This document shows positions 1-64,000 of a DNA stretch of 64,000 nt, piece by piece. The notes below the pieces were generated by a model, which had not been told where the DNA came from, made no database searches, and worked only from the letters and a program-made list of their open reading frames with translations. How positions within the stretch are numbered: the stretch's first letter is position 1; every line of letters begins with the position of its first letter. Location of the stretch: assembly GCF_003323715.1 (NCBI RefSeq), contig NZ_QOIN01000048.1, positions 186,001 to 250,000 on the forward strand, read 5' to 3'. Source of the stretch: Streptomyces diacarni (GTDB lineage: Bacteria; Actinomycetota; Actinomycetes; Streptomycetales; Streptomycetaceae). A program made the translations under genes and the position numbers.

Positions 1-486
1 CTCCCGCGCCATCTGCCCCAGCGACTTGCCGTCCCGCCGCATCGAGAAGAACAGCGTCACCATGTCCTGTACGGCGCCCGCCAGGATGACGCCCGCGACG
101 ATCCAGATGGTGCCGGGCAGGTACCCCATCTGCGCCGCGAGCACGGGCCCGACCAGCGGCCCGGCCCCGGCGATCGCCGCGAAGTGGTGCCCCAGCAGCA
201 CCCGCCGGTCCGTGGGGTGGAAGTCGATGCCGTTGTTGAGGCGTTCGGCGGGCGTGGCCCGGCTCTTGTCGACGCGCAGCACCCGGGTGGCGATGAAGCG
301 CGCGTAGAACCGGTAGCCGATGGCGTACGAGCCGAGCGCGGCGGCCACCATCCAGGCGGCGGACACCTCCTCGCCGCGCGCCAGCGCGAGCACCGCCCAT
401 CCCGCCGCGCCGACCAGCGCGACCACGGTCCAGATGACGACGGACCGCGGGTTGATCCGCCTCGCTTGCTGAGCAGTGCTGCGCAC
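1..486 (-). CDS. cstA: carbon starvation protein CstA, N-terminal part (runs off window)
   Basis: This is the first 162 codons of a CstA-family transporter, a multi-pass membrane protein that takes up peptides or pyruvate during carbon starvation. The visible part begins MRSTAQQARRINPRSVV, followed by two hydrophobic segments and the family-typical stretches GIDFHPTDRRVLLGHHFAAI and GPLVGPVLAAQMGYLPG. The start is GTG at 486 preceded by GAGGAG in the message. The C-terminal two thirds lie outside the window. A perfect palindrome sits about 100 bp upstream. Identification is firm; substrate is inferred from family only. Confidence 0.9.
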   Translation of the reverse strand, partial: MRSTAQQARRINPRSVVIWTVVALVGAAGWAVLALARGEEVSAAWMVAAALGSYAIGYRFYARFIATRVLRVDKSRATPAERLNNGIDFHPTDRRVLLGHHFAAIAGAGPLVGPVLAAQMGYLPGTIWIVAGVILAGAVQDMVTLFFSMRRDGKSLGQMARE

Positions 487-582
487 GCGCGTTCCTCCTC
501 GACCCCACCCGCCGGCCCCCGGAGGCGGCGGGCACACCACGACGGCAGGGCGACCGTAGAACAGCGACGTGATCCGCGCCAT

Positions 583-598
583 ACCCCCGTACGGGGGT
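583..598. promoter_or_regulatory. 16-bp perfect palindrome upstream of cstA (CsoR/CstR-like operator candidate)
   Basis: ACCCCCGTACGGGGGT is a perfect 16-bp dyad located about 97 bp upstream of the cstA start and 85 bp beyond the dasR stop. Its C-tract/G-tract form, preceded by AT and followed by TA, resembles operators of the CsoR/RcnR/CstR family (TACCC-n-GGGTA). It could equally be a terminator hairpin for dasR. The regulator assignment is inference. Confidence 0.4.
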
Positions 599-679
599 TA
601 CCCGATCTCAACTGTTCGCGCGCGTCGCCGGGTGGGGGCGGGCGGCCCCTGCGGTGGGGCCGAAAGGCACGCGTGCTGC

Positions 680-1474
680 TCAGTCGGTGGGCCGCTGGAG
701 GTTGGCGACGAACTTGTAGCGGTCGCCGCGGTAGACCGAGCGCACCCACTCCACGGGTTCGCCGTCGGTGTCGCGTGAGTGGCGCGAGAGCATCAGCATC
801 GGCAGGCCGACGTCGGTGCCCAGCAGCCCGGCCTCGCGCGGGGTGGCCAGCGAGGTCTCGATCGTCTCCTCGGCCTGCGCGAGGTGGACGCCGTAGACCT
901 CGGCCAACGCGGTGTAGAGGGAGGAGTACTTCACCAGGCTGCGCCGCAGCGCGGGGAAGCGCTTCTGCGACAGGTGTGTGGTCTCGATGGCCATCGGCTC
1001 GCCGCTGGCCAGCCGCAGCCGTTCGATGCGCAGTACGCGGCCGCTGGCGGTGATGTCGAGCAGGACGGCGAGCCGGTCGTCGGCCGTGACGTAGCCGATG
1101 TCCAGCAGCTGGGAGGTGGGTTCGAGGCCCTGGGCGCGCATGTCCTCGGTGTAGGAGGTCAGTTGCAGCGCCTGGGAGACCTTGGGCTTGGCGACGAAGG
1201 TGCCTTTGCCCTGGATGCGCTCCAGCCGCCCCTCGACGACCAGTTCCTGGAGGGCCTGGCGCACGGTGGTGCGTGAGGTGTCGAACTCGCTGGCCAGGGT
1301 GCGCTCGGGCGGCACGGGTGTGCCGGGCGGCAGCGTCTCGGTCATCTCCAGCAAGTGCCGCTTGAGCCGGTAGTACTTGGGCACGCGCGCGGTGCGGGCC
1401 GCCGATCCGTTGCCGCCTGCGGTCCCGGTCTCCGCGGCGGCCGGCGCGATGGCGCCGCCCCCGTCCGTGCTCAT
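680..1474 (-). CDS. dasR: GntR/HutC-family aminosugar regulator DasR
   Basis: This is a 264-aa GntR-type repressor. The N-terminal winged helix (about residues 30-95, with [20 protein letters not shown]) is followed by a UTRA/HutC ligand domain. The sequence ([60 protein letters not shown]) is that of DasR, the global Streptomyces regulator of chitin and N-acetylglucosamine use, released from DNA by glucosamine-6-phosphate. The ATG at 1474 (MSTDGGG) is chosen over an ATG 75 bp upstream because it has a GGAAGG ribosome site and matches the known N-terminus. It is divergent from dasA, with two dre operators between. Confidence 0.96.
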
Positions 1475-1634
1475 GGCCCGCCTTCCCGACTCGCCTCGTG
1501 CTGCCGTCACCGGCTTCCTCCGTGTGCTTGGCGGTTCACATCGTGGCATGGCGCGGCGTTGGGCGGGCGCCCCAGCTCAGATGTCGTTCCGATAACGGAA
1601 CCGACTGGGAGCTTTATACACCGTTGACACCCCT

Positions 1635-1650
1635 AAAGGTCTAGGCCAAG
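1635..1650. promoter_or_regulatory. dre operator 1 (DasR site) in the dasR-dasA intergenic region
   Basis: AAAGGTCTAGGCCAAG carries the dre core GGTCTAGnCC (consensus ACTGGTCTAGACCACT). It lies 128 bp upstream of the dasA start and just after a consensus -35 hexamer TTGACA at 1624-1629, a position suited to block dasA transcription. Confidence 0.75.
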
Positions 1651-1658
1651 CTCTGCGC

Positions 1659-1674
1659 ATTGGTCTAAACCAAC
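1659..1674. promoter_or_regulatory. dre operator 2 (DasR site) upstream of dasA
   Basis: ATTGGTCTAAACCAAC is close to the dre consensus (TGGTCTAnACCA intact). It is centred 24 bp downstream of dre 1. Paired dre sites are the known arrangement in front of dasA in S. coelicolor. Confidence 0.85.
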
Positions 1675-1762
1675 TGTCCGGATGGGCCCGGATGCGCTGT
1701 CCGGAGGGACGGACCGTCCGAATGCGCCGTGCGGAGCGTTCCAGTGTGCAGGGGAGAATGCT

Positions 1763-3040
1763 GTGAAACGTCATCAAAGGGGCCTTGTGGCCGCGGCCGG
1801 TGTCGCCGTACTGATGGTGAACGTCGCGGCCTGTGGGTCCGACGGCGACGAGAAGTCCGGGCCGGAGAGCTTCAAGGGCAAGACGCTCACCCTTTGGGCG
1901 ATGGACGGGTCCACCCCCGAGAAGTGGACCAAGGACGTCAAGGCCGCCTTCGAGAAGAAGACCGGGGCCAAGCTCAAGCTCGAGGTCCAGCAGTGGAACG
2001 GGATCCAGCAGAAGATCACCACCGCGCTGTCCGAGAACGACCCGCCGGACGTCATCGAGATCGGCAACACCCAGACCCCCGCCTACGCCCGCACCGGCGG
2101 CCTCGCCGACCTCAGCGACCTGAAGACGGGGCTCGGCAAGGACTGGACCTCCTCCCTCAACAAGTCGGCGGTCTATGACGGAAAGCAGTACGCCGCCCCC
2201 TGGTTCGCCGTCAACCGCACGGTCATCTACAACAAGAAGATCTGGGCCGACGCCGGCGTCAAGGGCACGCCCAAGACCCGCGACGAGTTCTTCGACGCGC
2301 TCGAGAAGATCGAGCAGAAGACCGACGCCGAGCCGCTCTACATGCCGGGCCAGAACTGGTACTTCTTCGACGGCCTCCTCATCGGCAACAACGCCGACCT
2401 GGTCAAGAAGAAGGGCGGCAAGTGGGTCTCCAACCTGGCCGACCCCAAGGTCGGCGAGGCCATGAAGGTCTACAAGAAGTACGCCTCCTACTCCAAGGCG
2501 CCCAAGAACAAGGACGAGGCCACCCCGCAGCAGGCCGAGATCTTCGCCAAGGGCAAGACCGGCGCCTTCATCGGCCTGAGCTGGGAGGCGGCCACCGCGA
2601 TCAAGGCCAACCCGAAGATCGAGAAGGACATCGGCTACTTCACCATTCCGGGTGAGACCGCCGCTGAGCCCGAGGGCGTCTTCCTCGGCGGGTCCAACCT
2701 GGCCATCGCCGCGGGCAGCGAGAAGCAGGAACTCGCCAAGGAGTTCCTCAAGATCGCCCTGTCCGACAAGCACGAGGGCGCGCTCGCCAAGGAGAGCGGC
2801 GTCATCCCGAACAAGAAGTCCCTGCAGACCAACCTGAAGGGCAACCCGGCGGCGGAGGCCGCGGCGCCGGCGGTCGAGGGCGGCGGCCTGACCCCGCTGA
2901 TCCCGGAGTGGGGCGCGGTGGAGAACCCGCCGAACCCGATCAAGACGTACATGACCTCCGTGCTCAAGGGGAAGTCCCACGCGGCCGCGGCAAAGGGCGT
3001 GGAGGGCGAGATGAACAAGCGGCTCTCCCAGAAGCAGTAA
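1763..3040 (+). CDS. dasA: chitobiose ABC transporter substrate-binding lipoprotein DasA
   Basis: This is a 425-aa extracytoplasmic solute-binding protein (SBP family 1). A lipoprotein signal runs over residues 1-23 with the lipobox VAAC and acylated Cys24, then the body begins FKGKTLTLWAMDGSTPEKW. DasA binds N,N'-diacetylchitobiose for import through DasBC. The start is GTG at 1763 with GGGGAG 6 nt upstream; an in-frame ATG at 1682 lies over the operator region and is rejected. It is preceded by two dre sites and followed by a perfect 17-bp hairpin that separates it from dasB, fitting higher expression of the binding protein than of the permeases. Confidence 0.93.
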   Translation: MKRHQRGLVAAAGVAVLMVNVAACGSDGDEKSGPESFKGKTLTLWAMDGSTPEKWTKDVKAAFEKKTGAKLKLEVQQWNGIQQKITTALSENDPPDVIEIGNTQTPAYARTGGLADLSDLKTGLGKDWTSSLNKSAVYDGKQYAAPWFAVNRTVIYNKKIWADAGVKGTPKTRDEFFDALEKIEQKTDAEPLYMPGQNWYFFDGLLIGNNADLVKKKGGKWVSNLADPKVGEAMKVYKKYASYSKAPKNKDEATPQQAEIFAKGKTGAFIGLSWEAATAIKANPKIEKDIGYFTIPGETAAEPEGVFLGGSNLAIAAGSEKQELAKEFLKIALSDKHEGALAKESGVIPNKKSLQTNLKGNPAAEAAAPAVEGGGLTPLIPEWGAVENPPNPIKTYMTSVLKGKSHAAAAKGVEGEMNKRLSQKQ

Positions 3041-3064
3041 CCGCAGTAACCCACCTGAACGGGC

Positions 3065-3099
3065 GGGTTGCGGGGGGCGGCAGCCGCCCCCCGCAACCC
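3065..3099 (+). terminator. strong hairpin between dasA and dasB
   Basis: The arms at 3065-3081 and 3083-3099 are perfect 17-nt reverse complements (G/C-rich, starting GGGTTGCGGGGGGCGGC). In practice this gives a 15-bp stem with a small loop. There is no U-tract. It begins 24 nt after the dasA stop and ends 17 nt before the dasB ATG, so it may act as a partial terminator or an mRNA 3' end stabiliser for dasA. Confidence 0.75.
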
Positions 3100-3116
3100 C
3101 CTGCGTTGGAGTCCCG

Positions 3117-4139
3117 ATGTCTGTGCAGACCCATGAGGCGCCGCCTCTCGACAAGGTGCCCGTGCGGCCCACGGGGGAGGGCGGACCGCCGGCCCGTGGC
3201 GGGAGGAAGGCGAAGGGCACGCTGCCCTACCTGCTCCTGCTGCCCGCGCTCGGACTGACCGCCGTCCTGCTCGGCTGGCCGCTGCTCACCAACGGCATGC
3301 TGTCGTTCCAGAACCTCAACATGACGCAGCTGATCCAGCACGTCACCGAGTGGAACGGCTTCACCAACTACACCGACACGCTCACCAGTGAGACCTTCTG
3401 GCGGGTCACACTGCGGTCGGTGATCTTCACGGTGGTCAACGTCGTGCTGATCATCGTCTCCGGCACCCTCATCGGGCTGCTCCTGGCGCGGCTCGGGTCG
3501 AAGATGCGGCTGCTGCTGTCGGTCGGGCTGGTCCTCGCCTGGGCGATGCCGATCATCGCGGCCACCACCGTCTACCAGTGGCTGTTCGCGCAGCGGTTCG
3601 GCGTCGTCAACTGGGTACTCGCCGAGGTCGGTTTCGACTCGATGGCGGACTACAACTGGACGGGCAGCCAGCTGTCCACGTTCTTCGTCATCTCGCTGCT
3701 GATCGTGTGGACGTCGGTTCCGTTCGTCGCGATCAACCTCTACGCGGCGACGACGACGATCGCCAAGGAGCTGTACGAGGCCGCGGCGCTGGACGGGGCC
3801 GGGCCGTGGCAGAGCTTCAAGTCCGTCACCTTCCCCTTCCTCAAGCCGTTCTTGATGGTCGCGACGTTCCTGGAGGTCATCTGGATCTTCAAGGCGTTCC
3901 CGCACGTCTTCGCCATCAACGAGGGCGGCCCCGACCGGCTGACCGAGACGCTGCCCGTCTACGCCTTCGTCGAGGGCGTCGGCAACCAGCACTACGGCGC
4001 CGGCGCGGCGATCTCCGTCCTGACCATCCTCATCCTGCTGGCGCTCATGTCGTACTACCTGCGGCTGGTGCTCAGGCAGGAAGGCGCCGACGAGACCGAG
4101 ACCGGCGAGACCGGCGAGAACAAGGGGAAGAAGGCCTGA
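3117..4139 (+). CDS. dasB: chitobiose ABC transporter permease DasB
   Basis: This is a 340-aa permease of the MalF type with a charged cytoplasmic N-terminus, then about six membrane segments (the first PYLLLLPALGLTAVLLGWPL). The EAA loop for contact with the ATPase, KELYEAAALDGAGPWQSF, lies near residue 220. A GGAG ribosome site precedes the ATG. The stop codon overlaps the dasC start (TGATG), so the two permeases are translationally coupled. No ATPase is encoded here; in Streptomyces the shared ATPase MsiK serves this transporter, encoded elsewhere. Confidence 0.92.
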   Translation: MSVQTHEAPPLDKVPVRPTGEGGPPARGGRKAKGTLPYLLLLPALGLTAVLLGWPLLTNGMLSFQNLNMTQLIQHVTEWNGFTNYTDTLTSETFWRVTLRSVIFTVVNVVLIIVSGTLIGLLLARLGSKMRLLLSVGLVLAWAMPIIAATTVYQWLFAQRFGVVNWVLAEVGFDSMADYNWTGSQLSTFFVISLLIVWTSVPFVAINLYAATTTIAKELYEAAALDGAGPWQSFKSVTFPFLKPFLMVATFLEVIWIFKAFPHVFAINEGGPDRLTETLPVYAFVEGVGNQHYGAGAAISVLTILILLALMSYYLRLVLRQEGADETETGETGENKGKKA

Positions 4140-4969
4140 TGCGACGGTCGCTCCTGAGCCGGATATGGCCGAACGCCACCGCGCTGCTGCTGTTCGTGGG
4201 GTTCGTCTTCCCTGTGTACTGGATGTTCAACACGGCGTTCAAGCCCAACGGGCAGATCATCAGCGAGAACCCCGTCTGGTTCCCCACCTCGCCCACCCTC
4301 GAACACTTCTCCACGGCGGTGCACGCGGAGAACTTCTGGACGCTGGTGCGCAACTCCGTCACGGTCACCGTGCTGGCCGTCGGCATCTCGCTGCTGGTGG
4401 CGCTCTTCGCCTCGTTCGCGCTGGCCCGCATGCGGTTCAAGGGGCGCAAGGGCATCATCCTCACGTTCATGATCGCGCAGATGGCCCCCTGGGAGGTCAT
4501 GGTCATCGCGATCTACATGATCGTGCGGGACGCGGAGATGCTGAACAGCCTCATACCGCTCACCCTCTTCTACACGGTGATGGTGCTGCCGCTGACCATC
4601 ATCACCCTGCGCGGCTACGTCGCGGCCGTCCCCAAGGACCTGGAGGAGTCGGCCATGGTGGACGGGTGCACCCGCCTCCAGGCGTTCCGCCGGGTCATCT
4701 TCCCGCTGCTGGCCCCCGGACTGATGGCCACCTCGCTCTTCGGGTTCATCACCGCGTGGAACGAGTTCCCCATGGTCCTGATTCTCAACAAGGACGCCGA
4801 AGCGCAGACGCTGCCGCTGTGGCTGTCGAAGTTCCAGACCGCGTTCGGTGACGACTGGGGTGCCACGATGGCGGCGGCCTCGCTCTTCGCCGTCCCGATC
4901 CTGCTCCTCTTCCTCTACCTCCAGCGCAAGGCAGTGGCCGGCCTCACCTCCGGCGCGGTGAAGGGGTAG
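4139..4969 (+). CDS. dasC: chitobiose ABC transporter permease DasC
   Basis: This is a 276-aa permease of the MalG type. Membrane segments include NATALLLFVGFVFPVYWMFN and VTVLAVGISLLVALFASFAL, and the EAA loop KDLEESAMVDGCTRLQAFRR lies near residue 167. The ATG at 4139 overlaps the dasB stop by one base; an earlier in-frame start lies inside dasB and is rejected. It forms the inner-membrane channel with DasB for N,N'-diacetylchitobiose. Confidence 0.92.
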   Translation: MRRSLLSRIWPNATALLLFVGFVFPVYWMFNTAFKPNGQIISENPVWFPTSPTLEHFSTAVHAENFWTLVRNSVTVTVLAVGISLLVALFASFALARMRFKGRKGIILTFMIAQMAPWEVMVIAIYMIVRDAEMLNSLIPLTLFYTVMVLPLTIITLRGYVAAVPKDLEESAMVDGCTRLQAFRRVIFPLLAPGLMATSLFGFITAWNEFPMVLILNKDAEAQTLPLWLSKFQTAFGDDWGATMAAASLFAVPILLLFLYLQRKAVAGLTSGAVKG

Positions 4970-5013
4970 TGGAGTGACGGGCCATCCAGTGAAGTGAAGG
5001 GACACCGCGCCGC

Positions 5014-6546
5014 ATGACCACCTCTCTCCGAGCGTCCGACACCCTCACCCGCGACGCCCTCGCCGTCCTCCAGCCGGGCTTCGCCGGCACCTCGGCGCCG
5101 TCCTGGCTGCTGCGGCAGCTCGACGAAGGGCTCACGTCGGTCGGCCTCTTCGGCCGCAACATCGACTCACCCGAGCAGCTGGCCCTCCTGACCGAACAGC
5201 TGCGCGAGGTGCGCCCCGAGCTGCTGGTGGCCATCGATGAGGAAGGCGGCGACGTGACCCGGCTGGAGGCCCGCACGGGCTCCTCCTACCCGGGCAACCT
5301 CGCCCTCGGGCACGTCGACGACCCCGTCCTGACCAGGGCCGTCGCCCACGAACTCGGCGGCCGGCTCGCCGCGGCGGGCGTCAACCTCAACTGGGCGCCC
5401 TCCGCCGACGTCAACTCCAACCCCGACAACCCGGTCATCGGGGTGCGCTCCTTCGGCGGCGATCCCGAACTGGTGGCCCGGCACACCGTCGCCTACGTCG
5501 AGGGACTCCAGGCCGCGGGCGTCGCCGCCTGCGTCAAGCACTTCCCCGGACACGGCGACACCGCCGTCGACTCCCACCACGCCGTGCCCCGCATCGACGC
5601 CGACCTCGCCACGCTCAGGGGCCGCGAACTCGTGCCCTTCGCCGCCGCGGTCGACGCGGGCAGCAAGTGCGTGATGAGCGCCCACATCCTGCTGCCCGCA
5701 CTGGACGCGGCCCACCCGGGAACGCTGAGCTCCGCCGCGCTGACGGGACTGCTGCGGGCACCCCGGAGCGAAGGCGGCCTGGGGCACGAGGGGCTGATCG
5801 TCACCGACGGCATGGAGATGCAGGCCATCTCCGCCACCTATGGGCTCGAACGCGGCAGTGTGCTGGCCCTCGCGGCCGGCGCGGACGCCATCTGCGTCGG
5901 CGGCGGACTGTCCGGCGAGGACACCGTGCTGCGGCTGCGCGACGCGCTCGTCGGCGCCGTACGGGACGGCGAGCTGACCGAGGAGCGGCTCGCCGACGCG
6001 GCCGCCCGGGTGCGGAGTCTGGCCGCGTGGGCGAAGGGCGCGCGCGGCCGGTCGGGCGCGGGGGGCCCGGCCGGCCACGCGCCCGCCCACGCGCAGGACG
6101 GCATCGGGCTGGAAGCCGCACGGCGCGCGCTCGTGGTCACCGGGCTCGACGGGTACCGGCGGCTGTCCGGGCCCGGTTACGTCGCCGCGCTGACGCCGCT
6201 GGCCAACATCGCCGTCGGCGACGAGACCCCCTGGGGGCCCGCGGCGGAACTGGAACGGATGATCCCCGGCACCCGCACCGGCACCTACGGCAGCACCGAC
6301 GGCGACGTCGCCGCCACGGTGCTCGCCGACGCCGGGGACCGGCCCGTCGTCGCGGTCGTCCGCGACCTGCACCGGCACCCGTGGATGGCCCAGGCGGTCG
6401 AACAGCTGGTCGCCGCCAGGCCCTCGACGGTGGTGGTCGAGATGGGGGTACCCCAGGCCTCTCCCCAGGGCGCGCTCCACGTGGCGACGCGCGGGGCGGC
6501 CCGGGTGTGCGGGCGGGCTGCCGCCGAGGTCATCGCCCGAGGCTGA
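5014..6546 (+). CDS. dasD: GH3 beta-N-acetylglucosaminidase (DasD-like)
   Basis: This is a 510-aa glycoside hydrolase family 3 enzyme of the NagZ type. The diagnostic KHFPGHGDTAVDSHHAVP lies near residues 176-193 (it carries the Asp/His acid-base dyad). The nucleophile Asp sits in VTDGMEMQAI near residue 264. No signal peptide is visible, so it acts in the cytoplasm, cleaving imported chitobiose to GlcNAc. It starts 44 bp after dasC on the same strand and belongs to the das unit. A C-terminal domain (from about residue 370) of unknown role follows the barrel. Confidence 0.88.
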   Translation: MTTSLRASDTLTRDALAVLQPGFAGTSAPSWLLRQLDEGLTSVGLFGRNIDSPEQLALLTEQLREVRPELLVAIDEEGGDVTRLEARTGSSYPGNLALGHVDDPVLTRAVAHELGGRLAAAGVNLNWAPSADVNSNPDNPVIGVRSFGGDPELVARHTVAYVEGLQAAGVAACVKHFPGHGDTAVDSHHAVPRIDADLATLRGRELVPFAAAVDAGSKCVMSAHILLPALDAAHPGTLSSAALTGLLRAPRSEGGLGHEGLIVTDGMEMQAISATYGLERGSVLALAAGADAICVGGGLSGEDTVLRLRDALVGAVRDGELTEERLADAAARVRSLAAWAKGARGRSGAGGPAGHAPAHAQDGIGLEAARRALVVTGLDGYRRLSGPGYVAALTPLANIAVGDETPWGPAAELERMIPGTRTGTYGSTDGDVAATVLADAGDRPVVAVVRDLHRHPWMAQAVEQLVAARPSTVVVEMGVPQASPQGALHVATRGAARVCGRAAAEVIARG

Positions 6547-6642
6547 CCGGCCCGGAGACCTGCCTCGGCACGCCCCGCGGCCTCGACGCGGCCCCTGGCC
6601 TCCGCTCCGGCCTCCGCCTCGGCGCGACAGCCTCTGGCCCCC

Positions 6643-6678
6643 GACGCCGGCCCCGACGCCGGCCCCGACGCCGGCCCC
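6643..6678. repeat. three tandem copies of GACGCCGGCCCC
   Basis: Three identical 12-bp units run head to tail in the gap between dasD and the SIS gene. They sit directly before a hairpin and outside any coding frame I can support. Confidence 0.8.
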
Positions 6679-6710
6679 GGCCCGGACCCGACCCCGGTCG
6701 GGCCGGGGCC
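6679..6710 (+). terminator. candidate terminator hairpin of the das unit
   Basis: The arms GGCCCGGACCCGACC (6679-6693) and GGTCGGGCCGGGGCC (6696-6710) pair at 13 of 15 positions around a 2-nt gap. There is no U-tract, which is usual in Streptomyces. It lies 133 nt after the dasD stop. Confidence 0.5.
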
Positions 6711-6896
6711 CGCCGTGACGGTGTGCGGCCCGAGGGGGGTGCGGCCCGGCGCGGGCCCTCGCGGCGGGCTCTCCCAGGCGCCGTCCGCGCAGCGGACGCC
6801 GCGGGCGCGGCAGGGGGAAAACCCGCGTGCGCTCCCACAACGTAGGATCGAAGCAACCCGCACCCTTGTACGGAACCCCACCGGGAGGCGACCCCC

Positions 6897-7958
6897 ATGT
6901 CCTCGAACGTCCCGTCTGAGCCGGGCACCATCATGTCCGGCGAGATGGCCGAGCAGCCGTCCGTGCTGCGCCGCATCCTGGACGAGGGCGGGCCGGCCAT
7001 CCGCGAGGTCGCCGAGCGCATCGCCGCGAAGAACCCGCGTTTCGTGCTGCTGACGGCGCGCGGCACCTCGGACAACGCCGCGCTGTACGCGAAGTACCTG
7101 CTGGAGATCCAGCTGGGCAAGCCGTGCGGGCTGACGTCGATGTCCACGACGACGGCGTACGGCGCACAGCAGGACCTCACCGACTGCCTGGTGATCACTA
7201 TCAGCCAGTCGGGCGGCAGCCCCGACCTGGTGGCCTCCACGGAGGCGGCGCGCGAGGCGGGCGCGATCACGCTCGCCGTCACCAACAACGCGGACTCCCC
7301 GCTCGCGCAGGTGAGCGAGTTCCACATCGACGTCCTCGCGGGCCCGGAGAAGGCGCTGCCGGCCACCAAGACCTACACCGCCGAGCTGCTGGCGCTGTAC
7401 CTGTTCGTGGACGGCCTGCGCGCGGGGCAGGGCGCCGAGGCGGCCAAGGCGCTGCCCGAGGTGGCCGACGCGATCCTGGCGCGCAAGGGCGAGGTCAAGG
7501 CGCTCGCCTCCCGGTACAGGTTCGCGGAGCGGATGGTGCTCACCTCGCGGGGCTACGGCTACCCGACGGCGAAGGAAGCCGCGCTCAAGCTGATGGAGAC
7601 CAGCTACATCCCCGCGCTGTCCTACTCGGGCGCCGACCTGCTGCACGGCCCGCTGGCCATGGTGGACAACATCTCGCCGGTGATCGCGGTCGTCGCGGAC
7701 GGCAAGGGCGGCGAGGCGCTCCAGCCGGTGCTGGAGCGACTGCGGGACCGGGGTGCGGACCTGGTGGTCATCGGCGGCCAGGAGGAGGTGGACCGCGCCT
7801 CGGCCGGGTTCGCGCTGCCGACCGACGGGCTGCCCGAGGAGCTCCAGCCGATCGTGCAGATCCTGCCCCTGCAGATGCTGGCCTACGAGGTCACCATGGC
7901 GCGCGGCCAGGACCCGGACGCGCCGCGCTCCCTCGCCAAGGTCACCGAGACCCGCTGA
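6897..7958 (+). CDS. SIS-domain sugar-phosphate isomerase-like protein (GlmS C-domain type)
   Basis: This is a 353-aa protein with two SIS domains: the first near residues 40-170 (TARGTSDNAALYAKYLLE, then ISQSGGSPDLVAS near 101), the second near 200-340 (GYPTAKEAALKLMETSYIPA). It resembles the isomerase half of GlmS without the glutaminase domain, and AgaS-like aminosugar-phosphate proteins. It is not NagB, which has a different fold. GGGAGG precedes the ATG. It lies downstream of dasD and 11 bp before a class II aldolase, suggesting both act on an aminosugar phosphate or a related phosphosugar. Exact reaction unknown. Confidence 0.8.
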   Translation: MSSNVPSEPGTIMSGEMAEQPSVLRRILDEGGPAIREVAERIAAKNPRFVLLTARGTSDNAALYAKYLLEIQLGKPCGLTSMSTTTAYGAQQDLTDCLVITISQSGGSPDLVASTEAAREAGAITLAVTNNADSPLAQVSEFHIDVLAGPEKALPATKTYTAELLALYLFVDGLRAGQGAEAAKALPEVADAILARKGEVKALASRYRFAERMVLTSRGYGYPTAKEAALKLMETSYIPALSYSGADLLHGPLAMVDNISPVIAVVADGKGGEALQPVLERLRDRGADLVVIGGQEEVDRASAGFALPTDGLPEELQPIVQILPLQMLAYEVTMARGQDPDAPRSLAKVTETR

Positions 7959-7969
7959 GGGGGCGCCGT

Positions 7970-8638
7970 ATGGAGGGCCGCTCGCAGGGCCCCAAACCGC
8001 GGATGCGGCAGGCGCAGACCATCGACGGGCTGGTCGAACAGCTCATCGACGTCGGCGCCGACATCGTGCGCCGGGGCTACGCGCTGGCCAGCGGCGGCAA
8101 TCTCTCGGCCCGGCTGCCGGGCGCGGCGGAGTTCGTCGTGACCGGCAAGGGCACCTGGCTGGACCGGCTGGAGCCCGCCGACTTCACAGTGATGAACCTG
8201 GCAGGCGAGGTCGTCGGCGGCAACGCGGTGCCCTCCAGCGAGTGGAAGCTGCACCAGCGCAGCTACCGGGTGCGCGAGGACGCGAACGCGCTCGTCCACA
8301 TGCACCCCCAGCACGCCGTCCTGGTCGACGCGCTCGGCCACGAGATCCGGCTCCTGACGCTGGACCACGCGGTGTACGTACGGTCGCTCGGCCGGATCCC
8401 GTTCCATCCGAACGGGTCCGACGAGCTGGCCGACGCCGCCGCCGAGCAGGCCGAGCAGCACAACTGCGTGCTGCTGGCCCACCACGGCTGCTCGGCGCTG
8501 GGCGAGGACGTCGGCATGGCGCTCCGGCGCGCCATGAACATCGAGGAGGCCGCGACGGCCACCTACCGCGCCCTGCTGCTGGGGGATCGCACCACCCGCT
8601 TCCCGACAACCGCGGACGAGGCCATCCAGCACGCCTGA
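7970..8638 (+). CDS. class II aldolase/adducin family protein
   Basis: This 222-aa protein is of the L-fuculose-phosphate/rhamnulose-phosphate aldolase fold. Zinc-binding histidines are visible in HMHPQHAV and in AHHGCSALG, and the catalytic Glu in VPSSEWKLH. The phosphate-binding GGNLSARLPG is near residue 45. The start ATG is at 7970, 11 bp after the SIS gene; a second ATG 33 bp later (MRQAQTID) is possible. The substrate is presumably a ketose- or hydroxy-sugar phosphate made by the neighbouring SIS protein; this is inference from position. Confidence 0.85.
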   Translation: MEGRSQGPKPRMRQAQTIDGLVEQLIDVGADIVRRGYALASGGNLSARLPGAAEFVVTGKGTWLDRLEPADFTVMNLAGEVVGGNAVPSSEWKLHQRSYRVREDANALVHMHPQHAVLVDALGHEIRLLTLDHAVYVRSLGRIPFHPNGSDELADAAAEQAEQHNCVLLAHHGCSALGEDVGMALRRAMNIEEAATATYRALLLGDRTTRFPTTADEAIQHA

Positions 8639-8834
8639 TCCGTGCAAAGGGCCCGGCAAAAGGGTGCGGCAAGGATGCCGGAAACACTTCGGGCCGCGGC
8701 ACCGGAGCGGGACCCTCAACCCGCCCGGCACCGCAGCCCGGAGCCACAAGACCCGGCCGCTGTCAGGGCAGAGAGCGTCACGGGCCTCGATCTGCCCTCC
8801 TGTGCGGGGAGAGCAGAAGTTCTTCACCCAGGAT

Positions 8835-8850
8835 TGTGGACTAGACCACG
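8835..8850. promoter_or_regulatory. dre-like DasR site upstream of the PdtaS-like kinase
   Basis: TGTGGACTAGACCACG matches the dre consensus ACTGGTCTAGACCACT at 12 of 16 positions and keeps the CTAGACCAC half. It is centred about 95 bp upstream of the kinase start. The surrounding 8639-8936 otherwise shows no coding potential. Confidence 0.6.
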
Positions 8851-8923
8851 GCCCGCTGTCTATGGATCGGACCGGCCAGGACAGCGGGACCGCACCGCCG
8901 CCCGGGCGGCGGCGGACCTGTCG

Positions 8924-8929
8924 TACCCT
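8924..8929 (+). promoter_or_regulatory. -10 box for a leaderless kinase transcript
   Basis: TACCCT lies 7 nt upstream of the GTG at 8937 and no Shine-Dalgarno is present, the typical arrangement of leaderless Streptomyces messages. Confidence 0.5.
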
Positions 8930-8936
8930 CGGCCCC

Positions 8937-10421
8937 GTGCCCTCCATGAACGACCTCGTACGCCAGCACACCGCGCTCTCGGACGCCGAGCTCGAGTGGC
9001 TGCACCTGCTGATCTCCGAATGGCAGCTGCTCGCCGACCTCTCCTTCGCCGACCTCGTGCTGTGGGTACCCACCCTGGACGGCACCCGCTACGTCTCGGT
9101 GGCCCAGATGCGGCCGAACACCGGGCCGACCTCCCACCAGGACGACATGGTCGGACACCTGGTGCCCCGCGGCAGGCGCCCCCTGTTGGACGCCGCGCTG
9201 GACGAGGGCAGGATCGTGCGCGAGGGAGACCCGGAGTGGCGCGAGGAGGTGCCCGTCCGCGTCGAATCGATCCCCGTACGGCGCGAGGGCCGGGTGCTCG
9301 GCGTCATCGCCCGCAACACCAACCTGCTGACCGTGCGCACCCCCAGCAGGCTGGAGCTGACCTATCTGCAGAGCGCCAGCGACCTCGCGCAGATGATCGC
9401 GGCCGGCAGCTTCCCCTTCCCCGGGCACGAGGTCGACATGGACCACGTGCCGCGCGTCGGCGACGGCCTCATCCGGCTGGACGCCGACGGGTACGTGCAG
9501 TACGCCAGCCCCAACGCGCTCTCCGCCTACCACCGGCTCGGCCTGGCCGCCGACCTGGTCGGCCTGCACCTGGGGGAGGCCACCGCCGAACTGGCGCCCT
9601 CCCGCGGCCCGGTGGACGAGGCGATGGTCAAGCTCGCCAGCGGCTGGGCCCCGCGCGGTGCCGAGGTCGAGGCCAACGACTGCATCGTTCAGCTGCGCGC
9701 CATCCCTCTCAAGCCCAAGGGCACCCGCATCGGCTCGCTCATCCTGCTGCGCGACATCACGGAAGTGCGCCGCCGCGAGCGCGAGTTGATCACCAAGGAC
9801 GCCACCATCCGGGAGATCCACCACCGGGTAAAGAACAACCTTCAGACGGTGGCCGCGCTGCTGCGCCTCCAGGCCCGCAGAATGGATTCTCCGCAGGGCA
9901 GGGACGCGCTGAGCGAGGCGGTGCGCCGGGTCGGTTCCATCGCCATCGTGCACGAGACGCTCTCCCAGAACCTGGACGAGCGGGTGGACTTCGACGAGAT
10001 CGCCGACCGGGTCCTCTCGATGGTCGCCGAGATCTCCCCGGGCCGGGTCACCGGCCGCCGCACGGGCCGCTTCGGCATCCTGGGAGCCGAGGTCGCCACA
10101 CCGCTGTCCATGGTGCTGACCGAGGTCCTGCAGAACGCCATCGAGCACGGCTTCGGCTCCGGCGAGCAGGGCACCGTGGAGGTGCGCGCGGTCCGGGGCG
10201 CGGCCTCGGTCCGTGACGAGGCGCGGCTGCTGGTCACCGTGGAGGACGACGGGCGCGGCCTGCCCGACGGCTTCGACCCCCGCAGCGCGGGCAACCTGGG
10301 TCTGCAGATCGTACGGACCCTCGTGGAGGGCGAGTTGGGCGGCACCTTCGACATGCAGCCCGCGCCCGGCGGTGGCACCCGAGTGCTGTTCGACCTGCCG
10401 GTGGCGGCGGAGAAGCGCTAG
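8937..10421 (+). CDS. PdtaS-like sensor histidine kinase (HisKA_2 type)
   Basis: This is a 494-aa soluble kinase. An N-terminal GAF-like domain (residues about 15-165) is followed by a PAS-like domain (about 170-280, RLDADGYVQYASPNALSAYH). Then comes a HisKA_2 dimerisation helix REIHHRVKNNLQTVAALLRL near residue 291 with the phospho-accepting His, and an HATPase with the G-box DDGRGLPDGF near residue 440. This layout is that of mycobacterial PdtaS, whose response regulator carries an RNA-binding ANTAR domain. GTG at 8937 is preferred for its -10 spacing; ATG at 8946 is an alternative. No response regulator is adjacent, but a GAF-ANTAR protein lies at 29.4 kb. Confidence 0.85.
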   Translation: MPSMNDLVRQHTALSDAELEWLHLLISEWQLLADLSFADLVLWVPTLDGTRYVSVAQMRPNTGPTSHQDDMVGHLVPRGRRPLLDAALDEGRIVREGDPEWREEVPVRVESIPVRREGRVLGVIARNTNLLTVRTPSRLELTYLQSASDLAQMIAAGSFPFPGHEVDMDHVPRVGDGLIRLDADGYVQYASPNALSAYHRLGLAADLVGLHLGEATAELAPSRGPVDEAMVKLASGWAPRGAEVEANDCIVQLRAIPLKPKGTRIGSLILLRDITEVRRRERELITKDATIREIHHRVKNNLQTVAALLRLQARRMDSPQGRDALSEAVRRVGSIAIVHETLSQNLDERVDFDEIADRVLSMVAEISPGRVTGRRTGRFGILGAEVATPLSMVLTEVLQNAIEHGFGSGEQGTVEVRAVRGAASVRDEARLLVTVEDDGRGLPDGFDPRSAGNLGLQIVRTLVEGELGGTFDMQPAPGGGTRVLFDLPVAAEKR

Positions 10422-10528
10422 GACTTTCCTGCGGCTCTTGCTCCGGGAAGGGGTGCCACTGGCCGCCGTGTGCGGTCCTCGGGTGGGGTGTGGTTGGTGG
10501 GGGCACCTCCCGGCCGGAGGCTGGGGGA

Positions 10529-10545
10529 GCCGTTCCCCGCGCCCC
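10529..10545 (-). repeat. dispersed intergenic repeat, copy 1
   Basis: Read on the minus strand this is GGGGCGCGGGGAACGGC, identical over 17 nt to 56425-56441. Flanking C-tract/G-tract hairpins (CACCTCCCGGCCGGAGG and following) are of the kind scattered through Streptomyces intergenic regions. Confidence 0.6.
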
Positions 10546-10670
10546 TCCGGGGTGCGGGTTGGGGGCACCACCCCTTCCCGCCGCGGCGGCGATCAGCCAC
10601 GGCGCCGAGGGTCCGGCGGCCCTTCGGCGGCGGCAAGCAGACGTTCGGCCTCCCCGCCGGAGGCGAAATG

Positions 10671-10713
10671 CGCTGAGCCCCCGGTCCGTTGGTACGGACT
10701 CGGGGGCTCAGCG
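10671..10713. terminator. bidirectional terminator, kinase/wblE
   Basis: The arm CGCTGAGCCCCCGGTCCGT pairs with ACGGACTCGGGGGCTCAGCG, about 18 bp with one bulge and a 4-nt loop. It lies 98 nt beyond the wblE stop on the minus strand and 250 nt beyond the kinase stop on the plus strand. Confidence 0.75.
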
Positions 10714-10810
10714 CTGTACGCTCTGCGTTTGTGCGGGCGCTCTGTCTGCCAGGCGCTCCGAGGGCACTGCGCGCTGCGTCTCGGGGGTGCAGCTGGTGCC
10801 GGGCTGGGCG

Positions 10811-11074
10811 TCAGGCGGTCGCGGCGTTGTTCCGCGCCCGGTTGCGGGCGGCGCGGCGCTTCATCGCGCGACGCTCATCCTCGCTGAGGCCACCCCAGAC
10901 ACCGGAGTCCTGACCGGACTCCAGAGCCCACTGCAGGCACTGCTCCATGACGGGGCAGCGGCGGCAGACGGCCTTGGCTTCCTCGATCTGCAGCAGCGCG
11001 GGACCAGTGTTGCCGATGGGGAAGAACAGCTCGGGGTCTTCCTCGCGGCAAACGGCGTGGTGACGCCAGTCCAT
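10811..11074 (-). CDS. wblE: WhiB-like transcription factor WblE
   Basis: This 87-aa WhiB-family protein has the four [4Fe-4S] cysteines at 9, 37, 40 and 46 (CxxC plus C-x5-C spacing). The turn motif GVWGG comes next, then a basic C-terminal tail (RRAMKRRAARNRARN) for DNA contact. The sequence starting MDWRHHAVCREEDPELFFP is typical of WblE, a near-universal actinobacterial member. The ATG at 11074 is used; upstream in-frame starts would run into the promoter. The function in Streptomyces is poorly defined, probably redox or stress-linked transcription control with a principal sigma factor. Confidence 0.92.
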   Translation of the reverse strand: MDWRHHAVCREEDPELFFPIGNTGPALLQIEEAKAVCRRCPVMEQCLQWALESGQDSGVWGGLSEDERRAMKRRAARNRARNNAATA

Positions 11075-11390
11075 GGCTGCTACCTCTCCTCGTGTGTGGC
11101 TTTGCTTGTGAATGTGAACGCTTTCACGAATCCCTCCGCGTGGGAAGTGGGGCCTCATCAACTGTGATGCGGGTCCCACTGGAGTTAGGGGAGGGGATTC
11201 CGGCTCTCAAGGGGGCCCTGTTGACGGGCCGTCCCGATCGCCATGAAGAGACTCGCAAACCTCGGCGACGGATACAACCCCTTCCGGAAACTTTTTTTTG
11301 AATCCTTGGTGTCGGCTAGCTCACAGCCGTCATTCCAGGGGGTGGATCCTGGTCTAAACGTTCGAGTGGAAGGACTTTAGGGCCTTCCAC
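11075..11390. other. wblE upstream region
   Basis: This 316-bp region between wblE and the lipid kinase is locally AT-richer (for example ACTTTTTTTTGAATCC around 11288-11303), as expected for promoters driving wblE on the minus strand. It also contains a partial dre-like sequence at 11348-11363 and, at its edge, the kinase terminator hairpin. Confidence 0.5.
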
Positions 11391-11391
11391 T
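11365..11391 (-). terminator. terminator of the lipid kinase gene
   Basis: AGTGGAAGG (11365-11373) and CCTTCCACT (11383-11391) are perfect reverse complements around a 9-nt loop. On the minus strand the hairpin overlaps the TAA stop of the upstream gene. Confidence 0.65.
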
Positions 11392-12359
11392 TACACAATC
11401 ACACGCAGTGCACGCCGTACGCCTGTGAAGCTCACGCTCGTACGCAGTCCCAGGTGGTCACCGTCCATCTGAAACGGCAATGGAGCCTGCGAATGCAAGG
11501 TGAAGGAGGTGAGGTCGTGGAGTGTCACCGCGTGCTTGCCGCGCGGCCCCCGCTCGGGGCTGGAAGTGAGCAACTGGGTCCCGTAACGGCTCACCGCCAG
11601 CGGCGTCAGCCGCTTGAGACCGAGCACGTCCAAGCCCGTGTCGAAGGACGCCTCCGGCGCCGCGTACAGCGGTTTGTTCCCCAGGTACGACCACGGAGCG
11701 GTGTTGCAGACCATCGACAGCGCCAGGTCGCCGACCGGCTCGGCGTCCTCGCGGCGCAGCGTGATCGTGCCGTGCCGGCGGTGTGGCTCGTGCAGGAACT
11801 GCCGTACGACCTGGCGTACATACAGCGGATGCGTCGAACGCTTGCCCCGCTCGCGCTGCTGCTCCACTCTGCCGACCACCCCGGCGTCGAACCCGAACCC
11901 CGCGGCGAAGGTGAACCAGCGCGCGGGCACCTCCGCGTCGTCACTGCCCGGCACGCCCTCGGCGCGCCCCAGTCCGACGGTTCTCTCCGTACGCGACGCC
12001 AGCGCGTCCAGCAGATGCCCTGTGGCTTCCACCACATCGTTGGGCATGCCCAGGGCGCGGGCGAAGACGTTGGTGGACCCGCCCGGCACCACGGCCAGCC
12101 GCGGCAGCCGCTCCGGAGCCGGACCCTCGTGCAGCAGACCGTTGACGACCTCGTTGATCGTGCCGTCTCCGCCGAGCGCGATGACCAGCTCCGTCGTGCC
12201 GCCCTGCGCCGCCTGGCGTGCCAGGTCGCGGGCGTGCCCGCGGTACTCGGTGGTGGCGATCTCCAGCTTGAGATCACTGGCCAGCGCGTGGGCCAGCACG
12301 TCGCGGGTGCGTGCGCTGGTGGTGGTTGCTGCCGGGTTGACCACGAGGAGTGCGCGCAT
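11391..12359 (-). CDS. diacylglycerol kinase-family lipid kinase
   Basis: This is a 322-aa member of the DAGK/YegS/sphingosine-kinase fold. VVNPAATTT lies at residues 6-14, the nucleotide-binding GGDGTINEV at 63-71, and VVPGGSTNVFARALGMP near 90. It phosphorylates a lipid alcohol such as diacylglycerol at the membrane face; the exact substrate is not readable. ATG at 12359 begins MRALLVVNP, the usual N-terminus of the fold; longer in-frame versions overlap the divergent gene. It is divergently transcribed from a small membrane protein gene with about 70 bp between starts. Confidence 0.85.
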   Translation of the reverse strand: MRALLVVNPAATTTSARTRDVLAHALASDLKLEIATTEYRGHARDLARQAAQGGTTELVIALGGDGTINEVVNGLLHEGPAPERLPRLAVVPGGSTNVFARALGMPNDVVEATGHLLDALASRTERTVGLGRAEGVPGSDDAEVPARWFTFAAGFGFDAGVVGRVEQQRERGKRSTHPLYVRQVVRQFLHEPHRRHGTITLRREDAEPVGDLALSMVCNTAPWSYLGNKPLYAAPEASFDTGLDVLGLKRLTPLAVSRYGTQLLTSSPERGPRGKHAVTLHDLTSFTLHSQAPLPFQMDGDHLGLRTSVSFTGVRRALRVIV

Positions 12360-12416
12360 GGGGTGAGCGTACCTACCCCGCGGTACGGGGGCCCAGCCCC
12401 GCCGGATCCGGAGGGC

Positions 12417-12422
12417 TACGCT
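12417..12422 (+). promoter_or_regulatory. -10 box for leaderless membrane-protein gene
   Basis: TACGCT lies 6 nt before the GTG at 12429 and no ribosome site is present, consistent with leaderless transcription. Confidence 0.5.
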
Positions 12423-12428
12423 TCGGGT

Positions 12429-12899
12429 GTGAGCGAGAGCGTGACCGAGACGGATACGGAAGAGCCCATGGACAGCGACGGCACGGGCGAGGCGGCCGAG
12501 GCGGAAACGAAGGCGCCGGGGCCGCGCAGGATCGTGGCGGCCGCCGTGGTGACCGGCGTCGAAGGCGTGATCGTCGCCGCGTTCGGCCTCTTCTCGCTCG
12601 TGCTGCTGGCCACCGGCAGCCCCGACGACATGGTCCAGGCCGCCACTCTCGCCGTGACGGTCCTGGCGCTGTCCGTGCTGCCCCTGGCCGCGGCGCGCGG
12701 ACTGTGGCGCAGGCGCCGCTGGAGCCGCGGGCCCTCGATGATCGTCCAGCTGCTCGCCCTGCCCGTCGCCTGGCAGATGGCGCAGAACGGGGGCGGGCTG
12801 AGCGCCGCGGCCGCCGCGCTGGCGCTCGCCGCCGTCGCCGTGCTGGCGTGCCTCGTCAACCCGAAGGCGACGGAAGCGCTGGGCATCGGCCCGAGGTGA
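12429..12899 (+). CDS. small integral membrane protein, four predicted helices
   Basis: This is a 156-aa conserved actinobacterial-type membrane protein. An acidic N-terminal tail of about 35 residues (VSESVTETDTEEPMDSDGTG) is followed by four hydrophobic segments (VVTGVEGVIVAAFGLFSLVL; AATLAVTVLALSVLPLAAAR; MIVQLLALPVAWQMA; LALAAVAVLACLV). A basic patch RRRRWSRG lies between helices 2 and 3. I do not recognise a function. The start GTG at 12429 fits the leaderless -10 spacing. Confidence 0.75.
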   Translation: MSESVTETDTEEPMDSDGTGEAAEAETKAPGPRRIVAAAVVTGVEGVIVAAFGLFSLVLLATGSPDDMVQAATLAVTVLALSVLPLAAARGLWRRRRWSRGPSMIVQLLALPVAWQMAQNGGGLSAAAAALALAAVAVLACLVNPKATEALGIGPR

Positions 12900-12918
12900 G
12901 TGGACCGCCGGGGAAAAG

Positions 12919-12980
12919 CACCTGGTCCTCAACCTCCGTCCGGGCTGATGTCAGCCTGTACGGCAGTTGAGGACCAGGTG
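12919..12980. terminator. nested inverted repeat between membrane gene and sigH
   Basis: CACCTGGTCCTCAAC (12919-12933) and GTTGAGGACCAGGTG (12966-12980) are perfect 15-nt reverse complements. Inside the 32-nt gap lie a second stem CCGT/ACGG and a third GGCTGA-TG-TCAGCC (12943-12956). The whole can fold as one stacked structure on either strand. The genes on both sides converge on it, so a bidirectional terminator is the simplest reading. Confidence 0.75.
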
Positions 12981-13030
12981 TCCGGGGGCGGAGCCTCCGG
13001 TTCGGGGAGGGGAAGGGACGGGGGAAGGGG

Positions 13031-13984
13031 TCACTCCTCCACCAGCAGGCGGTCACGGAGCTGGGCCAGGGTCCGCGCGAGGAGTCTGGAGACGTGCATC
13101 TGCGAGATGCCGACCTCCTGTGCGATCTGCGACTGGGTCATGTTCCCGAAGAACCGCAGCAGCAGGATCTTCTTCTCCCGCGGCGGCAGCTCCTCCAGCA
13201 GGGGTTTGAGCGATTCGCGGTACTCGACGCCCTCCAGTGCGTCGTCCTCCGCGCCGAGGGTGTCGGCGACGGCCGGCGACTCGTCGTCGGTGTCGGGCAC
13301 GTCGAGTGAGAGGGTGCTGTAGGCGTTGGCCGATTCCAGCCCTTCCAGCACTTCCTCCTCGGAGATCTTCAACCGCTGGGCCAACTCGTGGACCGTCGGG
13401 GCGCGCCCGTGCTGTTGGGAGAGCTCGGCGGTCGCGGACGTGAGCGACAGCCGCAGCTCCTGGAGGCGGCGGGGCACGCGCACGGCCCAGCCCTTGTCAC
13501 GGAAGTGGCGTTTGATCTCGCCGACCACCGTGGGTGTCGCGTACGTCGAGAACTCGACGCCGCGCTCCGGGTCGAAACGGTCGACCGATTTGATCAGGCC
13601 GATCGTCGCGACCTGCGTCAGGTCGTCCAGCGGCTCGCCGCGGTTGCGGAACCGCCGGGCCAGGTGCTCGACCAGGGGCAGGTGCATGCGCACCAGCTGA
13701 TTGCGCAGCTCGGCGCGCTCGGGCCCGTCCGGCAGCTTGCGCAGTTCGATGAACAGGGCGCGCGCGCCGTCGCGATCCTGCGGGTCGAGCCCGCGGGAGT
13801 CGCCGTGGGCCGCCCGCCCACGCCGCTCGTGCTGCTGCTGGTTCATAGCGTCCGCCCGCTTCGCCTGCCTGGGTCGCTGCATGCTGGGGTCGGCCGGGTG
13901 CGGGCGGGGCTGCTGTTCGGGAATGCCCCGGGAGACCGCCCCCGGGCGGCCTGACCACGTCTGACTTGCCTCGTGCTCGGTCAC
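13031..13984 (-). CDS. sigH: SigB/SigF-family stress sigma factor SigH
   Basis: This is a 317-aa sigma-70 group 3 factor. A variable N-terminal extension of about 80 residues is followed by region 2 (QVATIGLIKSVDRFDPERGV and FSTYATPTVVGEIKRHFRDK), region 3, and the region 4 HTH near the end (MTQSQIAQEVGISQMHVSRL). SigH of Streptomyces drives stress and differentiation genes and is made in several N-terminal forms; internal starts (MNQQQHERRG near residue 47) could give shorter forms here. GTG at 13984 overlaps the anti-sigma stop (GTGA), so translation is coupled. Confidence 0.9.
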   Translation of the reverse strand: MTEHEASQTWSGRPGAVSRGIPEQQPRPHPADPSMQRPRQAKRADAMNQQQHERRGRAAHGDSRGLDPQDRDGARALFIELRKLPDGPERAELRNQLVRMHLPLVEHLARRFRNRGEPLDDLTQVATIGLIKSVDRFDPERGVEFSTYATPTVVGEIKRHFRDKGWAVRVPRRLQELRLSLTSATAELSQQHGRAPTVHELAQRLKISEEEVLEGLESANAYSTLSLDVPDTDDESPAVADTLGAEDDALEGVEYRESLKPLLEELPPREKKILLLRFFGNMTQSQIAQEVGISQMHVSRLLARTLAQLRDRLLVEE

Positions 13985-14394
13985 GACGCTCCGGGCCCCG
14001 CACCGCGCTTCTTGTGCAGGCTGATGCTCACCGTACGGTCATCCGACACTGCTGAACCCACCTCACCGGCCAGGGCCGAGAGCACCGTCCACGCGAAGGT
14101 GTCGCGTTCGGGTGCCCGGCCATCGGTCGTCGGCGCCGAGACGGTGACGTGCAGCGAGTCGCCGACGAGCTGGAAGACACAACTGAGCACGGAGCCGGGG
14201 ACGGCCTGCTGGAGCAGGATCGCGCACGCCTCGTCCACAGCGATCCGCAGATCCTCGATCTCGTCGAGGGTGAAGTCCAAGCGGGCCGCGAGCCCGGCGG
14301 TGGCCGTCCGCAGCACCGACAGATAGGCACCCGCGGCCGGCAGCCGGACCTCGACGAAGTCCTGCGACGCGGGGTCGCCTGCGATCTGGGACAC
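13981..14394 (-). CDS. anti-sigma factor (RsbW-type kinase, PrsH/UshX-like)
   Basis: This 137-aa protein has a GHKL ATPase fold of the serine-kinase anti-sigma type. The N-box DEACAILLQQ begins at residue 54. It should bind and hold SigH until released by an anti-anti-sigma factor. The GTG at 14394 is chosen because GGAGGTG lies just upstream and the resulting VSQIAGDPASQDFVEVRLPA start matches the S. coelicolor protein as I remember it; a GTG at 14487 would add 31 unsupported residues. It is the first gene of the sigH operon and overlaps sigH by 4 nt. Confidence 0.88.
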   Translation of the reverse strand: MSQIAGDPASQDFVEVRLPAAGAYLSVLRTATAGLAARLDFTLDEIEDLRIAVDEACAILLQQAVPGSVLSCVFQLVGDSLHVTVSAPTTDGRAPERDTFAWTVLSALAGEVGSAVSDDRTVSISLHKKRGAGPGAS

Positions 14395-14570
14395 CCTCAC
14401 CTCCAAGGTGACACGAGCCGGTTGGGCCTCGCGGCCGACGCGGCTGTTGGTTCGTTTCGTCAGCGACGCTATCGCGATCCGTGTCACGATGCCGCACGTA
14501 CTGATCGTTGCCGCCTCAACCCGCGAGCGTCACCCATAGTAAACACATGGGTACTTTCTGTGGCTAGGGG

Positions 14571-14601
14571 TTGAGGACCCCAATTCCTCTGTGACTACGC
14601 T
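14571..14601 (+). promoter_or_regulatory. candidate promoter for the small ORF leader
   Basis: TTGAGG (14571-14576) and TACGCT (14596-14601) are separated by 19 nt, slightly long for a principal-sigma promoter. Transcription would begin near the left arm of the leader hairpin at 14607. Confidence 0.4.
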
Positions 14602-14698
14602 GTGTTGGCACCCGGGTCCGACGCGAACGACTGTCCCGGGCCAGGTCCTCACGCCCGGCGAACACCCTGGGTGCCCGAGGACGGGCCAGGAGGCGCCG

Positions 14699-14851
14699 AT
14701 GAGAGGGCCTGCCAAGTCAATACCCGTCACCCGTTGCGTTCATAGCCCCTGGAAGCACACCCTCGGACAAGGGCCGAAACCCGCCCCTGTGGGTGACTCG
14801 GCGGTGCATCCAAGTGGCGAGAGGGGTGAGCGCGCCGACTACGAAGCGTGA
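14699..14851 (+). CDS. possible 50-aa small protein upstream of the sigH operon
   Basis: ATG at 14699 is preceded by a perfect AGGAGG ribosome site with 5-nt spacing and opens a 50-codon frame (MRGPAKSIPVTRCVHSPWKH...). Third-position GC is weaker than in neighbours, so it may be recent or non-coding. About 90 nt of potential leader upstream contains two mutually exclusive stems (GGCACCC 14607-14613 with 14669-14675; GTCCTC 14645-14650 with 14677-14682). No family recognised. Confidence 0.35.
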   Translation: MRGPAKSIPVTRCVHSPWKHTLGQGPKPAPVGDSAVHPSGERGERADYEA

Positions 14852-14912
14852 AGGTGGCCGAGGAGGCGGTGAGTGATCGCACACGAAGAGTGATGATCAT
14901 TCTCACTCATTG

Positions 14913-15845
14913 TCACTGTTTCGGGTTCCACGACGGCCCGGTCACGACCGCCGTCACGGTGCTCCCCGGGGCGAACGCACCCTCTTCCGTGAGCGTGGTG
15001 AGGGCGAGGAGCAGCTTGGCCACGTAGATCGTCTCCAGCGGGGGCAGCTCGTGCCGCGCGGAGAAGTCCTCCGCGAAGCCGACGAGCCGCGCGCTCACCT
15101 TCGCGTAGCCGCCCTCGTGGAAACGCTCTTCCAGCCGCCAGTCGCCACGCGGCCCGCCGAAGGCCTCCCGCTGGAGCGCGCGGACCTCGCCACCCAGGAA
15201 CCCGCCCTTCAGTACAGGCACGCCGAGACTGCGCTGACCTGCACGAAGGCCGGCCGCCATGCCGGCGAGGGTGCCACCTGTGCCGCAGGCGACGGCCGCC
15301 ACGTCGGTGCGCCCGCGCAGCTCCTCGCCCAGCAGGACGCAGCCGCGCACGGCCGCCGCGTTGCTGCCGCCCTCGGGTACGACGGCGCACTGTCCGAACC
15401 GCCCGCGCAGCTCCCGGTGGAACGCCGGCTCCGCGCGACGGCGGTAGACGGAGCGCGGGACGAAGTGCAGCAGCATGCCGTCCTCGGCGCAGCGGGCCAG
15501 CGACGGGTTGAGCGGCAGGTCGGCCAGTTCGTGGCCGCGCACCACCCCGACCGTGCGGAGCCCGAGCAGCCGGCCGGCGGCCGCGGTGGCCCGCAGGTGG
15601 TGGGAGTAGGCGCCCCCGAAGGTCAGCAGCGTGCGGTGACCGGTCTCGGCCACAGCACGCAGGTTGGGGGCGAGTTTGCGCCACTTGTTACCCGCGAGTG
15701 CGGGGTGGATGAGGTCGTCCCGTTTCAGAAGCAGCCGCACACCCCGCCGCGCGAACCGCTCGTCCTCGACCTCCTGGAGAGGGGAGGGGAGACGCGGAGC
15801 GAGCGCGTCGAGGGGATCAGCGCCGGAGGCGGATGCGGGTGCCAC
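14913..15845 (-). CDS. PLP-dependent D-cysteine desulfhydrase / ACC deaminase family enzyme
   Basis: This is a 310-aa fold-type II PLP enzyme. The PLP lysine lies in AGNKWRKL (K54), the substrate loop in FGGAYSHHLRATAAAG near residue 97, and the phosphate-binding glycine loop in CGTGGTLAGMAAGL near 187. Members are 1-aminocyclopropane-1-carboxylate deaminases or D-cysteine desulfhydrases; residues that separate them cannot be judged by eye. GTG at 15845 has a GGAGGGG tract immediately upstream, so the true start could be slightly further in. It lies 48 bp downstream of the amidase gene on the same strand. Confidence 0.8.
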   Translation of the reverse strand: MAPASASGADPLDALAPRLPSPLQEVEDERFARRGVRLLLKRDDLIHPALAGNKWRKLAPNLRAVAETGHRTLLTFGGAYSHHLRATAAAGRLLGLRTVGVVRGHELADLPLNPSLARCAEDGMLLHFVPRSVYRRRAEPAFHRELRGRFGQCAVVPEGGSNAAAVRGCVLLGEELRGRTDVAAVACGTGGTLAGMAAGLRAGQRSLGVPVLKGGFLGGEVRALQREAFGGPRGDWRLEERFHEGGYAKVSARLVGFAEDFSARHELPPLETIYVAKLLLALTTLTEEGAFAPGSTVTAVVTGPSWNPKQ

Positions 15846-15893
15846 CCCTCCATTGTGGGCGCCACCCGCATCCGCCCCGCACGGCGGGGAAGC

Positions 15894-16484
15894 TCAGCCG
15901 AGCCGGGCGGCGATCCGCTCCCGCAGCTCGTCCATGGTGAAACCGCGCGGATCCACCTTCTGGTCCGTCCACTCCAGGTGGCCGATGACCGAGCGGGCAC
16001 CCCAGCCGTGGTGGCGGCACAGCGCCGCCGCCGCACGCTCGATGGCGTCCAGCTGCTCGTCGGGCCAGGGGTCCTTGCCGTCACCGAGGTTCTCGCACTC
16101 GAAACCGTAGAAGTACCGGTTCCCGTCGGTGTTCTGCTGGTTCGGCGCGGGGGTGGCCCGCTCGGCGATGACGGCGCGGAGCACGTCGTCATCGCCCGAG
16201 CCCGCGTGGTTGGCCCGGCCGTGGCCGGTCAGATGGACGGTGCCGTCCTTGGTGACGCAGCCGTGCGCGAGGGGGCCAGGCAACTGCGACCGCCCGTCGT
16301 AGATCAGGTCGACCGTCTCCTTCGCACCGCTGGTGACGGTGTGGTGGATCATGATGCCGTGCACCGGCCCCCACGGGCCCTGCCCGTTGCGGTTGTGGTT
16401 GCGCCAGTCGCGTACCTCTTCGACCGTCACGCCCTCCTTTTCGAGGGCCCGGACGAAAGCGGCCGCGGTGATGGGTGTGGCCAT
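15894..16484 (-). CDS. N-acetylmuramoyl-L-alanine amidase (Amidase_2/PGRP fold)
   Basis: This 196-aa zinc amidase cuts the lactyl-L-alanine bond of peptidoglycan. Zinc ligands are visible as HH in HGIMIHHTVTSG (residues 47-48), His in RSVIGHLEW near 165, and the DPRG segment after it. The N-terminus MATPITAAAFVRALEKEGVT has no signal peptide, unlike many autolysins, and resembles compact endolysin-type amidases. No other phage gene is nearby. ATG at 16484. Confidence 0.85.
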   Translation of the reverse strand: MATPITAAAFVRALEKEGVTVEEVRDWRNHNRNGQGPWGPVHGIMIHHTVTSGAKETVDLIYDGRSQLPGPLAHGCVTKDGTVHLTGHGRANHAGSGDDDVLRAVIAERATPAPNQQNTDGNRYFYGFECENLGDGKDPWPDEQLDAIERAAAALCRHHGWGARSVIGHLEWTDQKVDPRGFTMDELRERIAARLG

Positions 16485-16607
16485 CTCGCCCCCGTCTGCT
16501 GTGTCACGTCACGGGTGGTGCCGCCGTGCGCCGGTGAGGTCCGGTGCGGTGACGGACCCGCGGCGCCGACTGTGTCCCTTAGGCTCATACCCCGAATCGG
16601 GCCGCTT

Positions 16608-18302
16608 CTAGCCGGAGGACCCGGTACCGCTCGGTGGGTTCGCCTGTGCGAGGAGTGAGCGCACCCCGACGTCGCGCCCGTACGGACGCAGAAGCCCGGG
16701 AATGCGCGCACGCGCGGACCGCACCCGGCCCGAGCTGACCTGCGCCGACTCCGCCAGGAAGCTGCTCCAGGCGGCGCAGGCCTCCTCCAGGCGGCCCCGC
16801 GACAGCAGCAGTTCGGCCAGCTCGGCCCGGCACAGGGCGCGCGAGCGCAGCTCGTCCGCGGGGCGCGCGCCCAAGGAGGCGCGCAGGTCCCGGATCGCGC
16901 CGTCGCGGTCGCCCAGCGCGGTCCGCATCTGGCTGGACTGGTAGAGCAGCGCCGCGTGCCGGTACGTGCCCACCGGTTCGCCGCTGGGGCTTTCAGGGCC
17001 GGTCGTCAGATCGGCGGGGGCGCGGGCCAGCTGGCGTTCCGCCCGCGCCATCGCCTCCAGCGCCCGGCGCCGGTCGCCGCCGGCCGCGCCGGCGACGGCC
17101 AGCCCGGCGTACAGGAACGCACGGGTCGCCGGGTCGGCGTCGGCCGGCGCCGCCGCCAGGGCCGCCTCGGCGAGCGCGAGGCTCACCCGTGGGTGGCCCA
17201 ACTGGTGCGCCTGGGAGCTGAGGGCGCGCCGGGCCAGCGCCACACCGTCCGGATCGGCGGCGTCCTCGGCGAGCTCGGCCGCGGTGAGGAAGGCACGCTG
17301 GGCCAGCCCGTGCCGCTGCTCGTCGGCGTAGACACGGGCCAGCAGAAAGCTCAGCCGTGCCGCGCCGGCCTGCATGCCCCGCTGGTGCACCCCTTCCTCG
17401 CCGGTGCGCAGGGTGCTCACCAACCCGGAGAGGAAGGCGGCCAGCGAGGTCCTGATGTGGCCGCCGCCGTGCCGGTCCGCCTGGAGGGCGAAGAACCTGG
17501 CGTGTTCGTGGACGGAGGCCACCTCGCCTGGCCCGGTGCGGCTCGTGGGACGGGAGCCGCGCGCGGTGCAGGTGTTGCGTGCGCCGAGCAGCGGCGCGGG
17601 CACGGGCGCGCCCGGCCCGCCCTCGGGCACCTCCCCGTGCCGGGGCGAGGGCGAACGCACCGTCTCCGTCAGCAGCCGCAGCGTGTACGGCGTCCAGGGA
17701 GGGCTGTCCGCGCGGGGCGGCGGCACCACGGGCGCCGTCAGCGCGGTGAGTTGGTCGGCGACGTGGGACGGCCTGGCGAGGCCGAAGAGGCGGACGTCCA
17801 CGGGGCGCGCTCTGGCGTTCCGCGGAGGCCCGGCGTCACCGGCGTCCCCGGGCCCGAAGGTGTGTTCGCGCGCCGTGAGGTCCCCGGCTCCCCACGGTCG
17901 CGGGGCCGCCCCGGAGGGATCGGACGCCTCGTCGTCGCCGTCCGCGCCGCTGCCCGAGCGCGCTCCCGCGGCCGCGCGCCCGCCCCGCGCGCCGGCTCCA
18001 CCGGGCCGCATGCCCAGTTCCGCGACGGTGACGCGGCGTCCCAGGCGGCGGGAGAGCGCCTCCGCCATCAGGTGCTGCACCCGTGGGTCGGGGCGGCTGC
18101 CGCGCAGCCAGTGGGCGACTGAAGTCCTGTCGTACCGAAGGTGGACACCGACCTCGGCACCGAGACGAGCCAGCGCACGCGCGAACGCCGCCTGCGTCCA
18201 CTCGGTCTCCTCCAGCAGGGCGCGCAGCGCCCCGTTCGGAGTGCGGCCGCGGGGCCGGGGTCCCGGTTGTGCCGTGACACGGACGGGGTCAGAGGGACAC
18301 AT
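16608..18302 (-). CDS. HTH-TPR transcriptional regulator (paralogue 1 of divergent pair)
   Basis: This 564-aa protein has an N-terminal helix-turn-helix (residues 25-95: LRALLEETEWTQAAFARALA and YDRTSVAHWLRGSRPDPRVQ). A long low-complexity Gly/Ala/Pro-rich linker of about 160 residues follows, then a C-terminal TPR array (about 290-520). The architecture matches large Streptomyces regulators of development and antibiotic production of the NsdA type. It is divergent from a shorter relative (18552-19907), sharing the YDxTxVAxWLxGxRPxxRV core. ATG at 18302. Target genes unknown; the palindrome between the pair is a candidate operator. Confidence 0.8.
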   Translation of the reverse strand: MCPSDPVRVTAQPGPRPRGRTPNGALRALLEETEWTQAAFARALARLGAEVGVHLRYDRTSVAHWLRGSRPDPRVQHLMAEALSRRLGRRVTVAELGMRPGGAGARGGRAAAGARSGSGADGDDEASDPSGAAPRPWGAGDLTAREHTFGPGDAGDAGPPRNARARPVDVRLFGLARPSHVADQLTALTAPVVPPPRADSPPWTPYTLRLLTETVRSPSPRHGEVPEGGPGAPVPAPLLGARNTCTARGSRPTSRTGPGEVASVHEHARFFALQADRHGGGHIRTSLAAFLSGLVSTLRTGEEGVHQRGMQAGAARLSFLLARVYADEQRHGLAQRAFLTAAELAEDAADPDGVALARRALSSQAHQLGHPRVSLALAEAALAAAPADADPATRAFLYAGLAVAGAAGGDRRRALEAMARAERQLARAPADLTTGPESPSGEPVGTYRHAALLYQSSQMRTALGDRDGAIRDLRASLGARPADELRSRALCRAELAELLLSRGRLEEACAAWSSFLAESAQVSSGRVRSARARIPGLLRPYGRDVGVRSLLAQANPPSGTGSSG

Positions 18303-18482
18303 GGCCCCTCCCGAGGACGAGCCGGATGGGGTCGTTCATCGTTCTGCCTCATTTCCGGAATCCGACGATGCTTTTCCGTAGCTCTCCGTGTGCTGTCTGT
18401 GCTGTCATGCACCCGGACGTCTTCAGGAAAGCGCGCCGCCCGCGGCTTGGGGAGCATGTGCAGGACGCACGGCTGCGTGGTC

Positions 18483-18503
18483 CTTTCACACCCCGTGTGA
18501 AAG
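18483..18503. promoter_or_regulatory. perfect dyad between the divergent TPR regulators
   Basis: CTTTCACAC-CCC-GTGTGAAAG is a perfect 9-bp inverted repeat with a 3-nt spacer, 48 bp upstream of the rightward ATG and 180 bp upstream of the leftward one. It is a likely binding site for one or both regulators. Confidence 0.65.
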
Positions 18504-18551
18504 CAAGTCCGTTACTCTGCGAAACAACACGTTGGACGACGGAGGGCGGTA

Positions 18552-19907
18552 ATGGAGCCCAACAGTCAACTGGACGCACTCCTTGACCAGTCAGGGATGT
18601 CGCGGGCCGGACTCGCGGCGAGAGTCAACCGATTAGGAACCCACGCAAATACCCTGCGTTACGATCACACGGCCGTCGCGCGCTGGCTCAAGGGGCAGCG
18701 GCCGCGCGGCAGGGTCCCTGAGATGATCTGCGAGGTCCTCGGCCGCCAACTCGGCAGAACCCTCACCCTCAGTGACATCGGTATGGATGTCGCAGCGGCA
18801 GGACGCACCCGCGGCACCCCGACGGGACCCGAAACGCCCGGACTCGGCCGGTTCGTGGAGCGCGCCGCCTCCCTGTGGCGCTCCGACCAGGTGCACGGCG
18901 ACTGGCCAGGCCCCTCCCTGCTGACCGGAGCAGCCGCCGTCGCACCGGTGTGGGAATGGGAGAACCCGCCAGAGGACCTGGACGTCTCCCGCGCCACAGG
19001 CGGCCCCGAGGTCACCGGCGCGGACGTCACCGTGCTGCACGCCGCCCGCAGCCACTACGAGCACCTGTACCGCAACGCCGGCGGCGTCGCCACCAGGTCA
19101 CGCGTCGTCGGCTTCCTCAACGGCGAGGTCGCCCCCCTCCTGCGCGGCAGCTACGATGACGCGACAGGGCGACGGCTCCACCGCGCCGCCGGATCGCTGG
19201 CCGCCATCAGCGGCATCTGCGCCTACGACGCCGACGCGCAGGGGCTGGCACAGCGCTACTTCCACCAGGCGCTACGCCTCGGCAAGGCCTCCGGCGACCG
19301 GCTCTTCGGCGGCTACGTCGTCGCCCTCCTGGTCAACCAGGCCCTCTTCCTCTCCGACACCCGGCACGCGCTCGCCTGCGCCGAGGCCGTCCTGCGTACT
19401 CTGGGTCCGCGCATCAGCCCCGCGCTCGCCACGGACCTGTACGCGATGCAGGCCGGCGCCTACGCACGGCTCGGCGACCGGCGCGGCGCCCACACCTGCA
19501 TGCGCAGTGCCGAGACCTACTCCCAGCGCATCCGGCCCGCGGAGGAACCCGAGGAGACCGGCTACGTCCAACCTGGCCTGGTCGAGGTGCGGCTGGCCGA
19601 GGCGCTGCTCCTCCTCGGAGACCTGTCCGCCGCCGCTGGCTACGCCCAGGAGGCCGCGCGGGCACCCGCGCACGTCCGCGGCCGCGTCAACCGGCTCGCC
19701 ACCCTCACCGACGTGGCCCTGCACGCCGGAGAGCCGGAGCGCGCGGCAGCCACCGCGGCCCAGATGGTGGACACCGCGCAGGGCATCGAGTCGCAGCGCC
19801 TGCGCGGGCGCATGCGCAGGGTCAAAACACGCCTGGCACAGCACCCCGGGACCTCGGCGGCCGAGGCCGCGAAGCTCATCGAGGACTCGCTGAGCGTGCC
19901 GTTCTAG
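18552..19907 (+). CDS. HTH-TPR transcriptional regulator (paralogue 2 of divergent pair)
   Basis: This 451-aa protein has an N-terminal HTH (residues about 5-75: LDALLDQSGMSRAGLAARVN, YDHTAVARWLKGQRPRGRVP). A helical TPR-like body from about residue 150 to the end includes LRLGKASGDRLFGGYVVALL and LVEVRLAEALLLLGDLSAAA. It shares HTH core and domain order with its divergent neighbour but lacks the long linker. GGAGGG precedes the ATG. The stop codon touches the left arm of a 160-bp palindromic element. Role: probably a cytoplasmic regulator of development or secondary metabolism, by family. Confidence 0.82.
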   Translation: MEPNSQLDALLDQSGMSRAGLAARVNRLGTHANTLRYDHTAVARWLKGQRPRGRVPEMICEVLGRQLGRTLTLSDIGMDVAAAGRTRGTPTGPETPGLGRFVERAASLWRSDQVHGDWPGPSLLTGAAAVAPVWEWENPPEDLDVSRATGGPEVTGADVTVLHAARSHYEHLYRNAGGVATRSRVVGFLNGEVAPLLRGSYDDATGRRLHRAAGSLAAISGICAYDADAQGLAQRYFHQALRLGKASGDRLFGGYVVALLVNQALFLSDTRHALACAEAVLRTLGPRISPALATDLYAMQAGAYARLGDRRGAHTCMRSAETYSQRIRPAEEPEETGYVQPGLVEVRLAEALLLLGDLSAAAGYAQEAARAPAHVRGRVNRLATLTDVALHAGEPERAAATAAQMVDTAQGIESQRLRGRMRRVKTRLAQHPGTSAAEAAKLIEDSLSVPF

Positions 19908-20066
19908 GGTCTTTCGTTTGGATCTGGCTGGATTAGGGAGCGGGTTACGGTGCGTGCTCTCGCAAGGCGGAGGAGGGAGTCCCTGCGGAGCAGCGGCGAG
20001 TGACGACAACGCCGCGAGAGTGCGTGCCGGGGCCCGCGAGCCCAGCGAGATCCAAACGAGAGGCCC
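19907..20066. repeat. 160-bp palindromic element (MITE-like)
   Basis: The outer arms 19907-19931 and 20042-20066 match as reverse complements at 22 of 25 positions (GGGTCTTTCGTTTGGATCTG... against ...AGATCCAAACGAGAGGCCC). An inner arm pair, GTGCGTGCTCTCGC against GCGAGAGTGCGTGC, pairs fully in RNA if G-U pairs are allowed. The element begins inside the stop codon of the upstream gene and ends about 90 bp before the Nudix gene. It has the size and form of a miniature inverted-repeat element or a large folded terminator. Confidence 0.7.
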
Positions 20067-20156
20067 CAGGCACCGGGCGCGCCGAGCGCCCCTGTCAGTG
20101 GGAGCGCGCGCCATGCTGGGATGTGCCCAACCTCCGTCGGGAAGGGGGCACATCAC

Positions 20157-20687
20157 GTGCGATGGAAGAACCTGGGTGAACACACTGTGTACGAGAACCA
20201 GTGGCTTCGGGTGAATCTGGCGGATGTCGAACTGCCCGACGGGCGCCACCTGGATCACTACCTGATCCGGCTGCGCCCCGTCGCCATGGCCACCGCCGTC
20301 AACGAACGCAACGAGGTGCTGCTGCTGTGGCGGCACCGCTTCATCACGGACAGCTGGGGGTGGGAACTGGCGGCCGGCGTCGTCGAGGACGGCGAGGACC
20401 TGCCGCAGGCCGCCGCCCGCGAGATGGTGGAGGAGACGGGATGGCGCCCCGGGCCGCTCCGCCACCTGATGACCGTCGAGCCGTCCAACGGGCTGACCGA
20501 CGCACGGCACCACATCTACTGGTCGCCCAGCGCCGAATACCTCGGCCCGCCCGAGGACGACTTCGAGTCCGAGAAGCGGGAATGGGTCCCGCTCAAGGAG
20601 GTACCCGAGATGATCGCCGCGGGCGAGGTGCCCGCGGCGAACATGGCGGCCGCACTGCTGCTGCTCTACCGCGTGCGCTTCGGCTGA
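20157..20687 (+). CDS. Nudix hydrolase (ADP-ribose pyrophosphatase-like)
   Basis: This 176-aa Nudix protein has an intact Nudix box at residues 74-96 (GVVEDGEDLPQAAAREMVEE then TGW), giving the metal-binding REMVEETG core. The N-terminal strand pattern WKNLGEHTVYENQWLRVNLA and the C-terminal EREWxPLxEV-like segment EKREWVPLKEVPEMI are those of ADP-ribose/NDP-sugar pyrophosphatases. GTG at 20157 follows AAGGGGG; an ATG at 20121 with no ribosome site would add 12 residues. Substrate inferred. Confidence 0.85.
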   Translation: MRWKNLGEHTVYENQWLRVNLADVELPDGRHLDHYLIRLRPVAMATAVNERNEVLLLWRHRFITDSWGWELAAGVVEDGEDLPQAAAREMVEETGWRPGPLRHLMTVEPSNGLTDARHHIYWSPSAEYLGPPEDDFESEKREWVPLKEVPEMIAAGEVPAANMAAALLLLYRVRFG

Positions 20688-20691
20688 GCCG

Positions 20692-20723
20692 ACGGGAGGG
20701 CCGTCCTCGCGCGGCCCTCCCGT
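20692..20723. terminator. bidirectional terminator, Nudix/DUF gene
   Basis: ACGGGAGGGCCG (20692-20703) and CGGCCCTCCCGT (20712-20723) are perfect 12-bp arms around an 8-nt loop, lying within the 42-bp gap between two convergent stops. Confidence 0.8.
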
Positions 20724-20729
20724 GGGGCG

Positions 20730-20966
20730 TCAGCTGCTCTTGAGGAAACCGTCGCCGTTCTGCGCGATGTGCTCCTGGACGGCGGCGAGGGCCTGCTGGA
20801 CCTCCTGGGCCGAGCCCGTGCCGCGCTGCTCCGCGTAGTAAGCGGCTCCCAGGCGGCGCAGCAGGTCGTTGCCCGTGCGCTGGGCCTGGACCTCCTCCAT
20901 CTTCTCCTTGCCCTGCGCGAGCCCCCGCTGGGCCTGCTCCTTGGCGCGGTCGAGAAAGCCTGCCAT
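20730..20966 (-). CDS. conserved 78-aa hypothetical, coiled-coil like
   Basis: This small hydrophilic, mostly helical protein starts MAGFLDRAKEQAQRGLAQGK. A charged helix with repeated Gln/Glu/Lys follows, then GNDLLRRLGAAYYAEQRGTG. A GGAGG ribosome site stands 7 nt before the ATG. I recognise the pattern as a common Streptomyces hypothetical but no function. No signal peptide or cysteines. Confidence 0.75.
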   Translation of the reverse strand: MAGFLDRAKEQAQRGLAQGKEKMEEVQAQRTGNDLLRRLGAAYYAEQRGTGSAQEVQQALAAVQEHIAQNGDGFLKSS

Positions 20967-21194
20967 GGTCCTGCCTCCGTGGTGTGCGGCGTGCCGGTCC
21001 GGTGCGTCCGGTATCCCGCTCAACGTATGCCGTGATCGGCGGGTTCCCCGAGGCGCCGGACGCGGCGCCTGGTACCGGGGCGGCATTTCACACGATCGCG
21101 TGACTGCCCGGCGGACCCCGCGGGCGTGACCGGCAGGGACGGCGCGGAGCCGGGGCCGTCGGCCGGCGCGACCGGGGTTGTCGGTGGGCGCGGC

Positions 21195-21200
21195 TAGGGT
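21195..21200 (+). promoter_or_regulatory. -10 box for leaderless methyltransferase gene
   Basis: TAGGGT lies 6 nt before the GTG at 21207, with no ribosome site between. Confidence 0.5.
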
Positions 21201-21206
21201 TGCCCG

Positions 21207-22640
21207 GTGAACGCACGAAGCGAGGCCGGAGCGGGAAGCCGGACGGAGCCCGTCGGCCAGGACGACGCCGCCGGCCGCCGCACCGATGCCGCCGGCCGAA
21301 CCGACGCTCCCAAGCGAACCGACGCCGTGGGCGGAACCCACGCCGTGGTCGGAACCGACGCCGTCGGCCCGAGCGAGGAGGTCGGCTGGGACGAGGACGG
21401 GGCGTGGCGCACGGCCGCATGGCGCTCCGGGAGCGGGGCCCGGGCACCGCGCCGGGTGGCTGTCGCCGACGACCGGATGGCTGCCGACCTCGCCTACAGA
21501 CTCGTCTGCGAGGGCACCGCGCTGCTGTGGCGCGGCGACTACCACGGCGCCCGCCAACTGCTGGCCGCGCTCGGCCGCCGTGTGGACCGCAAGCCGCCCA
21601 AGCAGGGGGCGACGCCCCGCGAGAGCTTCCACCTCTACCGCCAGGCGCGCACCCGCCGCGCCCGCGTCCTGGGCATGCTGCTGGTCCCGTTGGAGACGGC
21701 AGCCGACGGATCCTGGGCCGTGCCGCTGCGCCGGGCACCGCGGGTGGGGGAGGCGTGCGTCGAGGCGTACGGCCCTCCGCCCGGTCCCGTCGGGGCGCTG
21801 ACGCTGGTGTCGCTGCGCGAACTCCAGGGCGTGCTCGGCGCGCACGAGTGGCGGCGCAAGGGCGTGCCGATCGAGGCGCTCGGCGGCGCGCGGATCCACC
21901 CGCGGCACGGCGTCTTCTCACCTGTCCGCGGCGAGTACGTCGACCTGGTCGCCCGAGCCCCGCTGCCCCGCGCCGCGGGCGCCAGGTCCGGGCCCGGGCC
22001 CGGGGAGGAAGCCGGGCCCGTGCCGGAGGCCGGCGCCGACGGCGGCGGGGCGCCGCGGGGCGAGGACCCGGGCCGCCTCACCGCGTTCGACGTCGGCACG
22101 GGGACGGGCGTCCTGGCCGCCGTGCTCGCCCGGCGCGGCGTCGGCCGGGTGACCGCCACGGACGTGGGCGAGCAGGCGCTGGCCTGCGCCCGGGAGAACG
22201 TGGCACGGCTGGACGTCGCCCAGGCGGTGGAGGTCGTCCGCGCCGACCTGTTCCCCTCCCGCGAGGCGGGCCGCGCCGACCTCATCGTGTGCAACCCGCC
22301 GTGGCTGCCCGCCAAACCCACCTCCGTGCTGGAGCAGGCGGTCTACGACCCCGACAGCCGCATGCTGCGCGGTTTCCTCACCGGTCTCGGCGAGCGGCTC
22401 GCCCCGGCGGGCGAGGGCTGGTTGATCCTCTCCGACCTGGCCGAACACCTCGGGCTGCGCCCTCGCGAGCAGCTGCTGGAGTGGATCTCGGCCGCCGGGC
22501 TCCGGGTCGCGGGCCGGCTGGACGCCCGGCCCGAGCACGCCCGGGCGACCGATCCCGCAGCACCGCTGCACGCGGCCCGTGCGGCGGAGACGACCTCGCT
22601 GTGGCGGCTGCGCCACGTGGAGGAGGCCGTGGTGTCCTAG
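21207..22640 (+). CDS. class I SAM methyltransferase, N5-Gln/RlmG-like, with repeat-rich N-terminus
   Basis: This 477-aa protein has a methyltransferase domain in the C-terminal half. The SAM motif is FDVGTGTGVLAAVLARRGVG near residue 295 and the catalytic signature is LIVCNPPWLP near 365 (NPPW replaces NPPY/F). NPPY/W enzymes methylate glutamine amides, bases or rRNA. The N-terminal 60 residues are a degenerate tandem (RTDAAG, RTDAPK, RTDAVG, GTDAVG). A further Gly/Pro-rich insert of about 35 residues precedes the SAM motif. GTG at 21207 fits leaderless transcription. Substrate unknown. Confidence 0.8.
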   Translation: MNARSEAGAGSRTEPVGQDDAAGRRTDAAGRTDAPKRTDAVGGTHAVVGTDAVGPSEEVGWDEDGAWRTAAWRSGSGARAPRRVAVADDRMAADLAYRLVCEGTALLWRGDYHGARQLLAALGRRVDRKPPKQGATPRESFHLYRQARTRRARVLGMLLVPLETAADGSWAVPLRRAPRVGEACVEAYGPPPGPVGALTLVSLRELQGVLGAHEWRRKGVPIEALGGARIHPRHGVFSPVRGEYVDLVARAPLPRAAGARSGPGPGEEAGPVPEAGADGGGAPRGEDPGRLTAFDVGTGTGVLAAVLARRGVGRVTATDVGEQALACARENVARLDVAQAVEVVRADLFPSREAGRADLIVCNPPWLPAKPTSVLEQAVYDPDSRMLRGFLTGLGERLAPAGEGWLILSDLAEHLGLRPREQLLEWISAAGLRVAGRLDARPEHARATDPAAPLHAARAAETTSLWRLRHVEEAVVS

Positions 22641-22881
22641 CTGAGCTGTCCAGGGAGGTCGGTGACGCCGCAGAGCCGGTTTCCGAGTCCTGACCTGTTC
22701 CGAATTCTGAAGAGTTTGCCCGGCTCAGCAGTCCCCTGCCGCGTTGCCGGGCTCGCCGGCGGTCTTCGTGTTCGGGTGTGGTGATCGCGGTACCGCGTGG
22801 GCGGGCGATGACTTTTCCCGGCTGACGCAGTCTGTTCTTCGTCGCCGTGGTCACGGACGACTCCTCAGAAAAGGACCTCTC

Positions 22882-23316
22882 ATGCCGGAAGACACGCTGC
22901 AGCCGCACGGGTTCACCGTGCACCGTACGTACCCCGCCACGACACAGGAGGTGTTCGACGCCTTCCTCGCGGTCTACGGACCACAGCCGGAGGAATGGGT
23001 CCTGGAGTCGCAGCTCGACCTGCGTCCCGGCGGCCGTTGGTGGCTGCGGTTCGCGCCGCCCGGTGTGGAACCGTTCACCGAGGACCGGCGGCTGACCGTC
23101 GTGGATCCGCCCGGCCTGCTGCGCTACACCGCGCGTATCGACGCTCCCGGGAACCCGGCGTACGAGACCGACGTGACGCTGGAGCTCACGGCCACCCCCG
23201 ACGGCCAGACCCGGCTGGCACTGACCCAGACCGGCTTTCCCGACTCGGAACTGGCGCGGATCTTCGAGGAGAACTGGCCGGGGGTTCTGGAGCTGGCCGC
23301 CCAGCGCCTGGCCTGA
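22882..23316 (+). CDS. SRPBCC/AHSA1-family protein
   Basis: This 144-aa START-like fold protein of the Aha1/SRPBCC family has a typical start FTVHRTYPATTQEVFDAFLA, a central RPGGRWWLRFAPPG strand pair and a C-terminal helix NWPGVLELAAQRLA. Such proteins bind hydrophobic ligands or act as stress partners. AAGGA lies 7 nt before the ATG at 22882; an upstream in-frame ATG (22744) has no ribosome site and low coding character. The flanking gaps (22641-22881, 23317-23557) show nothing else. Confidence 0.8.
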   Translation: MPEDTLQPHGFTVHRTYPATTQEVFDAFLAVYGPQPEEWVLESQLDLRPGGRWWLRFAPPGVEPFTEDRRLTVVDPPGLLRYTARIDAPGNPAYETDVTLELTATPDGQTRLALTQTGFPDSELARIFEENWPGVLELAAQRLA

Positions 23317-23557
23317 ACACCTGGCGGTGTCTGGCGAGGGGGCCGGCCCTTCCGCGCGCGTCGGCGCAACGGTGGCGACCGCACGCCGGCGCGTGCTGCC
23401 CGGGATCCCGCGGATCCCCTGACTTCCCTGGGCGCCCGCTGCTACGTTGAGTCTCGTGTTCCTCCTCTTGGCATAGGCACGCCTCAGGCTGCGGCACGCA
23501 CACGGTGTTCGCGGCACTTCGGCGTCCCCGCTCCCGCCTCGACCGAGGAACCCTCCC

Positions 23558-24871
23558 ATGTCTGCGCCTGCTCAAGGGCGGCCCTCGTACGCCGCCGTAC
23601 TGCGCCTTCCATGCGCCCGACGCACCTTCGGTGCCGCCCTGCTCGGGCGGCTCTCGTACGGGATGCTCGCCCTCTCCCTGATGCTGGCGGTGACCCGGTC
23701 CACCGGCTCGTATGCCGTCGCGGGCACGATCACGGCGCTGTTCGGCGCCACCAGTGTCTTCCTGTCCCCGGTACGGGCGGCCCTCGTCGACCGCCACGGC
23801 CCCCGCGCCGCGCTCCTGCCGATGGCCCTGCTCTACGCGGTTCTCCTGGGCGCCCTCGCTGCGGCTTCCTGGCGGTTCGGTGCCCCCGCCTGGCTGCTGG
23901 GCGCTCTCGCCGCGGCCGCGGGTGCCGCCACGCCTCCGCTCGGCCCCTCGGCGCGGGCCGTCTGGCGTGAACTCACCGAGGATCCTTCGCTGTTGCAGCG
24001 CGCGTTCAGCCTGGACGGCGTCGCGGAGGAGGCGCTGCTGATCCTCGGCCCTGTGCTGGTCAGCGTGCTGGTGCAGAGCGCGCCCCCGGCGGCCGGGGTG
24101 GTGGTGAGCGCGCTGCTCGTGGGGGCCGGGACGTTGGCTTTCGTCCTGTCGCCGGTCGTGCGGAACCTGGGGCCGGCTGCCGTTGCCGAGGGGGCGGCAC
24201 GCTCCGAGCCACGGTCGCGGGGGGCGCGGGCGCTGCTGACGCCGGTCGTGGTGGCGGCCGGGGTCGGGCTGTCCCTGGGCGCCATGGATCTGCTGGTCCT
24301 CGCGTTCGCGACGGAGCGGCAGCACGGTGACGACGTGGTCGCCTGGGTGCTCGCGGCTCACTCGGCGGGCAGCGCGGTCGGCGGGCTCGTCAACGGTGCC
24401 GTCAGGTGGCGTATCGGGGCCCGGGCACGACTGCCGCTGCTGGCTGTCGGCCTCGGTCTCGCCCTGGCCGCGGCGGGACTCGCGCCGGGCGTGGGGGCGT
24501 TGACCGCGGCGGTGGTGTGTGCGGGGTTCTTCGTGGCTCCGGCGTTCACCACGGCGTATCTGCTGGCCGACGAGGCGGCACCGCCGGAGCGCCGCACCCG
24601 GGCGGGTGCCTGGGTCAACACGGCGGTGAACGCGGGGCTTTCGGGCGGTACGGCGGCGGCCGGTCTGCTGGCGGCACGGCTGCCCCTCGGGGTGTGCTTC
24701 GCGCTGGCGGGCGGCGTGGCGCTGCTCGCGGCCCTGGCCTGCGCAGTGAGGACGCCGAAGACAGCCGGCCTGCACCGTGGGTCTCCCTCAGCCGAGAGTC
24801 TGCTCCCGCCTGAGAGCCTTCCCGTGGCGAAGAAGCGCCCGCGCCCTCCGTCCTCCCGCCCGGCTCGCTGA
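23558..24871 (+). CDS. MFS transporter
   Basis: This 437-aa major facilitator has about 12 hydrophobic segments, for example LLGRLSYGMLALSLMLAVTR and AGTITALFGATSVFLSPVRA. The conserved loop 2-3 motif appears as SPVRAALVDRHGPRAAL (G/DxxxxRxGxR form). A basic tail (KKRPRPPSSRPAR) ends the protein. Likely a small-molecule exporter; substrate not readable. The GAGGAA ribosome site and ATG are clear. It converges with the acetyltransferase gene. Confidence 0.85.
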   Translation: MSAPAQGRPSYAAVLRLPCARRTFGAALLGRLSYGMLALSLMLAVTRSTGSYAVAGTITALFGATSVFLSPVRAALVDRHGPRAALLPMALLYAVLLGALAAASWRFGAPAWLLGALAAAAGAATPPLGPSARAVWRELTEDPSLLQRAFSLDGVAEEALLILGPVLVSVLVQSAPPAAGVVVSALLVGAGTLAFVLSPVVRNLGPAAVAEGAARSEPRSRGARALLTPVVVAAGVGLSLGAMDLLVLAFATERQHGDDVVAWVLAAHSAGSAVGGLVNGAVRWRIGARARLPLLAVGLGLALAAAGLAPGVGALTAAVVCAGFFVAPAFTTAYLLADEAAPPERRTRAGAWVNTAVNAGLSGGTAAAGLLAARLPLGVCFALAGGVALLAALACAVRTPKTAGLHRGSPSAESLLPPESLPVAKKRPRPPSSRPAR

Positions 24872-24983
24872 GTACCGGGCAGGAGTCCCGCGCTGCTCAC
24901 GTTCCACGATCCGGTCCTCGGCCATGAACCCCGGAGGGCGGCCGACCGGACTGGGCCCCGGGCCGGGCGCCGCAGGTGCCGGG

Positions 24984-25847
24984 CTACAGCGTGTGACGCA
25001 CCCACACGTTGGGTTCGACGTAGACCGCGTGGTCGTGGGTGAGGTCGCAGTGGACGGGCACCAGGGCGCCGGGGACCTCCACGTCGCCGTCCCGATCGAA
25101 GGGCAGCCCGGTCCACTCCCGCCAGCGGGCGAGTGGGGCGCTCACCGTCATGGACGCGGAAGCCACCGACTCCACGGTGCCGCCCGCCCGTACGTGGACG
25201 CGCAGCCACGGGTCGGTCGGCAGCCCGTCGTCGCGGCGCTCGCGGGCGTACGCGGCCATGGGCAGGCGCGGCCGCAGGTGCTTGGCGGTCGGCCGTACCG
25301 GAGCCAGCAGTACCCCGAGGCCCTGCTGTGCGGCGGTACGGCGGAGTGCGGCCAGCATGCGGTGGGAGAGCCCGCGGCCGAGGTGGCCGGTGTCGATGGT
25401 GATCTCCAGGGCGCTCGCCGCGGTCACCGTGCGTCCCGTCCACCGGTCGGTGAAGGCCCAGCGCAGCACGCGGCTCCAGCCGCCGTCGGGCGTCTCCCGC
25501 CTGCCGTCCACGTCGGCGGCGAAGGGCACGCTGAATCCGCGCGCGATGACGCGGTCGCCTTCGGTGGCCACCACGCAGGAGGCGGGGAAAAGCTCGGGGA
25601 CCCAGGTCAGGAGTGTGCTCGCGGCCGGGTCGTGTCCGATGAACGCGGGCCAGTCCTCGTCGATCTCGTACAGCCGTCCGGTCAGTTCGGGGCGCTCCGC
25701 GAGCGTGCTGATGACGACTCGGTCGAGGGCGTCGGTGCCGGAGGGCGCGCCGGGGTGGCCGGGTGCCGCATCCGGGTCGGACACCGCGCCGGGGTGGCCG
25801 GGCGCCGCGTCGGAGTGGGGGCCGGTCGGCCGTGGGTCGAGGCTCAT
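24984..25847 (-). CDS. GNAT-family N-acetyltransferase-like protein
   Basis: This 287-aa protein has an acetyl-CoA-binding motif A as LEITIDTGHLGRGLSHRMLA (G-x-G-L-S) followed by LRRTAAQQGLGVLLAPVRP, around residues 150-190. The N-terminal 40 residues are a Pro/Asp repeat (PGHPGAVSDPDAAPGHPGAP). ATG at 25847 begins MSLDPRP; the ribosome site is weak and the start uncertain. Divergent from the aldo/keto reductase. Substrate unknown. Confidence 0.7.
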   Translation of the reverse strand: MSLDPRPTGPHSDAAPGHPGAVSDPDAAPGHPGAPSGTDALDRVVISTLAERPELTGRLYEIDEDWPAFIGHDPAASTLLTWVPELFPASCVVATEGDRVIARGFSVPFAADVDGRRETPDGGWSRVLRWAFTDRWTGRTVTAASALEITIDTGHLGRGLSHRMLAALRRTAAQQGLGVLLAPVRPTAKHLRPRLPMAAYARERRDDGLPTDPWLRVHVRAGGTVESVASASMTVSAPLARWREWTGLPFDRDGDVEVPGALVPVHCDLTHDHAVYVEPNVWVRHTL

Positions 25848-25975
25848 GGCCGTGCAGCCTGGCAGTCCCTCCCCGCGCGGACCAGCGGTTTTCCGGGAGT
25901 CTTGCCCAACTCGGGCCCGGTGGAGGACGGTTGCCCGGACAACTGCGCGATCATGACGGAGCGAGGGAGAGACCT

Positions 25976-27028
25976 GTGGAGTACCGACGGCTGGGGGACT
26001 CCGGGCTGCACGTGCCCGAACTGACGCTGGGCACCAGCTTCTTCGGGGCGAGCGGCCCCCTCTTCGGGCCCATGGGCACCACCGACACCGACGAGGCACG
26101 CCGCATGGTGGACATCTGCCTGGAGAACGGCGTCACCATGTTCGACACCGCCGACGCCTACTCCGCCGGAGCCAGCGAGGAGGTGCTCGGCGCCGCGGTG
26201 AAGGGCCGCAGGGACCGGGTACTCATCTCCACCAAGATCGGTGGCGCGCTGGGTGAGGGCCCCTGCGACATGGGCACCGGGCGCTCCAGGCTGCTGCGCG
26301 GGGTGGACGAAGCGCTGCGCCGGCTGGGCACCGACCACATCGACCTGCTCCAGCTGCACGCCTTCGACGCGGGCACGCCGGTGGCGGAGGTGCTCGCGAC
26401 CCTGGACCAGCTGGTCCGCTCGGGGAAGGTCCGGTACGTGGGGGCGTCCAACTACCCAGGCTGGCAGCTGATGAAGTCCCTCGCCGTCGCCGACCTGCAC
26501 GGCTATCCGCGCTACGTCTCCCACCAGGTCTACTACTCGTTGATCGGCCGCGACTACGAGCACGAGCTGATGCCGCTGGGCCTCGACCAGGGCGTGGCCG
26601 CGATGGCCTGGAGCCCGCTGGGCTGGGGCCGGCTGACGGGCAGGATCCGGCGGGGCGCGCCCCTGCCGGAGCGCAGCAGGCTGCACGAGACCGCACGGTT
26701 CGGACCGCCGGTCGAGGACGAGGCGCTCTTCCGCGTGGTGGACGCGCTCGACGAGGTCGCCGAGGAGACGGGACGCACGGTCGCCCAGGTCGCGCTCAAC
26801 TGGCTGCTGCGCCGCCCCACGGTGGCCAGTGTCGTGCTCGGCGCCCGCGACGAGGAGCAACTGCGCCAGAACCTCGGCGCCGTGGGCTGGCGGCTCACCC
26901 CCGAGCAGGTCGCCAGGCTGGAGAGCGCGAGCGCGCGGCACGCCCCGTACCCGCACTGGCTGGCCCAGCGCCAGGCCCCCTTCGCCCGCCTCAACCCGCC
27001 CGCCGTGGACCTGACGCCGCCGCGGTGA
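25976..27028 (+). CDS. aldo/keto reductase (voltage-gated K channel beta/YghZ-like)
   Basis: This 350-aa NADPH-dependent TIM-barrel oxidoreductase has a complete active-site tetrad: Asp and Tyr in FDTADAYSAG (near residue 46-51), Lys in VLISTKIGG (near 85) and His in LLQLHAFD (near 125). The C-terminal cofactor loop is SVVLGARDEEQLRQNLGAV. It reduces aldehydes or ketones. GTG at 25976 after GAGGGAGAG fits the standard VEYRRLGDSGLHVP start. Confidence 0.9.
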   Translation: MEYRRLGDSGLHVPELTLGTSFFGASGPLFGPMGTTDTDEARRMVDICLENGVTMFDTADAYSAGASEEVLGAAVKGRRDRVLISTKIGGALGEGPCDMGTGRSRLLRGVDEALRRLGTDHIDLLQLHAFDAGTPVAEVLATLDQLVRSGKVRYVGASNYPGWQLMKSLAVADLHGYPRYVSHQVYYSLIGRDYEHELMPLGLDQGVAAMAWSPLGWGRLTGRIRRGAPLPERSRLHETARFGPPVEDEALFRVVDALDEVAEETGRTVAQVALNWLLRRPTVASVVLGARDEEQLRQNLGAVGWRLTPEQVARLESASARHAPYPHWLAQRQAPFARLNPPAVDLTPPR

Positions 27029-27089
27029 CGCCCCGGGCCCGCGCCCCTGCGCCCCCGCGCCCCCGCGCCGTGCGGCACGGGCCCGGGCG
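27029..27089. terminator. imperfect GC hairpin between convergent genes
   Basis: CGCCCCGGGCCCGCG near 27029-27043 and CACGGGCCCGGGCG near 27076-27089 form an imperfect stem across the 62-bp gap between the aldo/keto reductase and the AraC gene stops. C-rich tandem units lie in the loop. Confidence 0.4.
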
Positions 27090-27090
27090 C

Positions 27091-28104
27091 TCAGGCGCGC
27101 AGCACCTCCTGCGGCGAGCGCCCGTAGGCCGCGCGGCACGCCGCGGCGAAGCGTCCTGGGTGCCCGAACCCCCACCTGCGGGCGACGGCCGTGACGGTCT
27201 CCCCGCGCGCGGGGTCGGCCGCGGCCAGCTCCTGATAGGCGCGCTCCAGCCGCAGGCGGCGCAGGTAGGTGCTCGGGCTGGTGTCCAGCTGGGCGCGGAA
27301 GGCGCGCTGGAGGGCGCGCGGTGTCGTGCGGGACTGGCGGGCCACCTCCGCGAGGTCGACGGGTTCGTGCGCGTGCGCCTCCAGATAGGTGACGGCGCGC
27401 CGCACGACCGCCTCGGCCCCCGTCGCTCCTGTGGCCGTGCCGGCCGTGCCCGGCGCGTCGTCGCGGGCCACCGCGGTGTTGGGGAACGTCGTCAGCAGCG
27501 CGGCGCCCAGGGACCGTGCCGCGCTGTCGAGCACCAGCGGCTCACAGGCGGCCCCGGCGTCGGGCACCACCTGTGTGGTCACCAGATCGAGCACGCCGGA
27601 GCAGTAGCGGGCCGCGTTCGAAGACAGCGGCCCGCATCCGGTGAAGCGCACGCCCGCGGCTCCGGGCGCGTCGGCCACCTCGGACCCGGCGGTGCCGCCC
27701 GCGACGCTCGCCAGGACGGCTTGGTCCAGGCTGACCAGTTGGAGGCTGACGTTCTCCCAGGCGACCGTGTACGGCGCCTCGGGCTGCGCCACGAGGAAGA
27801 CGTCGCCCCGCGTGGCGCGCACCGTCTCGCCACCGGTGCGGCGCTCGATGTGCCCGTCCAGCACCCGCGCCAGCAGCAGCCGCCCCAGCGGTTGCGAGAC
27901 GTGTTCGACAGCCATGCTGTGCTTCAGCACGGCCACCGACAGCGGGCCCGCCTCGTCGTAGGTGTGTCTCATCCGAAAGCCGTCCCGGCTGCCCTGGATC
28001 CTCATGACGTTCTCGACGTAGGCGCGCCGCAGGAAGGCGTGGGCGCGTTCCGGATCGGTGGTCGAGAACTCCCGCGCGGCGGTGCGGGCGTACTCGGACG
28101 GCAT
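27091..28104 (-). CDS. AraC-family transcriptional regulator (downstream copy)
   Basis: This is a 337-aa regulator with an N-terminal cupin-like sensing domain (FSTTDPERAHAFLRRAYVEN) and a C-terminal double HTH (LAEVARQSRTTPRALQRAFR; TVTAVARRWGFGHPGRFAAA, ending YGRSPQEVLRA). It is 33 bp downstream of a related AraC gene on the same strand, with parallel sequence at both ends, so it is likely a tandem duplication. Ligand and targets unknown. Confidence 0.87.
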   Translation of the reverse strand: MPSEYARTAAREFSTTDPERAHAFLRRAYVENVMRIQGSRDGFRMRHTYDEAGPLSVAVLKHSMAVEHVSQPLGRLLLARVLDGHIERRTGGETVRATRGDVFLVAQPEAPYTVAWENVSLQLVSLDQAVLASVAGGTAGSEVADAPGAAGVRFTGCGPLSSNAARYCSGVLDLVTTQVVPDAGAACEPLVLDSAARSLGAALLTTFPNTAVARDDAPGTAGTATGATGAEAVVRRAVTYLEAHAHEPVDLAEVARQSRTTPRALQRAFRAQLDTSPSTYLRRLRLERAYQELAAADPARGETVTAVARRWGFGHPGRFAAACRAAYGRSPQEVLRA

Positions 28105-28137
28105 GACGTTCTCCTTCGCCCCGTCGCGGGGTGCGGC

Positions 28138-29103
28138 TCATGTACGCAGGGTGTGGCTGGGGGCGACCCCGTATCTGGCACGGTAGCGACCGGCGAACCG
28201 TCCCGCCTTGGCGAACCCCCAGCGGGTGGCCACTGCCGCGACCGTCACGCCCGAGGCGGGGTCGGCCGCCTTCAGCTCCCGGTGCGCGGCCTCCAGCCTG
28301 ACCCCGCGCAGATAACCGGTCGGCGTCGTCTCGCAGTGCCGCGCGAAGGCGTGTTGCAGCGCGCGGGGGCTGGTGCCGGCCGCGTGCGCGATGTCGTGCA
28401 CGCCGATGGGGCGCGCCGCGTTGGCGTCGATGTAGTCCATGGCGCGGCGCAGCGCGGCGGGGGCCGGACGGCCCGGGGCCGGCAGCCTGGACCGCTCGGC
28501 GGGGCTGCGCGGGAAGGTCGCCAGCGCGGCGGTCGCCAGCAGCCGCGTCGCCTCGGCCAGCACCAGCGGGCTGCCCACGGCCTCCGGGTTGGCCAGCACG
28601 TCGTGGTGGACGTGGCGGACGACCGCCTGCCAGTAGCGGGCCCGCTCGGGCGAGACGGGGCGCGCGAGGGCGAACCGGCTCGTCGCCGCTTCGGTGCCCT
28701 CGCTCTCCGCCGCGATCCGCTCCACCTCGCGCAGCCCGATGCGCACGATCCCCAGCCGCACGTTGTCCCACTTCACCCGCGTCGGCACGTACGGGTCGCA
28801 CAGCTGCAGGTCACCGGGGCCCGAGCGCAGCTCGTTGCGCCCGGCCGCCATCTCGAACCTGCCGCCCAGCACCTGGACGACGTACACGCAGGCGTGCGGC
28901 TCGGTCTCCGCGTCCAGCACCATCGACTGCGCGATCCGCTCCACGCCGACCGCGCCGGCCTGGGTGAGCGAGGCGTTGAAGCGGAACCGCTCCCGGTCAC
29001 CTGACAGCCGCGGCGTGTGGTCCACGTAGGCCTGGCGCAGGAAGTGCTCGGCCTCCTGCGGGTCGGCGGTCGTCAGCCTGACGCGGCGCACCGGGTCGTG
29101 CAT
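28138..29103 (-). CDS. AraC-family transcriptional regulator (upstream copy)
   Basis: This 321-aa regulator begins MHDPVRRVRLTTADPQEAEH and has the same sensing-domain pattern as its neighbour (TTADPQEAEHFLRQAYVDH). Its C-terminal HTH pair is VHDIAHAAGTSPRALQHAFA and TVAAVATRWGFAKAGRFAGR. It is first in the two-gene unit and divergent from the GAF-ANTAR gene. GAGGTAC-type ribosome site upstream. Confidence 0.87.
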   Translation of the reverse strand: MHDPVRRVRLTTADPQEAEHFLRQAYVDHTPRLSGDRERFRFNASLTQAGAVGVERIAQSMVLDAETEPHACVYVVQVLGGRFEMAAGRNELRSGPGDLQLCDPYVPTRVKWDNVRLGIVRIGLREVERIAAESEGTEAATSRFALARPVSPERARYWQAVVRHVHHDVLANPEAVGSPLVLAEATRLLATAALATFPRSPAERSRLPAPGRPAPAALRRAMDYIDANAARPIGVHDIAHAAGTSPRALQHAFARHCETTPTGYLRGVRLEAAHRELKAADPASGVTVAAVATRWGFAKAGRFAGRYRARYGVAPSHTLRT

Positions 29104-29370
29104 GACACCCGTACCTCCTCGCTCGGGCCACGGGCCGGGCCTTCGATGCTAGGCCCGCACCGTCGGCCCCCGCAGCCCACATCGCGAAGTGGATAGCCAC
29201 CAAGCGACATCGCGGCGCGGTGACGCTTGCGCCGCGCACGCGTGCGCGCTGTTCTGAGCCGTGCCGTGCCGCGCGCTGCCCCGACCCGACCGTGCGGAAG
29301 GCCGAGGAGCGCCGGAAACAAGCGCCGGGAGCAGACGGGCGCCAAGAAGCGGAACAGGACCGGAGTGAGG

Positions 29371-30462
29371 ATGTCTGTGCCGAGGTCCAGCGCGGCGGCC
29401 GCGCACGAGGCGGTCCCGGACGCGCCGACACCCCCTCCGCGGCCGTCCGCCGACGACACCGCGCGCGAACGCGAGTCGGACGCCGTACGCGAAGGTGAGC
29501 CGGAGCGCGAGCCGGGCCGCGAGCGCGAGTTGGCGGCCGCGCTGCTGGAGCTGGCCGGCGCGCGCGTACCCGGTACCGCCCCCTCGCACGCCCCGGCCGG
29601 GGACACACCGGGCGCCGCGCACGAGGCCTCATCGGACGCCGCACCCGGGGCCTGCCCCGCAGGTGGGGCGGACGCCCCGGACGAGGCCGCCGCCCGCGAG
29701 GACGGGGCGCACGCCGCGCGCGAGAGCGCCCCCGGCGGCTGCCACCCGCTGTTGGTCGCACTGGCGGACCGCGTGGACCGCCGCCTCGCACGCGGCGGGC
29801 GGCGCGGTGAGACCACCGCGCTCCTCGCGCGTTCCGCGGCACGCGGCCCGGCACCCCACGGCCACAGCGGCACCCACGCCGCCCTGCTCCAGCAGGCGGA
29901 GCACGAACTGGGGGAGGGACCCGCCACCGACACCCTGCGCACGGGGACCCGCATCCCCTGGCTGCTGCTGGACGGCGCAGACACCGCACGGTGGCCGCGG
30001 TACGGCCCCGTGGCGCGCGAGGCGGGCATGCGCGCGGTGCTCACCGTCCCGCTGCACGGCGAGGGCGTCGCGGGTGGGACGGCCCACCGCAGTGCGACGG
30101 ACCGGCCGCACGCGCCGACGGGCGTGCTGGTCGTGCACCTCCACGACGACGACCCGCTCGACGTGGCGACGCACGCGGCTCTCGGCTCACTCGCCGAGGC
30201 GTGCGCGCTCGGCCTGGCGCACCAGGCGGCGCTGCGCCGTGCCGAGGAACTGCAGCGGGCGCTGAGCAGCCGGATCGTCCTCGAACAGGCCAAGGGGATG
30301 CTCGCCGAGCGCCGGCACAGCACCCCGCAGGAGGCGTTCCGCACGCTGCGCGCCTACGCCCGCTCCCATCGGCGGGACCTCCATCAGGTGGCCCGCGACC
30401 TGGTCGAGGCCCGGCTCGACGGCCCGCCCTTCGCCCCCTTCGACTGCGACCCGAACCGCTGA
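29371..30462 (+). CDS. GAF-ANTAR RNA-binding regulator
   Basis: This 363-aa protein has a disordered Ala/Pro/Glu-rich N-terminus (to about residue 110) and a GAF-like domain (about 120-290). The C-terminal ANTAR domain reads ALSSRIVLEQAKGMLAERRH then a helix ending VARDLVEARL. ANTAR domains bind paired-hairpin RNA and suppress termination. In actinobacteria they work with PdtaS-type kinases such as the one at 8.9 kb, although this protein has no receiver domain. ATG at 29371 after GGAGTGAGG; longer in-frame starts lack coding bias. Confidence 0.85.
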   Translation: MSVPRSSAAAAHEAVPDAPTPPPRPSADDTARERESDAVREGEPEREPGRERELAAALLELAGARVPGTAPSHAPAGDTPGAAHEASSDAAPGACPAGGADAPDEAAAREDGAHAARESAPGGCHPLLVALADRVDRRLARGGRRGETTALLARSAARGPAPHGHSGTHAALLQQAEHELGEGPATDTLRTGTRIPWLLLDGADTARWPRYGPVAREAGMRAVLTVPLHGEGVAGGTAHRSATDRPHAPTGVLVVHLHDDDPLDVATHAALGSLAEACALGLAHQAALRRAEELQRALSSRIVLEQAKGMLAERRHSTPQEAFRTLRAYARSHRRDLHQVARDLVEARLDGPPFAPFDCDPNR

Positions 30463-30529
30463 CCGCGGCGCCACCCCACCGGCGCGGCCCGGGGCGCGAG
30501 GGGGGATCGCGTAGTGCCCCGGGCCGCTC

Positions 30530-30562
30530 GGGCCCGCCGCCGATAGGCGCGGCGGCGGGCCC
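30530..30562 (+). terminator. terminator of the GAF-ANTAR gene
   Basis: GGGCCCGCCGCCG (30530-30542) and CGGCGGCGGGCCC (30550-30562) are perfect 13-bp arms with a 7-nt loop, 68 nt after the stop codon. Confidence 0.7.
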
Positions 30563-30799
30563 CCGCACCAGCGGGGAGTCGCCGTCCAAGTCCCCGTGGT
30601 GCGCCCGGCGGTCGCGCCGCCGGAAGTCCCATCATCCTCTCTGCGGACAGGGTTCCGAGCGACTTCGGCCAAATGGGCCGAAGTTGATTCCGTGACCAGC
30701 GAAGACCGTTCCCGGTCCGCCACGTTCCCGAGGAGGGGCGGCGGGCCGGGCGGGGCCGTGCGGCCGCGGCCTGTGGGCCGCACGGGCGGCCCCGCCTGA

Positions 30800-30835
30800 A
30801 CCGCGCCCACCGCGCCCACCGCGCCCACCGCGCCC
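30800..30835. repeat. four tandem copies of ACCGCGCCC
   Basis: Four identical 9-bp units run head to tail in non-coding sequence, just upstream of a possible decayed coding fragment. Confidence 0.8.
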
Positions 30836-31000
30836 TGAAGAGCGTCACCGAGCAGGGCGGGGAGTGGTCCTACGACCTGCGTGAGCGCTCCGAGAACACG
30901 CCTCACCGGCTTTCCGGCCGGCGGATACGCAGGGGCGGCAGGCTGAAGGGCGGGGCACCCGCGTCTCATCCTCGGAGTGCGGCACTCGCCCACTCGAAGT

Positions 31001-31339
31001 TCAGCACTCGTCCACGTTGTTGGGCGACAGTTCACCGTCGTCGGTCAGGATCGACGTGTGCGTGTCGATATACCCCGTGCCGCCCTCAAATTCGATCTTG
31101 TACGCGTCGGCGTATCCCATGCCGTTCGCGTCCCTCTGGCCGCGCTCGATGCACTTGACGGTCACCTTCGACAGCGTGGTCAGCGTGCCGATCGGTTGGC
31201 GGCCCCGGCTGTCTGCGGACGGCCAGACACTCACGTCGTCGTAGTCCATGATCTTTCCCTCGGTTCCGCAACCGACCAGCGTCACGGCCGAGACCGCGGT
31301 GACCAGTGCTGACACCGCCAAGCGTTTGTTCGAGCCCAT
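31001..31339 (-). CDS. small secreted lipoprotein, unknown function
   Basis: This 112-aa protein has a lipoprotein signal MGSNKRLAVSALVTAVSAVT and lipobox LVGC (Cys24). The mature part is about 89 residues with two further cysteines (VKCIERG, and the C-terminal VDEC), which could form a disulfide. The fold looks beta-rich (VSVWPSADSRGRQPIGTL). ATG at 31339 after GGGGGA. No family recognised. It is anchored outside the membrane. Confidence 0.75.
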   Translation of the reverse strand: MGSNKRLAVSALVTAVSAVTLVGCGTEGKIMDYDDVSVWPSADSRGRQPIGTLTTLSKVTVKCIERGQRDANGMGYADAYKIEFEGGTGYIDTHTSILTDDGELSPNNVDEC

Positions 31340-31574
31340 GGGTCGATCCCCCGTGTGAGTCGCGGCTTCACTGCGGGCATCGAACTCCCTTGACCGTCCC
31401 CCGACAAGATGCCGAACCGGCCACCGTCTGCGAGTCGTCCATGGGCCTGGGCCGCGATGACCGCCCACTGCGCCCCGGCACCTGCTCGTGGTGAATCGAC
31501 TCAGCCGGACAGGGGCGGGTGACGTAGGCAGCGTGCAGCTGCGAGGGAAGGGTCGCCTGTGGCTCCCCCGTGGA

Positions 31575-31970
31575 CTACTGGGCGGCGAGTCCTTCGATCT
31601 CGATGAGCATGCGCGGGTCGGACAGGGCTCTGACCTCGGCCAGCAAGCTGGCTGGACGGCAATCCGCCTCGGCCAGTACGTCCAGCACCGCGTCGTAATT
31701 GGCTGTCACCGCGCCGATGTCGACGGTGAAGATTCTGATCTGGACGAGATCGCTGAGGGCGAAACCGACCTTGTGCAGCGTGTCGCCCAAGCGCTGGAAC
31801 GTCACCTGGATCTGGCCGCGGATGTCACCCACGGCGGCGATGCCTCCCGAGTCGTCCCGCGCTTCGTGACCGGCGACGGCGAGCCAACGCTGCGGCTGCT
31901 CGATCAACACGGCCCTGTTGTAGGCCAACCTGTCACCGAAGTGACGCGGGTCGATGTCCTCACGGTCCAT
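31575..31970 (-). CDS. RidA-family (YjgF/YER057c/UK114) protein
   Basis: This 131-aa protein has the RidA fold. WLAVAGHEARDDSGGIAAVG, then IRGQIQVTFQRLGDTLHKVG and the C-terminal LAEVRALSDPRMLIEIEG (Arg/Glu of the active cleft) are visible. RidA proteins hydrolyse reactive imines or enamines; many homologues have other roles. Codon use is less GC3-biased than in the neighbours, hinting at horizontal transfer. The 235-bp gap before it (31340-31574) shows nothing else. Confidence 0.8.
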   Translation of the reverse strand: MDREDIDPRHFGDRLAYNRAVLIEQPQRWLAVAGHEARDDSGGIAAVGDIRGQIQVTFQRLGDTLHKVGFALSDLVQIRIFTVDIGAVTANYDAVLDVLAEADCRPASLLAEVRALSDPRMLIEIEGLAAQ

Positions 31971-32282
31971 GCGTCCACTGTGCCCCGGCGAACACCTCGA
32001 TGCCGCCTTCCTGTGCGCAGGTCCCGCAGATGGTCGACACGATGCCCCGCCCCGCCTGTCTGCCGCGGTGGTGCTGCCGGCTAAAGCTGCGCACCGGAAT
32101 GGTGAGCCGCTCGGCCCGTGCGCCCGCGTCCGCCGTCGTCACGCTGCGGGTCTGTGCGTACCTGTGACCAGGGGAAAACGACCGCACCCGGTCGGCTGGA
32201 CTCCGTGACGGGAGCCAGCGGACCGGGTGCGGGCCTTCGGACACTGCGGAGAAAACCGCAGACCAGGCGGATGAGAAGGGGG
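31971..32282. other. intergenic region between ridA-like gene and sodN
   Basis: This 312-bp gap contains the long sodN terminator hairpin (32182-32232). The remainder carries the promoter region of the RidA gene on the minus strand and no credible gene. Confidence 0.5.
32182..32232 (-). terminator. sodN terminator hairpin
   Basis: CCGCACCCGGTC (32182-32193) pairs perfectly with GACCGGGTGCGG (32221-32232). The stem continues inward with GCTGG/CCAGC and CTCC/GGAG after one mismatch, giving about 21 bp. On the minus strand it starts 50 nt after the sodN stop and defines a short 3' UTR. Confidence 0.8.
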
Positions 32283-32678
32283 TCAGCCCTTCTTGGTCTC
32301 CCAGAAGATCTTGTCGATCTGGGCGATGTAGTCCAGCGCCTTCTGCCCGGTGGCCGGGTCGGTGGAGCCCTTGGCCGTGCTGAGCGCCTTGAGGGTGTCG
32401 TTCACCAGCTGGTGGAGCTCCGGGTACTTCTCGAAGTGCGGGGGCTTGAAGTAGTCGCTCCACAGCACCGAGACGTGGTGCTTCGCCAGCTCCGCGCGCT
32501 CCTCCTTGATGACGGTGGCGCGGGCCCGGAAGTGGGGGTCGTCGTTGGCCTGGTACTTCTCCTGAATGGCCTTCACGGACTCGGCCTCGATCCGGGCCTG
32601 AGCGGGGTCGTAGACGCCGCACGGCAGGTCACAATGGGCGCTGACCCGCACCTTCGGTGCGAACAGTCGGGAGAGCAT
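32283..32678 (-). CDS. sodN: nickel superoxide dismutase precursor SodN
   Basis: This 131-aa NiSOD is made with a 14-residue leader (MLSRLFAPKVRVSA) removed by SodX. The mature protein begins HCDLPCGVYDP, the nickel hook that binds Ni through His1, Cys2 and Cys6. The rest (LAKHHVSVLWSDYFKPPHFE, KALDYIAQIDKIFWE) is the four-helix body. It detoxifies superoxide in the cytoplasm as a hexamer. ATG at 32678 lies 9 nt after GGAAGG; an ATG three codons earlier is too close to the ribosome site. Divergent from sodX. In S. coelicolor, sodN is inversely regulated with sodF through Nur and a sodF-derived small RNA. Confidence 0.97.
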   Translation of the reverse strand: MLSRLFAPKVRVSAHCDLPCGVYDPAQARIEAESVKAIQEKYQANDDPHFRARATVIKEERAELAKHHVSVLWSDYFKPPHFEKYPELHQLVNDTLKALSTAKGSTDPATGQKALDYIAQIDKIFWETKKG

Positions 32679-32773
32679 AAAAGCCATCCTTCCTCGTGAT
32701 CGTCTTCTCACGTGCGAGATTACTCCGTGTGGGAAGCCTTTTCGCGTGTGCCCCCACGGGCTTAGGACAAAAG

Positions 32774-32790
32774 TCCAGTCGCGGACTGGA
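32774..32790. promoter_or_regulatory. dyad in the sodN-sodX intergenic region
   Basis: TCCAGTC-GCG-GACTGGA is a perfect 7-bp dyad, 61 bp upstream of the sodX ATG and 96 bp upstream of the sodN ATG. A second imperfect dyad (CCGTGTGGG ... CCCCCACGGG) lies at about 32730-32761. Either could be an operator. Confidence 0.4.
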
Positions 32791-32850
32791 TCTGCTGGAG
32801 TAATCGGGCCGGGCACGGTGGCGCGGCCGGGACGACCGGAGGCGGAGAAA

Positions 32851-33297
32851 ATGCCGGAGGGTACGCCACAGCGCGGGCCGTTGAAGAGGATCGGTCTCGC
32901 GGAGGTCTACAACCCTTCGATGCGGCCGACGCTGCGGCCAGGTGACCACCTGGTGGTCACCTACGGCGCGGCCGTGCGCGCCGGGGACATCGTCGTGCTG
33001 CGCCACCCCTTCCAGCACGACCTGCTCATCGTCAAGCGCGCGGTCGAGCGGCGCCCGGGTGGCTGGTGGGTCAGGGGCGACAATCCGCTGGTGCTCAACG
33101 ACAGCCGCGAGTTCGGCGCGGTGCCCGACGACCTCGTCATCGCGCGGGCCTGGCTGCGGCTGCGGCCTCCGCGCGGGGCGGGGCACTCGCCCGTGGCGGC
33201 GGCGCGCTGGGTCTTCTCCGCGGTGCGGCCGGTGACAGGACCCCTGCGGCCGCGTTCGCCCGCTGTACGGGCGGATGCACCGGCGGTGTCGGACTAG
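32851..33297 (+). CDS. sodX: NiSOD maturation peptidase SodX (S26 signal-peptidase type)
   Basis: This 148-aa membrane-unanchored S26 peptidase has the Ser nucleophile in VYNPSMRPTL (S23) and the Lys general base in LLIVKRAVERR (K62). The box VRGDNPLVLNDSREFG comes after. It removes the SodN leader so that nickel can be held by the exposed His1. GGAGGCGGAG precedes the ATG at 32851. Divergent pairing with sodN supports the assignment. Confidence 0.92.
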   Translation: MPEGTPQRGPLKRIGLAEVYNPSMRPTLRPGDHLVVTYGAAVRAGDIVVLRHPFQHDLLIVKRAVERRPGGWWVRGDNPLVLNDSREFGAVPDDLVIARAWLRLRPPRGAGHSPVAAARWVFSAVRPVTGPLRPRSPAVRADAPAVSD

Positions 33298-33337
33298 GTC
33301 GGACCAGCCGGCCCCGTCGGCCCGTCGGCACCCCTGC

Positions 33338-34129
33338 TCAGCCCGCCGCGGCGGTGGCACCTGCTGCACCTGTTGCACCGGCCGCACCCGTGGCGCCGGC
33401 CGCACCCGTGGCATTGGCCGCGCCCGTGGCACCCGCCACGCCTGTGGCTCCGGCCGCGCCCGCCCCACCCGTCGCATCCGTCGCATCCGTCGCATCCGTG
33501 GCACCCGCCGCACCCGTGTGACCCTCCGCACCCGTCGCGTTATCCGAGGTATCGGGGTTCTCGGTGCTGCTTTCGCGCCGCTTGCGTGCTCGGTAGGCGG
33601 CCACGTTGGCGCGGGTCGCGCAGCGGTCGGAGCAGTAGCGGCGGGAGCGGTTGGTGGAGGTGTCGAGGTAGGCGTTGCGGCAGGGCGTCGCCTGGCAGAT
33701 GCCCAGCCGGTCCACGCCCAGGTCGGTGAGGTGGAAGGCCAGCCCCATGCAGGCTGTGGCCGCGTAGGCGGCGGTCGCGTTCGCGGGCTGTTCGGCCAGG
33801 TGCATGTGCCAGCGCGGGCGCCCGTCGCTGTCCAGGTCGCCGTGCCCGGAGATCTGCGGGCTCGTCGGGAACTCCATCAGCAGGGCGTTGAGGAGGTCGA
33901 CGGCGCGCACCTCGTCGCCCTCGGAGGCGGCGGCGAAGACCGCGCGCAACCGGGTGCGGACGGCGCGCAGCCTGCCCACGTCCGCGTCGGTGGCGCGCCG
34001 CCACGTGGAGCTGTTCGCCCCGAACAGCTCGCGCACCGCGTCGACGGAGGTGAGGGTGTCCTCCCCGCGGTCAGGCTGCTCACTGTTGACCAGTCGCACG
34101 GCCAGATCAGAGTAATAGTTGAGTTCCAC
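33338..34129 (-). CDS. CGNR zinc-finger protein with Ala/Thr/Gly repeat tail
   Basis: This 263-aa protein has a CGNR family N-terminal stress-sensing region (MELNYYSDLAVRLVNSEQPD, typical of the ABATE-like domain). The treble-clef zinc finger has Cys145, Cys150, Cys166 and Cys170 (CQATPC ... CSDRC), followed by the basic YRARKRR. Residues 198-263 are an unusual tail made of repeats such as GATGAA and TDA. CGNR proteins are putative DNA-binding regulators. It is divergent from a SAM methyltransferase, with 78 bp between starts. Confidence 0.85.
   Translation of the reverse strand: MELNYYSDLAVRLVNSEQPDRGEDTLTSVDAVRELFGANSSTWRRATDADVGRLRAVRTRLRAVFAAASEGDEVRAVDLLNALLMEFPTSPQISGHGDLDSDGRPRWHMHLAEQPANATAAYAATACMGLAFHLTDLGVDRLGICQATPCRNAYLDTSTNRSRRYCSDRCATRANVAAYRARKRRESSTENPDTSDNATGAEGHTGAAGATDATDATDATGGAGAAGATGVAGATGAANATGAAGATGAAGATGAAGATAAAG
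33341..33538. repeat. degenerate short tandem repeats encoding a GAT-rich tail
   Basis: Tandem 9-bp and 18-bp units (plus strand GCACCCGTGGC, GCATCCGTC and variants) encode the C-terminal (G-A-T-G-A-A)n tail of the CGNR protein. Such arrays are prone to length change by slippage. Confidence 0.8.
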
Positions 34130-34207
34130 TTGTGATCCTTACGGCGGACATTCTATGGTCGGTAACAGCTGAATCCACTACGAGGGTATTACGACAGAGG
34201 GGGCGCC

Positions 34208-34996
34208 ATGACGACCCACGCACTGCCCGAGGCGGACTGGCAGGCCTGGCAGAACAGTTGGGACCGGCAACAGGAGGAGTACCTGCCCGACCGCGAGGAG
34301 CGGTTCCGGGTGATGCTGGAGATGACCGAGGCCCTGGTCGGCCCCGCACCCAAGGTGCTCGACCTGGCTTGCGGTACGGGCAGTATCTCGGATCGGCTGC
34401 TCACGCGGATGCCGCAGGCCTCGACTGTCGGAGTCGACCGGGACCCCGCGCTGCTCACCATCGCCCGCGGCACCTTCGCCGCCGACCGGCGGGCCCGGTT
34501 CCTGACGGTCGACCTCGGCGACCCGGACTGGACCGGCGCGCTGAGCCAAGAGGGCCCCTTCGACGCCGTACTGACCGCGACGGCGCTCCACTGGATGCGC
34601 ACCGAACCGCTGCGCACCCTCTACGGGCAGCTCGCGGGACTGGTGCGGGAGGGCGGCGTCTTCATGAACGCCGACCACATGCCGGACGAGTCGACGCCGC
34701 GGATCAACGCCGCCGTCCACACGTACGAAGAGGCGCGGCGGCGGCAGCGCACGGGCGAGGGACGGCTCGACTGGGGCGGCTGGTGGGCGGCGCTGGCCGA
34801 GGACCCGGCGCTGGGGAAGGTCGCCGCCGAGCGGTTCGCCCTGTTCGGGAACCCGGCCGAGGTGCGGCACGACCACAACGACGAGGAGTTCCAGGACGCG
34901 GGGTGGCATGCGGCCACGCTGCGGCAGGTCGGCTTCGCCGAGGCGCGGGCGGTGTGGGCCTCGCCCACTGACGCGTTGGTGCTCGGGCTGCGGTGA
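34208..34996 (+). CDS. class I SAM-dependent methyltransferase (UbiE/Methyltransf_25-like)
   Basis: This 262-aa protein has motif I VLDLACGTGSISDRLL near residue 50, the acidic loop GVDRDPALL near 77, and motif ALHWMRTEPL near 124. The start follows AGAGGGGG. The substrate is a small molecule by family; no pathway genes adjoin it. It ends 70 nt before a strong hairpin. Confidence 0.85.
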   Translation: MTTHALPEADWQAWQNSWDRQQEEYLPDREERFRVMLEMTEALVGPAPKVLDLACGTGSISDRLLTRMPQASTVGVDRDPALLTIARGTFAADRRARFLTVDLGDPDWTGALSQEGPFDAVLTATALHWMRTEPLRTLYGQLAGLVREGGVFMNADHMPDESTPRINAAVHTYEEARRRQRTGEGRLDWGGWWAALAEDPALGKVAAERFALFGNPAEVRHDHNDEEFQDAGWHAATLRQVGFAEARAVWASPTDALVLGLR

Positions 34997-35065
34997 GGGG
35001 GTCCGGCCCTCCGGGGCCTGGGGACGACCCTCACTTCTCGCGCGTCGAGAGGACCCGGAAGCCGT

Positions 35066-35103
35066 CGAGCGCCGGACGGCCCTGCCGGGCCGTCCGGCGC
35101 TCG
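35066..35103. terminator. bidirectional terminator, methyltransferase/malic enzyme
   Basis: GAGCGCCGGACGGCCC (35067-35082) and GGGCCGTCCGGCGCTC (35087-35102) are perfect 16-bp arms with loop TGCC, extended by one further C-G pair. The genes on both sides converge here. Confidence 0.85.
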
Positions 35104-35159
35104 GGACGGGGTGAGCCCCATGAGCCCCATGAGACGGAGCCTGAGTCCCATGGGAGGGG

Positions 35160-36356
35160 TCAGCGGCGGGCGACGCCCTCCGCTCGGGCCGCGGCCGCCA
35201 CCGCCGAGGTGACCGCCGGGGCGACGCGCTCGTCGAAGGGGGAGGGGATCACCCGCTCGGGGCTCAGCTCGTCGGCCACCACGGCGGCCAGCGCCTCGGC
35301 GGCGGCGAGCTTCATGCCTTCCGTGATGTCGGTCGCGCGCACCTGGAGCGCTCCGGCGAAGATGCCGGGGAAGGCCAGGACGTTGTTGATCTGGTTCGGG
35401 TAGTCGCTGCGCCCCGTGGCGACCACGGAGGCGTACTTGCGGGCGACGTCCGGGTGGACCTCCGGGTTGGGGTTGGCCATGGCGAAGACGAACGCGTCCT
35501 CGGCCATGGCGGCGACCGCCTCCTCGGGCACCGTGCCGCCGCTGACGCCGATGAACACGTCGGCGCCGGCCAGCGCGTTCTCCAGGGAACCGGTGAGGCC
35601 GGCCTTGTTGGTGAAGCCGGCCAGCTCGCGCTTGACCTCGGTGAGGTCCTCGCGGTCGCCGGAGACGACGCCCTTGCGGTCGCAGACCGCCACGTCGCCG
35701 ATGCCCGCCTCGATGAGGATCTTGGCGATGGCGACGCCTGCGGCGCCCGCGCCGGAGATGACGGCGCGCAGCTGACCGAGGGCGCGGCCGCTCAGTTTGG
35801 CCGCGTTGCGCAGCGCCGCGAGGGTGACGATGGCCGTGCCGTGCTGGTCGTCGTGGAAGACGGGGATGTCCAGCTTCTCCTTGAGGCGGGCCTCGATCTC
35901 GAAGCAGCGCGGTGCCGCGATGTCCTCGAGGTTGACGCCGCCGAACGAGGGCGCGAGCCGGACGACCGTGTCCACGATCTCGTCGGCGTCCTGGGTGTCG
36001 AGAGCGAGCGGCACCGCTTCCACGCCGCCGAACTGCTTGAAGAGGATGGCTTTGCCCTCCATGACCGGGAGGGAGGCCTTCGGGCCGATGTCGCCCAGCC
36101 CGAGCACGGCGCTGCCGTCGGTGACCACCGCGACGACCTGCGACTTCCAGGTGTAGTCGTCGACGAGCTCGGGCTGTTCGGCGATGGCGCTGCAGACCTT
36201 CGCGACGCCCGGCGTGTAGGCGAGGGACAGGTCGTCCGCGTCGCGCACGGGCACCGTCGCCTGCACGGCCATCTTGCCGCCCCGGTGCAGGGCGAAGGCC
36301 GGGTCGATGACGTCCGGCTCCAGCCCGTCCTTCTGGTTGACGATCTCCGCTGCCAC
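35160..36356 (-). CDS. malic enzyme (malate oxidoreductase, decarboxylating)
   Basis: This 398-aa enzyme converts malate to pyruvate and CO2 with reduction of NAD(P). Visible are the active Tyr in SLAYTPGVAKVC near residue 38, the metal-site segment IPVFHDDQHGTAIVTLAALR near 150 and the Rossmann loop ISGAGAAGVAIAKIL near 185. The start is GTG at 36356 (VAAEIVNQKDG) after AAGGGG; upstream in-frame codons lack family similarity. Short malic enzyme without a phosphotransacetylase domain. It provides pyruvate and NADPH, for example for lipid or polyketide supply. Confidence 0.92.
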   Translation of the reverse strand: MAAEIVNQKDGLEPDVIDPAFALHRGGKMAVQATVPVRDADDLSLAYTPGVAKVCSAIAEQPELVDDYTWKSQVVAVVTDGSAVLGLGDIGPKASLPVMEGKAILFKQFGGVEAVPLALDTQDADEIVDTVVRLAPSFGGVNLEDIAAPRCFEIEARLKEKLDIPVFHDDQHGTAIVTLAALRNAAKLSGRALGQLRAVISGAGAAGVAIAKILIEAGIGDVAVCDRKGVVSGDREDLTEVKRELAGFTNKAGLTGSLENALAGADVFIGVSGGTVPEEAVAAMAEDAFVFAMANPNPEVHPDVARKYASVVATGRSDYPNQINNVLAFPGIFAGALQVRATDITEGMKLAAAEALAAVVADELSPERVIPSPFDERVAPAVTSAVAAAARAEGVARR

Positions 36357-36887
36357 TGTGTTGAACCCCTTATTCGAATCTGGTGAGGGTGACCGCTCCC
36401 TGCGGTGAGGAACGGGCGGGCACCGCGTCCGCTTCCCGGGCGAGCGGATGGCCGCGGCCCGGAGGGAGGTACGGACGCCGGGCGCGCCGCACACGCGCCC
36501 TGGTCCCCGGGTGAGGGGTGTAATCGACCTTTCTACCCGACGACCGCCGCTGCGGACGACTCACTTCCAGCCGCACCGGTGGCCATCCCGCCCCGAGCCG
36601 GGGCAAAACTGCGGATTGCGGGCAAGCCGTCCACGAAGTGAGACGAGGAGAGGGGTGTGCGGCGGGGCGGGCGCTGTTCGAGGGCCTCTACGGCCTCCTG
36701 GTGCGCCCTGTAATCGGATTCGCTTCTCCGTTATCCGATTTTGACCTCGGCGGCGTCCTGCACCCGCATGTCCGGATGGCAAGATGCCCCCCATCCGTTC
36801 ATCCGTTCACGCGTCGGACACGGTCGCGACATCCGAAGGTGTGTGCCCGACCCACGGCTGCTCCCTCACCGCCAGGAGGACCCGCCC
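36357..36887. other. 531-bp intergenic region between malic enzyme and ABC transporter
   Basis: Divergent promoters are expected here. Apart from the AATCGGAT dyad at 36713-36741 and a hexanucleotide-rich GC segment near 36405-36490, I see no gene or RNA element. Confidence 0.5.
36713..36741. promoter_or_regulatory. inverted repeat upstream of amino acid ABC transporter
   Basis: AATCGGAT (36713-36720) and ATCCGATT (36734-36741) are perfect 8-bp arms separated by 13 nt, about 150 bp upstream of the binding-protein ATG, in a locally AT-rich segment. Candidate operator. Confidence 0.5.
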
Positions 36888-37847
36888 ATGACCGCAAGCA
36901 GGCCCGTCACCGCAGGCACGACCGTGCGCGGGGCCGCGCGGCGCGCCCGGATCGTGCCCGTCGCCCTCGCGGTCAGCGGTGCCCTGCTGCTCGCCGGCTG
37001 CGGGGACCAGACGGACGGCGCGCAAAGCGGCGGCTCCTCGGGCGGCAACGCCGAGTTGAGCGGCAAGCTGCCGGACAAGATCCGCAACGCCGGTGTCATC
37101 AAGGTCGGTACCGACGCCGCGTACAAGCCGATGGAGTACAAGGAGGGCGCCGACATCGTCGGGCTCGACGTGGACATCGCCGAGGCGATGGGCGAGAAGC
37201 TCGGCGTCCGCTTCCAGTTCACCAACGGCACCTTCGACGGGCTGATCACCTCCATGCAGACCGGCCGCTTCAACATGATCATGTCGGCGATGACGGACAC
37301 CAAGGACCGCCAGGAGGGCCTCGACGACGACGGCAAGAAGGCGGGCAAGGGCGTCGACTTCGTCGACTACCTCTCCGCCGGCTCCTCCATCCTGGTCCGC
37401 AAGGGCAACCCCGAGAAGATCGACTCGGTGGACCAGATGTGCGGCAGGAAGGTGGCCACCCAGCGCGGCACCACCTCGCACGAGATCCTCAAGGCGCAGA
37501 CCGAGAAGTGCGTCGAGGACGGTGAGAAGAAGATCGATGTCGAGGCCTACAACACCGACGACGAGGCCCGGGTACGGCTGAAGACCGGAGGCGTCGTCGC
37601 CGACATCTCCGACTTCCCCGTCGCCGCGAACGCCGCCAAGTCCAGCGGCGACTTCGAGGTCGTCGGCAAGCAGATGCAGTCGGCCCCCTACGGCATCGCC
37701 GTCAGCAAGGACAACCGGAAGCTGAGGGACGCGCTCCAGGCCGCTATGAAGGCGATCATCGAGGACGGCAGCTACCAGCGGGCGCTGGAGAAGTGGGGCG
37801 TCCAGGACGGCGGCGTGAAGAAGGTCACCGTCAACGCCGGTACCTGA
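36888..37847 (+). CDS. polar amino acid ABC transporter binding lipoprotein
   Basis: This 319-aa family 3 solute-binding protein has a lipoprotein signal ending LLLAGC (Cys near residue 35) and a linker of Ser/Gly. The conserved IRNAGVIKVGTDAAYKPMEY and TFDGLITSMQTGRFNMIMSA regions follow. By family it binds a polar amino acid such as glutamate, glutamine or cystine. AGGAGG lies 8 nt before the ATG. First gene of a three-gene importer. Confidence 0.9.
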   Translation: MTASRPVTAGTTVRGAARRARIVPVALAVSGALLLAGCGDQTDGAQSGGSSGGNAELSGKLPDKIRNAGVIKVGTDAAYKPMEYKEGADIVGLDVDIAEAMGEKLGVRFQFTNGTFDGLITSMQTGRFNMIMSAMTDTKDRQEGLDDDGKKAGKGVDFVDYLSAGSSILVRKGNPEKIDSVDQMCGRKVATQRGTTSHEILKAQTEKCVEDGEKKIDVEAYNTDDEARVRLKTGGVVADISDFPVAANAAKSSGDFEVVGKQMQSAPYGIAVSKDNRKLRDALQAAMKAIIEDGSYQRALEKWGVQDGGVKKVTVNAGT

Positions 37848-37922
37848 GCCGGGCCACGACAGACGAGAACCGCACCAAGGGCCCCGTGCAAGACCGCCCA
37901 GGACGCTGAGAGGCAAGCCCCC

Positions 37923-38891
37923 GTGAAAACACCCACCGAAGCGACCGAGTCCGACGGGACACCCCCGTCCAGGGACGTCCCGGAGGCCATCAAGGCCATA
38001 CCCGTACGGCACTGGGGGCGGTACGTCTCCGCCGTCGTGGTCCTCGTGCTGCTGGCGCTGCTGGTGCGCGCCTTCGCCACCGCGGAGGGGCTGCGCTGGG
38101 GGTCCGTGGGCGACTTCTTCTTCGACGACCAGATCCTCGAAGGCGTCAAGAACACACTGGTGGTCAGCGTGCTCGCGATGCTCATGGGTCTGGTGCTCGG
38201 CGTCATCCTCGCGGTGATGCGGATGTCGAAGAACCCGGTGACCTCCTCGGTCGCCTGGGGCTACATCTGGGTCTTCCGCGGTACGCCCATCTACGTGCAG
38301 CTGCTGCTGTGGTTCAACCTCGCGCTGATCTTCCCGATCCTCGACATCATGCCGATCTACAAGGACGAGATGACCGACGTCATGACTCCGTTCATGGCGG
38401 CGCTCCTCGGCCTCGGCCTCAACGAGGCCGCCTACATGGCGGAGATCTGCCGGGCCGGCATCCAGTCGGTGGACGAGGGCCAGACCGAGGCCTCCCAGGC
38501 GCTCGGCATGACGCAGGCGCAGAACATGCGCCGCGTGGTGCTCCCGCAGGCGATGCGGGTGATCGTGCCGCCGACCGGAAACGAGTTCATCAACCTGCTG
38601 AAGACCTCGTCCCTGTGCTCCGTGGTCATGTACGAGGAGCTGCTGCGCAAGGGGCAGAACATCGGCAACACCTCCAGCGCCGTCGTCGAGCTGCTGATGG
38701 TGGCCACGGTCTGGTACCTGGTCATCACCAGCGTCTTCAGCGTCGGCCAGTACTACCTCGAACGCCGCTTCGCTCGGGGCTCGTCGCGGCAGCTGCCGGA
38801 CACGCCCTGGCAGCGGGCACGCAAGAACCTGTTCACATTCGGCCGCGGCACCGGTTCCGGCGCCCAGGGCGCGGGAGGGATCGGCGCATGA
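37923..38891 (+). CDS. amino acid ABC transporter permease
   Basis: This 322-aa HisM/GlnP-type permease has a cytoplasmic N-terminus of about 35 residues, several membrane helices ([40 protein letters not shown]) and the family motif [19 protein letters not shown]. The EAA loop is [20 protein letters not shown] near residue 190. Start GTG at 37923 after GAGAGG. Stop overlaps the ATPase start (ATGA). A single permease implies a homodimeric channel. Confidence 0.92.
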
Positions 38892-39649
38892 GCACGATGG
38901 TCAAGGCCGAGGCCGTCCACAAGTCCTTCGGGCCCGTCCACGTCCTCCAGGGCATCGACCTGGAGGTGCGGACCGGCGAGGTCTTCTGCATCGTGGGCCC
39001 CTCGGGATCGGGCAAGTCCACCTTCCTGCGGTGCATCAACCACCTGGAGAAGATCAACGCGGGCCGGCTGTACGTCGACGGCACGCTCGTCGGGTACCGC
39101 GAGAAGGGCGGCAAGCTCTACGAGCTGCGCGACCGCGAGGTCGCCGCGCAGCGGCGCGACATCGGGATGGTCTTCCAGCGCTTCAACCTCTTCCCGCACA
39201 TGACGGCGGTGGAGAACGTGATGGAGGCGCCCGTCCAGGTCAAGCGCGTGCCCAAGGCCGAGGCGCGCAAGCGGGCCGAGGACCTGCTGGACCGGGTGGG
39301 TCTCGCCGACAAGCGGGAGAGCTATCCCGCCCAGCTGTCGGGCGGCCAGCAGCAGCGGGTCGCCATCGCGCGGGCCCTGGCGATGGACCCCAAGCTGATG
39401 CTCTTCGACGAGCCGACCTCCGCGCTCGACCCCGAACTGGTGGGCGAGGTTCTCGACGTGATGAAGGCACTGGCCAGGGACGGCATGACGATGGTCGTGG
39501 TCACCCACGAGATGGGCTTCGCCAGGGAGGTCGGCGACTCGCTCGTGTTCATGGACGGCGGCGTGGTCGTCGAGTCCGGCGACCCGCGCGAGGTGCTGGG
39601 CAACCCGCGGCACGAGCGCACCAAGTCGTTCCTGTCCAAGGTGCTGTGA
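38888..39649 (+). CDS. amino acid ABC transporter ATP-binding protein
   Basis: This 253-aa GlnQ/HisP-type ATPase has Walker [10 protein letters not shown] near residue 37, Q-loop [12 protein letters not shown] near 93, signature [15 protein letters not shown] near 148, and Walker [13 protein letters not shown] near 168. The switch His is in [19 protein letters not shown] at 38888 overlaps the permease stop by 4 nt. It energises import with the two preceding genes. Confidence 0.95.
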
Positions 39650-39674
39650 CCGCGGCTCGGCGCCGTTCGGCCGT

Positions 39675-39719
39675 GTTGTCGGCGTTGTCGGCGTTGTGGG
39701 TGTTGTCGGCGTTGCCGTC
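39675..39719. repeat. five tandem 9-bp units (GTTGTCGGC)
   Basis: Units at 39675, 39684, 39693 (GTTGTGGGT), 39702 and 39711 (GTTGCCGTC) fill much of the gap after the ATPase gene. They are non-coding as far as I can see. Confidence 0.75.
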
Positions 39720-39781
39720 GTCGCAGTCGGTGGTGCCGTCGATCCTGGAATAGCGGGCGCCGATGTGATGCTGTGGGCGCC

Positions 39782-40687
39782 ATGGCATACAACGCGCATC
39801 TGGGCAGGATCGGCATCTGGGCGAGCGCGCTGCGCACGGATGACGCCGCCCGCAGGCCGCAGGTGGAAGAGGCCGCCGCCGAGCTGGAAGAGCTGGGATA
39901 CGGCACGCTCTGGCTCGGTGGCAGCCCCTCGCCCGACATGGCCTACCGGCTGCTGGCGGCCACCTCGCGGGCGACGGTGGGCACCAGCATCCTCAGCATC
40001 TGGCAGCACGCCGCGCCCGAGGTCGCCGCGCGCCACGCCCAGTTGACGGACGAGTTCGGGGGCCGTTTCCTGCTGGGCCTGGGCGTCAGCCACGACGAGG
40101 CCAAGAGCGGCGCCACGCTCGACCACCCGCTGGTCCACCGCCCCTACTCGGCGATGCGCTCCTACCTCGACGTGCTCGACAACGCGCCGCGTGGCGTGCC
40201 CGCGGCGCAGCGTGCGCTGGCGGCCCTCGGCCCGAAGATGCTGAAGCTGGCCGCCGACCGTTCGCTGGGCGCGCTGCCCTACCTCGTGACGGTCGAGCAC
40301 ACGTCCGAGGCCCGCTCCATCCTGGGCGCCGAACCGCTACTCGCGCCCGAGCTGAAGGTCGTCCTCCAGCCCGGCGGTGCCGACCGCGCCGAGGCCCGCG
40401 GCACCGCGCGCGACTACCTCTCCCACTACCTGGCCCTGGCCAACTACCGCAACAGCCTGCTGCGCCTGGGCTTCGCCGAGTCCGACTTCGACGGCGGCGG
40501 CAGCGACCGCCTGATCGACGCCGTCTTCGCCATCGGCGACGCGGAGGCGGTCCGCGCCCGCGTGGACGAGTTCTTCGCCGCCGGGGCCGACCACATGGCC
40601 CTTCAGGTGGTCACGGCGAACACCGGCACCGACCTCCCGCGCGCGGAGTGGCGGACCTTGGCCGAGTCCTTGCCGCTGCACGGCTGA
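39782..40687 (+). CDS. LLM-class F420-dependent oxidoreductase
   Basis: This 301-aa luciferase-like monooxygenase-family TIM barrel has [10 protein letters not shown] at the start, [18 protein letters not shown] near residue 35, [20 protein letters not shown] near 85-105, and a C-terminal [12 protein letters not shown]. The family form is that of F420-binding TIGR03620-like enzymes. ATG at 39782 (MAYNAHLG) is preferred; an in-frame GTG three codons earlier is possible. Substrate unknown. Confidence 0.85.
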
Positions 40688-40690
40688 CGC

Positions 40691-40723
40691 CCCCGACGTC
40701 ACCCGTGCGGGTGCACGTCGGGG
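40691..40723 (+). terminator. terminator after the LLM oxidoreductase gene
   Basis: CCCCGACGT (40691-40699) pairs with ACGTCGGGG (40715-40723), and inside it CACCCG pairs with CGGGTG around a TG gap. This gives a 15-bp stem with one bulge, 3 nt after the stop. Confidence 0.8.
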
Positions 40724-40864
40724 TGATTCCGTACGACAAACCGCCCGCGTCGCCAAGGCTGTCTTCCCGAGGGAACACCGACGCGTTCAAGAACTACGTG
40801 CGCTGAGCGCGTGAGATGGATCGCTTGCACCCCGCGCGCGCTGTCCCGCGCGGGAGAGCGCGCG

Positions 40865-40870
40865 TAGCGT
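40865..40870 (+). promoter_or_regulatory. -10 box for leaderless oxidoreductase gene
   Basis: TAGCGT ends 7 nt before the ATG at 40878, with no ribosome site. Confidence 0.5.
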
Positions 40871-40877
40871 CGGCGGC

Positions 40878-41840
40878 ATGTTTGCTGCTTACGCCGCGCG
40901 TATCGACAAGGAAGACCCGCTGGCCGGGCTGGAGCTGGGGGAGAGGCCTGAGCCGAAGGTGCCGCCCGGGTGGACGGCCGTGGCGGTGAAGGCGGCCTCC
41001 CTCAACCACCACGACCTGTGGTCCCTGCGCGGCGTGGGTCTCGGTGAGGAGGCGCTGCCGATGATCCTCGGCTGCGACGCGGCGGGGATCGACGACGACG
41101 GCAACGAGGTCGTGCTGCACTCCGTGATCGGGCAGACGGGGCACGGCGTCGGCCCGCGGGAGCCCCGCTCGATCCTCACGGAGCGCTACCAGGGCACGTT
41201 CGCCGAACGGGTGGCCGTGCCGCAGTGGAACGTGCTGCCGAAGCCGAAGGAGCTGTCCTTCGAGGAGGCCGCCTGCCTGCCGACCGCGTGGCTGACGGCG
41301 TACCGGATGCTGTTCACGAACGCCGGCGTGCGCCCCGGCGACTCCGTACTGGTGCAGGGTGCGGGCGGTGGTGTCGCCACCGCGGCGCTCGTGCTGGGCG
41401 CGGCCGCAGGGCTGCGGATGTTCGCCACGAGCAGGGACGAGGCCAAGCGGCAGCGCGCCCTCGACCTGGGCGCCGAGGCCGCTGTGGAGTCGGGTGCGCG
41501 GCTTCCGCACCGGGTGGACGCCGTGCTGGAGACGGTGGGCGCCGCCACCTGGTCGCATTCGGTCAAGTCGCTGCGCCCGGGCGGCACCCTGGTCATCTCC
41601 GGCGCCACCAGCGGGCCCAACCCGCCGGCCGCGGAACTGAACCGGATCTTCTTCCTGGAGCTGAAGGTGGTCGGCTCGACCATGGGCAGCAAGGAGGAGC
41701 TGGCCTCGCTGCTCAACTTCTGTGCGGCCAAGGGCATCCGTCCCGTCGTCGACACGTCCCTTCCGCTCGACCGCGCCCGTGAGGGTTTCGCGAAGATGGC
41801 GGGCGGCGAGCTGTTCGGCAAGGTCGTGCTGACGGTCTGA
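40878..41840 (+). CDS. zinc-binding-type alcohol dehydrogenase / quinone oxidoreductase (MDR)
   Basis: This 320-aa medium-chain dehydrogenase/reductase has AASLNHHDLWSLRGVG near residue 40, the substrate-domain segment ILGCDAAGIDDDGNEVVLHS, and the nucleotide loop VLVQGAGGGVATAALVLGAA near 160. The catalytic zinc cysteine cluster is not obvious, so a quinone-reductase-like activity is possible. ATG at 40878, leaderless by promoter spacing. Confidence 0.85.
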   Translation: MFAAYAARIDKEDPLAGLELGERPEPKVPPGWTAVAVKAASLNHHDLWSLRGVGLGEEALPMILGCDAAGIDDDGNEVVLHSVIGQTGHGVGPREPRSILTERYQGTFAERVAVPQWNVLPKPKELSFEEAACLPTAWLTAYRMLFTNAGVRPGDSVLVQGAGGGVATAALVLGAAAGLRMFATSRDEAKRQRALDLGAEAAVESGARLPHRVDAVLETVGAATWSHSVKSLRPGGTLVISGATSGPNPPAAELNRIFFLELKVVGSTMGSKEELASLLNFCAAKGIRPVVDTSLPLDRAREGFAKMAGGELFGKVVLTV

Positions 41841-41911
41841 TTCCGCTGACGGGCGGCCCGCCGTGCGGCATACTCGCCACTCGAACCGGTCTTTGGCGCA
41901 GGAGAGTTGTG

Positions 41912-42544
41912 GTGCGGGTGAGCGGGGTGGAGCCCGACGCGGTACGCGCGCGGACCGGCACGGGCGTCCGTGCGGTCGACGAGGCCGGCCTGGGCGCCGC
42001 CCGCGCCCTGCTGCACGCGGTCTTCCGTACGGACCCGGTCAGCCGGTGGATCTTTCCCGAGGAGGGGCACAGGGAGGAGCGGCACCCCGGCCTGTTCGGC
42101 ACCTTCCTGGCCTGCGCCCACGCGTACGGGACCGCCGAGATGACGGACGACGGGGAGGCCCTCGCCCTGTGGTTCGACGTACGGGACGGTGCGCTGCGCG
42201 GCGGCGAGGAACTGGCCGCCGCGCTGGACCACGTCGACCCCGGCAACACCCGGCTGTCGGCCTTGGGTGAGGCCACCGACGAAGGACACCCCCACGAGGA
42301 CCACGCCTATCTCCAGGCCATCGCCGTCACACCGGGCCGCCAGCGCCTGGGTATCGGCGGCGCGCTGCTGCGGCACCGGCTCGCCGTGTGCGACCGGCAG
42401 GGCCTGCCCGCCTACCTGGAGGCGTCCTCGCCGCGCAGCCGGGCCCTGTACGAGCGGCACGGATTCGCCGTGCGGGGCAGCGGCATCCAACTGCCCCAGG
42501 GCGGGCCCGTGATGTGGCCGATGTGGCGCGAGCCGGGCGGATGA
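41912..42544 (+). CDS. GNAT-family N-acetyltransferase
   Basis: This 210-aa protein has motif A LQAIAVTPGRQRLGIGGALL (Q/RxxGxG/A) near residue 134 and the C-terminal ASSPRSRALYERHGF typical of GNAT enzymes. GGAG at 41901-41904 gives a 7-nt spacing to GTG 41912; the GTG one codon upstream (41909) is also possible. Substrate unknown. Convergent with the DUF6624 gene. Confidence 0.85.
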   Translation: MRVSGVEPDAVRARTGTGVRAVDEAGLGAARALLHAVFRTDPVSRWIFPEEGHREERHPGLFGTFLACAHAYGTAEMTDDGEALALWFDVRDGALRGGEELAAALDHVDPGNTRLSALGEATDEGHPHEDHAYLQAIAVTPGRQRLGIGGALLRHRLAVCDRQGLPAYLEASSPRSRALYERHGFAVRGSGIQLPQGGPVMWPMWREPGG

Positions 42545-42602
42545 GCGCGCGGCACCGTCCCGCGTCCCCTCTGCGCTACTTCGCCGGCAAGGCTTGGCTC
42601 CC

Positions 42603-43175
42603 CTACTTCTCCGGCGCGACTTGGCCCCGCTCTTTCTCCGGCAGGAACCGTGCCACGTACTCCGCGAACGGCGGGATGCCCACCTCGCTGCGGTAGGTGT
42701 CCATCCTCTCCGGGTCCTCCACCGGCCACAAGATCGGCTCCCCGGCGTCGGACATGCCCTGGATCTGGGTGCCGTAGCGCTGGGGCAGGCCCGCGTTGAC
42801 GTGCAGCCGGTCGCGGAGGAAGGCCAGCCGGGCAGGTCCCTCCTGCCCCGCCGTACCGTCCTCGACCGCCTGTTCCAGCAGCCGCAGGGCCAGCCGCTGC
42901 ACGTCGAGTTGGCGGTCGGCGTGCTGGGCCACCAGCCAGGCGCCGAGCACCCCCTCTTCTCCCACCTCCCGGGAGGTCGGCCAGTGGCCGTGCGCTTCCA
43001 GCAGGGCGCGCAGCCGGTCACCGTGCCGGGCGGTGAGCCGCCGCCAGGCGAGTTGCTCGGCCGGGTCCGGGCTGTTGGCCCGAGCCGAGGCGGCGTGGTC
43101 CGCCGCCTTCATCGCGGTGAGTTGGTCACCGAGTTCTTTCGCGAGTGCGGACGCGGGGGCGGGTTCGGCATGCAT
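42603..43175 (-). CDS. DUF6624-like hypothetical protein
   Basis: This 190-aa soluble protein has the pattern GAWLVAQHADRQLDVQRLAL and LHVNAGLPQRYGTQIQ that I associate with DUF6624. A closing domain follows, including PFAEYVARFLPEKERGQVAP. No catalytic residues are evident and no function is known. ATG at 43175. Confidence 0.7.
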   Translation of the reverse strand: MHAEPAPASALAKELGDQLTAMKAADHAASARANSPDPAEQLAWRRLTARHGDRLRALLEAHGHWPTSREVGEEGVLGAWLVAQHADRQLDVQRLALRLLEQAVEDGTAGQEGPARLAFLRDRLHVNAGLPQRYGTQIQGMSDAGEPILWPVEDPERMDTYRSEVGIPPFAEYVARFLPEKERGQVAPEK

Positions 43176-43447
43176 GTGCTCACCCTAGGAGCGGTATCCG
43201 CGCCGGATCTCGTCCTGTGAGACGGTGACGAAGCCCCCTCCCCGGGGCCATCATGGAACATACGGTGAGCCGCTGCGGCCGGCCGGGGCGCGGCCCCGGC
43301 GCCCCCCCCGCTCCCCCCGCTCGCCCCGTCTCCTTCCCGCCCGCGGCGTGGTCCGTCCCGCTCAACGGGAGCTTCGGCACCGGCCCGGTCCGCTCCTGCC
43401 TACGGTCCGAGAGCCGATCGGAGGCGACGGAGGGGACGGGAGAGCAC

Positions 43448-44239
43448 ATGCTGGACGAGGCCGAGCGCCGCAAGGCCGCCGACGCGCTGGGCGCGGCCGA
43501 GCGGGCGCGCACACCGGTGCCGCCCCTGCGCGTCACCTGGCCCGCTATCGACACCGACGACGCGTACGCCGTCCAGCTCCTGGGCATCCACGACCGGTGC
43601 GTGGCGGGCGCCCGCGTCGTCGGCCACAAGGTCGGGCTTTCCTCGCCCGTGATGCAGCGGATGATGGGCGTCGACGAGCCCGACTACGGACACCTGCTCG
43701 ACGACATGGAGCTGAGCGAGGACACCCCCGTGGAGGTGGCACGCTACTGCGCGCCCCGCATCGAGGTGGAACTCGCGTTCGTGCTCGGCGCCGACCTGCC
43801 CGCCGGGGACTGCACAGTCGAGGACGTGCTGCGGGCCACCGAGGCGTTCGCACCGGCCATCGAGCTGATCGACAGCCGGATACGGGACTGGGACATCCGC
43901 ATCGCCGACACCGTCGCCGACAACGCCTCCTCCGCCGGCTTCGTGCTGGGACGAGGGCGGGTACGGCCCGCCGACGTGGACCGGTGCGCCGTGTCCGCCG
44001 AGCTGTACGGGGCCGACGGCGCGCAACTCGCCGCGGGGCGGGCCGACGCGGTGCTGGGGGATCCGGCACGGGCGGTCGCCTGGCTCGCGCGGAAGGTCGC
44101 CGGGTTCGGGGTGCGGCTGCGCGCCGGGGACGTGGTGCTGCCCGGGTCCTGTACGCGGGCCGTCGACGTTCGGGGCGGGGCGGCCTACCGGGCCGCGTTC
44201 GGCGCGGGACTCGGCGAGGTGGCCCTCACCTTCGCCTGA
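43448..44239 (+). CDS. hsaE: 2-hydroxyhexa-2,4-dienoate hydratase HsaE
   Basis: This 263-aa member of the FAH/MhpD hydratase family adds water to 2-hydroxyhexa-2,4-dienoate, the fragment released from steroid ring A, giving 4-hydroxy-2-oxohexanoate. [20 protein letters not shown] and [10 protein letters not shown], then [11 protein letters not shown] and [12 protein letters not shown] closely follow mycobacterial HsaE as I remember it. ATG at 43448 (MLDEAERRK) has a GGAG-type ribosome site; the longer frame upstream is Pro/Arg-rich and non-conserved. It starts the E-G-F module in the same order as in Mycobacterium. Confidence 0.9.
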
Positions 44240-44347
44240 CGAGAGAGGCCCTGGTCGCCACCCCCGTCCTCGCCCCTCGGCGCTTTCGGTCTGCGGGGCG
44301 GCCGGGGCGGGCCGACGCAACCACCACAGACGGGAGAGCCACCCCTC

Positions 44348-45301
44348 ATGTCAACGCAAGTGCCGCGCAAGGCGCGGGCCGCGATCGTCGGGCCCGGGAA
44401 CATCGGTACGGACCTGCTGTACAAGCTGCTGCGATCCGCGCACGTGGAGCCCCGCTGGATGGTGGGCGTCGACCCGGCCAGCGAGGGACTGGAACGGGCC
44501 GCGCGACTGGGTCTTCAGACCAGCCACGAGGGGGTGGACTGGCTGCTGGAGCGGCCCGAGACGCCCGACCTGGTCTTCGAGGCGACCAGCGCGGCGGTGC
44601 ACCGCGCCCACGCGCCCCGCTACGCCGAGCGCGGCATCCCCTGCGTCGACCTGACCCCGGCGAAGCTCGGTCCCGCCGTCGTCCCCGCGGTGAACCTGGA
44701 CGCCCACCTGGACGCGCCGAACGTCAACCTGATCACCTGCGGTGGCCAGGCGACCATTCCCATGGTGGCCGCCGTCTCCCGCGTCGTGCCCGTCCCCTAC
44801 GCGGAGATCGTCGCCTCCGTGGCGTCGCCGTCCGCGGGACCCGGCACGCGGGCCAACATCGACGAGTTCACCCGCACCACCCGCTGGGGCATCGAACACA
44901 TCGGCGGTGCGGAGCGCGGCAAGGCCATCATCATCCTCAACCCGGCCGAGCCGCCGATGCTGATGCGCGACACGGTCTACTGCCGGCTTCCCGACCGGGT
45001 GGACGAGGACACCCGGCAGGCGATCACGGCCTCCGTCCAGGACATGGCCGCCTCCGTCGCCGCGTACGTGCCCGGCTACCAGCTGCGCGGCGAACCGCAG
45101 TTCGAGGAGGCGACGCCCACGGCACCCGCCCGGGTCGCGATCCTCCTGGAGGTCGCGGGGGCCGGCGACTTCCTCCCGCCGTACGCCGGGAACCTCGACA
45201 TCATGACCGCCGCCGCGACCCGCGTGGGGGAGGGGTTCGCCGCGCGGATCACGGCACGGACGGGACCCGGCGCTTCCGAGCCGTCGTCGACCACCGCATG
45301 A
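44348..45301 (+). CDS. hsaG: acylating acetaldehyde/propionaldehyde dehydrogenase HsaG
   Basis: This 317-aa enzyme converts propionaldehyde (or acetaldehyde) plus CoA and NAD to propionyl-CoA. The Rossmann start is [20 protein letters not shown], the catalytic Cys is in [12 protein letters not shown] near residue 131, and the C-terminal [20 protein letters not shown] is complete. It works in a channelling complex with the aldolase that follows. GGGAGAG before the ATG. Stop overlaps the next start (ATGA). Close in sequence to mycobacterial HsaG; a general MhpF role in other aromatic pathways cannot be excluded from this gene alone. Confidence 0.92.
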
Positions 45302-46380
45302 CCGCCCGAAGGGGAGCACCCACCTTGACCACGCCGACCACGCCGACCGCACTCGACATCCGGGTCACCGACTCCTCCCTGCGCGACGGCTCGCACGCCA
45401 AGCAGCACCGCTTCACCGCCGACCACGTCCGCTCCATCGTCGCCGCGCTGGACGACGCGGGCGTCCCCGTGATCGAGGTGACGCACGGGGACGGGCTGGG
45501 CGGATCCTCGTTCAACTACGGATTCAGCCACACCCCCGAACAGGAACTGATCGCCCAGGCGGTCAAGACGGCGACCAGGGCGCGCATCGCCTTCCTCATG
45601 CTGCCGGGGCTCGGCGTCAAGGACGACATCAGGGCGGCCTGCGACAACGGTGCCGAGATCTGCCGGATCGCCACGCACTGCACCGAGGCGGACATCGCCG
45701 ACCAGCACTTCGGGCTCGCCCGCGAACTCGGCCTGGAGACCGTCGGCTTTTTGATGATGGCGCACAGCCGGCCCGCCGAGGTGCTGGCGGCCCAGGCCCG
45801 CCGGATGGCCGACGCGGGCTGCCAGTGCGTGTACGTCGTCGACTCGGCGGGCGCCCTCGTCCTGGAAGAGGTCACGGACCGGGTGGCCGCGATGGTCGCC
45901 GCACTCGGTGACGACGCCCAGGTCGGCTTCCACGGGCACGAGAACCTGGGCCTGGGCGTGGCCAACTCGGTGCTCGCCGTCCGCGCCGGAGCCCGGCAGA
46001 TCGACGGCTCCACGCGGCGGTTCGGAGCGGGCGCGGGCAACACCCCGGTGGAGGCGTTCACCGCGGTCGCCGAACGCCTCGGCATCCGTACCGGCATCGA
46101 CGTCCTCAAGATCGCCGACGCGGCCGAGGACGTGGTGCTGCCCGTCATGGACGAGGAGTGCAAGCTGGGCCGCCTGGAGCTGATGATGGGCCACGCGGGC
46201 GTCTACTCCAGCTTCCTCAAGCACGCCGACCGCTGGGCCCGCCGCTACGGTGTCTCCGGCGCGCGGATCCTGCTGCGCGCGGGGGAGCGCGAGCTCGTGG
46301 GCGGTCAGGAGGACCAGCTCATCGACATCGCCAGGGAACTGGCCGCCGAGGACGCCACGACCGCCCCGACAGGAGGCTGA
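45298..46380 (+). CDS. hsaF: 4-hydroxy-2-oxohexanoate/oxovalerate aldolase HsaF
   Basis: This 360-aa HMGL-like TIM barrel with communication domain cleaves 4-hydroxy-2-oxohexanoate to pyruvate and propionaldehyde. The metal site starts at [17 protein letters not shown] near residue 24; [20 protein letters not shown] and the His pair [16 protein letters not shown] are intact. ATG at 45298 overlaps the hsaG stop; a TTG at 45325 with AAGGGGAG upstream is the alternative. Third gene of the ring A end-module. Confidence 0.92.
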
Positions 46381-46500
46381 GCCGCCCTCAGGCCTCCCGC
46401 CCTGGAAGCCTCTCCGCTACGGTCGGTGCCCGAGTTGCACGGGCCGGCCACGGCAGGCCGCCGCACGCGCGCCGCCGTGGCCGACGGCCGAGAGGACACC

Positions 46501-46690
46501 ATGCGCACAACGCCCGGCTCACCAGACCAGGGCGCGCCTGGGCACGTGCTGGATGAGCGGAGTTGGTACGCCGCCAACGACGTTCTGGCGTTCCTGCTCG
46601 AACTGGCCGCTCTGGCGTGTCTGGGCTGGTGGGGAGCCGGTCCTGCGCGCGTGGGCCCCGGCTCTGGCTCCCGTGCGGTCAGCGGGCGCC
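46501..46690 (+). pseudogene. truncated, frameshifted DUF2568/YrdB-like membrane gene
   Basis: ATG at 46501 after GAGAGGA opens MRTTPGSPDQGAPGHVLDER and then LAFLLELAALACLGWWG, the first membrane helix of DUF2568 proteins. Just after GWWG the recognisable continuation (GEPVLRAWAPALAPV) is in another frame and stops being recognisable where the convergent IclR gene ends. The rest of the usual roughly 110-residue protein is missing. The remaining gap (46381-46500) shows nothing. Confidence 0.5.
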
Positions 46691-46691
46691 G

Positions 46692-47453
46692 TCAGCAGGG
46701 GCGGTGTGTCGAGGGGTGGCCGGCTGAGGTGCGCCAGATATGCGCTGCTGCCTGGCGCACCAGGGAGGGGAGTCCCGAGGCGGACCGTACGCGCCCGGCG
46801 GGGCCGCAGACGGAGACGGCGGCCAGGGCGGGGGTGCTCTCGCCCGCGCCGACCACCGGGGCGGCGACGCACGCGACCCCGCGGATGGCCTCCTCGCGGT
46901 CGTGGGCCACGCCGCGTTCGCGGATCTGCGCCAGTTCCGCGTGCAGCCGCTCGGGGAGTCCGGCCGCCGTGGCGCGGGGTGCGTGGGCGAGCAGCGCCTT
47001 GCCCACGCCGGTGCGCGCGGCGGGCAGCCGGCCGCCGATCCGGGAGGGCAGCAGGGTGCCGAAGCGGTTGCCGACCTTGTCGAGGTAGACGACGTCGGCG
47101 GCGCCCTCGTCGAGGATCGCCAGGTGGGCCACCAGCCCGGTGGAGGTGTGCAGTTGGTGCAGGTGGGGTGCCGCGGCCTCGCGCACCCGGTCCTGGTGGA
47201 TGACCAGGGCGCCCAGCTCCATGATCCGCATGCCGAGCCGGTAGGTGTGCGCGTCGCGGCGCAGGTACTTCACCTCGGCCAGGTGTTCCAGTATGCGGTG
47301 CGCGGAGGAACGGGGGAGTCCGGTTCGGCGGACGACCTGGGCGAGGGTCAGTCCGTCGGCGCTCTCGAAGGCGTCCAGGATCGTCACGACCCGGTCGATC
47401 ATCGAGACCGGTGTGGACGCTGCGACGGCGTACTCCGTGGCGGTGACGCTCAT
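46692..47453 (-). CDS. IclR-family transcriptional regulator
   Basis: This 253-aa regulator has an N-terminal winged helix (LTLAQVVRRTGLPRSSAHRI near residue 35). The effector domain includes VYLDKVGNRFGTLLPSRIGG and TGVGKALLAHAP, with a Cys in GVACVAAPV. It is divergent from kshA, so kshA or the ring A module is its probable target. IclR proteins in catabolic loci are often activators bound by pathway aromatics. ATG at 47453. Confidence 0.88.
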   Translation of the reverse strand: MSVTATEYAVAASTPVSMIDRVVTILDAFESADGLTLAQVVRRTGLPRSSAHRILEHLAEVKYLRRDAHTYRLGMRIMELGALVIHQDRVREAAAPHLHQLHTSTGLVAHLAILDEGAADVVYLDKVGNRFGTLLPSRIGGRLPAARTGVGKALLAHAPRATAAGLPERLHAELAQIRERGVAHDREEAIRGVACVAAPVVGAGESTPALAAVSVCGPAGRVRSASGLPSLVRQAAAHIWRTSAGHPSTHRPC

Positions 47454-47674
47454 GGGGCCTCCTAGCGGCGCTCGCGAGACACCTGTGTCTCGCTGCCGGG
47501 AGGCTACGCGCGGTCCGCGCCGGGCGGGAAGAGGGTTGCACTACCTAATCGAAATACCTCACGGGGTGTGGCGGGACGTACCCCGCACCCTCCCGGTCAG
47601 CGGGACCGGCCCCTGTGGGCGTCCTGCGGACCGGCCGAGACTCGGCCCATCGGCACCCAGGTGGAGGCGAGACG

Positions 47675-48835
47675 ATGAGCGCGCGCAGCGGCACGGACCA
47701 CGGACCACGGACCATCGAGGCGGGCGCACCACCCACCCGGTACGCGCGGGGCTGGCACTGCCTCGGCCTCGCCGCGGACTTCAAGGACGGCAGGCCCCAC
47801 GAGATCGAGGCGTTCGGCACGAAACTCGTGGTCTTCCAGGCGGAGGGCACGGGTCGGCTGCACGTGCTCGACGCCTACTGCCCCCACATGGGCGGCAACC
47901 TCGCCGACGGCACTATCAAGGGCGACGCGCTCGCCTGCCCGTTCCACGACTGGCGGTGGGGCGGCGACGGCAGGTGCGCCGGCATCCCGTACGCGCACCG
48001 GGTTCCGCGCCGGGCCCGCACCCGCGCCTGGCGCACGCTGGAGGAGAACAAGCAGCTGTTCGTCTGGCACGACCCGCAGGGCGCGTCACCTCCTGAGGGG
48101 GTGACGATCCCACGCATCGAGGGGGCGTTCAGCGGCGAGTGGAGCGACTGGACCTGGCACACGCTGCGCATCGACGGCGCCAACTGCCGGGAGATCGTGG
48201 ACAACGTCGTCGACATGGCCCACTTCTTCTACGTCCACCACTCCTTCCCCACCTACTTCAAGAACGTCTTCGAAGGGCACGTCGCCACCCAGTACATGAC
48301 CAGCGACCCGCGCGAGGACATGACCGCGGCCGACACCCTCTCCGCGCAGGGCAGGCTGCGCTCCGAGGCCTCGTACCACGGTCCTTCGTACATGATCGAC
48401 CACCTGTGGACGGAGGTCGGCGACGCGACCGTCGAGACGGTGCTGATCAACTGCCACTATCCGGTGGCGCCCGACGCGTTCGTGCTGCAGTACGGGGCCC
48501 TCGTCAAGAAGCTGCCCGGCATGAGCGACGAGGAGGCGGCGCAGGCCGCGGCCCAGGCGTCCGAAGGGCTGGCCGCCGGCTTCGAGGAGGACGTCGCCAT
48601 CTGGCGGAACAAGACCCGCATCGACAACCCGCTGCTGTGCGACCAGGACGGTCCCGTCTACCAGCTCCGCCGCTGGTACGAGCAGTTCTACGTGGACGCG
48701 GAGGAGGTGGGCGCGGAGATGACCGACCGCTTCGAGTTCGAGATCGACACCGAGCGGGCCGTCACCGTCTGGCGCGCCGAGGTCGAGGCCAACCTGGCGA
48801 GCCGCCGGGACGCGGCCACCGCAGGGGAGGGGTGA
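47675..48835 (+). CDS. kshA: 3-ketosteroid 9-alpha-hydroxylase oxygenase KshA
   Basis: This 386-aa Rieske non-haem iron oxygenase hydroxylates C9 of 3-ketosteroids, which leads to opening of ring B. The Rieske ligands are Cys69-x-His71 and Cys88-x2-His91 (YCPH, CPFHDWRWGG). The mononuclear iron site is D180-x2-H183-x4-H188 in NVVDMAHFFYVHHS. RYARGWHCLGLAADFKDGRP and HSFPTYFKNVFEGHVATQYM are near-identical to known KshA. GGAGG precedes the ATG at 47675. The partner reductase KshB is not in the window. Confidence 0.94.
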   Translation: MSARSGTDHGPRTIEAGAPPTRYARGWHCLGLAADFKDGRPHEIEAFGTKLVVFQAEGTGRLHVLDAYCPHMGGNLADGTIKGDALACPFHDWRWGGDGRCAGIPYAHRVPRRARTRAWRTLEENKQLFVWHDPQGASPPEGVTIPRIEGAFSGEWSDWTWHTLRIDGANCREIVDNVVDMAHFFYVHHSFPTYFKNVFEGHVATQYMTSDPREDMTAADTLSAQGRLRSEASYHGPSYMIDHLWTEVGDATVETVLINCHYPVAPDAFVLQYGALVKKLPGMSDEEAAQAAAQASEGLAAGFEEDVAIWRNKTRIDNPLLCDQDGPVYQLRRWYEQFYVDAEEVGAEMTDRFEFEIDTERAVTVWRAEVEANLASRRDAATAGEG

Positions 48836-48842
48836 CCGGCCC

Positions 48843-49061
48843 GTGCTGGAGCCCGTGACCTGCACAACCTGCGGCACCCAGGTGCTGGTCGAGAAGCGCA
48901 GCCTCCCGCACACCACCGTGCAGTGGACTTCTCCGACCACCCGCTGCCCCGAACTGGCCGGGTGCGCGCCCGCGGGCGTCGCGGTCTGCACCCGGCTGCG
49001 GGCCTCGATCGAAGAGGCACTACGGGAGGGACGTTTGAGAGTGACCGGCGGCGACGGATGA
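48843..49061 (+). CDS. small Cys-rich (zinc-ribbon-like) protein following kshA
   Basis: This 72-aa protein starts at GTG 48843, 7 bp after kshA, with the GGAGGGG at the kshA end serving as ribosome site. It has CTTCGTQVLVEKRS (CxxC at residues 7-10) and three more cysteines (C35, C41, C49), suggesting a metal site. The C-terminal helix RLRASIEEALREGRLRV is charged. Its last 42 nt overlap the 3' end of the convergent methyltransferase gene. Function unknown; coupling to kshA suggests a role with the oxygenase. Confidence 0.65.
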   Translation: MLEPVTCTTCGTQVLVEKRSLPHTTVQWTSPTTRCPELAGCAPAGVAVCTRLRASIEEALREGRLRVTGGDG

Positions 49062-49853
49062 CCCGGCCCCCGGCACCTGCTCCGCGCTCACGCGGATCTT
49101 GGACTGGCCGTGGCCGCGCAGTTCCCAGTCGTCCATGAAGCGGGCGCGCAGACCGTGGCCGTTGGCCAGGGCGGTGAGGGTCTCGGTGCGGTAGTAGAAG
49201 TCCTCGCGCAGTACGTGGTGCTCGCTGCCCAGCGTGCGGTCGAAGGTGAAGTCGAAGAAACCGCCGGGCGCCAGCACGCGTCCGACGTGGGCCAGGCACT
49301 CGTCGATGATCGGAAGCGGGGAGTGCGAGAAGACGCTGTGCGCGTGGACGACGTCGAAGTGGGCGTCCGGGAGGAAGTCCAGGGTGAGGTCCTGGGTGAG
49401 GGTGAGGTGGGGCAGCTTGGACTGGAGGCCCTCGGCGGTGAGGGTGCGTTTCGCGGCGACGAGCACGTCGGGGGAGATGTCGATGCCGTAGTAGTGGCCG
49501 GAGTCGAGGTAGTCGATGAAGCGCCGGCCCGCGCGCAGGTTGCCGCAGCCGATGTCGAGCATCCGGTGCCCGGGTTCGAGCCCGTGGGCGCGCAGGTAGT
49601 CGAACTGGAGCTCGCCCAGCTGCAGCCATGCCTCGTGGGTGGGGCTGCCCACCGCGGCCTCCGGGCTGCGCCGGGTGTCGGAGGCCATGACGGCCCGGTA
49701 GTAACCGACGTGGTCACGGTGGGTGAAGGCCAGCCAGCGGTTCCGGCCGGCGCGCCTGAGGTGAGCCGGGACGCGGTGCGGGTGCGCCAGGGCGTAGCGG
49801 ACCTTGTGGGCGAGCGCGGCGCGGTCGGCGTGGAGGTTCTTCCTGCTGGCCAT
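49020..49853 (-). CDS. class I SAM-dependent methyltransferase
   Basis: This 277-aa protein has the SAM motif MLDIGCGNLRAGRRFIDYLD near residue 98, the loop YYGIDISPDVL, and motif FDVVHAHSVFSHSPLP near 165. A basic N-terminal region of about 50 residues (VRYALAHPHRVPAHLRRAGR) precedes it. ATG at 49853 has GGAG 7 nt upstream. It interrupts the steroid genes and may not belong to the pathway. Its stop lies inside the 3' end of the small Cys-rich gene. Confidence 0.82.
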   Translation of the reverse strand: MASRKNLHADRAALAHKVRYALAHPHRVPAHLRRAGRNRWLAFTHRDHVGYYRAVMASDTRRSPEAAVGSPTHEAWLQLGELQFDYLRAHGLEPGHRMLDIGCGNLRAGRRFIDYLDSGHYYGIDISPDVLVAAKRTLTAEGLQSKLPHLTLTQDLTLDFLPDAHFDVVHAHSVFSHSPLPIIDECLAHVGRVLAPGGFFDFTFDRTLGSEHHVLREDFYYRTETLTALANGHGLRARFMDDWELRGHGQSKIRVSAEQVPGAGSSVAAGHSQTSLP

Positions 49854-50003
49854 GCGTACTCCGTCTCCGTCCCTGGGCCGCCCTGGACCGGGCCGCGGGG
49901 GCCCGCCGCGCGGGGTGGCGAGTGGCCGGCGCCGTACACACACGGTGCGGTCGTACGACGCACGTGACTACCGCCAGTCTCGGCAGCGGCGGACGGCGCC
50001 GGG

Positions 50004-50615
50004 TCAGCGGACTGGTCCGGTCGGCCCCTTCGGGTCACCCGCCGGGGCGACGCACGCGCCGTCGAGGTAGAGGCGCGTCACCGACTCGGCGGCCTCGTCG
50101 AGCGAGTCCCCGATCAGCTGCGGGTACAGCAGCGCGCCCTGGATGAGCACCCCGTGCAGCGCACCGAGGCGTTGCGCGCTCAGATCCGCGCGGAAGACGC
50201 CTTCCCGCTGCCCGCGCCGCGCCAGCTCGACCAGCGGCCCGGACACCGCCAACTCGCGCTCGCTCGGCCCCTCGGCAGGCCCTGAGGCCACCAGTGTCCA
50301 GTACGCGCGTCCCACCCCGAGCAGGGCGCGGGTGGTGCGCACCACCGTCGCGCGCAGCTCCCCGCCCTCGTGCAGTGCCGCGCTCACGGCGCGTACCCCC
50401 TCGTCGGCGGAGAACTGGGACAGCTCCGTCAGCAGCGCCTCGCGCGTGGCGAAGTGCCGGTAGACGGTGGCCCGGCCCACTCCGGCGGCCCGCGCGATGT
50501 CCGCCATGCCGGCGCCCGTTCCCCGCTCACGCAGCGCCGCCGCGGCTCCGCGCAGGATGACCCGCCGCTGGCGCACCGACTGGGAGGACTCTTCCGCACC
50601 GCTCACGCCAGGCAC
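50004..50615 (-). CDS. TetR-family regulator
   Basis: This 203-aa regulator has an HTH at about residues 20-65 (MADIARAAGVGRATVYRHFA) and a C-terminal all-helical ligand domain. GTG at 50615 is used; GTG at 50606 is possible. It lies 54 bp downstream of ipdC on the same strand, thus probably co-transcribed with the ipd operon. It is distinct from KstR2 in sequence; target unknown. Confidence 0.87.
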   Translation of the reverse strand: MPGVSGAEESSQSVRQRRVILRGAAAALRERGTGAGMADIARAAGVGRATVYRHFATREALLTELSQFSADEGVRAVSAALHEGGELRATVVRTTRALLGVGRAYWTLVASGPAEGPSERELAVSGPLVELARRGQREGVFRADLSAQRLGALHGVLIQGALLYPQLIGDSLDEAAESVTRLYLDGACVAPAGDPKGPTGPVR

Positions 50616-50669
50616 CCTACGCGGCAGCGGCCCAGCGAAAAGCGCCGGCTTCCACGACCGGCCTCACTC

Positions 50670-51797
50670 TCAGGGAACCCCCGGAGGCTCCGGCCCGGAC
50701 GCGGCAGCCGGACCGGAGCCGACCCGCGAGGCCAGCGCCGTCAGCTGCCGGGCCGCCTGTGCGACCGTCGTCTCCACCACCTCGGCGACGCTCGGCAGGT
50801 CGTCGATCAGCCCGGCCACCTGCCCCGCCGCCATCACCCCCGCGTCGGTACGGCCCTCCACCATGGCGGCCTTCAGCAGCATCGGGGTGTTGGCGGCCAG
50901 CAGCGTCTGCGCCCACGTCAGGTCCTTGCCGAGGCGCAGCGCCCGGCCGTCGCGGAGCATCGCCGCCCACGACAGACCCGAGTCCTTCTTGAAGGCGGCG
51001 GCGTGGCGCAGCGCCCGCAGCAGGGAGGCCACCCGGCCCGACGACTCCAGCGCGGCGACCATCTCGCTGCGCAGCATCCGGTGCGGCAGCCCGTCGACCT
51101 TCGTGGTGACGGTGACGTCGGTGACCTTCGCCGCCAGGTACCGGGCCTTGACCGCGTCGGGCACCGTCGACTCGCGGGTCAGCAGGAACCGGGTGCCCAT
51201 GGCGGCGCCGGCCGCGCCGTAACACAGCGCCGCGGCCAGCCCACGCCCGTCGCGGAAGCCGCCCGCGCCGATGACCGGCAGGTCCACGGCTTCGACCACC
51301 TGCGGCAGCAGCACCGAGGTGGCGACCTGCCCGGTGTGCCCACCGCCCTCGCCGCCCTGCACCAGCACCGCGTCCGCACCCCAGGCGGCGACCTTCTCCG
51401 CGTGCCGGACCGCGCCGACGGACGGGATGACGACCACCCCGGCGTCCTTGAGCGTTTCGATCAGCTCCCGCGAGGGGGCGAGCGCGAACGAGGCCACGCG
51501 CACCCCCTCCTCGATGAGGAGCCGCACCCGATCGGCCGCGTCCCCGGCGTCGGCGCGCAGGTTGACGCCGAACGGTGCGCAGGTGCGGGACCTGACCTCA
51601 CGCACCGCCTCCCGGAGCCGCGGCAGCGTCATCGTGGCGGACGCCAGGATGCCCAGCGCCCCGGCCTCGGCCGTCGCCGCGACCAGCCGCGGCCCGGCCA
51701 CCCAGCCCATGCCGGTCTGCACGAGCGGGTGGCGCACCCCCACGAGCGACGTCAGCGGCGTGCTGAGGGGGCCTGCGGGGGCCGGGCCGGCGGTCAT
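50670..51797 (-). CDS. ipdC: HIP-pathway flavin oxidoreductase IpdC (2-nitropropane dioxygenase fold)
   Basis: This 375-aa FMN enzyme of the nitronate monooxygenase fold has HPLVQTGMGWVAGPRLVAAT, VASFALAPSRELIETLKDAG, QGGEGGGHTGQVATSVLLP (FMN phosphate loop) and AALCYGAAGAAMGTRFLLT. These follow mycobacterial IpdC. In the KstR2 pathway IpdC acts on CoA thioesters of the ring C/D hydrindane before ring D is opened. ATG at 51797 overlaps the ipdB stop (ATGA). Order ipdA-ipdB-ipdC as in Mycobacterium. Confidence 0.93.
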   Translation of the reverse strand: MTAGPAPAGPLSTPLTSLVGVRHPLVQTGMGWVAGPRLVAATAEAGALGILASATMTLPRLREAVREVRSRTCAPFGVNLRADAGDAADRVRLLIEEGVRVASFALAPSRELIETLKDAGVVVIPSVGAVRHAEKVAAWGADAVLVQGGEGGGHTGQVATSVLLPQVVEAVDLPVIGAGGFRDGRGLAAALCYGAAGAAMGTRFLLTRESTVPDAVKARYLAAKVTDVTVTTKVDGLPHRMLRSEMVAALESSGRVASLLRALRHAAAFKKDSGLSWAAMLRDGRALRLGKDLTWAQTLLAANTPMLLKAAMVEGRTDAGVMAAGQVAGLIDDLPSVAEVVETTVAQAARQLTALASRVGSGPAAASGPEPPGVP

Positions 51798-52549
51798 GCG
51801 CGCACCTCACGGTCGCGGGCGCCGCCCGGATCCAGCACCTCGCGGATCAGCCGCAGTTCCTCCGCGCTCGGTTCCCGGGTGGTGGGCACCTCGTCCGGAA
51901 CCTGGAGCGCGAACCCCGTGCGTTCGAGCACGAGCGCCACGTCGACGCCCGGGTGGACGCTCGCCAGCCGCATCCGGTGGTCCGCCGTGGCGAAGTCGAG
52001 CACCGCCAGGTCGGTGACGACGCGCCGCAGCCCGTGGAACCGGGCGGCCGCGGGCCCCGCCTCGGCCGCCCGGTCGAAGCCCACGCCGCTGACCATGTCC
52101 ACGCGCTCGACGAACACCCGCGTCGAGTGCCGCGGCACCCAATAGGAGACCGGGTGGTTGACGGTGTTGGAGGGGGCGCCGCGCGCGCCGAGCAGTTGCC
52201 GCGCGGGCCGCTCCCACGGGCCGATGCAGGAGATGTTCTGGTTGCCGTACCCGTCGAGTTGGCTGGCGCCCATCATCATGTGGCGCCTGCCGCGCGCCGC
52301 GAGGGAGAGGTGCTTGCGGTAGGGCAGCCAGCCCTCGATGTGCGTGGGGTCCTCGGGGTCGGCCAGCAGCATGGCCTCCGAGTCGGTCAGCAGCAGTGCG
52401 GGGGAGAAGGTCAGCCGCGCCAGGCGGGCGCCGAGTGCCGGTACGGTGCCGGCCGTGGCGGCCAGCACCTCCCCGTCGCCGCGCCAGGCCTCGGCGCAGG
52501 CGACGACGCAGACTTCGGCGCGGGTGGCGGCGGTGGCAGTGGTGGTCAC
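51794..52549 (-). CDS. ipdB: COCHEA-CoA hydrolase subunit IpdB (CoA-transferase fold)
   Basis: This 251-aa beta subunit of the IpdAB hydrolase has the type I CoA-transferase fold. RHMMMGASQLDGYGNQNISC and RVVTDLAVLDFATADHRMRL are diagnostic. With IpdA it opens ring C of the COCHEA-CoA intermediate, using the transferase scaffold as a hydrolase. Start GTG at 52549 (VTTTATAATRAEV) overlaps the ipdA stop by 4 nt (GTGA). Confidence 0.93.
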   Translation of the reverse strand: MTTTATAATRAEVCVVACAEAWRGDGEVLAATAGTVPALGARLARLTFSPALLLTDSEAMLLADPEDPTHIEGWLPYRKHLSLAARGRRHMMMGASQLDGYGNQNISCIGPWERPARQLLGARGAPSNTVNHPVSYWVPRHSTRVFVERVDMVSGVGFDRAAEAGPAAARFHGLRRVVTDLAVLDFATADHRMRLASVHPGVDVALVLERTGFALQVPDEVPTTREPSAEELRLIREVLDPGGARDREVRA

Positions 52550-53427
52550 TGGCTGGTGTCCTTCCGCTGTGAACCGGTCTCTTCCGCGGAGCCGTCGACG
52601 GCCCTGCGGTAGTCGTCCTCGTCTCCGGCGAGGAAGCGCTCCTCGAACGCCCGCCACGCCTGGGGGTCCTGCGCCGCCCGCACGTACGCGCGCTGGAACG
52701 CCTCGTCGCGCCCGTAGTCGGGGGCGCAGCTGGTGAAGTGCGCGCCGCCCGGGGTGTGCAGCACGCCGGTGACGTTCTGCCGCTGCACCAGCAGCGACTG
52801 CGGCGGCCCCTCGAACCGCTCCACGAGCTGCTCGCAGGACAGGTACGTGCGCTCGGCGGCCTCGGTGAACAGGTCGTCGAAGTACGGGTCGGGGCCGCGG
52901 AACTGCCCGTTGCCGCGCACGTCGGCGCGGTTGACGTGGACGAGCGCCACGTCCATCCGCAGCGCGGGCGCCGCCAGCAGTTCCTCGCCGTCCTCGTACG
53001 GCGAGGTGACGGTGCGCAGCCGGGGGTTGTGGCGCGGCACGTCGGAGCCGAGGCCGCCACGCACCGGCATGAACGGCAGCCGGTGCGCGGCGGCCGTCAG
53101 CCCCCACAGGAACATCGACTCGTCCCACTCCTCGAAGGCGAAGGCCCCCGACTCGCGGGCCGCACGGAAGTGCGGCTCCAGCGGCACCGAGTCCAGTGTC
53201 ACGAAGGGCGCCACCAGTCTGCCGATCCGACCGGCCGCCGCCAGCAGTCCCACGTCCGGCCCGCCGCAGGAGATGACGGTCAGGTCCTTCACGTCCGTGC
53301 GCAGCAGTGCCCGCACCAGCGCCATCGGCTTGCGGCGCGCACCCCAGCCGCCGATGCCGACGGTCATGCCGGACTCGATCCGGGCGGCGAACTCCTCGGT
53401 CGTCAGGCGTTTGTCGAGGTCACTCAC
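52546..53427 (-). CDS. ipdA: COCHEA-CoA hydrolase subunit IpdA
   Basis: This 293-aa alpha subunit has MTVGIGGWGARRKPMALVRA, a loop GLGSDVPRHNPRLRTVTSPY, and the C-terminal PGGAHFTSCAPDYGRDEAFQ shared with mycobacterial IpdA. It forms the ring C-cleaving heterocomplex with IpdB. Start GTG at 53427 with GGGAGG upstream; 5 bp after the echA20 stop. Central gene of the four-gene echA20-ipdA-ipdB-ipdC unit. Confidence 0.93.
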   Translation of the reverse strand: MSDLDKRLTTEEFAARIESGMTVGIGGWGARRKPMALVRALLRTDVKDLTVISCGGPDVGLLAAAGRIGRLVAPFVTLDSVPLEPHFRAARESGAFAFEEWDESMFLWGLTAAAHRLPFMPVRGGLGSDVPRHNPRLRTVTSPYEDGEELLAAPALRMDVALVHVNRADVRGNGQFRGPDPYFDDLFTEAAERTYLSCEQLVERFEGPPQSLLVQRQNVTGVLHTPGGAHFTSCAPDYGRDEAFQRAYVRAAQDPQAWRAFEERFLAGDEDDYRRAVDGSAEETGSQRKDTSQ

Positions 53428-53432
53428 GTCGT

Positions 53433-54194
53433 TCAGCCTCCCTGCGCGGCACGCGCGTCGACGAAGGAGTTCCGGTGCCGGTCGGCGACACCGCTCAGGT
53501 TGGCCTCGAAGGTGAAGCCCTGTTCGTAGCGGTAGCTGCGGCGCACGTCCACGGGGTCGATTCCGTTGAGGGCTTCCTTGGCCAGGCGCAGCAGATAACC
53601 GTCCTTGCCCGCGATCTCCTCAGCCAGCCCCAGCGCCGCGTCCAGCAGCGTGTCCGCGCTCTCGGCCAGCTCCCACACGGCACCGTGCCGGTGCAGTGCG
53701 CGGGCTGTGAGGGTGCGCCCCGTGTAGTACAGGGTGCGCATCAGGTGGGGCGGCAGCATGCGGGAGAGGTGGGTGGCCGCGCCGAGGGCTCCCCGGTCGA
53801 GTTCGGGGAGCCCGAAGGTGGCGTCCTCGCTCGCCACGATCGCGTCGGCGTTGCCCACCAGGCCGATGCCGCCGCCGAGGCAGTGGCCGTGGACGGCCGC
53901 GACGACGGGGACCTCGCACTCGTAGACCGCCGCGAACGCGGCGGCGCAGCCCCGGTTGGCCCCGATGAGGGCCTCGTGCCCCTCGGTGCGCTGCATCTCC
54001 TTGATGTCGACCCCGGCGTTGAACCCGCGGCCCCTGGCGGTCAGCACCACGGCGCGTACGGCCTGGTCGCGGCCCGCGGCGGTGACGGCTTCGGCCAGGT
54101 CGTACCAGCCGCGCACGGGGAGGGCGTTGACGGGTGGATGGTCGACGGTCACCACGGCGACGCCGTCGCGTGGTGTGGAGGTGGAGACAGTCAT
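53433..54194 (-). CDS. echA20: ring D hydrolase of the HIP pathway, EchA20 (crotonase fold)
   Basis: This 253-aa crotonase has AEGRGFNAGVDIKEMQ-type oxyanion strand (TARGRGFNAGVDIKEMQRTE) and HGHCLGGGIGLVGNADAIVA. Specific segments such as TFGLPELDRGALGAATHLSR and SYRYEQGFTFEANLSGVADR match EchA20, which hydrolyses ring D of the HIEC-CoA intermediate. First gene of the leftward operon. The ATG at 54194 is preceded by a dyad at 54216-54233 shared with the ipdF/crotonase promoter. Confidence 0.94.
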   Translation of the reverse strand: MTVSTSTPRDGVAVVTVDHPPVNALPVRGWYDLAEAVTAAGRDQAVRAVVLTARGRGFNAGVDIKEMQRTEGHEALIGANRGCAAAFAAVYECEVPVVAAVHGHCLGGGIGLVGNADAIVASEDATFGLPELDRGALGAATHLSRMLPPHLMRTLYYTGRTLTARALHRHGAVWELAESADTLLDAALGLAEEIAGKDGYLLRLAKEALNGIDPVDVRRSYRYEQGFTFEANLSGVADRHRNSFVDARAAQGG

Positions 54195-54215
54195 GGACGG
54201 ATCAGCTACCTTTCC

Positions 54216-54233
54216 ACCTAACGTTTGTTTGGT
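54216..54233. promoter_or_regulatory. candidate KstR2 operator at the echA20 promoter
   Basis: Minus strand ACCAAACAAACGTTAGGT carries the dyad CCwAACnnnnGTTwGG and matches the site at 59447-59464 in 14 of 18 positions. It lies 22 bp upstream of the echA20 ATG. It fits the published KstR2 motif only moderately by itself. Confidence 0.6.
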
Positions 54234-54314
54234 GAGAAGCTAGCAGTGCGCCGGTGCGCTGCGAAAGAGAGGAAGCCGTTTCACCGCGCCGGGCCGACCG
54301 GTCGGCACCGACCC

Positions 54315-54350
54315 GGCCCCGGCCCCGGCCCCGGCCCCGGCCCCGGCCCC
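54315..54350. repeat. six tandem copies of GGCCCC
   Basis: A perfect hexanucleotide array, with further broken copies to about 54372, lies between the divergent echA20 and SDR promoters, 60-95 bp upstream of the SDR start. Confidence 0.85.
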
Positions 54351-54409
54351 GGCACCGACCCGGCCCCGGCCCCGCCGCAGGCGAGCCGCCACCAACCCGA
54401 GGGAACACC

Positions 54410-55168
54410 ATGACCGTTGCCGTCGTCACCGGCGGAACCCGCGGAGTGGGCGCGGGCATCGCCCGCGCGTTCCTGAGCACCGGCGCCGAGGTCGTCGTCT
54501 GCGGCCGCCGCCCGCCCCGGACCCCACTCACCGCGGCGGGCCGCGAGGCCCGCTACCTCCCCCTCGACGTCCGCGACCCGCACGCCGCGCAGGAGTTCTG
54601 CGCCCAGGTGGCCCGCGAGCACGGAGCCCTCGACGTCCTGGTCAACAACGCGGGCGGCACCCCCTACCGCCCGCTGTCCGAGGGCTCGGCCGACCACCAC
54701 GCGCGCGTGATCGAGCTCAACCTGCTGGCCCCGCTCCACCTCTCCCGCGCCGCCCACACCGTCATGCGCGAACAGACGGGCGGCGGAGCCATCGTGATGG
54801 TCGGCAGCGTCAGCGGCGAACGCCCGTCGCCGGGCACGGCCGCGTACGGGGCGGCCAAGGCGGGCCTGGAGAACCTGGCGCGGTCGATGGCGATGGAGTG
54901 GGCCGAGGAGGGGATCCGGGTCAACACGGTCGTTGTCGGTATGGCCCGCACCGAGCGGACCGCGCTGCACTACGGGGACGAGGCCGGGGTCGCGGCCGTC
55001 GCTGCCACGGTGCCGATGGGACGGCTCGCCGAACCCGAAGAGGTGGGGGACGCCTGCGTCTTCCTGGCCTCGGACGCCGCCCGCTACGTCTCCGGCGCCT
55101 CGCTCGCCGTCCACGGTGGCGGCGAACGCCCCGCCTTCCTGCACGCGGCGAACGTCAACCGACCCTGA
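54410..55168 (+). CDS. short-chain dehydrogenase, Rv3549c-like (steroid ring C/D cluster)
   Basis: This 252-aa SDR has the NAD(P) loop VVTGGTRGVGAGIARAF at the N-terminus, NNAGG near residue 78, and catalytic Ser in VGSVSGERPS with YxxxK as YGAAKAGLENLAR. The position beside echA20 matches the Rv3549c gene of the mycobacterial KstR2 regulon. Likely role: oxidation of a hydroxyacyl-CoA in ring C/D breakdown (inference). GAGGGA precedes the ATG at 54410. Confidence 0.85.
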   Translation: MTVAVVTGGTRGVGAGIARAFLSTGAEVVVCGRRPPRTPLTAAGREARYLPLDVRDPHAAQEFCAQVAREHGALDVLVNNAGGTPYRPLSEGSADHHARVIELNLLAPLHLSRAAHTVMREQTGGGAIVMVGSVSGERPSPGTAAYGAAKAGLENLARSMAMEWAEEGIRVNTVVVGMARTERTALHYGDEAGVAAVAATVPMGRLAEPEEVGDACVFLASDAARYVSGASLAVHGGGERPAFLHAANVNRP

Positions 55169-55212
55169 GCCGCCACCCCACCACCCCCAGACACCACCCC
55201 TCAGGAGGTCAC

Positions 55213-56145
55213 ATGTCCGCACAGCACACGTCCGCTCCCCGTCCGGCCGAGGGCCGGGTCGTCGTCGTCACCGGAGCGGGGCGGGGCCTGGGCAGGGCAC
55301 ACGCGCTCGCGTTCGCCCGCGCCGGCGCACGGGTCGTCGTCAACGACCTCGGCGTCGCGCTGGACGGCGGAACCGGCGCGGAGACGCCCGCCGCACAGGT
55401 GGCGGCGGAAATCCGGGCGGAGGGCGGCGAAGCCGCCGTCAGCACGGACGACGTCGCCGACAGCGCGGGCGCCGCCGCACTCGTCCGCACGGCGCTGGAC
55501 CACTTCGGACGCCTCGACACCCTCGTCAACAACGCCGGTTTCCTCCGCGACCGGATGCTGGTCAACCTCGACGAGGACGACTGGGACGCTGTCGTCCGCG
55601 TTCACCTCAAGGGCCACTTCCTGCCGATGAAGCACGCGGCGGCGCACTGGCGCGCCGAGACGAAGGCGGGCCGCACACCGCAGGCCCGCGTGGTCAACAC
55701 CTCCTCCGGCGCGGGCCTGCTGGGCGCGGTGGGCCAGGGCAACTACACGGCGGCCAAAGCGGGGATCGCCGCGCTGACCCTCGTCGCGGCGGCGGAGTTC
55801 GGCCGCTACGGCGTCCAGGTCAACGCCGTCGCACCGGCCGCCCGCACCCGCATGACCGAGCAGGCGTTCGCCGAGGACATGGCGGCTCCCACCGACGGCG
55901 GTTTCGACGCGATGGCCCCGGAGAACGTCTCGCCCCTCGTCGTCTACCTGGGCTCGGCCGCGTCCGCCGGTGTCACAGGACGCGTCTTCGAGGCCGAGGG
56001 CGGCCGCATCACCGTCATGGACGGCTGGCGCCGCACCGCCCACACCGACAAGTCGGCCCGCTGGGACGCGGCGGAGCTGGATACTCCGATCCGCAAGCTC
56101 CTCCACGAGGCCCCCGCCCCCGAACCGGTCTACGGGGCGCGGTGA
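55213..56145 (+). CDS. short-chain dehydrogenase, Rv3548c/17beta-HSD4-like
   Basis: This 310-aa SDR has VVVTGAGRGLGRAHALAFAR and VVNDLGVALDGGTG (typical of MFE-2/HSD17B4-like enzymes). NNAGFLRDRMLVNLDEDDWD and the catalytic TSSGAGLLGAVGQGNYTAAK follow. A C-terminal extension follows the Rossmann domain. Such enzymes oxidise 3-hydroxyacyl-CoA. A perfect CAGGAGG ribosome site precedes the ATG; it lies 44 bp after the preceding SDR in the same operon. The ortholog in Mycobacterium is part of the KstR2 regulon. Confidence 0.86.
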   Translation: MSAQHTSAPRPAEGRVVVVTGAGRGLGRAHALAFARAGARVVVNDLGVALDGGTGAETPAAQVAAEIRAEGGEAAVSTDDVADSAGAAALVRTALDHFGRLDTLVNNAGFLRDRMLVNLDEDDWDAVVRVHLKGHFLPMKHAAAHWRAETKAGRTPQARVVNTSSGAGLLGAVGQGNYTAAKAGIAALTLVAAAEFGRYGVQVNAVAPAARTRMTEQAFAEDMAAPTDGGFDAMAPENVSPLVVYLGSAASAGVTGRVFEAEGGRITVMDGWRRTAHTDKSARWDAAELDTPIRKLLHEAPAPEPVYGAR

Positions 56146-56414
56146 GGGCGCGGTGAGGGCGCACGAGCGGGCGTGACCCGTTCGGATGAACGGCTCCCGC
56201 GTTCATATGCGTAGTGGCTGGCTACGCTGGGCCTCCTCGTCGGAGAGGTCACCTCCCCGTCCACGGCTGCCAAGGACAGGGGGCCGAAGGCGCGCGGGTT
56301 CGAAACGCACAGACGGGGAGCGTAACCCCCGCCCCGCCCCGCTCACCCCCGGCTCGCACGTGACGACGATCTCCGTCCACCCCGCAACGAGCGGCAGAGT
56401 GGGCCGCCACGGCT

Positions 56415-56431
56415 GCGCCCCGAAGGGGCGC
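56415..56431. terminator. hairpin in dispersed repeat between convergent genes
   Basis: GCGCCCC-GAA-GGGGCGC is a perfect 7-bp stem with a tight loop, embedded in a repeat whose second copy in this window lies at 10.5 kb. Confidence 0.6.
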
Positions 56432-56441
56432 GGGGAACGGC
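56425..56441 (+). repeat. dispersed intergenic repeat, copy 2
   Basis: GGGGCGCGGGGAACGGC is identical to the minus-strand sequence of 10529-10545. It continues CGCGACAAGCC, a string common in Streptomyces intergenic DNA. Confidence 0.6.
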
Positions 56442-56557
56442 GCGACAAGCCCCGACGAACCGTCAGGCGACCGGCGACTCCAGCCACCCACCCCCGTCGC
56501 GCCGACAGCGCGTCGCACACGACCACCAACCTGAGCCCCGTCAAGAAACCAACCGCA

Positions 56558-57721
56558 CTACACCCGTTCGATGATCGTCACGTTCGCCTGCCCCCCGCCC
56601 TCACACATGGTCTGGAGCCCGAACCGCCCCCCGCTGCGTTCCAGTTCGTGCAGCAGTGTCGTCATCAGCCTGGTACCGGTGGCACCCAGCGGGTGCCCCA
56701 GCGCGATGGCGCCGCCGTTGACGTTGACCTTCTCGGGATCGCAGCCGGTGTCCTTGAGCCAGGCGAGCACGACGGAGGCGAACGCTTCGTTGATCTCGAC
56801 GAGGTCGATGTCGTCGAGGGACATGCCGGCCCGCTTGAGGGCGTGCGCGGTCGCCGGGATGGGCGCCGAGAGCATGCGGATGGGGTCTTCGCCGCGTGCC
56901 GAGAGGTGGTGCACGCGGGCGCGCGGGGTGAGGCCGTGGGCGCGGACGGCCTCTTCGGAGGCGAGCAGCATGGCCGAGGAGGCGTCGGAGATCTGCGAGG
57001 AGACGGCCGCGGTGAGCCGCCCGTCTTCCACCAGCGGGTCGAGGGAGGCCATCTTCTCCAGGGTGGTGCCGCGCCGGGGCCCCTCGTCGGCGGTGTGGTC
57101 GCCCAGCGGCGCGGTTTCCCGCTCGAAGTGTCCCTCGTCGAGCGCGCGGATGGCGCGCTGGTGGGAGCGCAGGGCCCAGCGTTCCATCTCCTCACGGCTG
57201 ATGTCCCACTGCTGGGCGATCAGTTCGGCGCCGTGGAACTGGTTGACGGGTGCGTCGCCGTAACGGGCCCGCCAGCCGGTGGAGCCGTGGTAAGGGCCTT
57301 CGGTGAGGCCGAGGGGGTCGCCGGCTTGGCGTGAGGCGTAGGCGATGGGGATTTGCGACATGTTCTGCACGCCGCCGGCCACCACCAGGTCCGCGGTGCC
57401 CGACATGACGGCTTGGGCGGCGAAGTGCAGGGCTTGCTGGGAGGATCCGCACTGCCGGTCGACGGTGACGCCGGGTACCGACTCGGGCAGGCCTGCGGCC
57501 AGCCAGGCGGTGCGGGCGATGTCCCCGGCCTGCGGTCCGACGGTGTCGAGGCAGCCGAGGACGACGTCCTCGACGGCTTCCGGGTCCACGTCCGCCCGCT
57601 CGACCAGCGCGCGCAGCGTGTGCGCGGCCAGGTCGGCCGGGTGGACGTCGGCGAGCGCGCCGCCGCGCTTGCCGACGGGGGTCCTGACCGCTTCGACTAT
57701 GTAGGCCTCGCCGCGGGACAT
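56558..57721 (-). CDS. fadA6: acetyl-CoA acyltransferase FadA6 (thiolase)
   Basis: This 387-aa thiolase has the nucleophilic Cys in VDRQCGSSQQALHFAAQAVM near residue 92. The GHP triad is GGAIALGHPLGATG near 340 and the second Cys is in LQTMCEGGGQANVTIIERV. Stretches GGVQNMSQIPIAYAS and IRMLSAPIPATAHALK follow mycobacterial FadA6, the thiolase that completes degradation of the ring C/D skeleton. ATG at 57721 (MSRGEAYIVEAV) after GAGGAG. It lies 68 bp downstream of kstR2 on the same strand. Confidence 0.93.
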   Translation of the reverse strand: MSRGEAYIVEAVRTPVGKRGGALADVHPADLAAHTLRALVERADVDPEAVEDVVLGCLDTVGPQAGDIARTAWLAAGLPESVPGVTVDRQCGSSQQALHFAAQAVMSGTADLVVAGGVQNMSQIPIAYASRQAGDPLGLTEGPYHGSTGWRARYGDAPVNQFHGAELIAQQWDISREEMERWALRSHQRAIRALDEGHFERETAPLGDHTADEGPRRGTTLEKMASLDPLVEDGRLTAAVSSQISDASSAMLLASEEAVRAHGLTPRARVHHLSARGEDPIRMLSAPIPATAHALKRAGMSLDDIDLVEINEAFASVVLAWLKDTGCDPEKVNVNGGAIALGHPLGATGTRLMTTLLHELERSGGRFGLQTMCEGGGQANVTIIERV

Positions 57722-57789
57722 CCCGTTCACACTCCTCGTTTGGGTGGGCCCACCGGAGGCGTGCGCCTCAGGGGGCGATGACGTGCGTC

Positions 57790-58389
57790 TCAGGTGGCGA
57801 TTCCGTCGAGCACCATCGACGTGTACTGTTCGGCGATCTCGGCCGCGCTCTTGCGTCCTTCGGGCCGGAACCAGACGGCGGCGACCCAGACGGTGTCGCG
57901 GACGAACCGGTAGGCGACGGGCACGTCGAGGCCGGCGCGGAAGCTGCCGTCGGCCACGCCGCGTTCCAGCGTGCGGGTCCACAGTTTCTGGAACCGTTCC
58001 TGGGAGTCGGCCAGGTAGCGGAACCGTTCCTGGGAGGCGAGCCGGCGTGCTTCCTTCTGGTAGATGACGACGGCGGGGCGGTGCCGCTCCATCTGCCGGA
58101 ACGACTCGGTGACGAGGCCTTCGAAGGTGGCGCGTGGTGACGTGCCGGTCTCCTCGATCCGCTGGTAGCCCTCCCACAGGTCGGTGAGGAAGGCGCTGAG
58201 GATCTCGTCGGCCATCGATTCCTTGGAGTCGAAGTGGTAGTAGAGGCTGCCCGCGAGCATTCCGGCGCGGTCCGCGATGGTGCGGACGGTCGTGGCGTTG
58301 TAGCCCAGTTCCGCGAACACCTCGGCCGCGGTCGCGAGCAGTTCGGCCCGGCGCCCGGCGCCGTGGGGGGTTTTCTTCGGCGTCACCAT
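57790..58389 (-). CDS. kstR2: TetR-family repressor KstR2
   Basis: This 199-aa TetR protein has an HTH TTVRTIADRAGMLAGSLYYH. The ligand-domain segments RPAVVIYQKEARRLASQERF and AYRFVRDTVWVAAVWFRPEG closely follow mycobacterial KstR2, which represses the HIP regulon until it binds HIP-CoA. The ATG at 58389 (MVTPKK) lies 88 bp after ipdF. It is in the leftward unit ipdF-kstR2-fadA6, implying autoregulation if the site at 59447 is its operator. Confidence 0.92.
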   Translation of the reverse strand: MVTPKKTPHGAGRRAELLATAAEVFAELGYNATTVRTIADRAGMLAGSLYYHFDSKESMADEILSAFLTDLWEGYQRIEETGTSPRATFEGLVTESFRQMERHRPAVVIYQKEARRLASQERFRYLADSQERFQKLWTRTLERGVADGSFRAGLDVPVAYRFVRDTVWVAAVWFRPEGRKSAAEIAEQYTSMVLDGIAT

Positions 58390-58477
58390 GCGTCCATTGT
58401 CCGTCGGGCGGGGTGCGCGCCGGCCGCGCCCGTTGCCGGCCTCACGGTCTTCGCGGGCCTCTCGGGCAGCACAGGCC

Positions 58478-59278
58478 TCACGGGTGGCGGCTGCTGACGG
58501 CGACCGTCTCGCCCGTCATGTACGAGGAGTAGTCGCCGGCCAGGAAGACGATCACGTTGGCGACCTCCCACGGTTCCGCGTATCGGCCGAACGCCTCCTG
58601 GGAGGTCAGGTCGGCCAGGAGTTCGGGGGTGGTGACCTTCGCCAGGTTCTCGTGCATGGCGAGGGAGGGTGAGACGGCGTTGATCCGTACGCCGAGTTCG
58701 GCGGCCTCCAGCGCGGCGCAGCGGGTGAGCGCCATGACGCCTGCTTTGGCCGCCGCGTAGTGCGCCTGGCCGCGTTGGGCGCGCCAGCCGACGACCGAGG
58801 CGTTGTTGACGATGACTCCGCCGTCGGGCTGGTCGCGCATCGTCCGCAGGGCGGCGCGGGTGCAGCGGAAGGTGCCGTTCAGGGTGACGTCCAGGACGCG
58901 GGACCACTGCTCGTCGGTCATCTCCACCACCTCGGCGGTGCCGCCGAGCCCCGCGTTGTTGACGAGCACGTCGACGCGGCCGTGGTGGGTGGTGCAGGCG
59001 TCCAGGAGGGCGCGCACCTCGTCCTCGTCGGTGACGTCGCAGCGCTCGGCGTGTACCCGCTCGGGCCCGAACTCCGCTGCCAGGGCCCGTGCGCTCTCGT
59101 CGAGACGGCGGGCGTGGGCGTCGCCGATGACGACGCCTTCGGCGCCTTCTTCCAGGACGCGGCGGGCCGTCGCCCCGCCGATCCCGCTTCCGGCGGCGGC
59201 GGTGACGACGACGGAGCGGCCGGCCAGCAGTCCGTGGGGGGGTGGGCAGGCGGGCGGGGTGCTGCTCGCTCGGATCAC
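58478..59278 (-). CDS. ipdF: 5-hydroxy-HIP-CoA dehydrogenase IpdF (SDR)
   Basis: This 266-aa SDR has VVVTAAAGSGIGGATARRVL (the unusual TAAAGSGIG cofactor loop) and NNASVVGWRAQRGQAHYAAA then K of the YxxxK motif. The C-terminal FLAGDYSSYMTGETVAVSSR matches mycobacterial IpdF. It oxidises 5-OH-HIP-CoA to HIP-CoA. Start GTG at 59278 with AAGGGG 6 nt upstream; upstream in-frame codons fall in GC repeats. First gene of the leftward ipdF-kstR2-fadA6 unit. Confidence 0.92.
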   Translation of the reverse strand: MIRASSTPPACPPPHGLLAGRSVVVTAAAGSGIGGATARRVLEEGAEGVVIGDAHARRLDESARALAAEFGPERVHAERCDVTDEDEVRALLDACTTHHGRVDVLVNNAGLGGTAEVVEMTDEQWSRVLDVTLNGTFRCTRAALRTMRDQPDGGVIVNNASVVGWRAQRGQAHYAAAKAGVMALTRCAALEAAELGVRINAVSPSLAMHENLAKVTTPELLADLTSQEAFGRYAEPWEVANVIVFLAGDYSSYMTGETVAVSSRHP

Positions 59279-59309
59279 GCGGAGCCCCTTCTGTGGTGGT
59301 CGCGGTCTT

Positions 59310-59358
59310 CCCGGTGGTGCGGTCTCCCCGGTGGTGCGGTCTTCCCCGGTGGTGCGGT
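59310..59358. repeat. three direct repeats of CCCGGTGGTGCGGT(CT)
   Basis: Copies start at 59310, 59327 and 59345 (17- and 18-bp spacing) in the leader between ipdF and the crotonase gene. Length variation here would alter promoter spacing. Confidence 0.75.
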
Positions 59359-59446
59359 GGTCGCGGTGTTTCTCGGTGCTGTGGCGGTCGCGGCCGGCTC
59401 CGCCGCCGGGTGGGTCTCGACGTGGCCGTCGGGGCCAAGCTAATCT

Positions 59447-59464
59447 ACCAAACACTTGTTAGGG
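59447..59464. promoter_or_regulatory. KstR2 operator between ipdF and the crotonase gene
   Basis: ACCAAACACTTGTTAGGG contains ACCAAACACTTGTT, which fits the KstR2 motif AnCAAGnnCTTGnT at 9 of 10 defined positions. It shares CCwAACnnnnGTTwGG with 54216-54233. It lies 46 bp upstream of the rightward crotonase ATG and 169 bp upstream of ipdF, so it could control both. Confidence 0.75.
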
Positions 59465-59509
59465 AAGCCCTCGCCGAGGAGAGCACGCGAGCACCGAGGA
59501 GAGCAGCCC

Positions 59510-60415
59510 ATGCCCGACGACACCGAGAAGAACCCCGGCGCGGCCGATGTCGTGACCTACGAGCGCGTCGGCGCGGTCGCCCGCGTCACCCTCAACCGGC
59601 CCGACTACCGCAACGCGCAGAACTCCGCGATGACCTACGCCCTCGACGCGGCCTTCCGGCGCGTCGCCGACGACGACGAGGTCCACGCGCTCGTCCTCGC
59701 GGGCGCGGGCAAGCACTTCAGCGCGGGACACGACATCGGCACGCCCGAACGCGACGCCCACCTGAGCTTCCCCCGCAAGGCGGGCCTGTGGTGGGACCAC
59801 GTCGGCAAGGAGGGCGCCGATGCGCGGTACGCCCGCGAGTCCGAGGTCTATCTGGGCATGTGCCGCCGCTGGCGCGAGCTGCCCAAGCCCGTCGTCTGCG
59901 CCGTGCAGGGCGCCTGCGTGGCCGGCGGACTGATGCTCGCCTGGGTGTGCGACCTGATCGTGGCCAGCGAGGACGCCTTCTTCGCCGACCCGGTCGTGCG
60001 CATGGGCATCCCCGGCGTCGAGTACTTCGCCCACCCCTGGGTGATGGGGCCGCGCATCGCCAAGGAGTTCCTGTACACGGGGGAGAGGATGAGCGCGCGG
60101 CGCGCGTACGAGATCGGGATGGTCAACCGCGTCGTCCCGCGCGCCGACCTCGCCGCCGAAGCGGACGCGCTGGCCGCCCGCATCGCCGGGATGCCGCGCT
60201 TCGGGCTCGCCCTGACCAAGCGCGCCGTCAACCAGGCCGAGGACCTGATGGGCCTGCACAACGGCCTCGACTCCGTCTTCGGACTGCACCACGTGGCGCA
60301 CGCGCACAACGCCGAGACCGGTGCGGACTCGCTCGGCGGCATGGACGCGCGAGGGATGCGGGACGCGGCACGGCGCGCCGCGGGGCCCGCGGCCGAAGCA
60401 CCCGAGGGAGCCTGA
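59510..60415 (+). CDS. enoyl-CoA hydratase/isomerase family protein (crotonase)
   Basis: This 301-aa crotonase has LAGAGKHFSAGHDIGTPERD (oxyanion strand, near residue 65) and VQGACVAGGLMLAWVCDLIV near 140, with the acidic DPVVRMGIPGVEY segment. A longer N-terminal half than EchA20 suggests a different substrate, probably hydration of the enoyl-CoA made by the adjacent dehydrogenases during MOODA-CoA breakdown (inference). GAGGAG precedes the ATG at 59510; ends 2 bp before the next gene. Confidence 0.86.
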   Translation: MPDDTEKNPGAADVVTYERVGAVARVTLNRPDYRNAQNSAMTYALDAAFRRVADDDEVHALVLAGAGKHFSAGHDIGTPERDAHLSFPRKAGLWWDHVGKEGADARYARESEVYLGMCRRWRELPKPVVCAVQGACVAGGLMLAWVCDLIVASEDAFFADPVVRMGIPGVEYFAHPWVMGPRIAKEFLYTGERMSARRAYEIGMVNRVVPRADLAAEADALAARIAGMPRFGLALTKRAVNQAEDLMGLHNGLDSVFGLHHVAHAHNAETGADSLGGMDARGMRDAARRAAGPAAEAPEGA

Positions 60416-60417
60416 CC

Positions 60418-61578
60418 ATGGATGTGGACCTCACCCCGGCCGAGGAGGCGTTTCGGGCCGAGGCGCGGGCCTGGCTCACCGCGCACGTGCCCGCCGAGCC
60501 GCTGCCCTCTCTGGAGACGGCCGAGGGCTTCGCCGCCCACCGGGCCTGGGAACGCCTGCTGTACGACGGCGGCTGGTCGGTCGTCTCCTGGCCCCGCGCC
60601 TTCGGTGGCCGCGAGGCGAGCCTGACCGAGTGGCTGCTCTTCGAGGAGGAGTACTACGCGGCGGGCGCTCCGGGGCGCGTCAGCCAGAACGGCATCAACC
60701 TCCTGGCCCCCACTCTCTTCGCCCACGGCACAACGGAGCAACTGGCCCGCGTCCTGCCCGCGATGGCCTCGGGGGAGACGATCTGGGCCCAGGCCTGGTC
60801 GGAACCGGAAGCGGGGTCCGACCTGGCGTCGCTGCGCGCCCGTGCCGAGCACACCGACCGCGACGGCGGCGGCTGGCTGCTGAGCGGGCAGAAGACGTGG
60901 TCGTCGCGGGCCGCGTTCGCCGACCGCGCCTTCGGGCTCTTCCGCACGGACCCGGAGGCGGAGCGGCACCGGGGGCTGAGCTATCTGATGTTCCCGCTGG
61001 ACGCGGAGGGCGTGACCGTGCGGCCCCTCGGACGGCTGGACGGGAAGCCCGCCTTCGCGGAGATCTTCCTCGACCGCGTGTTCGTGCCGGACGCGGACGT
61101 CATCGGCGAGGCCCAGGCGGGCTGGCGCGCCGCCATGTCGACCGCGGGCAACGAGCGCGGACTCACGCTGCGCTCACCCGGGCGGTTCACGGCCGCGGCC
61201 GCACGCCTGCGGGGCCTGTGGCGGGAGTACGCCGACCCGGCAGACACCGCGCGGGCCGGGCAGGTGGCCGACGTGTGGATCAAAGCCCGCGCCTACCAAC
61301 TGGCGGGCTACGCGGCGGCGTCCGCCCCTGAGGACCCGAAGGCCGCCATCCCCTCTTCCCTCAACAAGCTCTTCTGGTCCGAACTGGACATCGAACTCCA
61401 CGACGCCGCCCTCGACCTGCTCGGACCCGGCACCGCCGAGATCACCGAGGGGCTGGAGGAGTCCGCCTGGCTGGACGGCTGGACCTTCGCACAGGCGGGC
61501 CCCGTCTACGCCGGGACCAACGAGATCCAGCGCGACATCGTCGCCGAGCGCGTGCTCGGCCTGCCGAGGGGACGCTGA
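60418..61578 (+). CDS. acyl-CoA dehydrogenase, FadE subunit 1
   Basis: This 386-aa acyl-CoA dehydrogenase has WAQAWSEPEAGSDLASLRAR (FAD/substrate loop near residue 125), LSGQKTWSSRAAFADRAFGL near 160, and the C-terminal AQAGPVYAGTNEIQRDIVAE with the RVLGLPR ending. In steroid loci such enzymes form alpha2beta2 heterotetramers from adjacent genes, which fits the dehydrogenase that follows 6 bp later. Likely one of FadE30-33 in function; which one is not decidable by eye. Confidence 0.88.
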   Translation: MDVDLTPAEEAFRAEARAWLTAHVPAEPLPSLETAEGFAAHRAWERLLYDGGWSVVSWPRAFGGREASLTEWLLFEEEYYAAGAPGRVSQNGINLLAPTLFAHGTTEQLARVLPAMASGETIWAQAWSEPEAGSDLASLRARAEHTDRDGGGWLLSGQKTWSSRAAFADRAFGLFRTDPEAERHRGLSYLMFPLDAEGVTVRPLGRLDGKPAFAEIFLDRVFVPDADVIGEAQAGWRAAMSTAGNERGLTLRSPGRFTAAAARLRGLWREYADPADTARAGQVADVWIKARAYQLAGYAAASAPEDPKAAIPSSLNKLFWSELDIELHDAALDLLGPGTAEITEGLEESAWLDGWTFAQAGPVYAGTNEIQRDIVAERVLGLPRGR

Positions 61579-61584
61579 ACAGCC

Positions 61585-62628
61585 ATGCGCCTGCTGCCCG
61601 ACCAGGACCAGACCGCCTACGCGCGCACCGTGCGCGGGATCCTCGCCGACGCCTCACCGCCGAAGGTCGCCCGCGCCTGGGCAGCGGGCGACCACGCGCC
61701 CGGGCGCGCCCTGTGGCGCTCCCTCGCCGCGACCGGCCTGCCCGCCCTCGCCGTGCCCGAGGAGCACGGCGGCGTCGGCTGGTACCCCGCCGAACTGGCC
61801 GCCGCCTTCGTCGAGATCGGCCACGCCGGGGCCCCGGGGCCGCTCGTCGAGACGGTCGCCGTGGCGGCTGCCCTGCCGGGCACCCCCGCCTGGAGCGAGG
61901 AGCTGCTGACGGGCGAGAGGCTGGCGACGGTCACCGACCCGGCGGCCCGCGGCTACGCGGTCGACGCCCACGCCGCGGACGCCGCGTACGTCCTGACGCA
62001 CGAGACCGGCGCGGTACCCGCGCGCGGGGACGGCGCCCCGGGGCCGGGGAGCAGGGGTCCGGCCGCTGGAGCGGGCCCCTCGGCGCTCTTCACCGCCGCC
62101 TCGCGCGGCGCCCCGCTGCCGTCCGTCGACCCGACCCGGCACCTGATCCGGTGCGCCCCGGGCGAGGCGGTGCCGGGCGATACCGGACGCCTGCGGGCAC
62201 TGGCGACCCTGTTGACGGCGGCGCAACTGCTGGGCGCGGGGCAGGCGCTGCTCGCGGGCAGCGTGGAGTACGCCGGGGCGCGGCACCAGTTCGGGAGGGC
62301 CATCGGCTCCTTCCAGGCCGTCAAGCACCAGCTGGCGGACGCCGCCGTCGCGCTGGAGTTCGCGGTGCCGCTGCTGCGCGGCGCGGCGCTGGCCGTACGC
62401 GGGGACGCGGCGGCGGACCCACGCGACCTGCCCGCCGCCAAGGCGGCCTGCGCGCGGGCAGCCCACCGCGCGGCCCGCACCGCGCTCCAGGTGCACGGCG
62501 CCCTCGGCTACACCGACGAGTACGACCTCACGCTGCTCCTCCGAAAGGCCCATGCCCTGCGGACGGCGTGGGGCACCGAGGCCGCCTGCCGGGCCGCCGT
62601 CCTCGCGGACAGGCTGCTGCCCGGCTGA
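61585..62628 (+). CDS. acyl-CoA dehydrogenase, FadE subunit 2
   Basis: This 347-aa shorter dehydrogenase has GLPALAVPEEHGGVGWYPAE near residue 48 and the C-terminal helices VEYAGARHQFGRAIGSFQAV and ALQVHGALGYTDEYDLTLLL, the latter lining the FAD adenosine site. A Gly/Pro/Ala-rich insertion (near residues 145-165) is unusual. Partner of the preceding gene in a presumed heterotetramer acting on a steroid-derived CoA ester. Last gene of the island. Confidence 0.87.
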   Translation: MRLLPDQDQTAYARTVRGILADASPPKVARAWAAGDHAPGRALWRSLAATGLPALAVPEEHGGVGWYPAELAAAFVEIGHAGAPGPLVETVAVAAALPGTPAWSEELLTGERLATVTDPAARGYAVDAHAADAAYVLTHETGAVPARGDGAPGPGSRGPAAGAGPSALFTAASRGAPLPSVDPTRHLIRCAPGEAVPGDTGRLRALATLLTAAQLLGAGQALLAGSVEYAGARHQFGRAIGSFQAVKHQLADAAVALEFAVPLLRGAALAVRGDAAADPRDLPAAKAACARAAHRAARTALQVHGALGYTDEYDLTLLLRKAHALRTAWGTEAACRAAVLADRLLPG

Positions 62629-62718
62629 CGCCGCCGGGGACCCCGCGGCGGGACGTCCGCGTGCGGCGGCTCGTCCCGGTCACCGGGCGGGCGCCTGTCA
62701 GCACCGCGCCGGCCTTCC

Positions 62719-62724
62719 TACGTT
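62719..62724 (+). promoter_or_regulatory. -10 box for leaderless phosphatase gene
   Basis: TACGTT ends 6 nt before the ATG at 62731, with no ribosome site. Confidence 0.5.
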
Positions 62725-62730
62725 CACGGC

Positions 62731-63909
62731 ATGCGACTGATGACGAGAACCCCGAGAGCCCCGAGGGGCCGGAAACGTGCGCGGGTCGGTGCGGCCGTCG
62801 GCGTCGTCGTCCTGGTGGCGGCAGGGTGCGGCGACGGGTCTCGCCAGGGGCGCGCGGAAGTGGCCCCGGGGGTCATCCCGTTCACCTCGGCGGTGGTGAC
62901 CGACCACACGGACGGCGCCTCGACGGTGCGGTGGTCGGCCCCGGGCGCGGGATCGGTCACCGTCTACGCCGAGGGCGAGGGCGAGGGCGAGGGCGAGGGC
63001 GAGGGCGAGGGCGGCGGGGAGGGCCGGAAGGAGGGCGAGGGCGGCCGCGTCGCCAAGGGGGAGGCGCGTGACGCGGTCACCCTGCGGTCTGCCGAGCAGG
63101 ACGGGCGCCGGTGGTTCCGGCTGGTGCCCGACAAGGGCCGCTCCCTGCGGCTCGCGGACCGCTCCCTCGGCCTCGCCTCCGTGCCCAACTTCCGTGACGC
63201 GGGCGGATACCGCACGGCGGACGGGCGCTGGGTGGCGATGGGCAAGCTCTACCGTTCGGCGAGCCTCGACCGGCTCTCCGCCGCCGACCGCCGCACACTG
63301 CGCCGCCTGGGCATCGACCCCGTACTCGACCTGCGCACCACAGGGGAGGCGCGCAAGCAGCCCGACGCCCTCGGCGAGGGGCAGCGGCCGCGGCGTCTCG
63401 ACGTGCTGGGCGGCGGTGAGTCCCTCGCCAACACCCAGCCCACCTCGGCGGACCACGCCCGCACCCTGCTGCGGGACTCCTACGAAGACTTCGTCGCCGC
63501 GAAGACCGGCCGCGCGGCCTACCGCGACCTGTTCGCTCAGGCCGCGGACCCGGACGGCGAGGCGGTCCTCTACCACTGCACCGCGGGCAAGGACCGCACC
63601 GGCTGGGCCTCGGCCGCCCTCCTCACCGCCCTGGGCGTGCCCCGCTCCACCGTCGTGCGCGACTACCTGGCCTCCAACCGCTACCTGACCGCCTACAACC
63701 GCCAGGCACGCGCCCAGCTGCCCGACGCGGTGGAGGACGCCTACGAGCCGCTGCTCGGTGTGCGGAAGACCTACCTCGACGCGTCCTTCGCGCGCGTCGA
63801 CCGCGACTACGGCACCTTCGACCGCTACCTGTCCTCGGGCCTGCGCCTGGCCGACGACGACCTGGCGGCCCTGCGCGACGAACTCCTGGTGGGCGAATCG
63901 GAGCCTTGA
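62731..63909 (+). CDS. secreted tyrosine-protein phosphatase-like lipoprotein (MptpB type)
   Basis: This 392-aa protein has a lipoprotein-like signal (VGAAVGVVVLVAAGCGDG, lipobox AAGC, Cys near residue 33) and a short beta domain interrupted by an (EG)7 repeat. The phosphatase domain begins at SVPNFRDAGGYRTADGRWVA and has the P-loop HCTAGKDRTGWASAALL near residue 287 (Cys nucleophile, Lys-Asp-Arg as in MptpB). It acts outside the membrane on phosphotyrosine or phosphoinositides by family. ATG at 62731, leaderless spacing. Confidence 0.87.
   Translation: MRLMTRTPRAPRGRKRARVGAAVGVVVLVAAGCGDGSRQGRAEVAPGVIPFTSAVVTDHTDGASTVRWSAPGAGSVTVYAEGEGEGEGEGEGEGGGEGRKEGEGGRVAKGEARDAVTLRSAEQDGRRWFRLVPDKGRSLRLADRSLGLASVPNFRDAGGYRTADGRWVAMGKLYRSASLDRLSAADRRTLRRLGIDPVLDLRTTGEARKQPDALGEGQRPRRLDVLGGGESLANTQPTSADHARTLLRDSYEDFVAAKTGRAAYRDLFAQAADPDGEAVLYHCTAGKDRTGWASAALLTALGVPRSTVVRDYLASNRYLTAYNRQARAQLPDAVEDAYEPLLGVRKTYLDASFARVDRDYGTFDRYLSSGLRLADDDLAALRDELLVGESEP
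62971..63012 (+). repeat. seven tandem copies of GAGGGC inside the phosphatase gene
   Basis: A perfect 42-bp hexanucleotide array encodes (Glu-Gly)7 in the N-terminal domain; further broken units continue to about 63046. Being in multiples of three, gains or losses would keep the frame. Confidence 0.9.
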
Positions 63910-63961
63910 CGGCCGGACGGCCCGTTGGCCCGACATGCCCGTGTGCGGGAGGCGGCCGGGT

Positions 63962-64000
63962 TCAGCCTCCGATGAAGGCGAGCAGGTCCTGGTGGAAGCG
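63962..64000 (-). CDS. C-terminal end of a minus-strand gene (possibly alpha/beta hydrolase)
   Basis: The last 12 codons read RFHQDLLAFIGG then TGA. The pattern is that of alpha/beta hydrolase C-termini, but 12 residues are too few to be sure. The rest lies beyond the window. Confidence 0.4.
   Translation of the reverse strand, partial: RFHQDLLAFIGG

Follow-up and report, generated by a model that had tools for sequence, protein, structure and literature searches.

We find that two dyads of the pattern CCWAACNNNNGTTWGG in the window (the whole 64-kb stretch of DNA analysed here), together with a third copy elsewhere in the genome, are very probably operators of a lineage-specific type, controlled by the KstR2 repressor encoded at 57790-58389. 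From sequence comparison, we assign this reading a probability of about 0.92. The KstR2 regulon comprises the genes that degrade the last two steroid rings, and its repressor is steroid-sensing. Each window dyad sits between two divergent transcription units. The features to which we refer are listed below; gene names that go beyond model matches were given by homology and conserved order.

50004-50615: second TetR gene
50670..51797, minus strand: ipdC (FabK-like reductase); TIGR03151 232 bits, under cut-off; conserved order
51794..52549, minus strand: ipdB (CoA transferase beta); Pfam CoA_trans 22.1 bits against a gathering score of 23; conserved order
52546..53427, minus strand: ipdA (CoA transferase alpha); generic CoA-transferase models below cut-offs; order conserved in relatives
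53433..54194, minus strand: echA20 (enoyl-CoA hydratase family); NF005925 400 bits, above cut-off
54203..54208, minus strand: TAGCTG, 8 bp from the dyad; candidate −10 of the echA20 promoter, proposed from its sequence
54216..54233: predicted KstR2 operator, minus-strand sequence ACCAAACAAACGTTAGGT; exact dyad between echA20-ipdABC (minus) and two short-chain dehydrogenase genes (plus)
54241..54246, plus strand: TAGCAG; candidate −10 of the divergent dehydrogenase promoter, likewise proposed
54410-55168, plus strand: SDR gene 1, divergent from echA20; NF005893 368 bits
55213-56145, plus strand: SDR gene 2, divergent from echA20; adh_short
56558..57724, minus strand: fadA6 (thiolase); NF005865 693 bits, above cut-off
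57790..58389, minus strand: kstR2, TetR-family repressor; TetR_N and TetR_C_24 domains; recognition helix GMLAGSLYYHF
58478..59281, minus strand: ipdF (SDR); NF005880 446 bits, above cut-off; name by homology and position
59441..59466: extended conserved footprint TAATCTACCAAACACTTGTTAGGGAA; genus consensus TAACCTACCAAACACTTGTTAGGGAA from 34 aligned sites, the window's included
59447..59464: predicted KstR2 operator ACCAAACACTTGTTAGGG; exact dyad between ipdF-kstR2-fadA6 (minus) and the crotonase and acyl-CoA dehydrogenase genes (plus)
59510-60415, plus strand: crotonase gene, divergent from ipdF; NF006140 446 bits
60418-61578 and 61585-62628, plus strand: two acyl-CoA dehydrogenases, divergent from ipdF; Acyl-CoA_dh domains; TIGR03204 181 bits, under cut-off

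The best PDB matches of the TetR protein encoded at 57790-58389 (phmmer) are 2ibd (E 2.8e-62), annotated on deposition as a possible transcriptional regulator, and 4w97 and 4w1u (E 3e-55), both structures of KstR2; the next chain after these KstR2-type matches has an E of 7e-23. Its gene is linked to the HIP-catabolism genes ipdABC, echA20, fadA6 and ipdF. On this similarity, the gene is an orthologue of kstR2. The best named plasmid matches of FadA6 are two Streptomyces replicons (84% and 80%), and the corresponding figure for KstR2 is 69%.

The two 18-mers, at 59447-59464 and 54216-54233, are identical at 14 of 18 positions, as the sequence-only reading had reported. Exact matches of the dyad CCWAACNNNNGTTWGG in the window are at 54217-54232 and 59448-59463, and allowing up to two mismatches adds no other. 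Because shuffled sequence gives a mean of 1.58 matches at that tolerance, only the exactness of the matches is unusual. None of 200 first-order Markov resamples of the window contained an exact match. This statistic is circular, because the pattern was derived from the same two sites; comparative conservation is the independent test. The whole genome (7.66 Mb in 80 contigs, 72.5% G+C) contains three exact copies of the dyad, the same pattern written backwards has no match in all 7.66 Mb, and the narrower pattern CCWAACNNTTGTTWGG, searched with one mismatch allowed, returns the same three places only.

We compared the promoters of 50 same-genus loci, the window included, eight of which hold KstR2 without ipdF and fadA6 or echA20 nearby; the ipdF-side criterion allowed 1650 bp to span an interposed fadE30-like gene. 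The dyad was found at 42/42 testable ipdF-side promoters and 34/34 testable echA20 promoters, so the motif scan of orthologous promoters that had been proposed as a check finds it conserved. It is kept although gene order varies between genomes, and all 76 sites carry AAC/GTT arms. On the ipdF side, the conserved footprint extends beyond the dyad. On the echA20 side, the dyad of the window starts 22 bp from the start codon, and CAGCTACC occupies the place of the candidate −10 element in 22 of the 27 sites listed (counted by eye); the spacing between the dyad and the candidate element of the dehydrogenase promoter varies among relatives. The echA20-SDR intergenic region also contains six-base repeats of the ccccgg type (54315-54350), and a separate run of six-base gagggc repeats (62971-63012) lies inside a phosphatase gene, where it encodes a run of EG dipeptides.

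A second set of 80 named loci (34 titled Nocardia, with Rhodococcus, Gordonia, Lentzea, Mycobacterium and others, and one metagenome contig titled Acidobacteriaceae) has a corresponding site at 75/75 ipdF-side and 33/33 echA20 testable promoters. The arms there are AGC/GCT in 74 ipdF-side and all 33 echA20 sites, and one site is mixed. It is the same site as the same-genus dyad, with G/C replacing A/T at two mirrored positions; the earlier suggestion that the operator has drifted in this lineage thus takes a definite form, G/C to A/T at mirrored positions. Over both sets, the backwards control matched 11/117 ipdF-side and 0/67 echA20 promoters. This control alone was used, because permuted palindromes include near-copies of the site (CCAWRC, 116/117). 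Although some 0.4 chance occurrences of the pattern must be reckoned with in each genome (36 control matches in 91 genomes, see below), its presence at both promoters in every testable same-genus locus makes it most improbable that the dyad reflects chance or promoter-sequence similarity with no regulator behind it, and the backwards controls, in the promoter sets and in the genome census alike, reject a chance origin.

Among 21 further family loci (19 from other genera and 2 from the same genus), eight were not assessable and the rest gave 11/13 and 10/12, the misses being L196 and L202, far relatives by the tree; L205, L196 and L202 showed no site by either promoter criterion. By family, sites were present at 5/6 ipdF-side and 4/5 echA20 promoters in f19, at 8/8 and 6/6 in f28 (arms AGC or mixed) and at 0/6 ipdF-side (variant arm) and 2/2 echA20 promoters in f3; the promoter counts leave out five f20 loci to which the criterion is not applicable. 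Mixed-arm sites are also present in other families. In two named Streptomyces replicons, L230 and L231, the cluster has the dyad on its ipdF side; the echA20 site is the dyad in L230 and a mixed-arm site (AGC and GTT) in L231. The replicons that bear the cluster in these two strains are linear, 1.5 and 2.8 Mb in size, and recorded as plasmids.

At a threshold of E 1e-30, KstR2 is present in 85/150 genomes (its own included) and in 71 of the 91 genomes of the genus; loci were fetched for part of the KstR2-positive genomes. The 91 genomes contain 142 dyad matches as compared to 36 for the backwards control, so that about 0.4 chance matches per genome are expected. KstR2 and the dyad occur together in 67 genomes, KstR2 only in 4, the dyad only in 2 and neither in 18 (Fisher p 2.6e-13, uncorrected for kinship). 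IpdA is found in 68 of the 91, namely the 67 with both KstR2 and the dyad and G064. Each of those 67 has an exact dyad at one place or more. In the 68th, G064, both sites are present but differ from the dyad by one base each; its pathway genes lie apart from kstR2, one of its sites has mixed AAC/AGC arms, and its KstR2 has the Y-type helix. Three of the KstR2-only genomes (G052, G053 and G072) carry a KstR2 that is only 51-54% identical, and no IpdA. Dyad positions across the 91 genomes were taken among the matches listed, and all dyads of the fetched loci were located; among those matches, single extra dyads in G031, G041, G083, G013, G024 and G048 have other spacers and stand at chance level, and a single dyad in G045 has a spacer like that of true sites, with no matching pathway gene in its 3-kb locus. 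In nine loci (L034, L051, L053, L055, L069, L070, L081, L087 and L192), KstR2 is a paralogue or unlinked, and the pathway genes are not adjacent. The KstR2 of L192 has its own dyad nearby, that of L087 has one about 1 kb away, and those of L069, L070 and L081 have H in place of Y in the helix.

The third dyad, at G000:C77:316448, has the same footprint as the ipdF site of the window. The gene facing it is 71-83% identical to the gene between the operator and ipdF in nine same-genus genomes and 70% over a partial match in a tenth (L062); against the FadE30-position gene of three Mycobacterium loci, its identity is 62-64%. On these identities, it is the FadE30 orthologue. The FadE30-like gene is absent from the window cluster and located elsewhere in the genome with its own copy of the operator.

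The positions of these sites agree with those of the known regulon. Mycobacterial KstR2 is an established repressor at sites of this kind, and the M. tuberculosis protein gel-shifts three of its own sites, including those at the echA20 and fadE30-ipdF promoters (Kendall et al. 2010, PMC3068626, in the text available). The ipdF site of the window is identical at 17/24 bases to the gel-shifted Rv3560c/Rv3561 site AACCTACCAAGCACTTGCTTTGTT; the fadE30-ipdF side corresponds, whereas the other side is fadD3 in M. tuberculosis and the crotonase gene here. The regulon of Mycobacterium and Rhodococcus, as far as it is described in the accessible part of PMC3068626, is also alike in its orthologous repressor, its divergent promoter sites at echA20 and fadE30-ipdF, and the location of the operator a few tens of base pairs from start codons. 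It differs in its arms, AGC/GCT instead of AAC/GTT. Unlike in Mycobacterium and Rhodococcus, kstR2 in canonical same-genus loci lies downstream of ipdF, with no exact site directly before kstR2, and a third operator stands at an unlinked fadE30-like gene. The distance from site to echA20 start is 22 bp here but 39 bp for the orthologue MSMEG_6001, and a distance of 22 bp is given for MSMEG_6000 and MSMEG_6009 (same portion of PMC3068626). The literature searched, with most subscription papers outside its reach, yielded no streptomycete KstR2 operator.

These comparisons bear on a different assignment of the dyad, in which another TetR-family regulator would bind it and take part in controlling the cluster while KstR2 binds elsewhere. 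TetR regulators are numerous, with tens of candidates per genome in a loose first look, most of them unscored, and the window itself encodes a second one at 50004-50615. The sites nevertheless stand at promoters that KstR2 binds in M. tuberculosis (PMC3068626, in part), have those 17/24 bases in common with a proven site and co-occur with KstR2 across the genus, and we therefore regard control by another regulator as improbable, though somewhat less so than chance. Assignment of the dyads to KstR2, as the sequence-only reading proposed for its local operator, is supported by the orthology of the repressor and by the site's recurrence at corresponding promoters in relatives and named loci.

The published KstR2 motif is the 14-bp AnCAAGnnCTTGnT (PMC3068626, available sections), and a longer motif AAGCAAGNNCTTGCTT is described within a 29-nt operator (PMC8228715, available sections). 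Both superpose on the same site as the window dyad, but are centred 2 bp from it: the 14-mer and the dyad share one outer arm and pair it with different partners. Neither window site matches AnCAAGnnCTTGnT exactly. The site at 59447 fits it at 9/10 bases, with one mismatch, and the site at 54216 fits poorly, both as had been stated; the latter has three mismatches in its best register. Because the registers differ by 2 bp, a poor fit to the 14-mer alone is no mark of a weaker second operator. The 14-mer is exact in 81/108 named-locus sites and 0/76 same-genus sites, and the outer 18-mer pattern in 30/108 and 76/76, respectively. The idea that the 14-mer is a mere off-centre piece of the 18-mer was softened by its more frequent exact match in the named loci. 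The four 'spacer' bases were left free in all dyad searches, and yet they read AANN or NNTT in 76/76 same-genus, 107/108 named-locus and 18/21 further family sites; the inner arm is thus preserved. By this sequence evidence, the site is a single composite in which the dyad and the published 14-mer are superposed as two symmetries, a result that is new here. It is possible that two overlapping KstR2 dimers occupy it.

The type of operator arm goes largely with the type of recognition helix in KstR2. Across 140 loci, the helix GILSGSLYHHF occurs in 90, with 142 AGC/GCT sites and 0 AAC/GTT sites, while GMLAGSLYYHF (44 loci) and GLLAGSLYYHF (2 loci) occur with 75 AAC/GTT sites and 0 AGC/GCT sites. 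GMLAGSLYHHF is found in three loci, which have no sites, and GLLAGSLYHHF in one (L088), with two AAC/GTT sites and a second KstR2 in its genome. Four f19 loci combine G[MI]LGGSLYYHF with AAC/GTT arms. The match between helix and operator is not strict, as shown by the mixed-arm sites of L231 and G064 and by L088. In a tree of 98 KstR2 proteins from selected loci, built by a quick method with the helix columns excluded, the 47 rows whose variable helix position is A or G form one clade (SH-aLRT 98). The operators labelled inside this clade are all AA, and those outside it are GG or mixed, except for AA at L184, a far paralogue. L150, from Kitasatospora arboriphila (Streptomycetaceae), has the Mycobacteriales-type helix and AGC/GCT operators, and its KstR2 groups with those of Gordonia and Williamsia, perhaps through horizontal transfer.

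Because the helix-operator match depends mainly on one branch, it is essentially one event, and the many loci count as about one. As far as this tree goes, the operator change coincides with recognition-helix substitutions on essentially one branch of KstR2, a finding that is also new here. These helix positions contact bases in TetR and QacR. The arm change, from ACCAAGC...GCTTGGT in Mycobacteriales to ACCwAAC...GTTwGG in this lineage, would be a G-to-A change at mirrored positions, dating to roughly the branch on which GILSGSLYHHF became G[MIL]L[AG]GSLYYHF. Whether the helix changes compensate the operator change is about an even bet. A neutral change, with both KstR2 types accepting AAC as well as AGC arms and the helix substitutions having merely arisen on that branch without any connection to it, is only a little short of that: mixed-arm operators occur with both helix types and the correlation is essentially one event, although in the 140-locus set neither main helix type holds sites of the other (142 to 0 and 75 to 0). 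We offer tentatively, as a less likely whole, a joint reading in which a single change of specificity, made by KstR2 and its operator together, took place in the ancestor of the Streptomycetaceae-type KstR2 clade (which also includes family f19), via two recognition-helix positions. The operator would then be a composite in which the two outer arms, and TTG/CAA as an inner arm within the 'spacer', serve as three half-sites and form two superposed dyads 2 bp apart. Two overlapping KstR2 dimers may bind there, and the genus lineage would have moved toward the outer dyad.

From the observed sequence, position, conservation and co-occurrence of the sites, and from the protein family, we infer how KstR2 would act on the window dyads. 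Ligand-free KstR2 would occupy them and block the divergent promoters to either side of each. The genes repressed in this way would be echA20-ipdABC, the SDR pair, ipdF-kstR2-fadA6 and the crotonase/acyl-CoA dehydrogenase unit. Of these, the sequence-only reading had placed echA20-ipdABC, ipdF-kstR2-fadA6 and the crotonase unit under the two promoters, and had omitted the divergent SDR pair (54410-56145) at the echA20 site. With ipdF-kstR2-fadA6 repressed, kstR2 would be autorepressed. HIP-CoA, an early intermediate of C/D-ring breakdown and the KstR2 effector (PMC5380842 and PMC9782250, as available in part), is expected to release the repressor.

In most genomes of the genus, the lower-ring regulon seems to be present by itself. 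The KstR model NF033703 was uninformative as an upper-pathway marker (it matched 91/91 genomes, mostly a TetR protein at ~190-200 bits, none over the cut-off), and for this reason we used KshA (PF19298, E up to 1e-40), a marker that could miss other KshA variants. KshA is present in only 8/91 same-genus genomes, all eight IpdA-positive, leaving 60/68 IpdA-positive genomes without it, a result that is likewise new here. The source genome is among the few with KshA and has two copies, at 47675-48835 in the window and at G000:C77:234209-234847, the latter on the same contig as the third operator. The window also carries, at 43253-46380, genes for a hydratase (under the model cut-off) and an acetylating acetaldehyde dehydrogenase (over the cut-off), with an apparent aldolase seen in translation only; they are genes of a meta-cleavage lower pathway, possibly hsaE-G-F for ring A.

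A circuit present without the upper-pathway marker KshA raises the question of its substrate source; streptomycete growth on HIP is cited in PMC5380842 (in the part available). For streptomycetes, the sites described here indicate where KstR2 very probably acts, and the published mycobacterial motif, if only exact matches are sought, would not find them. The two helix types and two arm types, found at the same promoters, form a natural pair in which the co-change of a TetR repressor and its operator may be studied.
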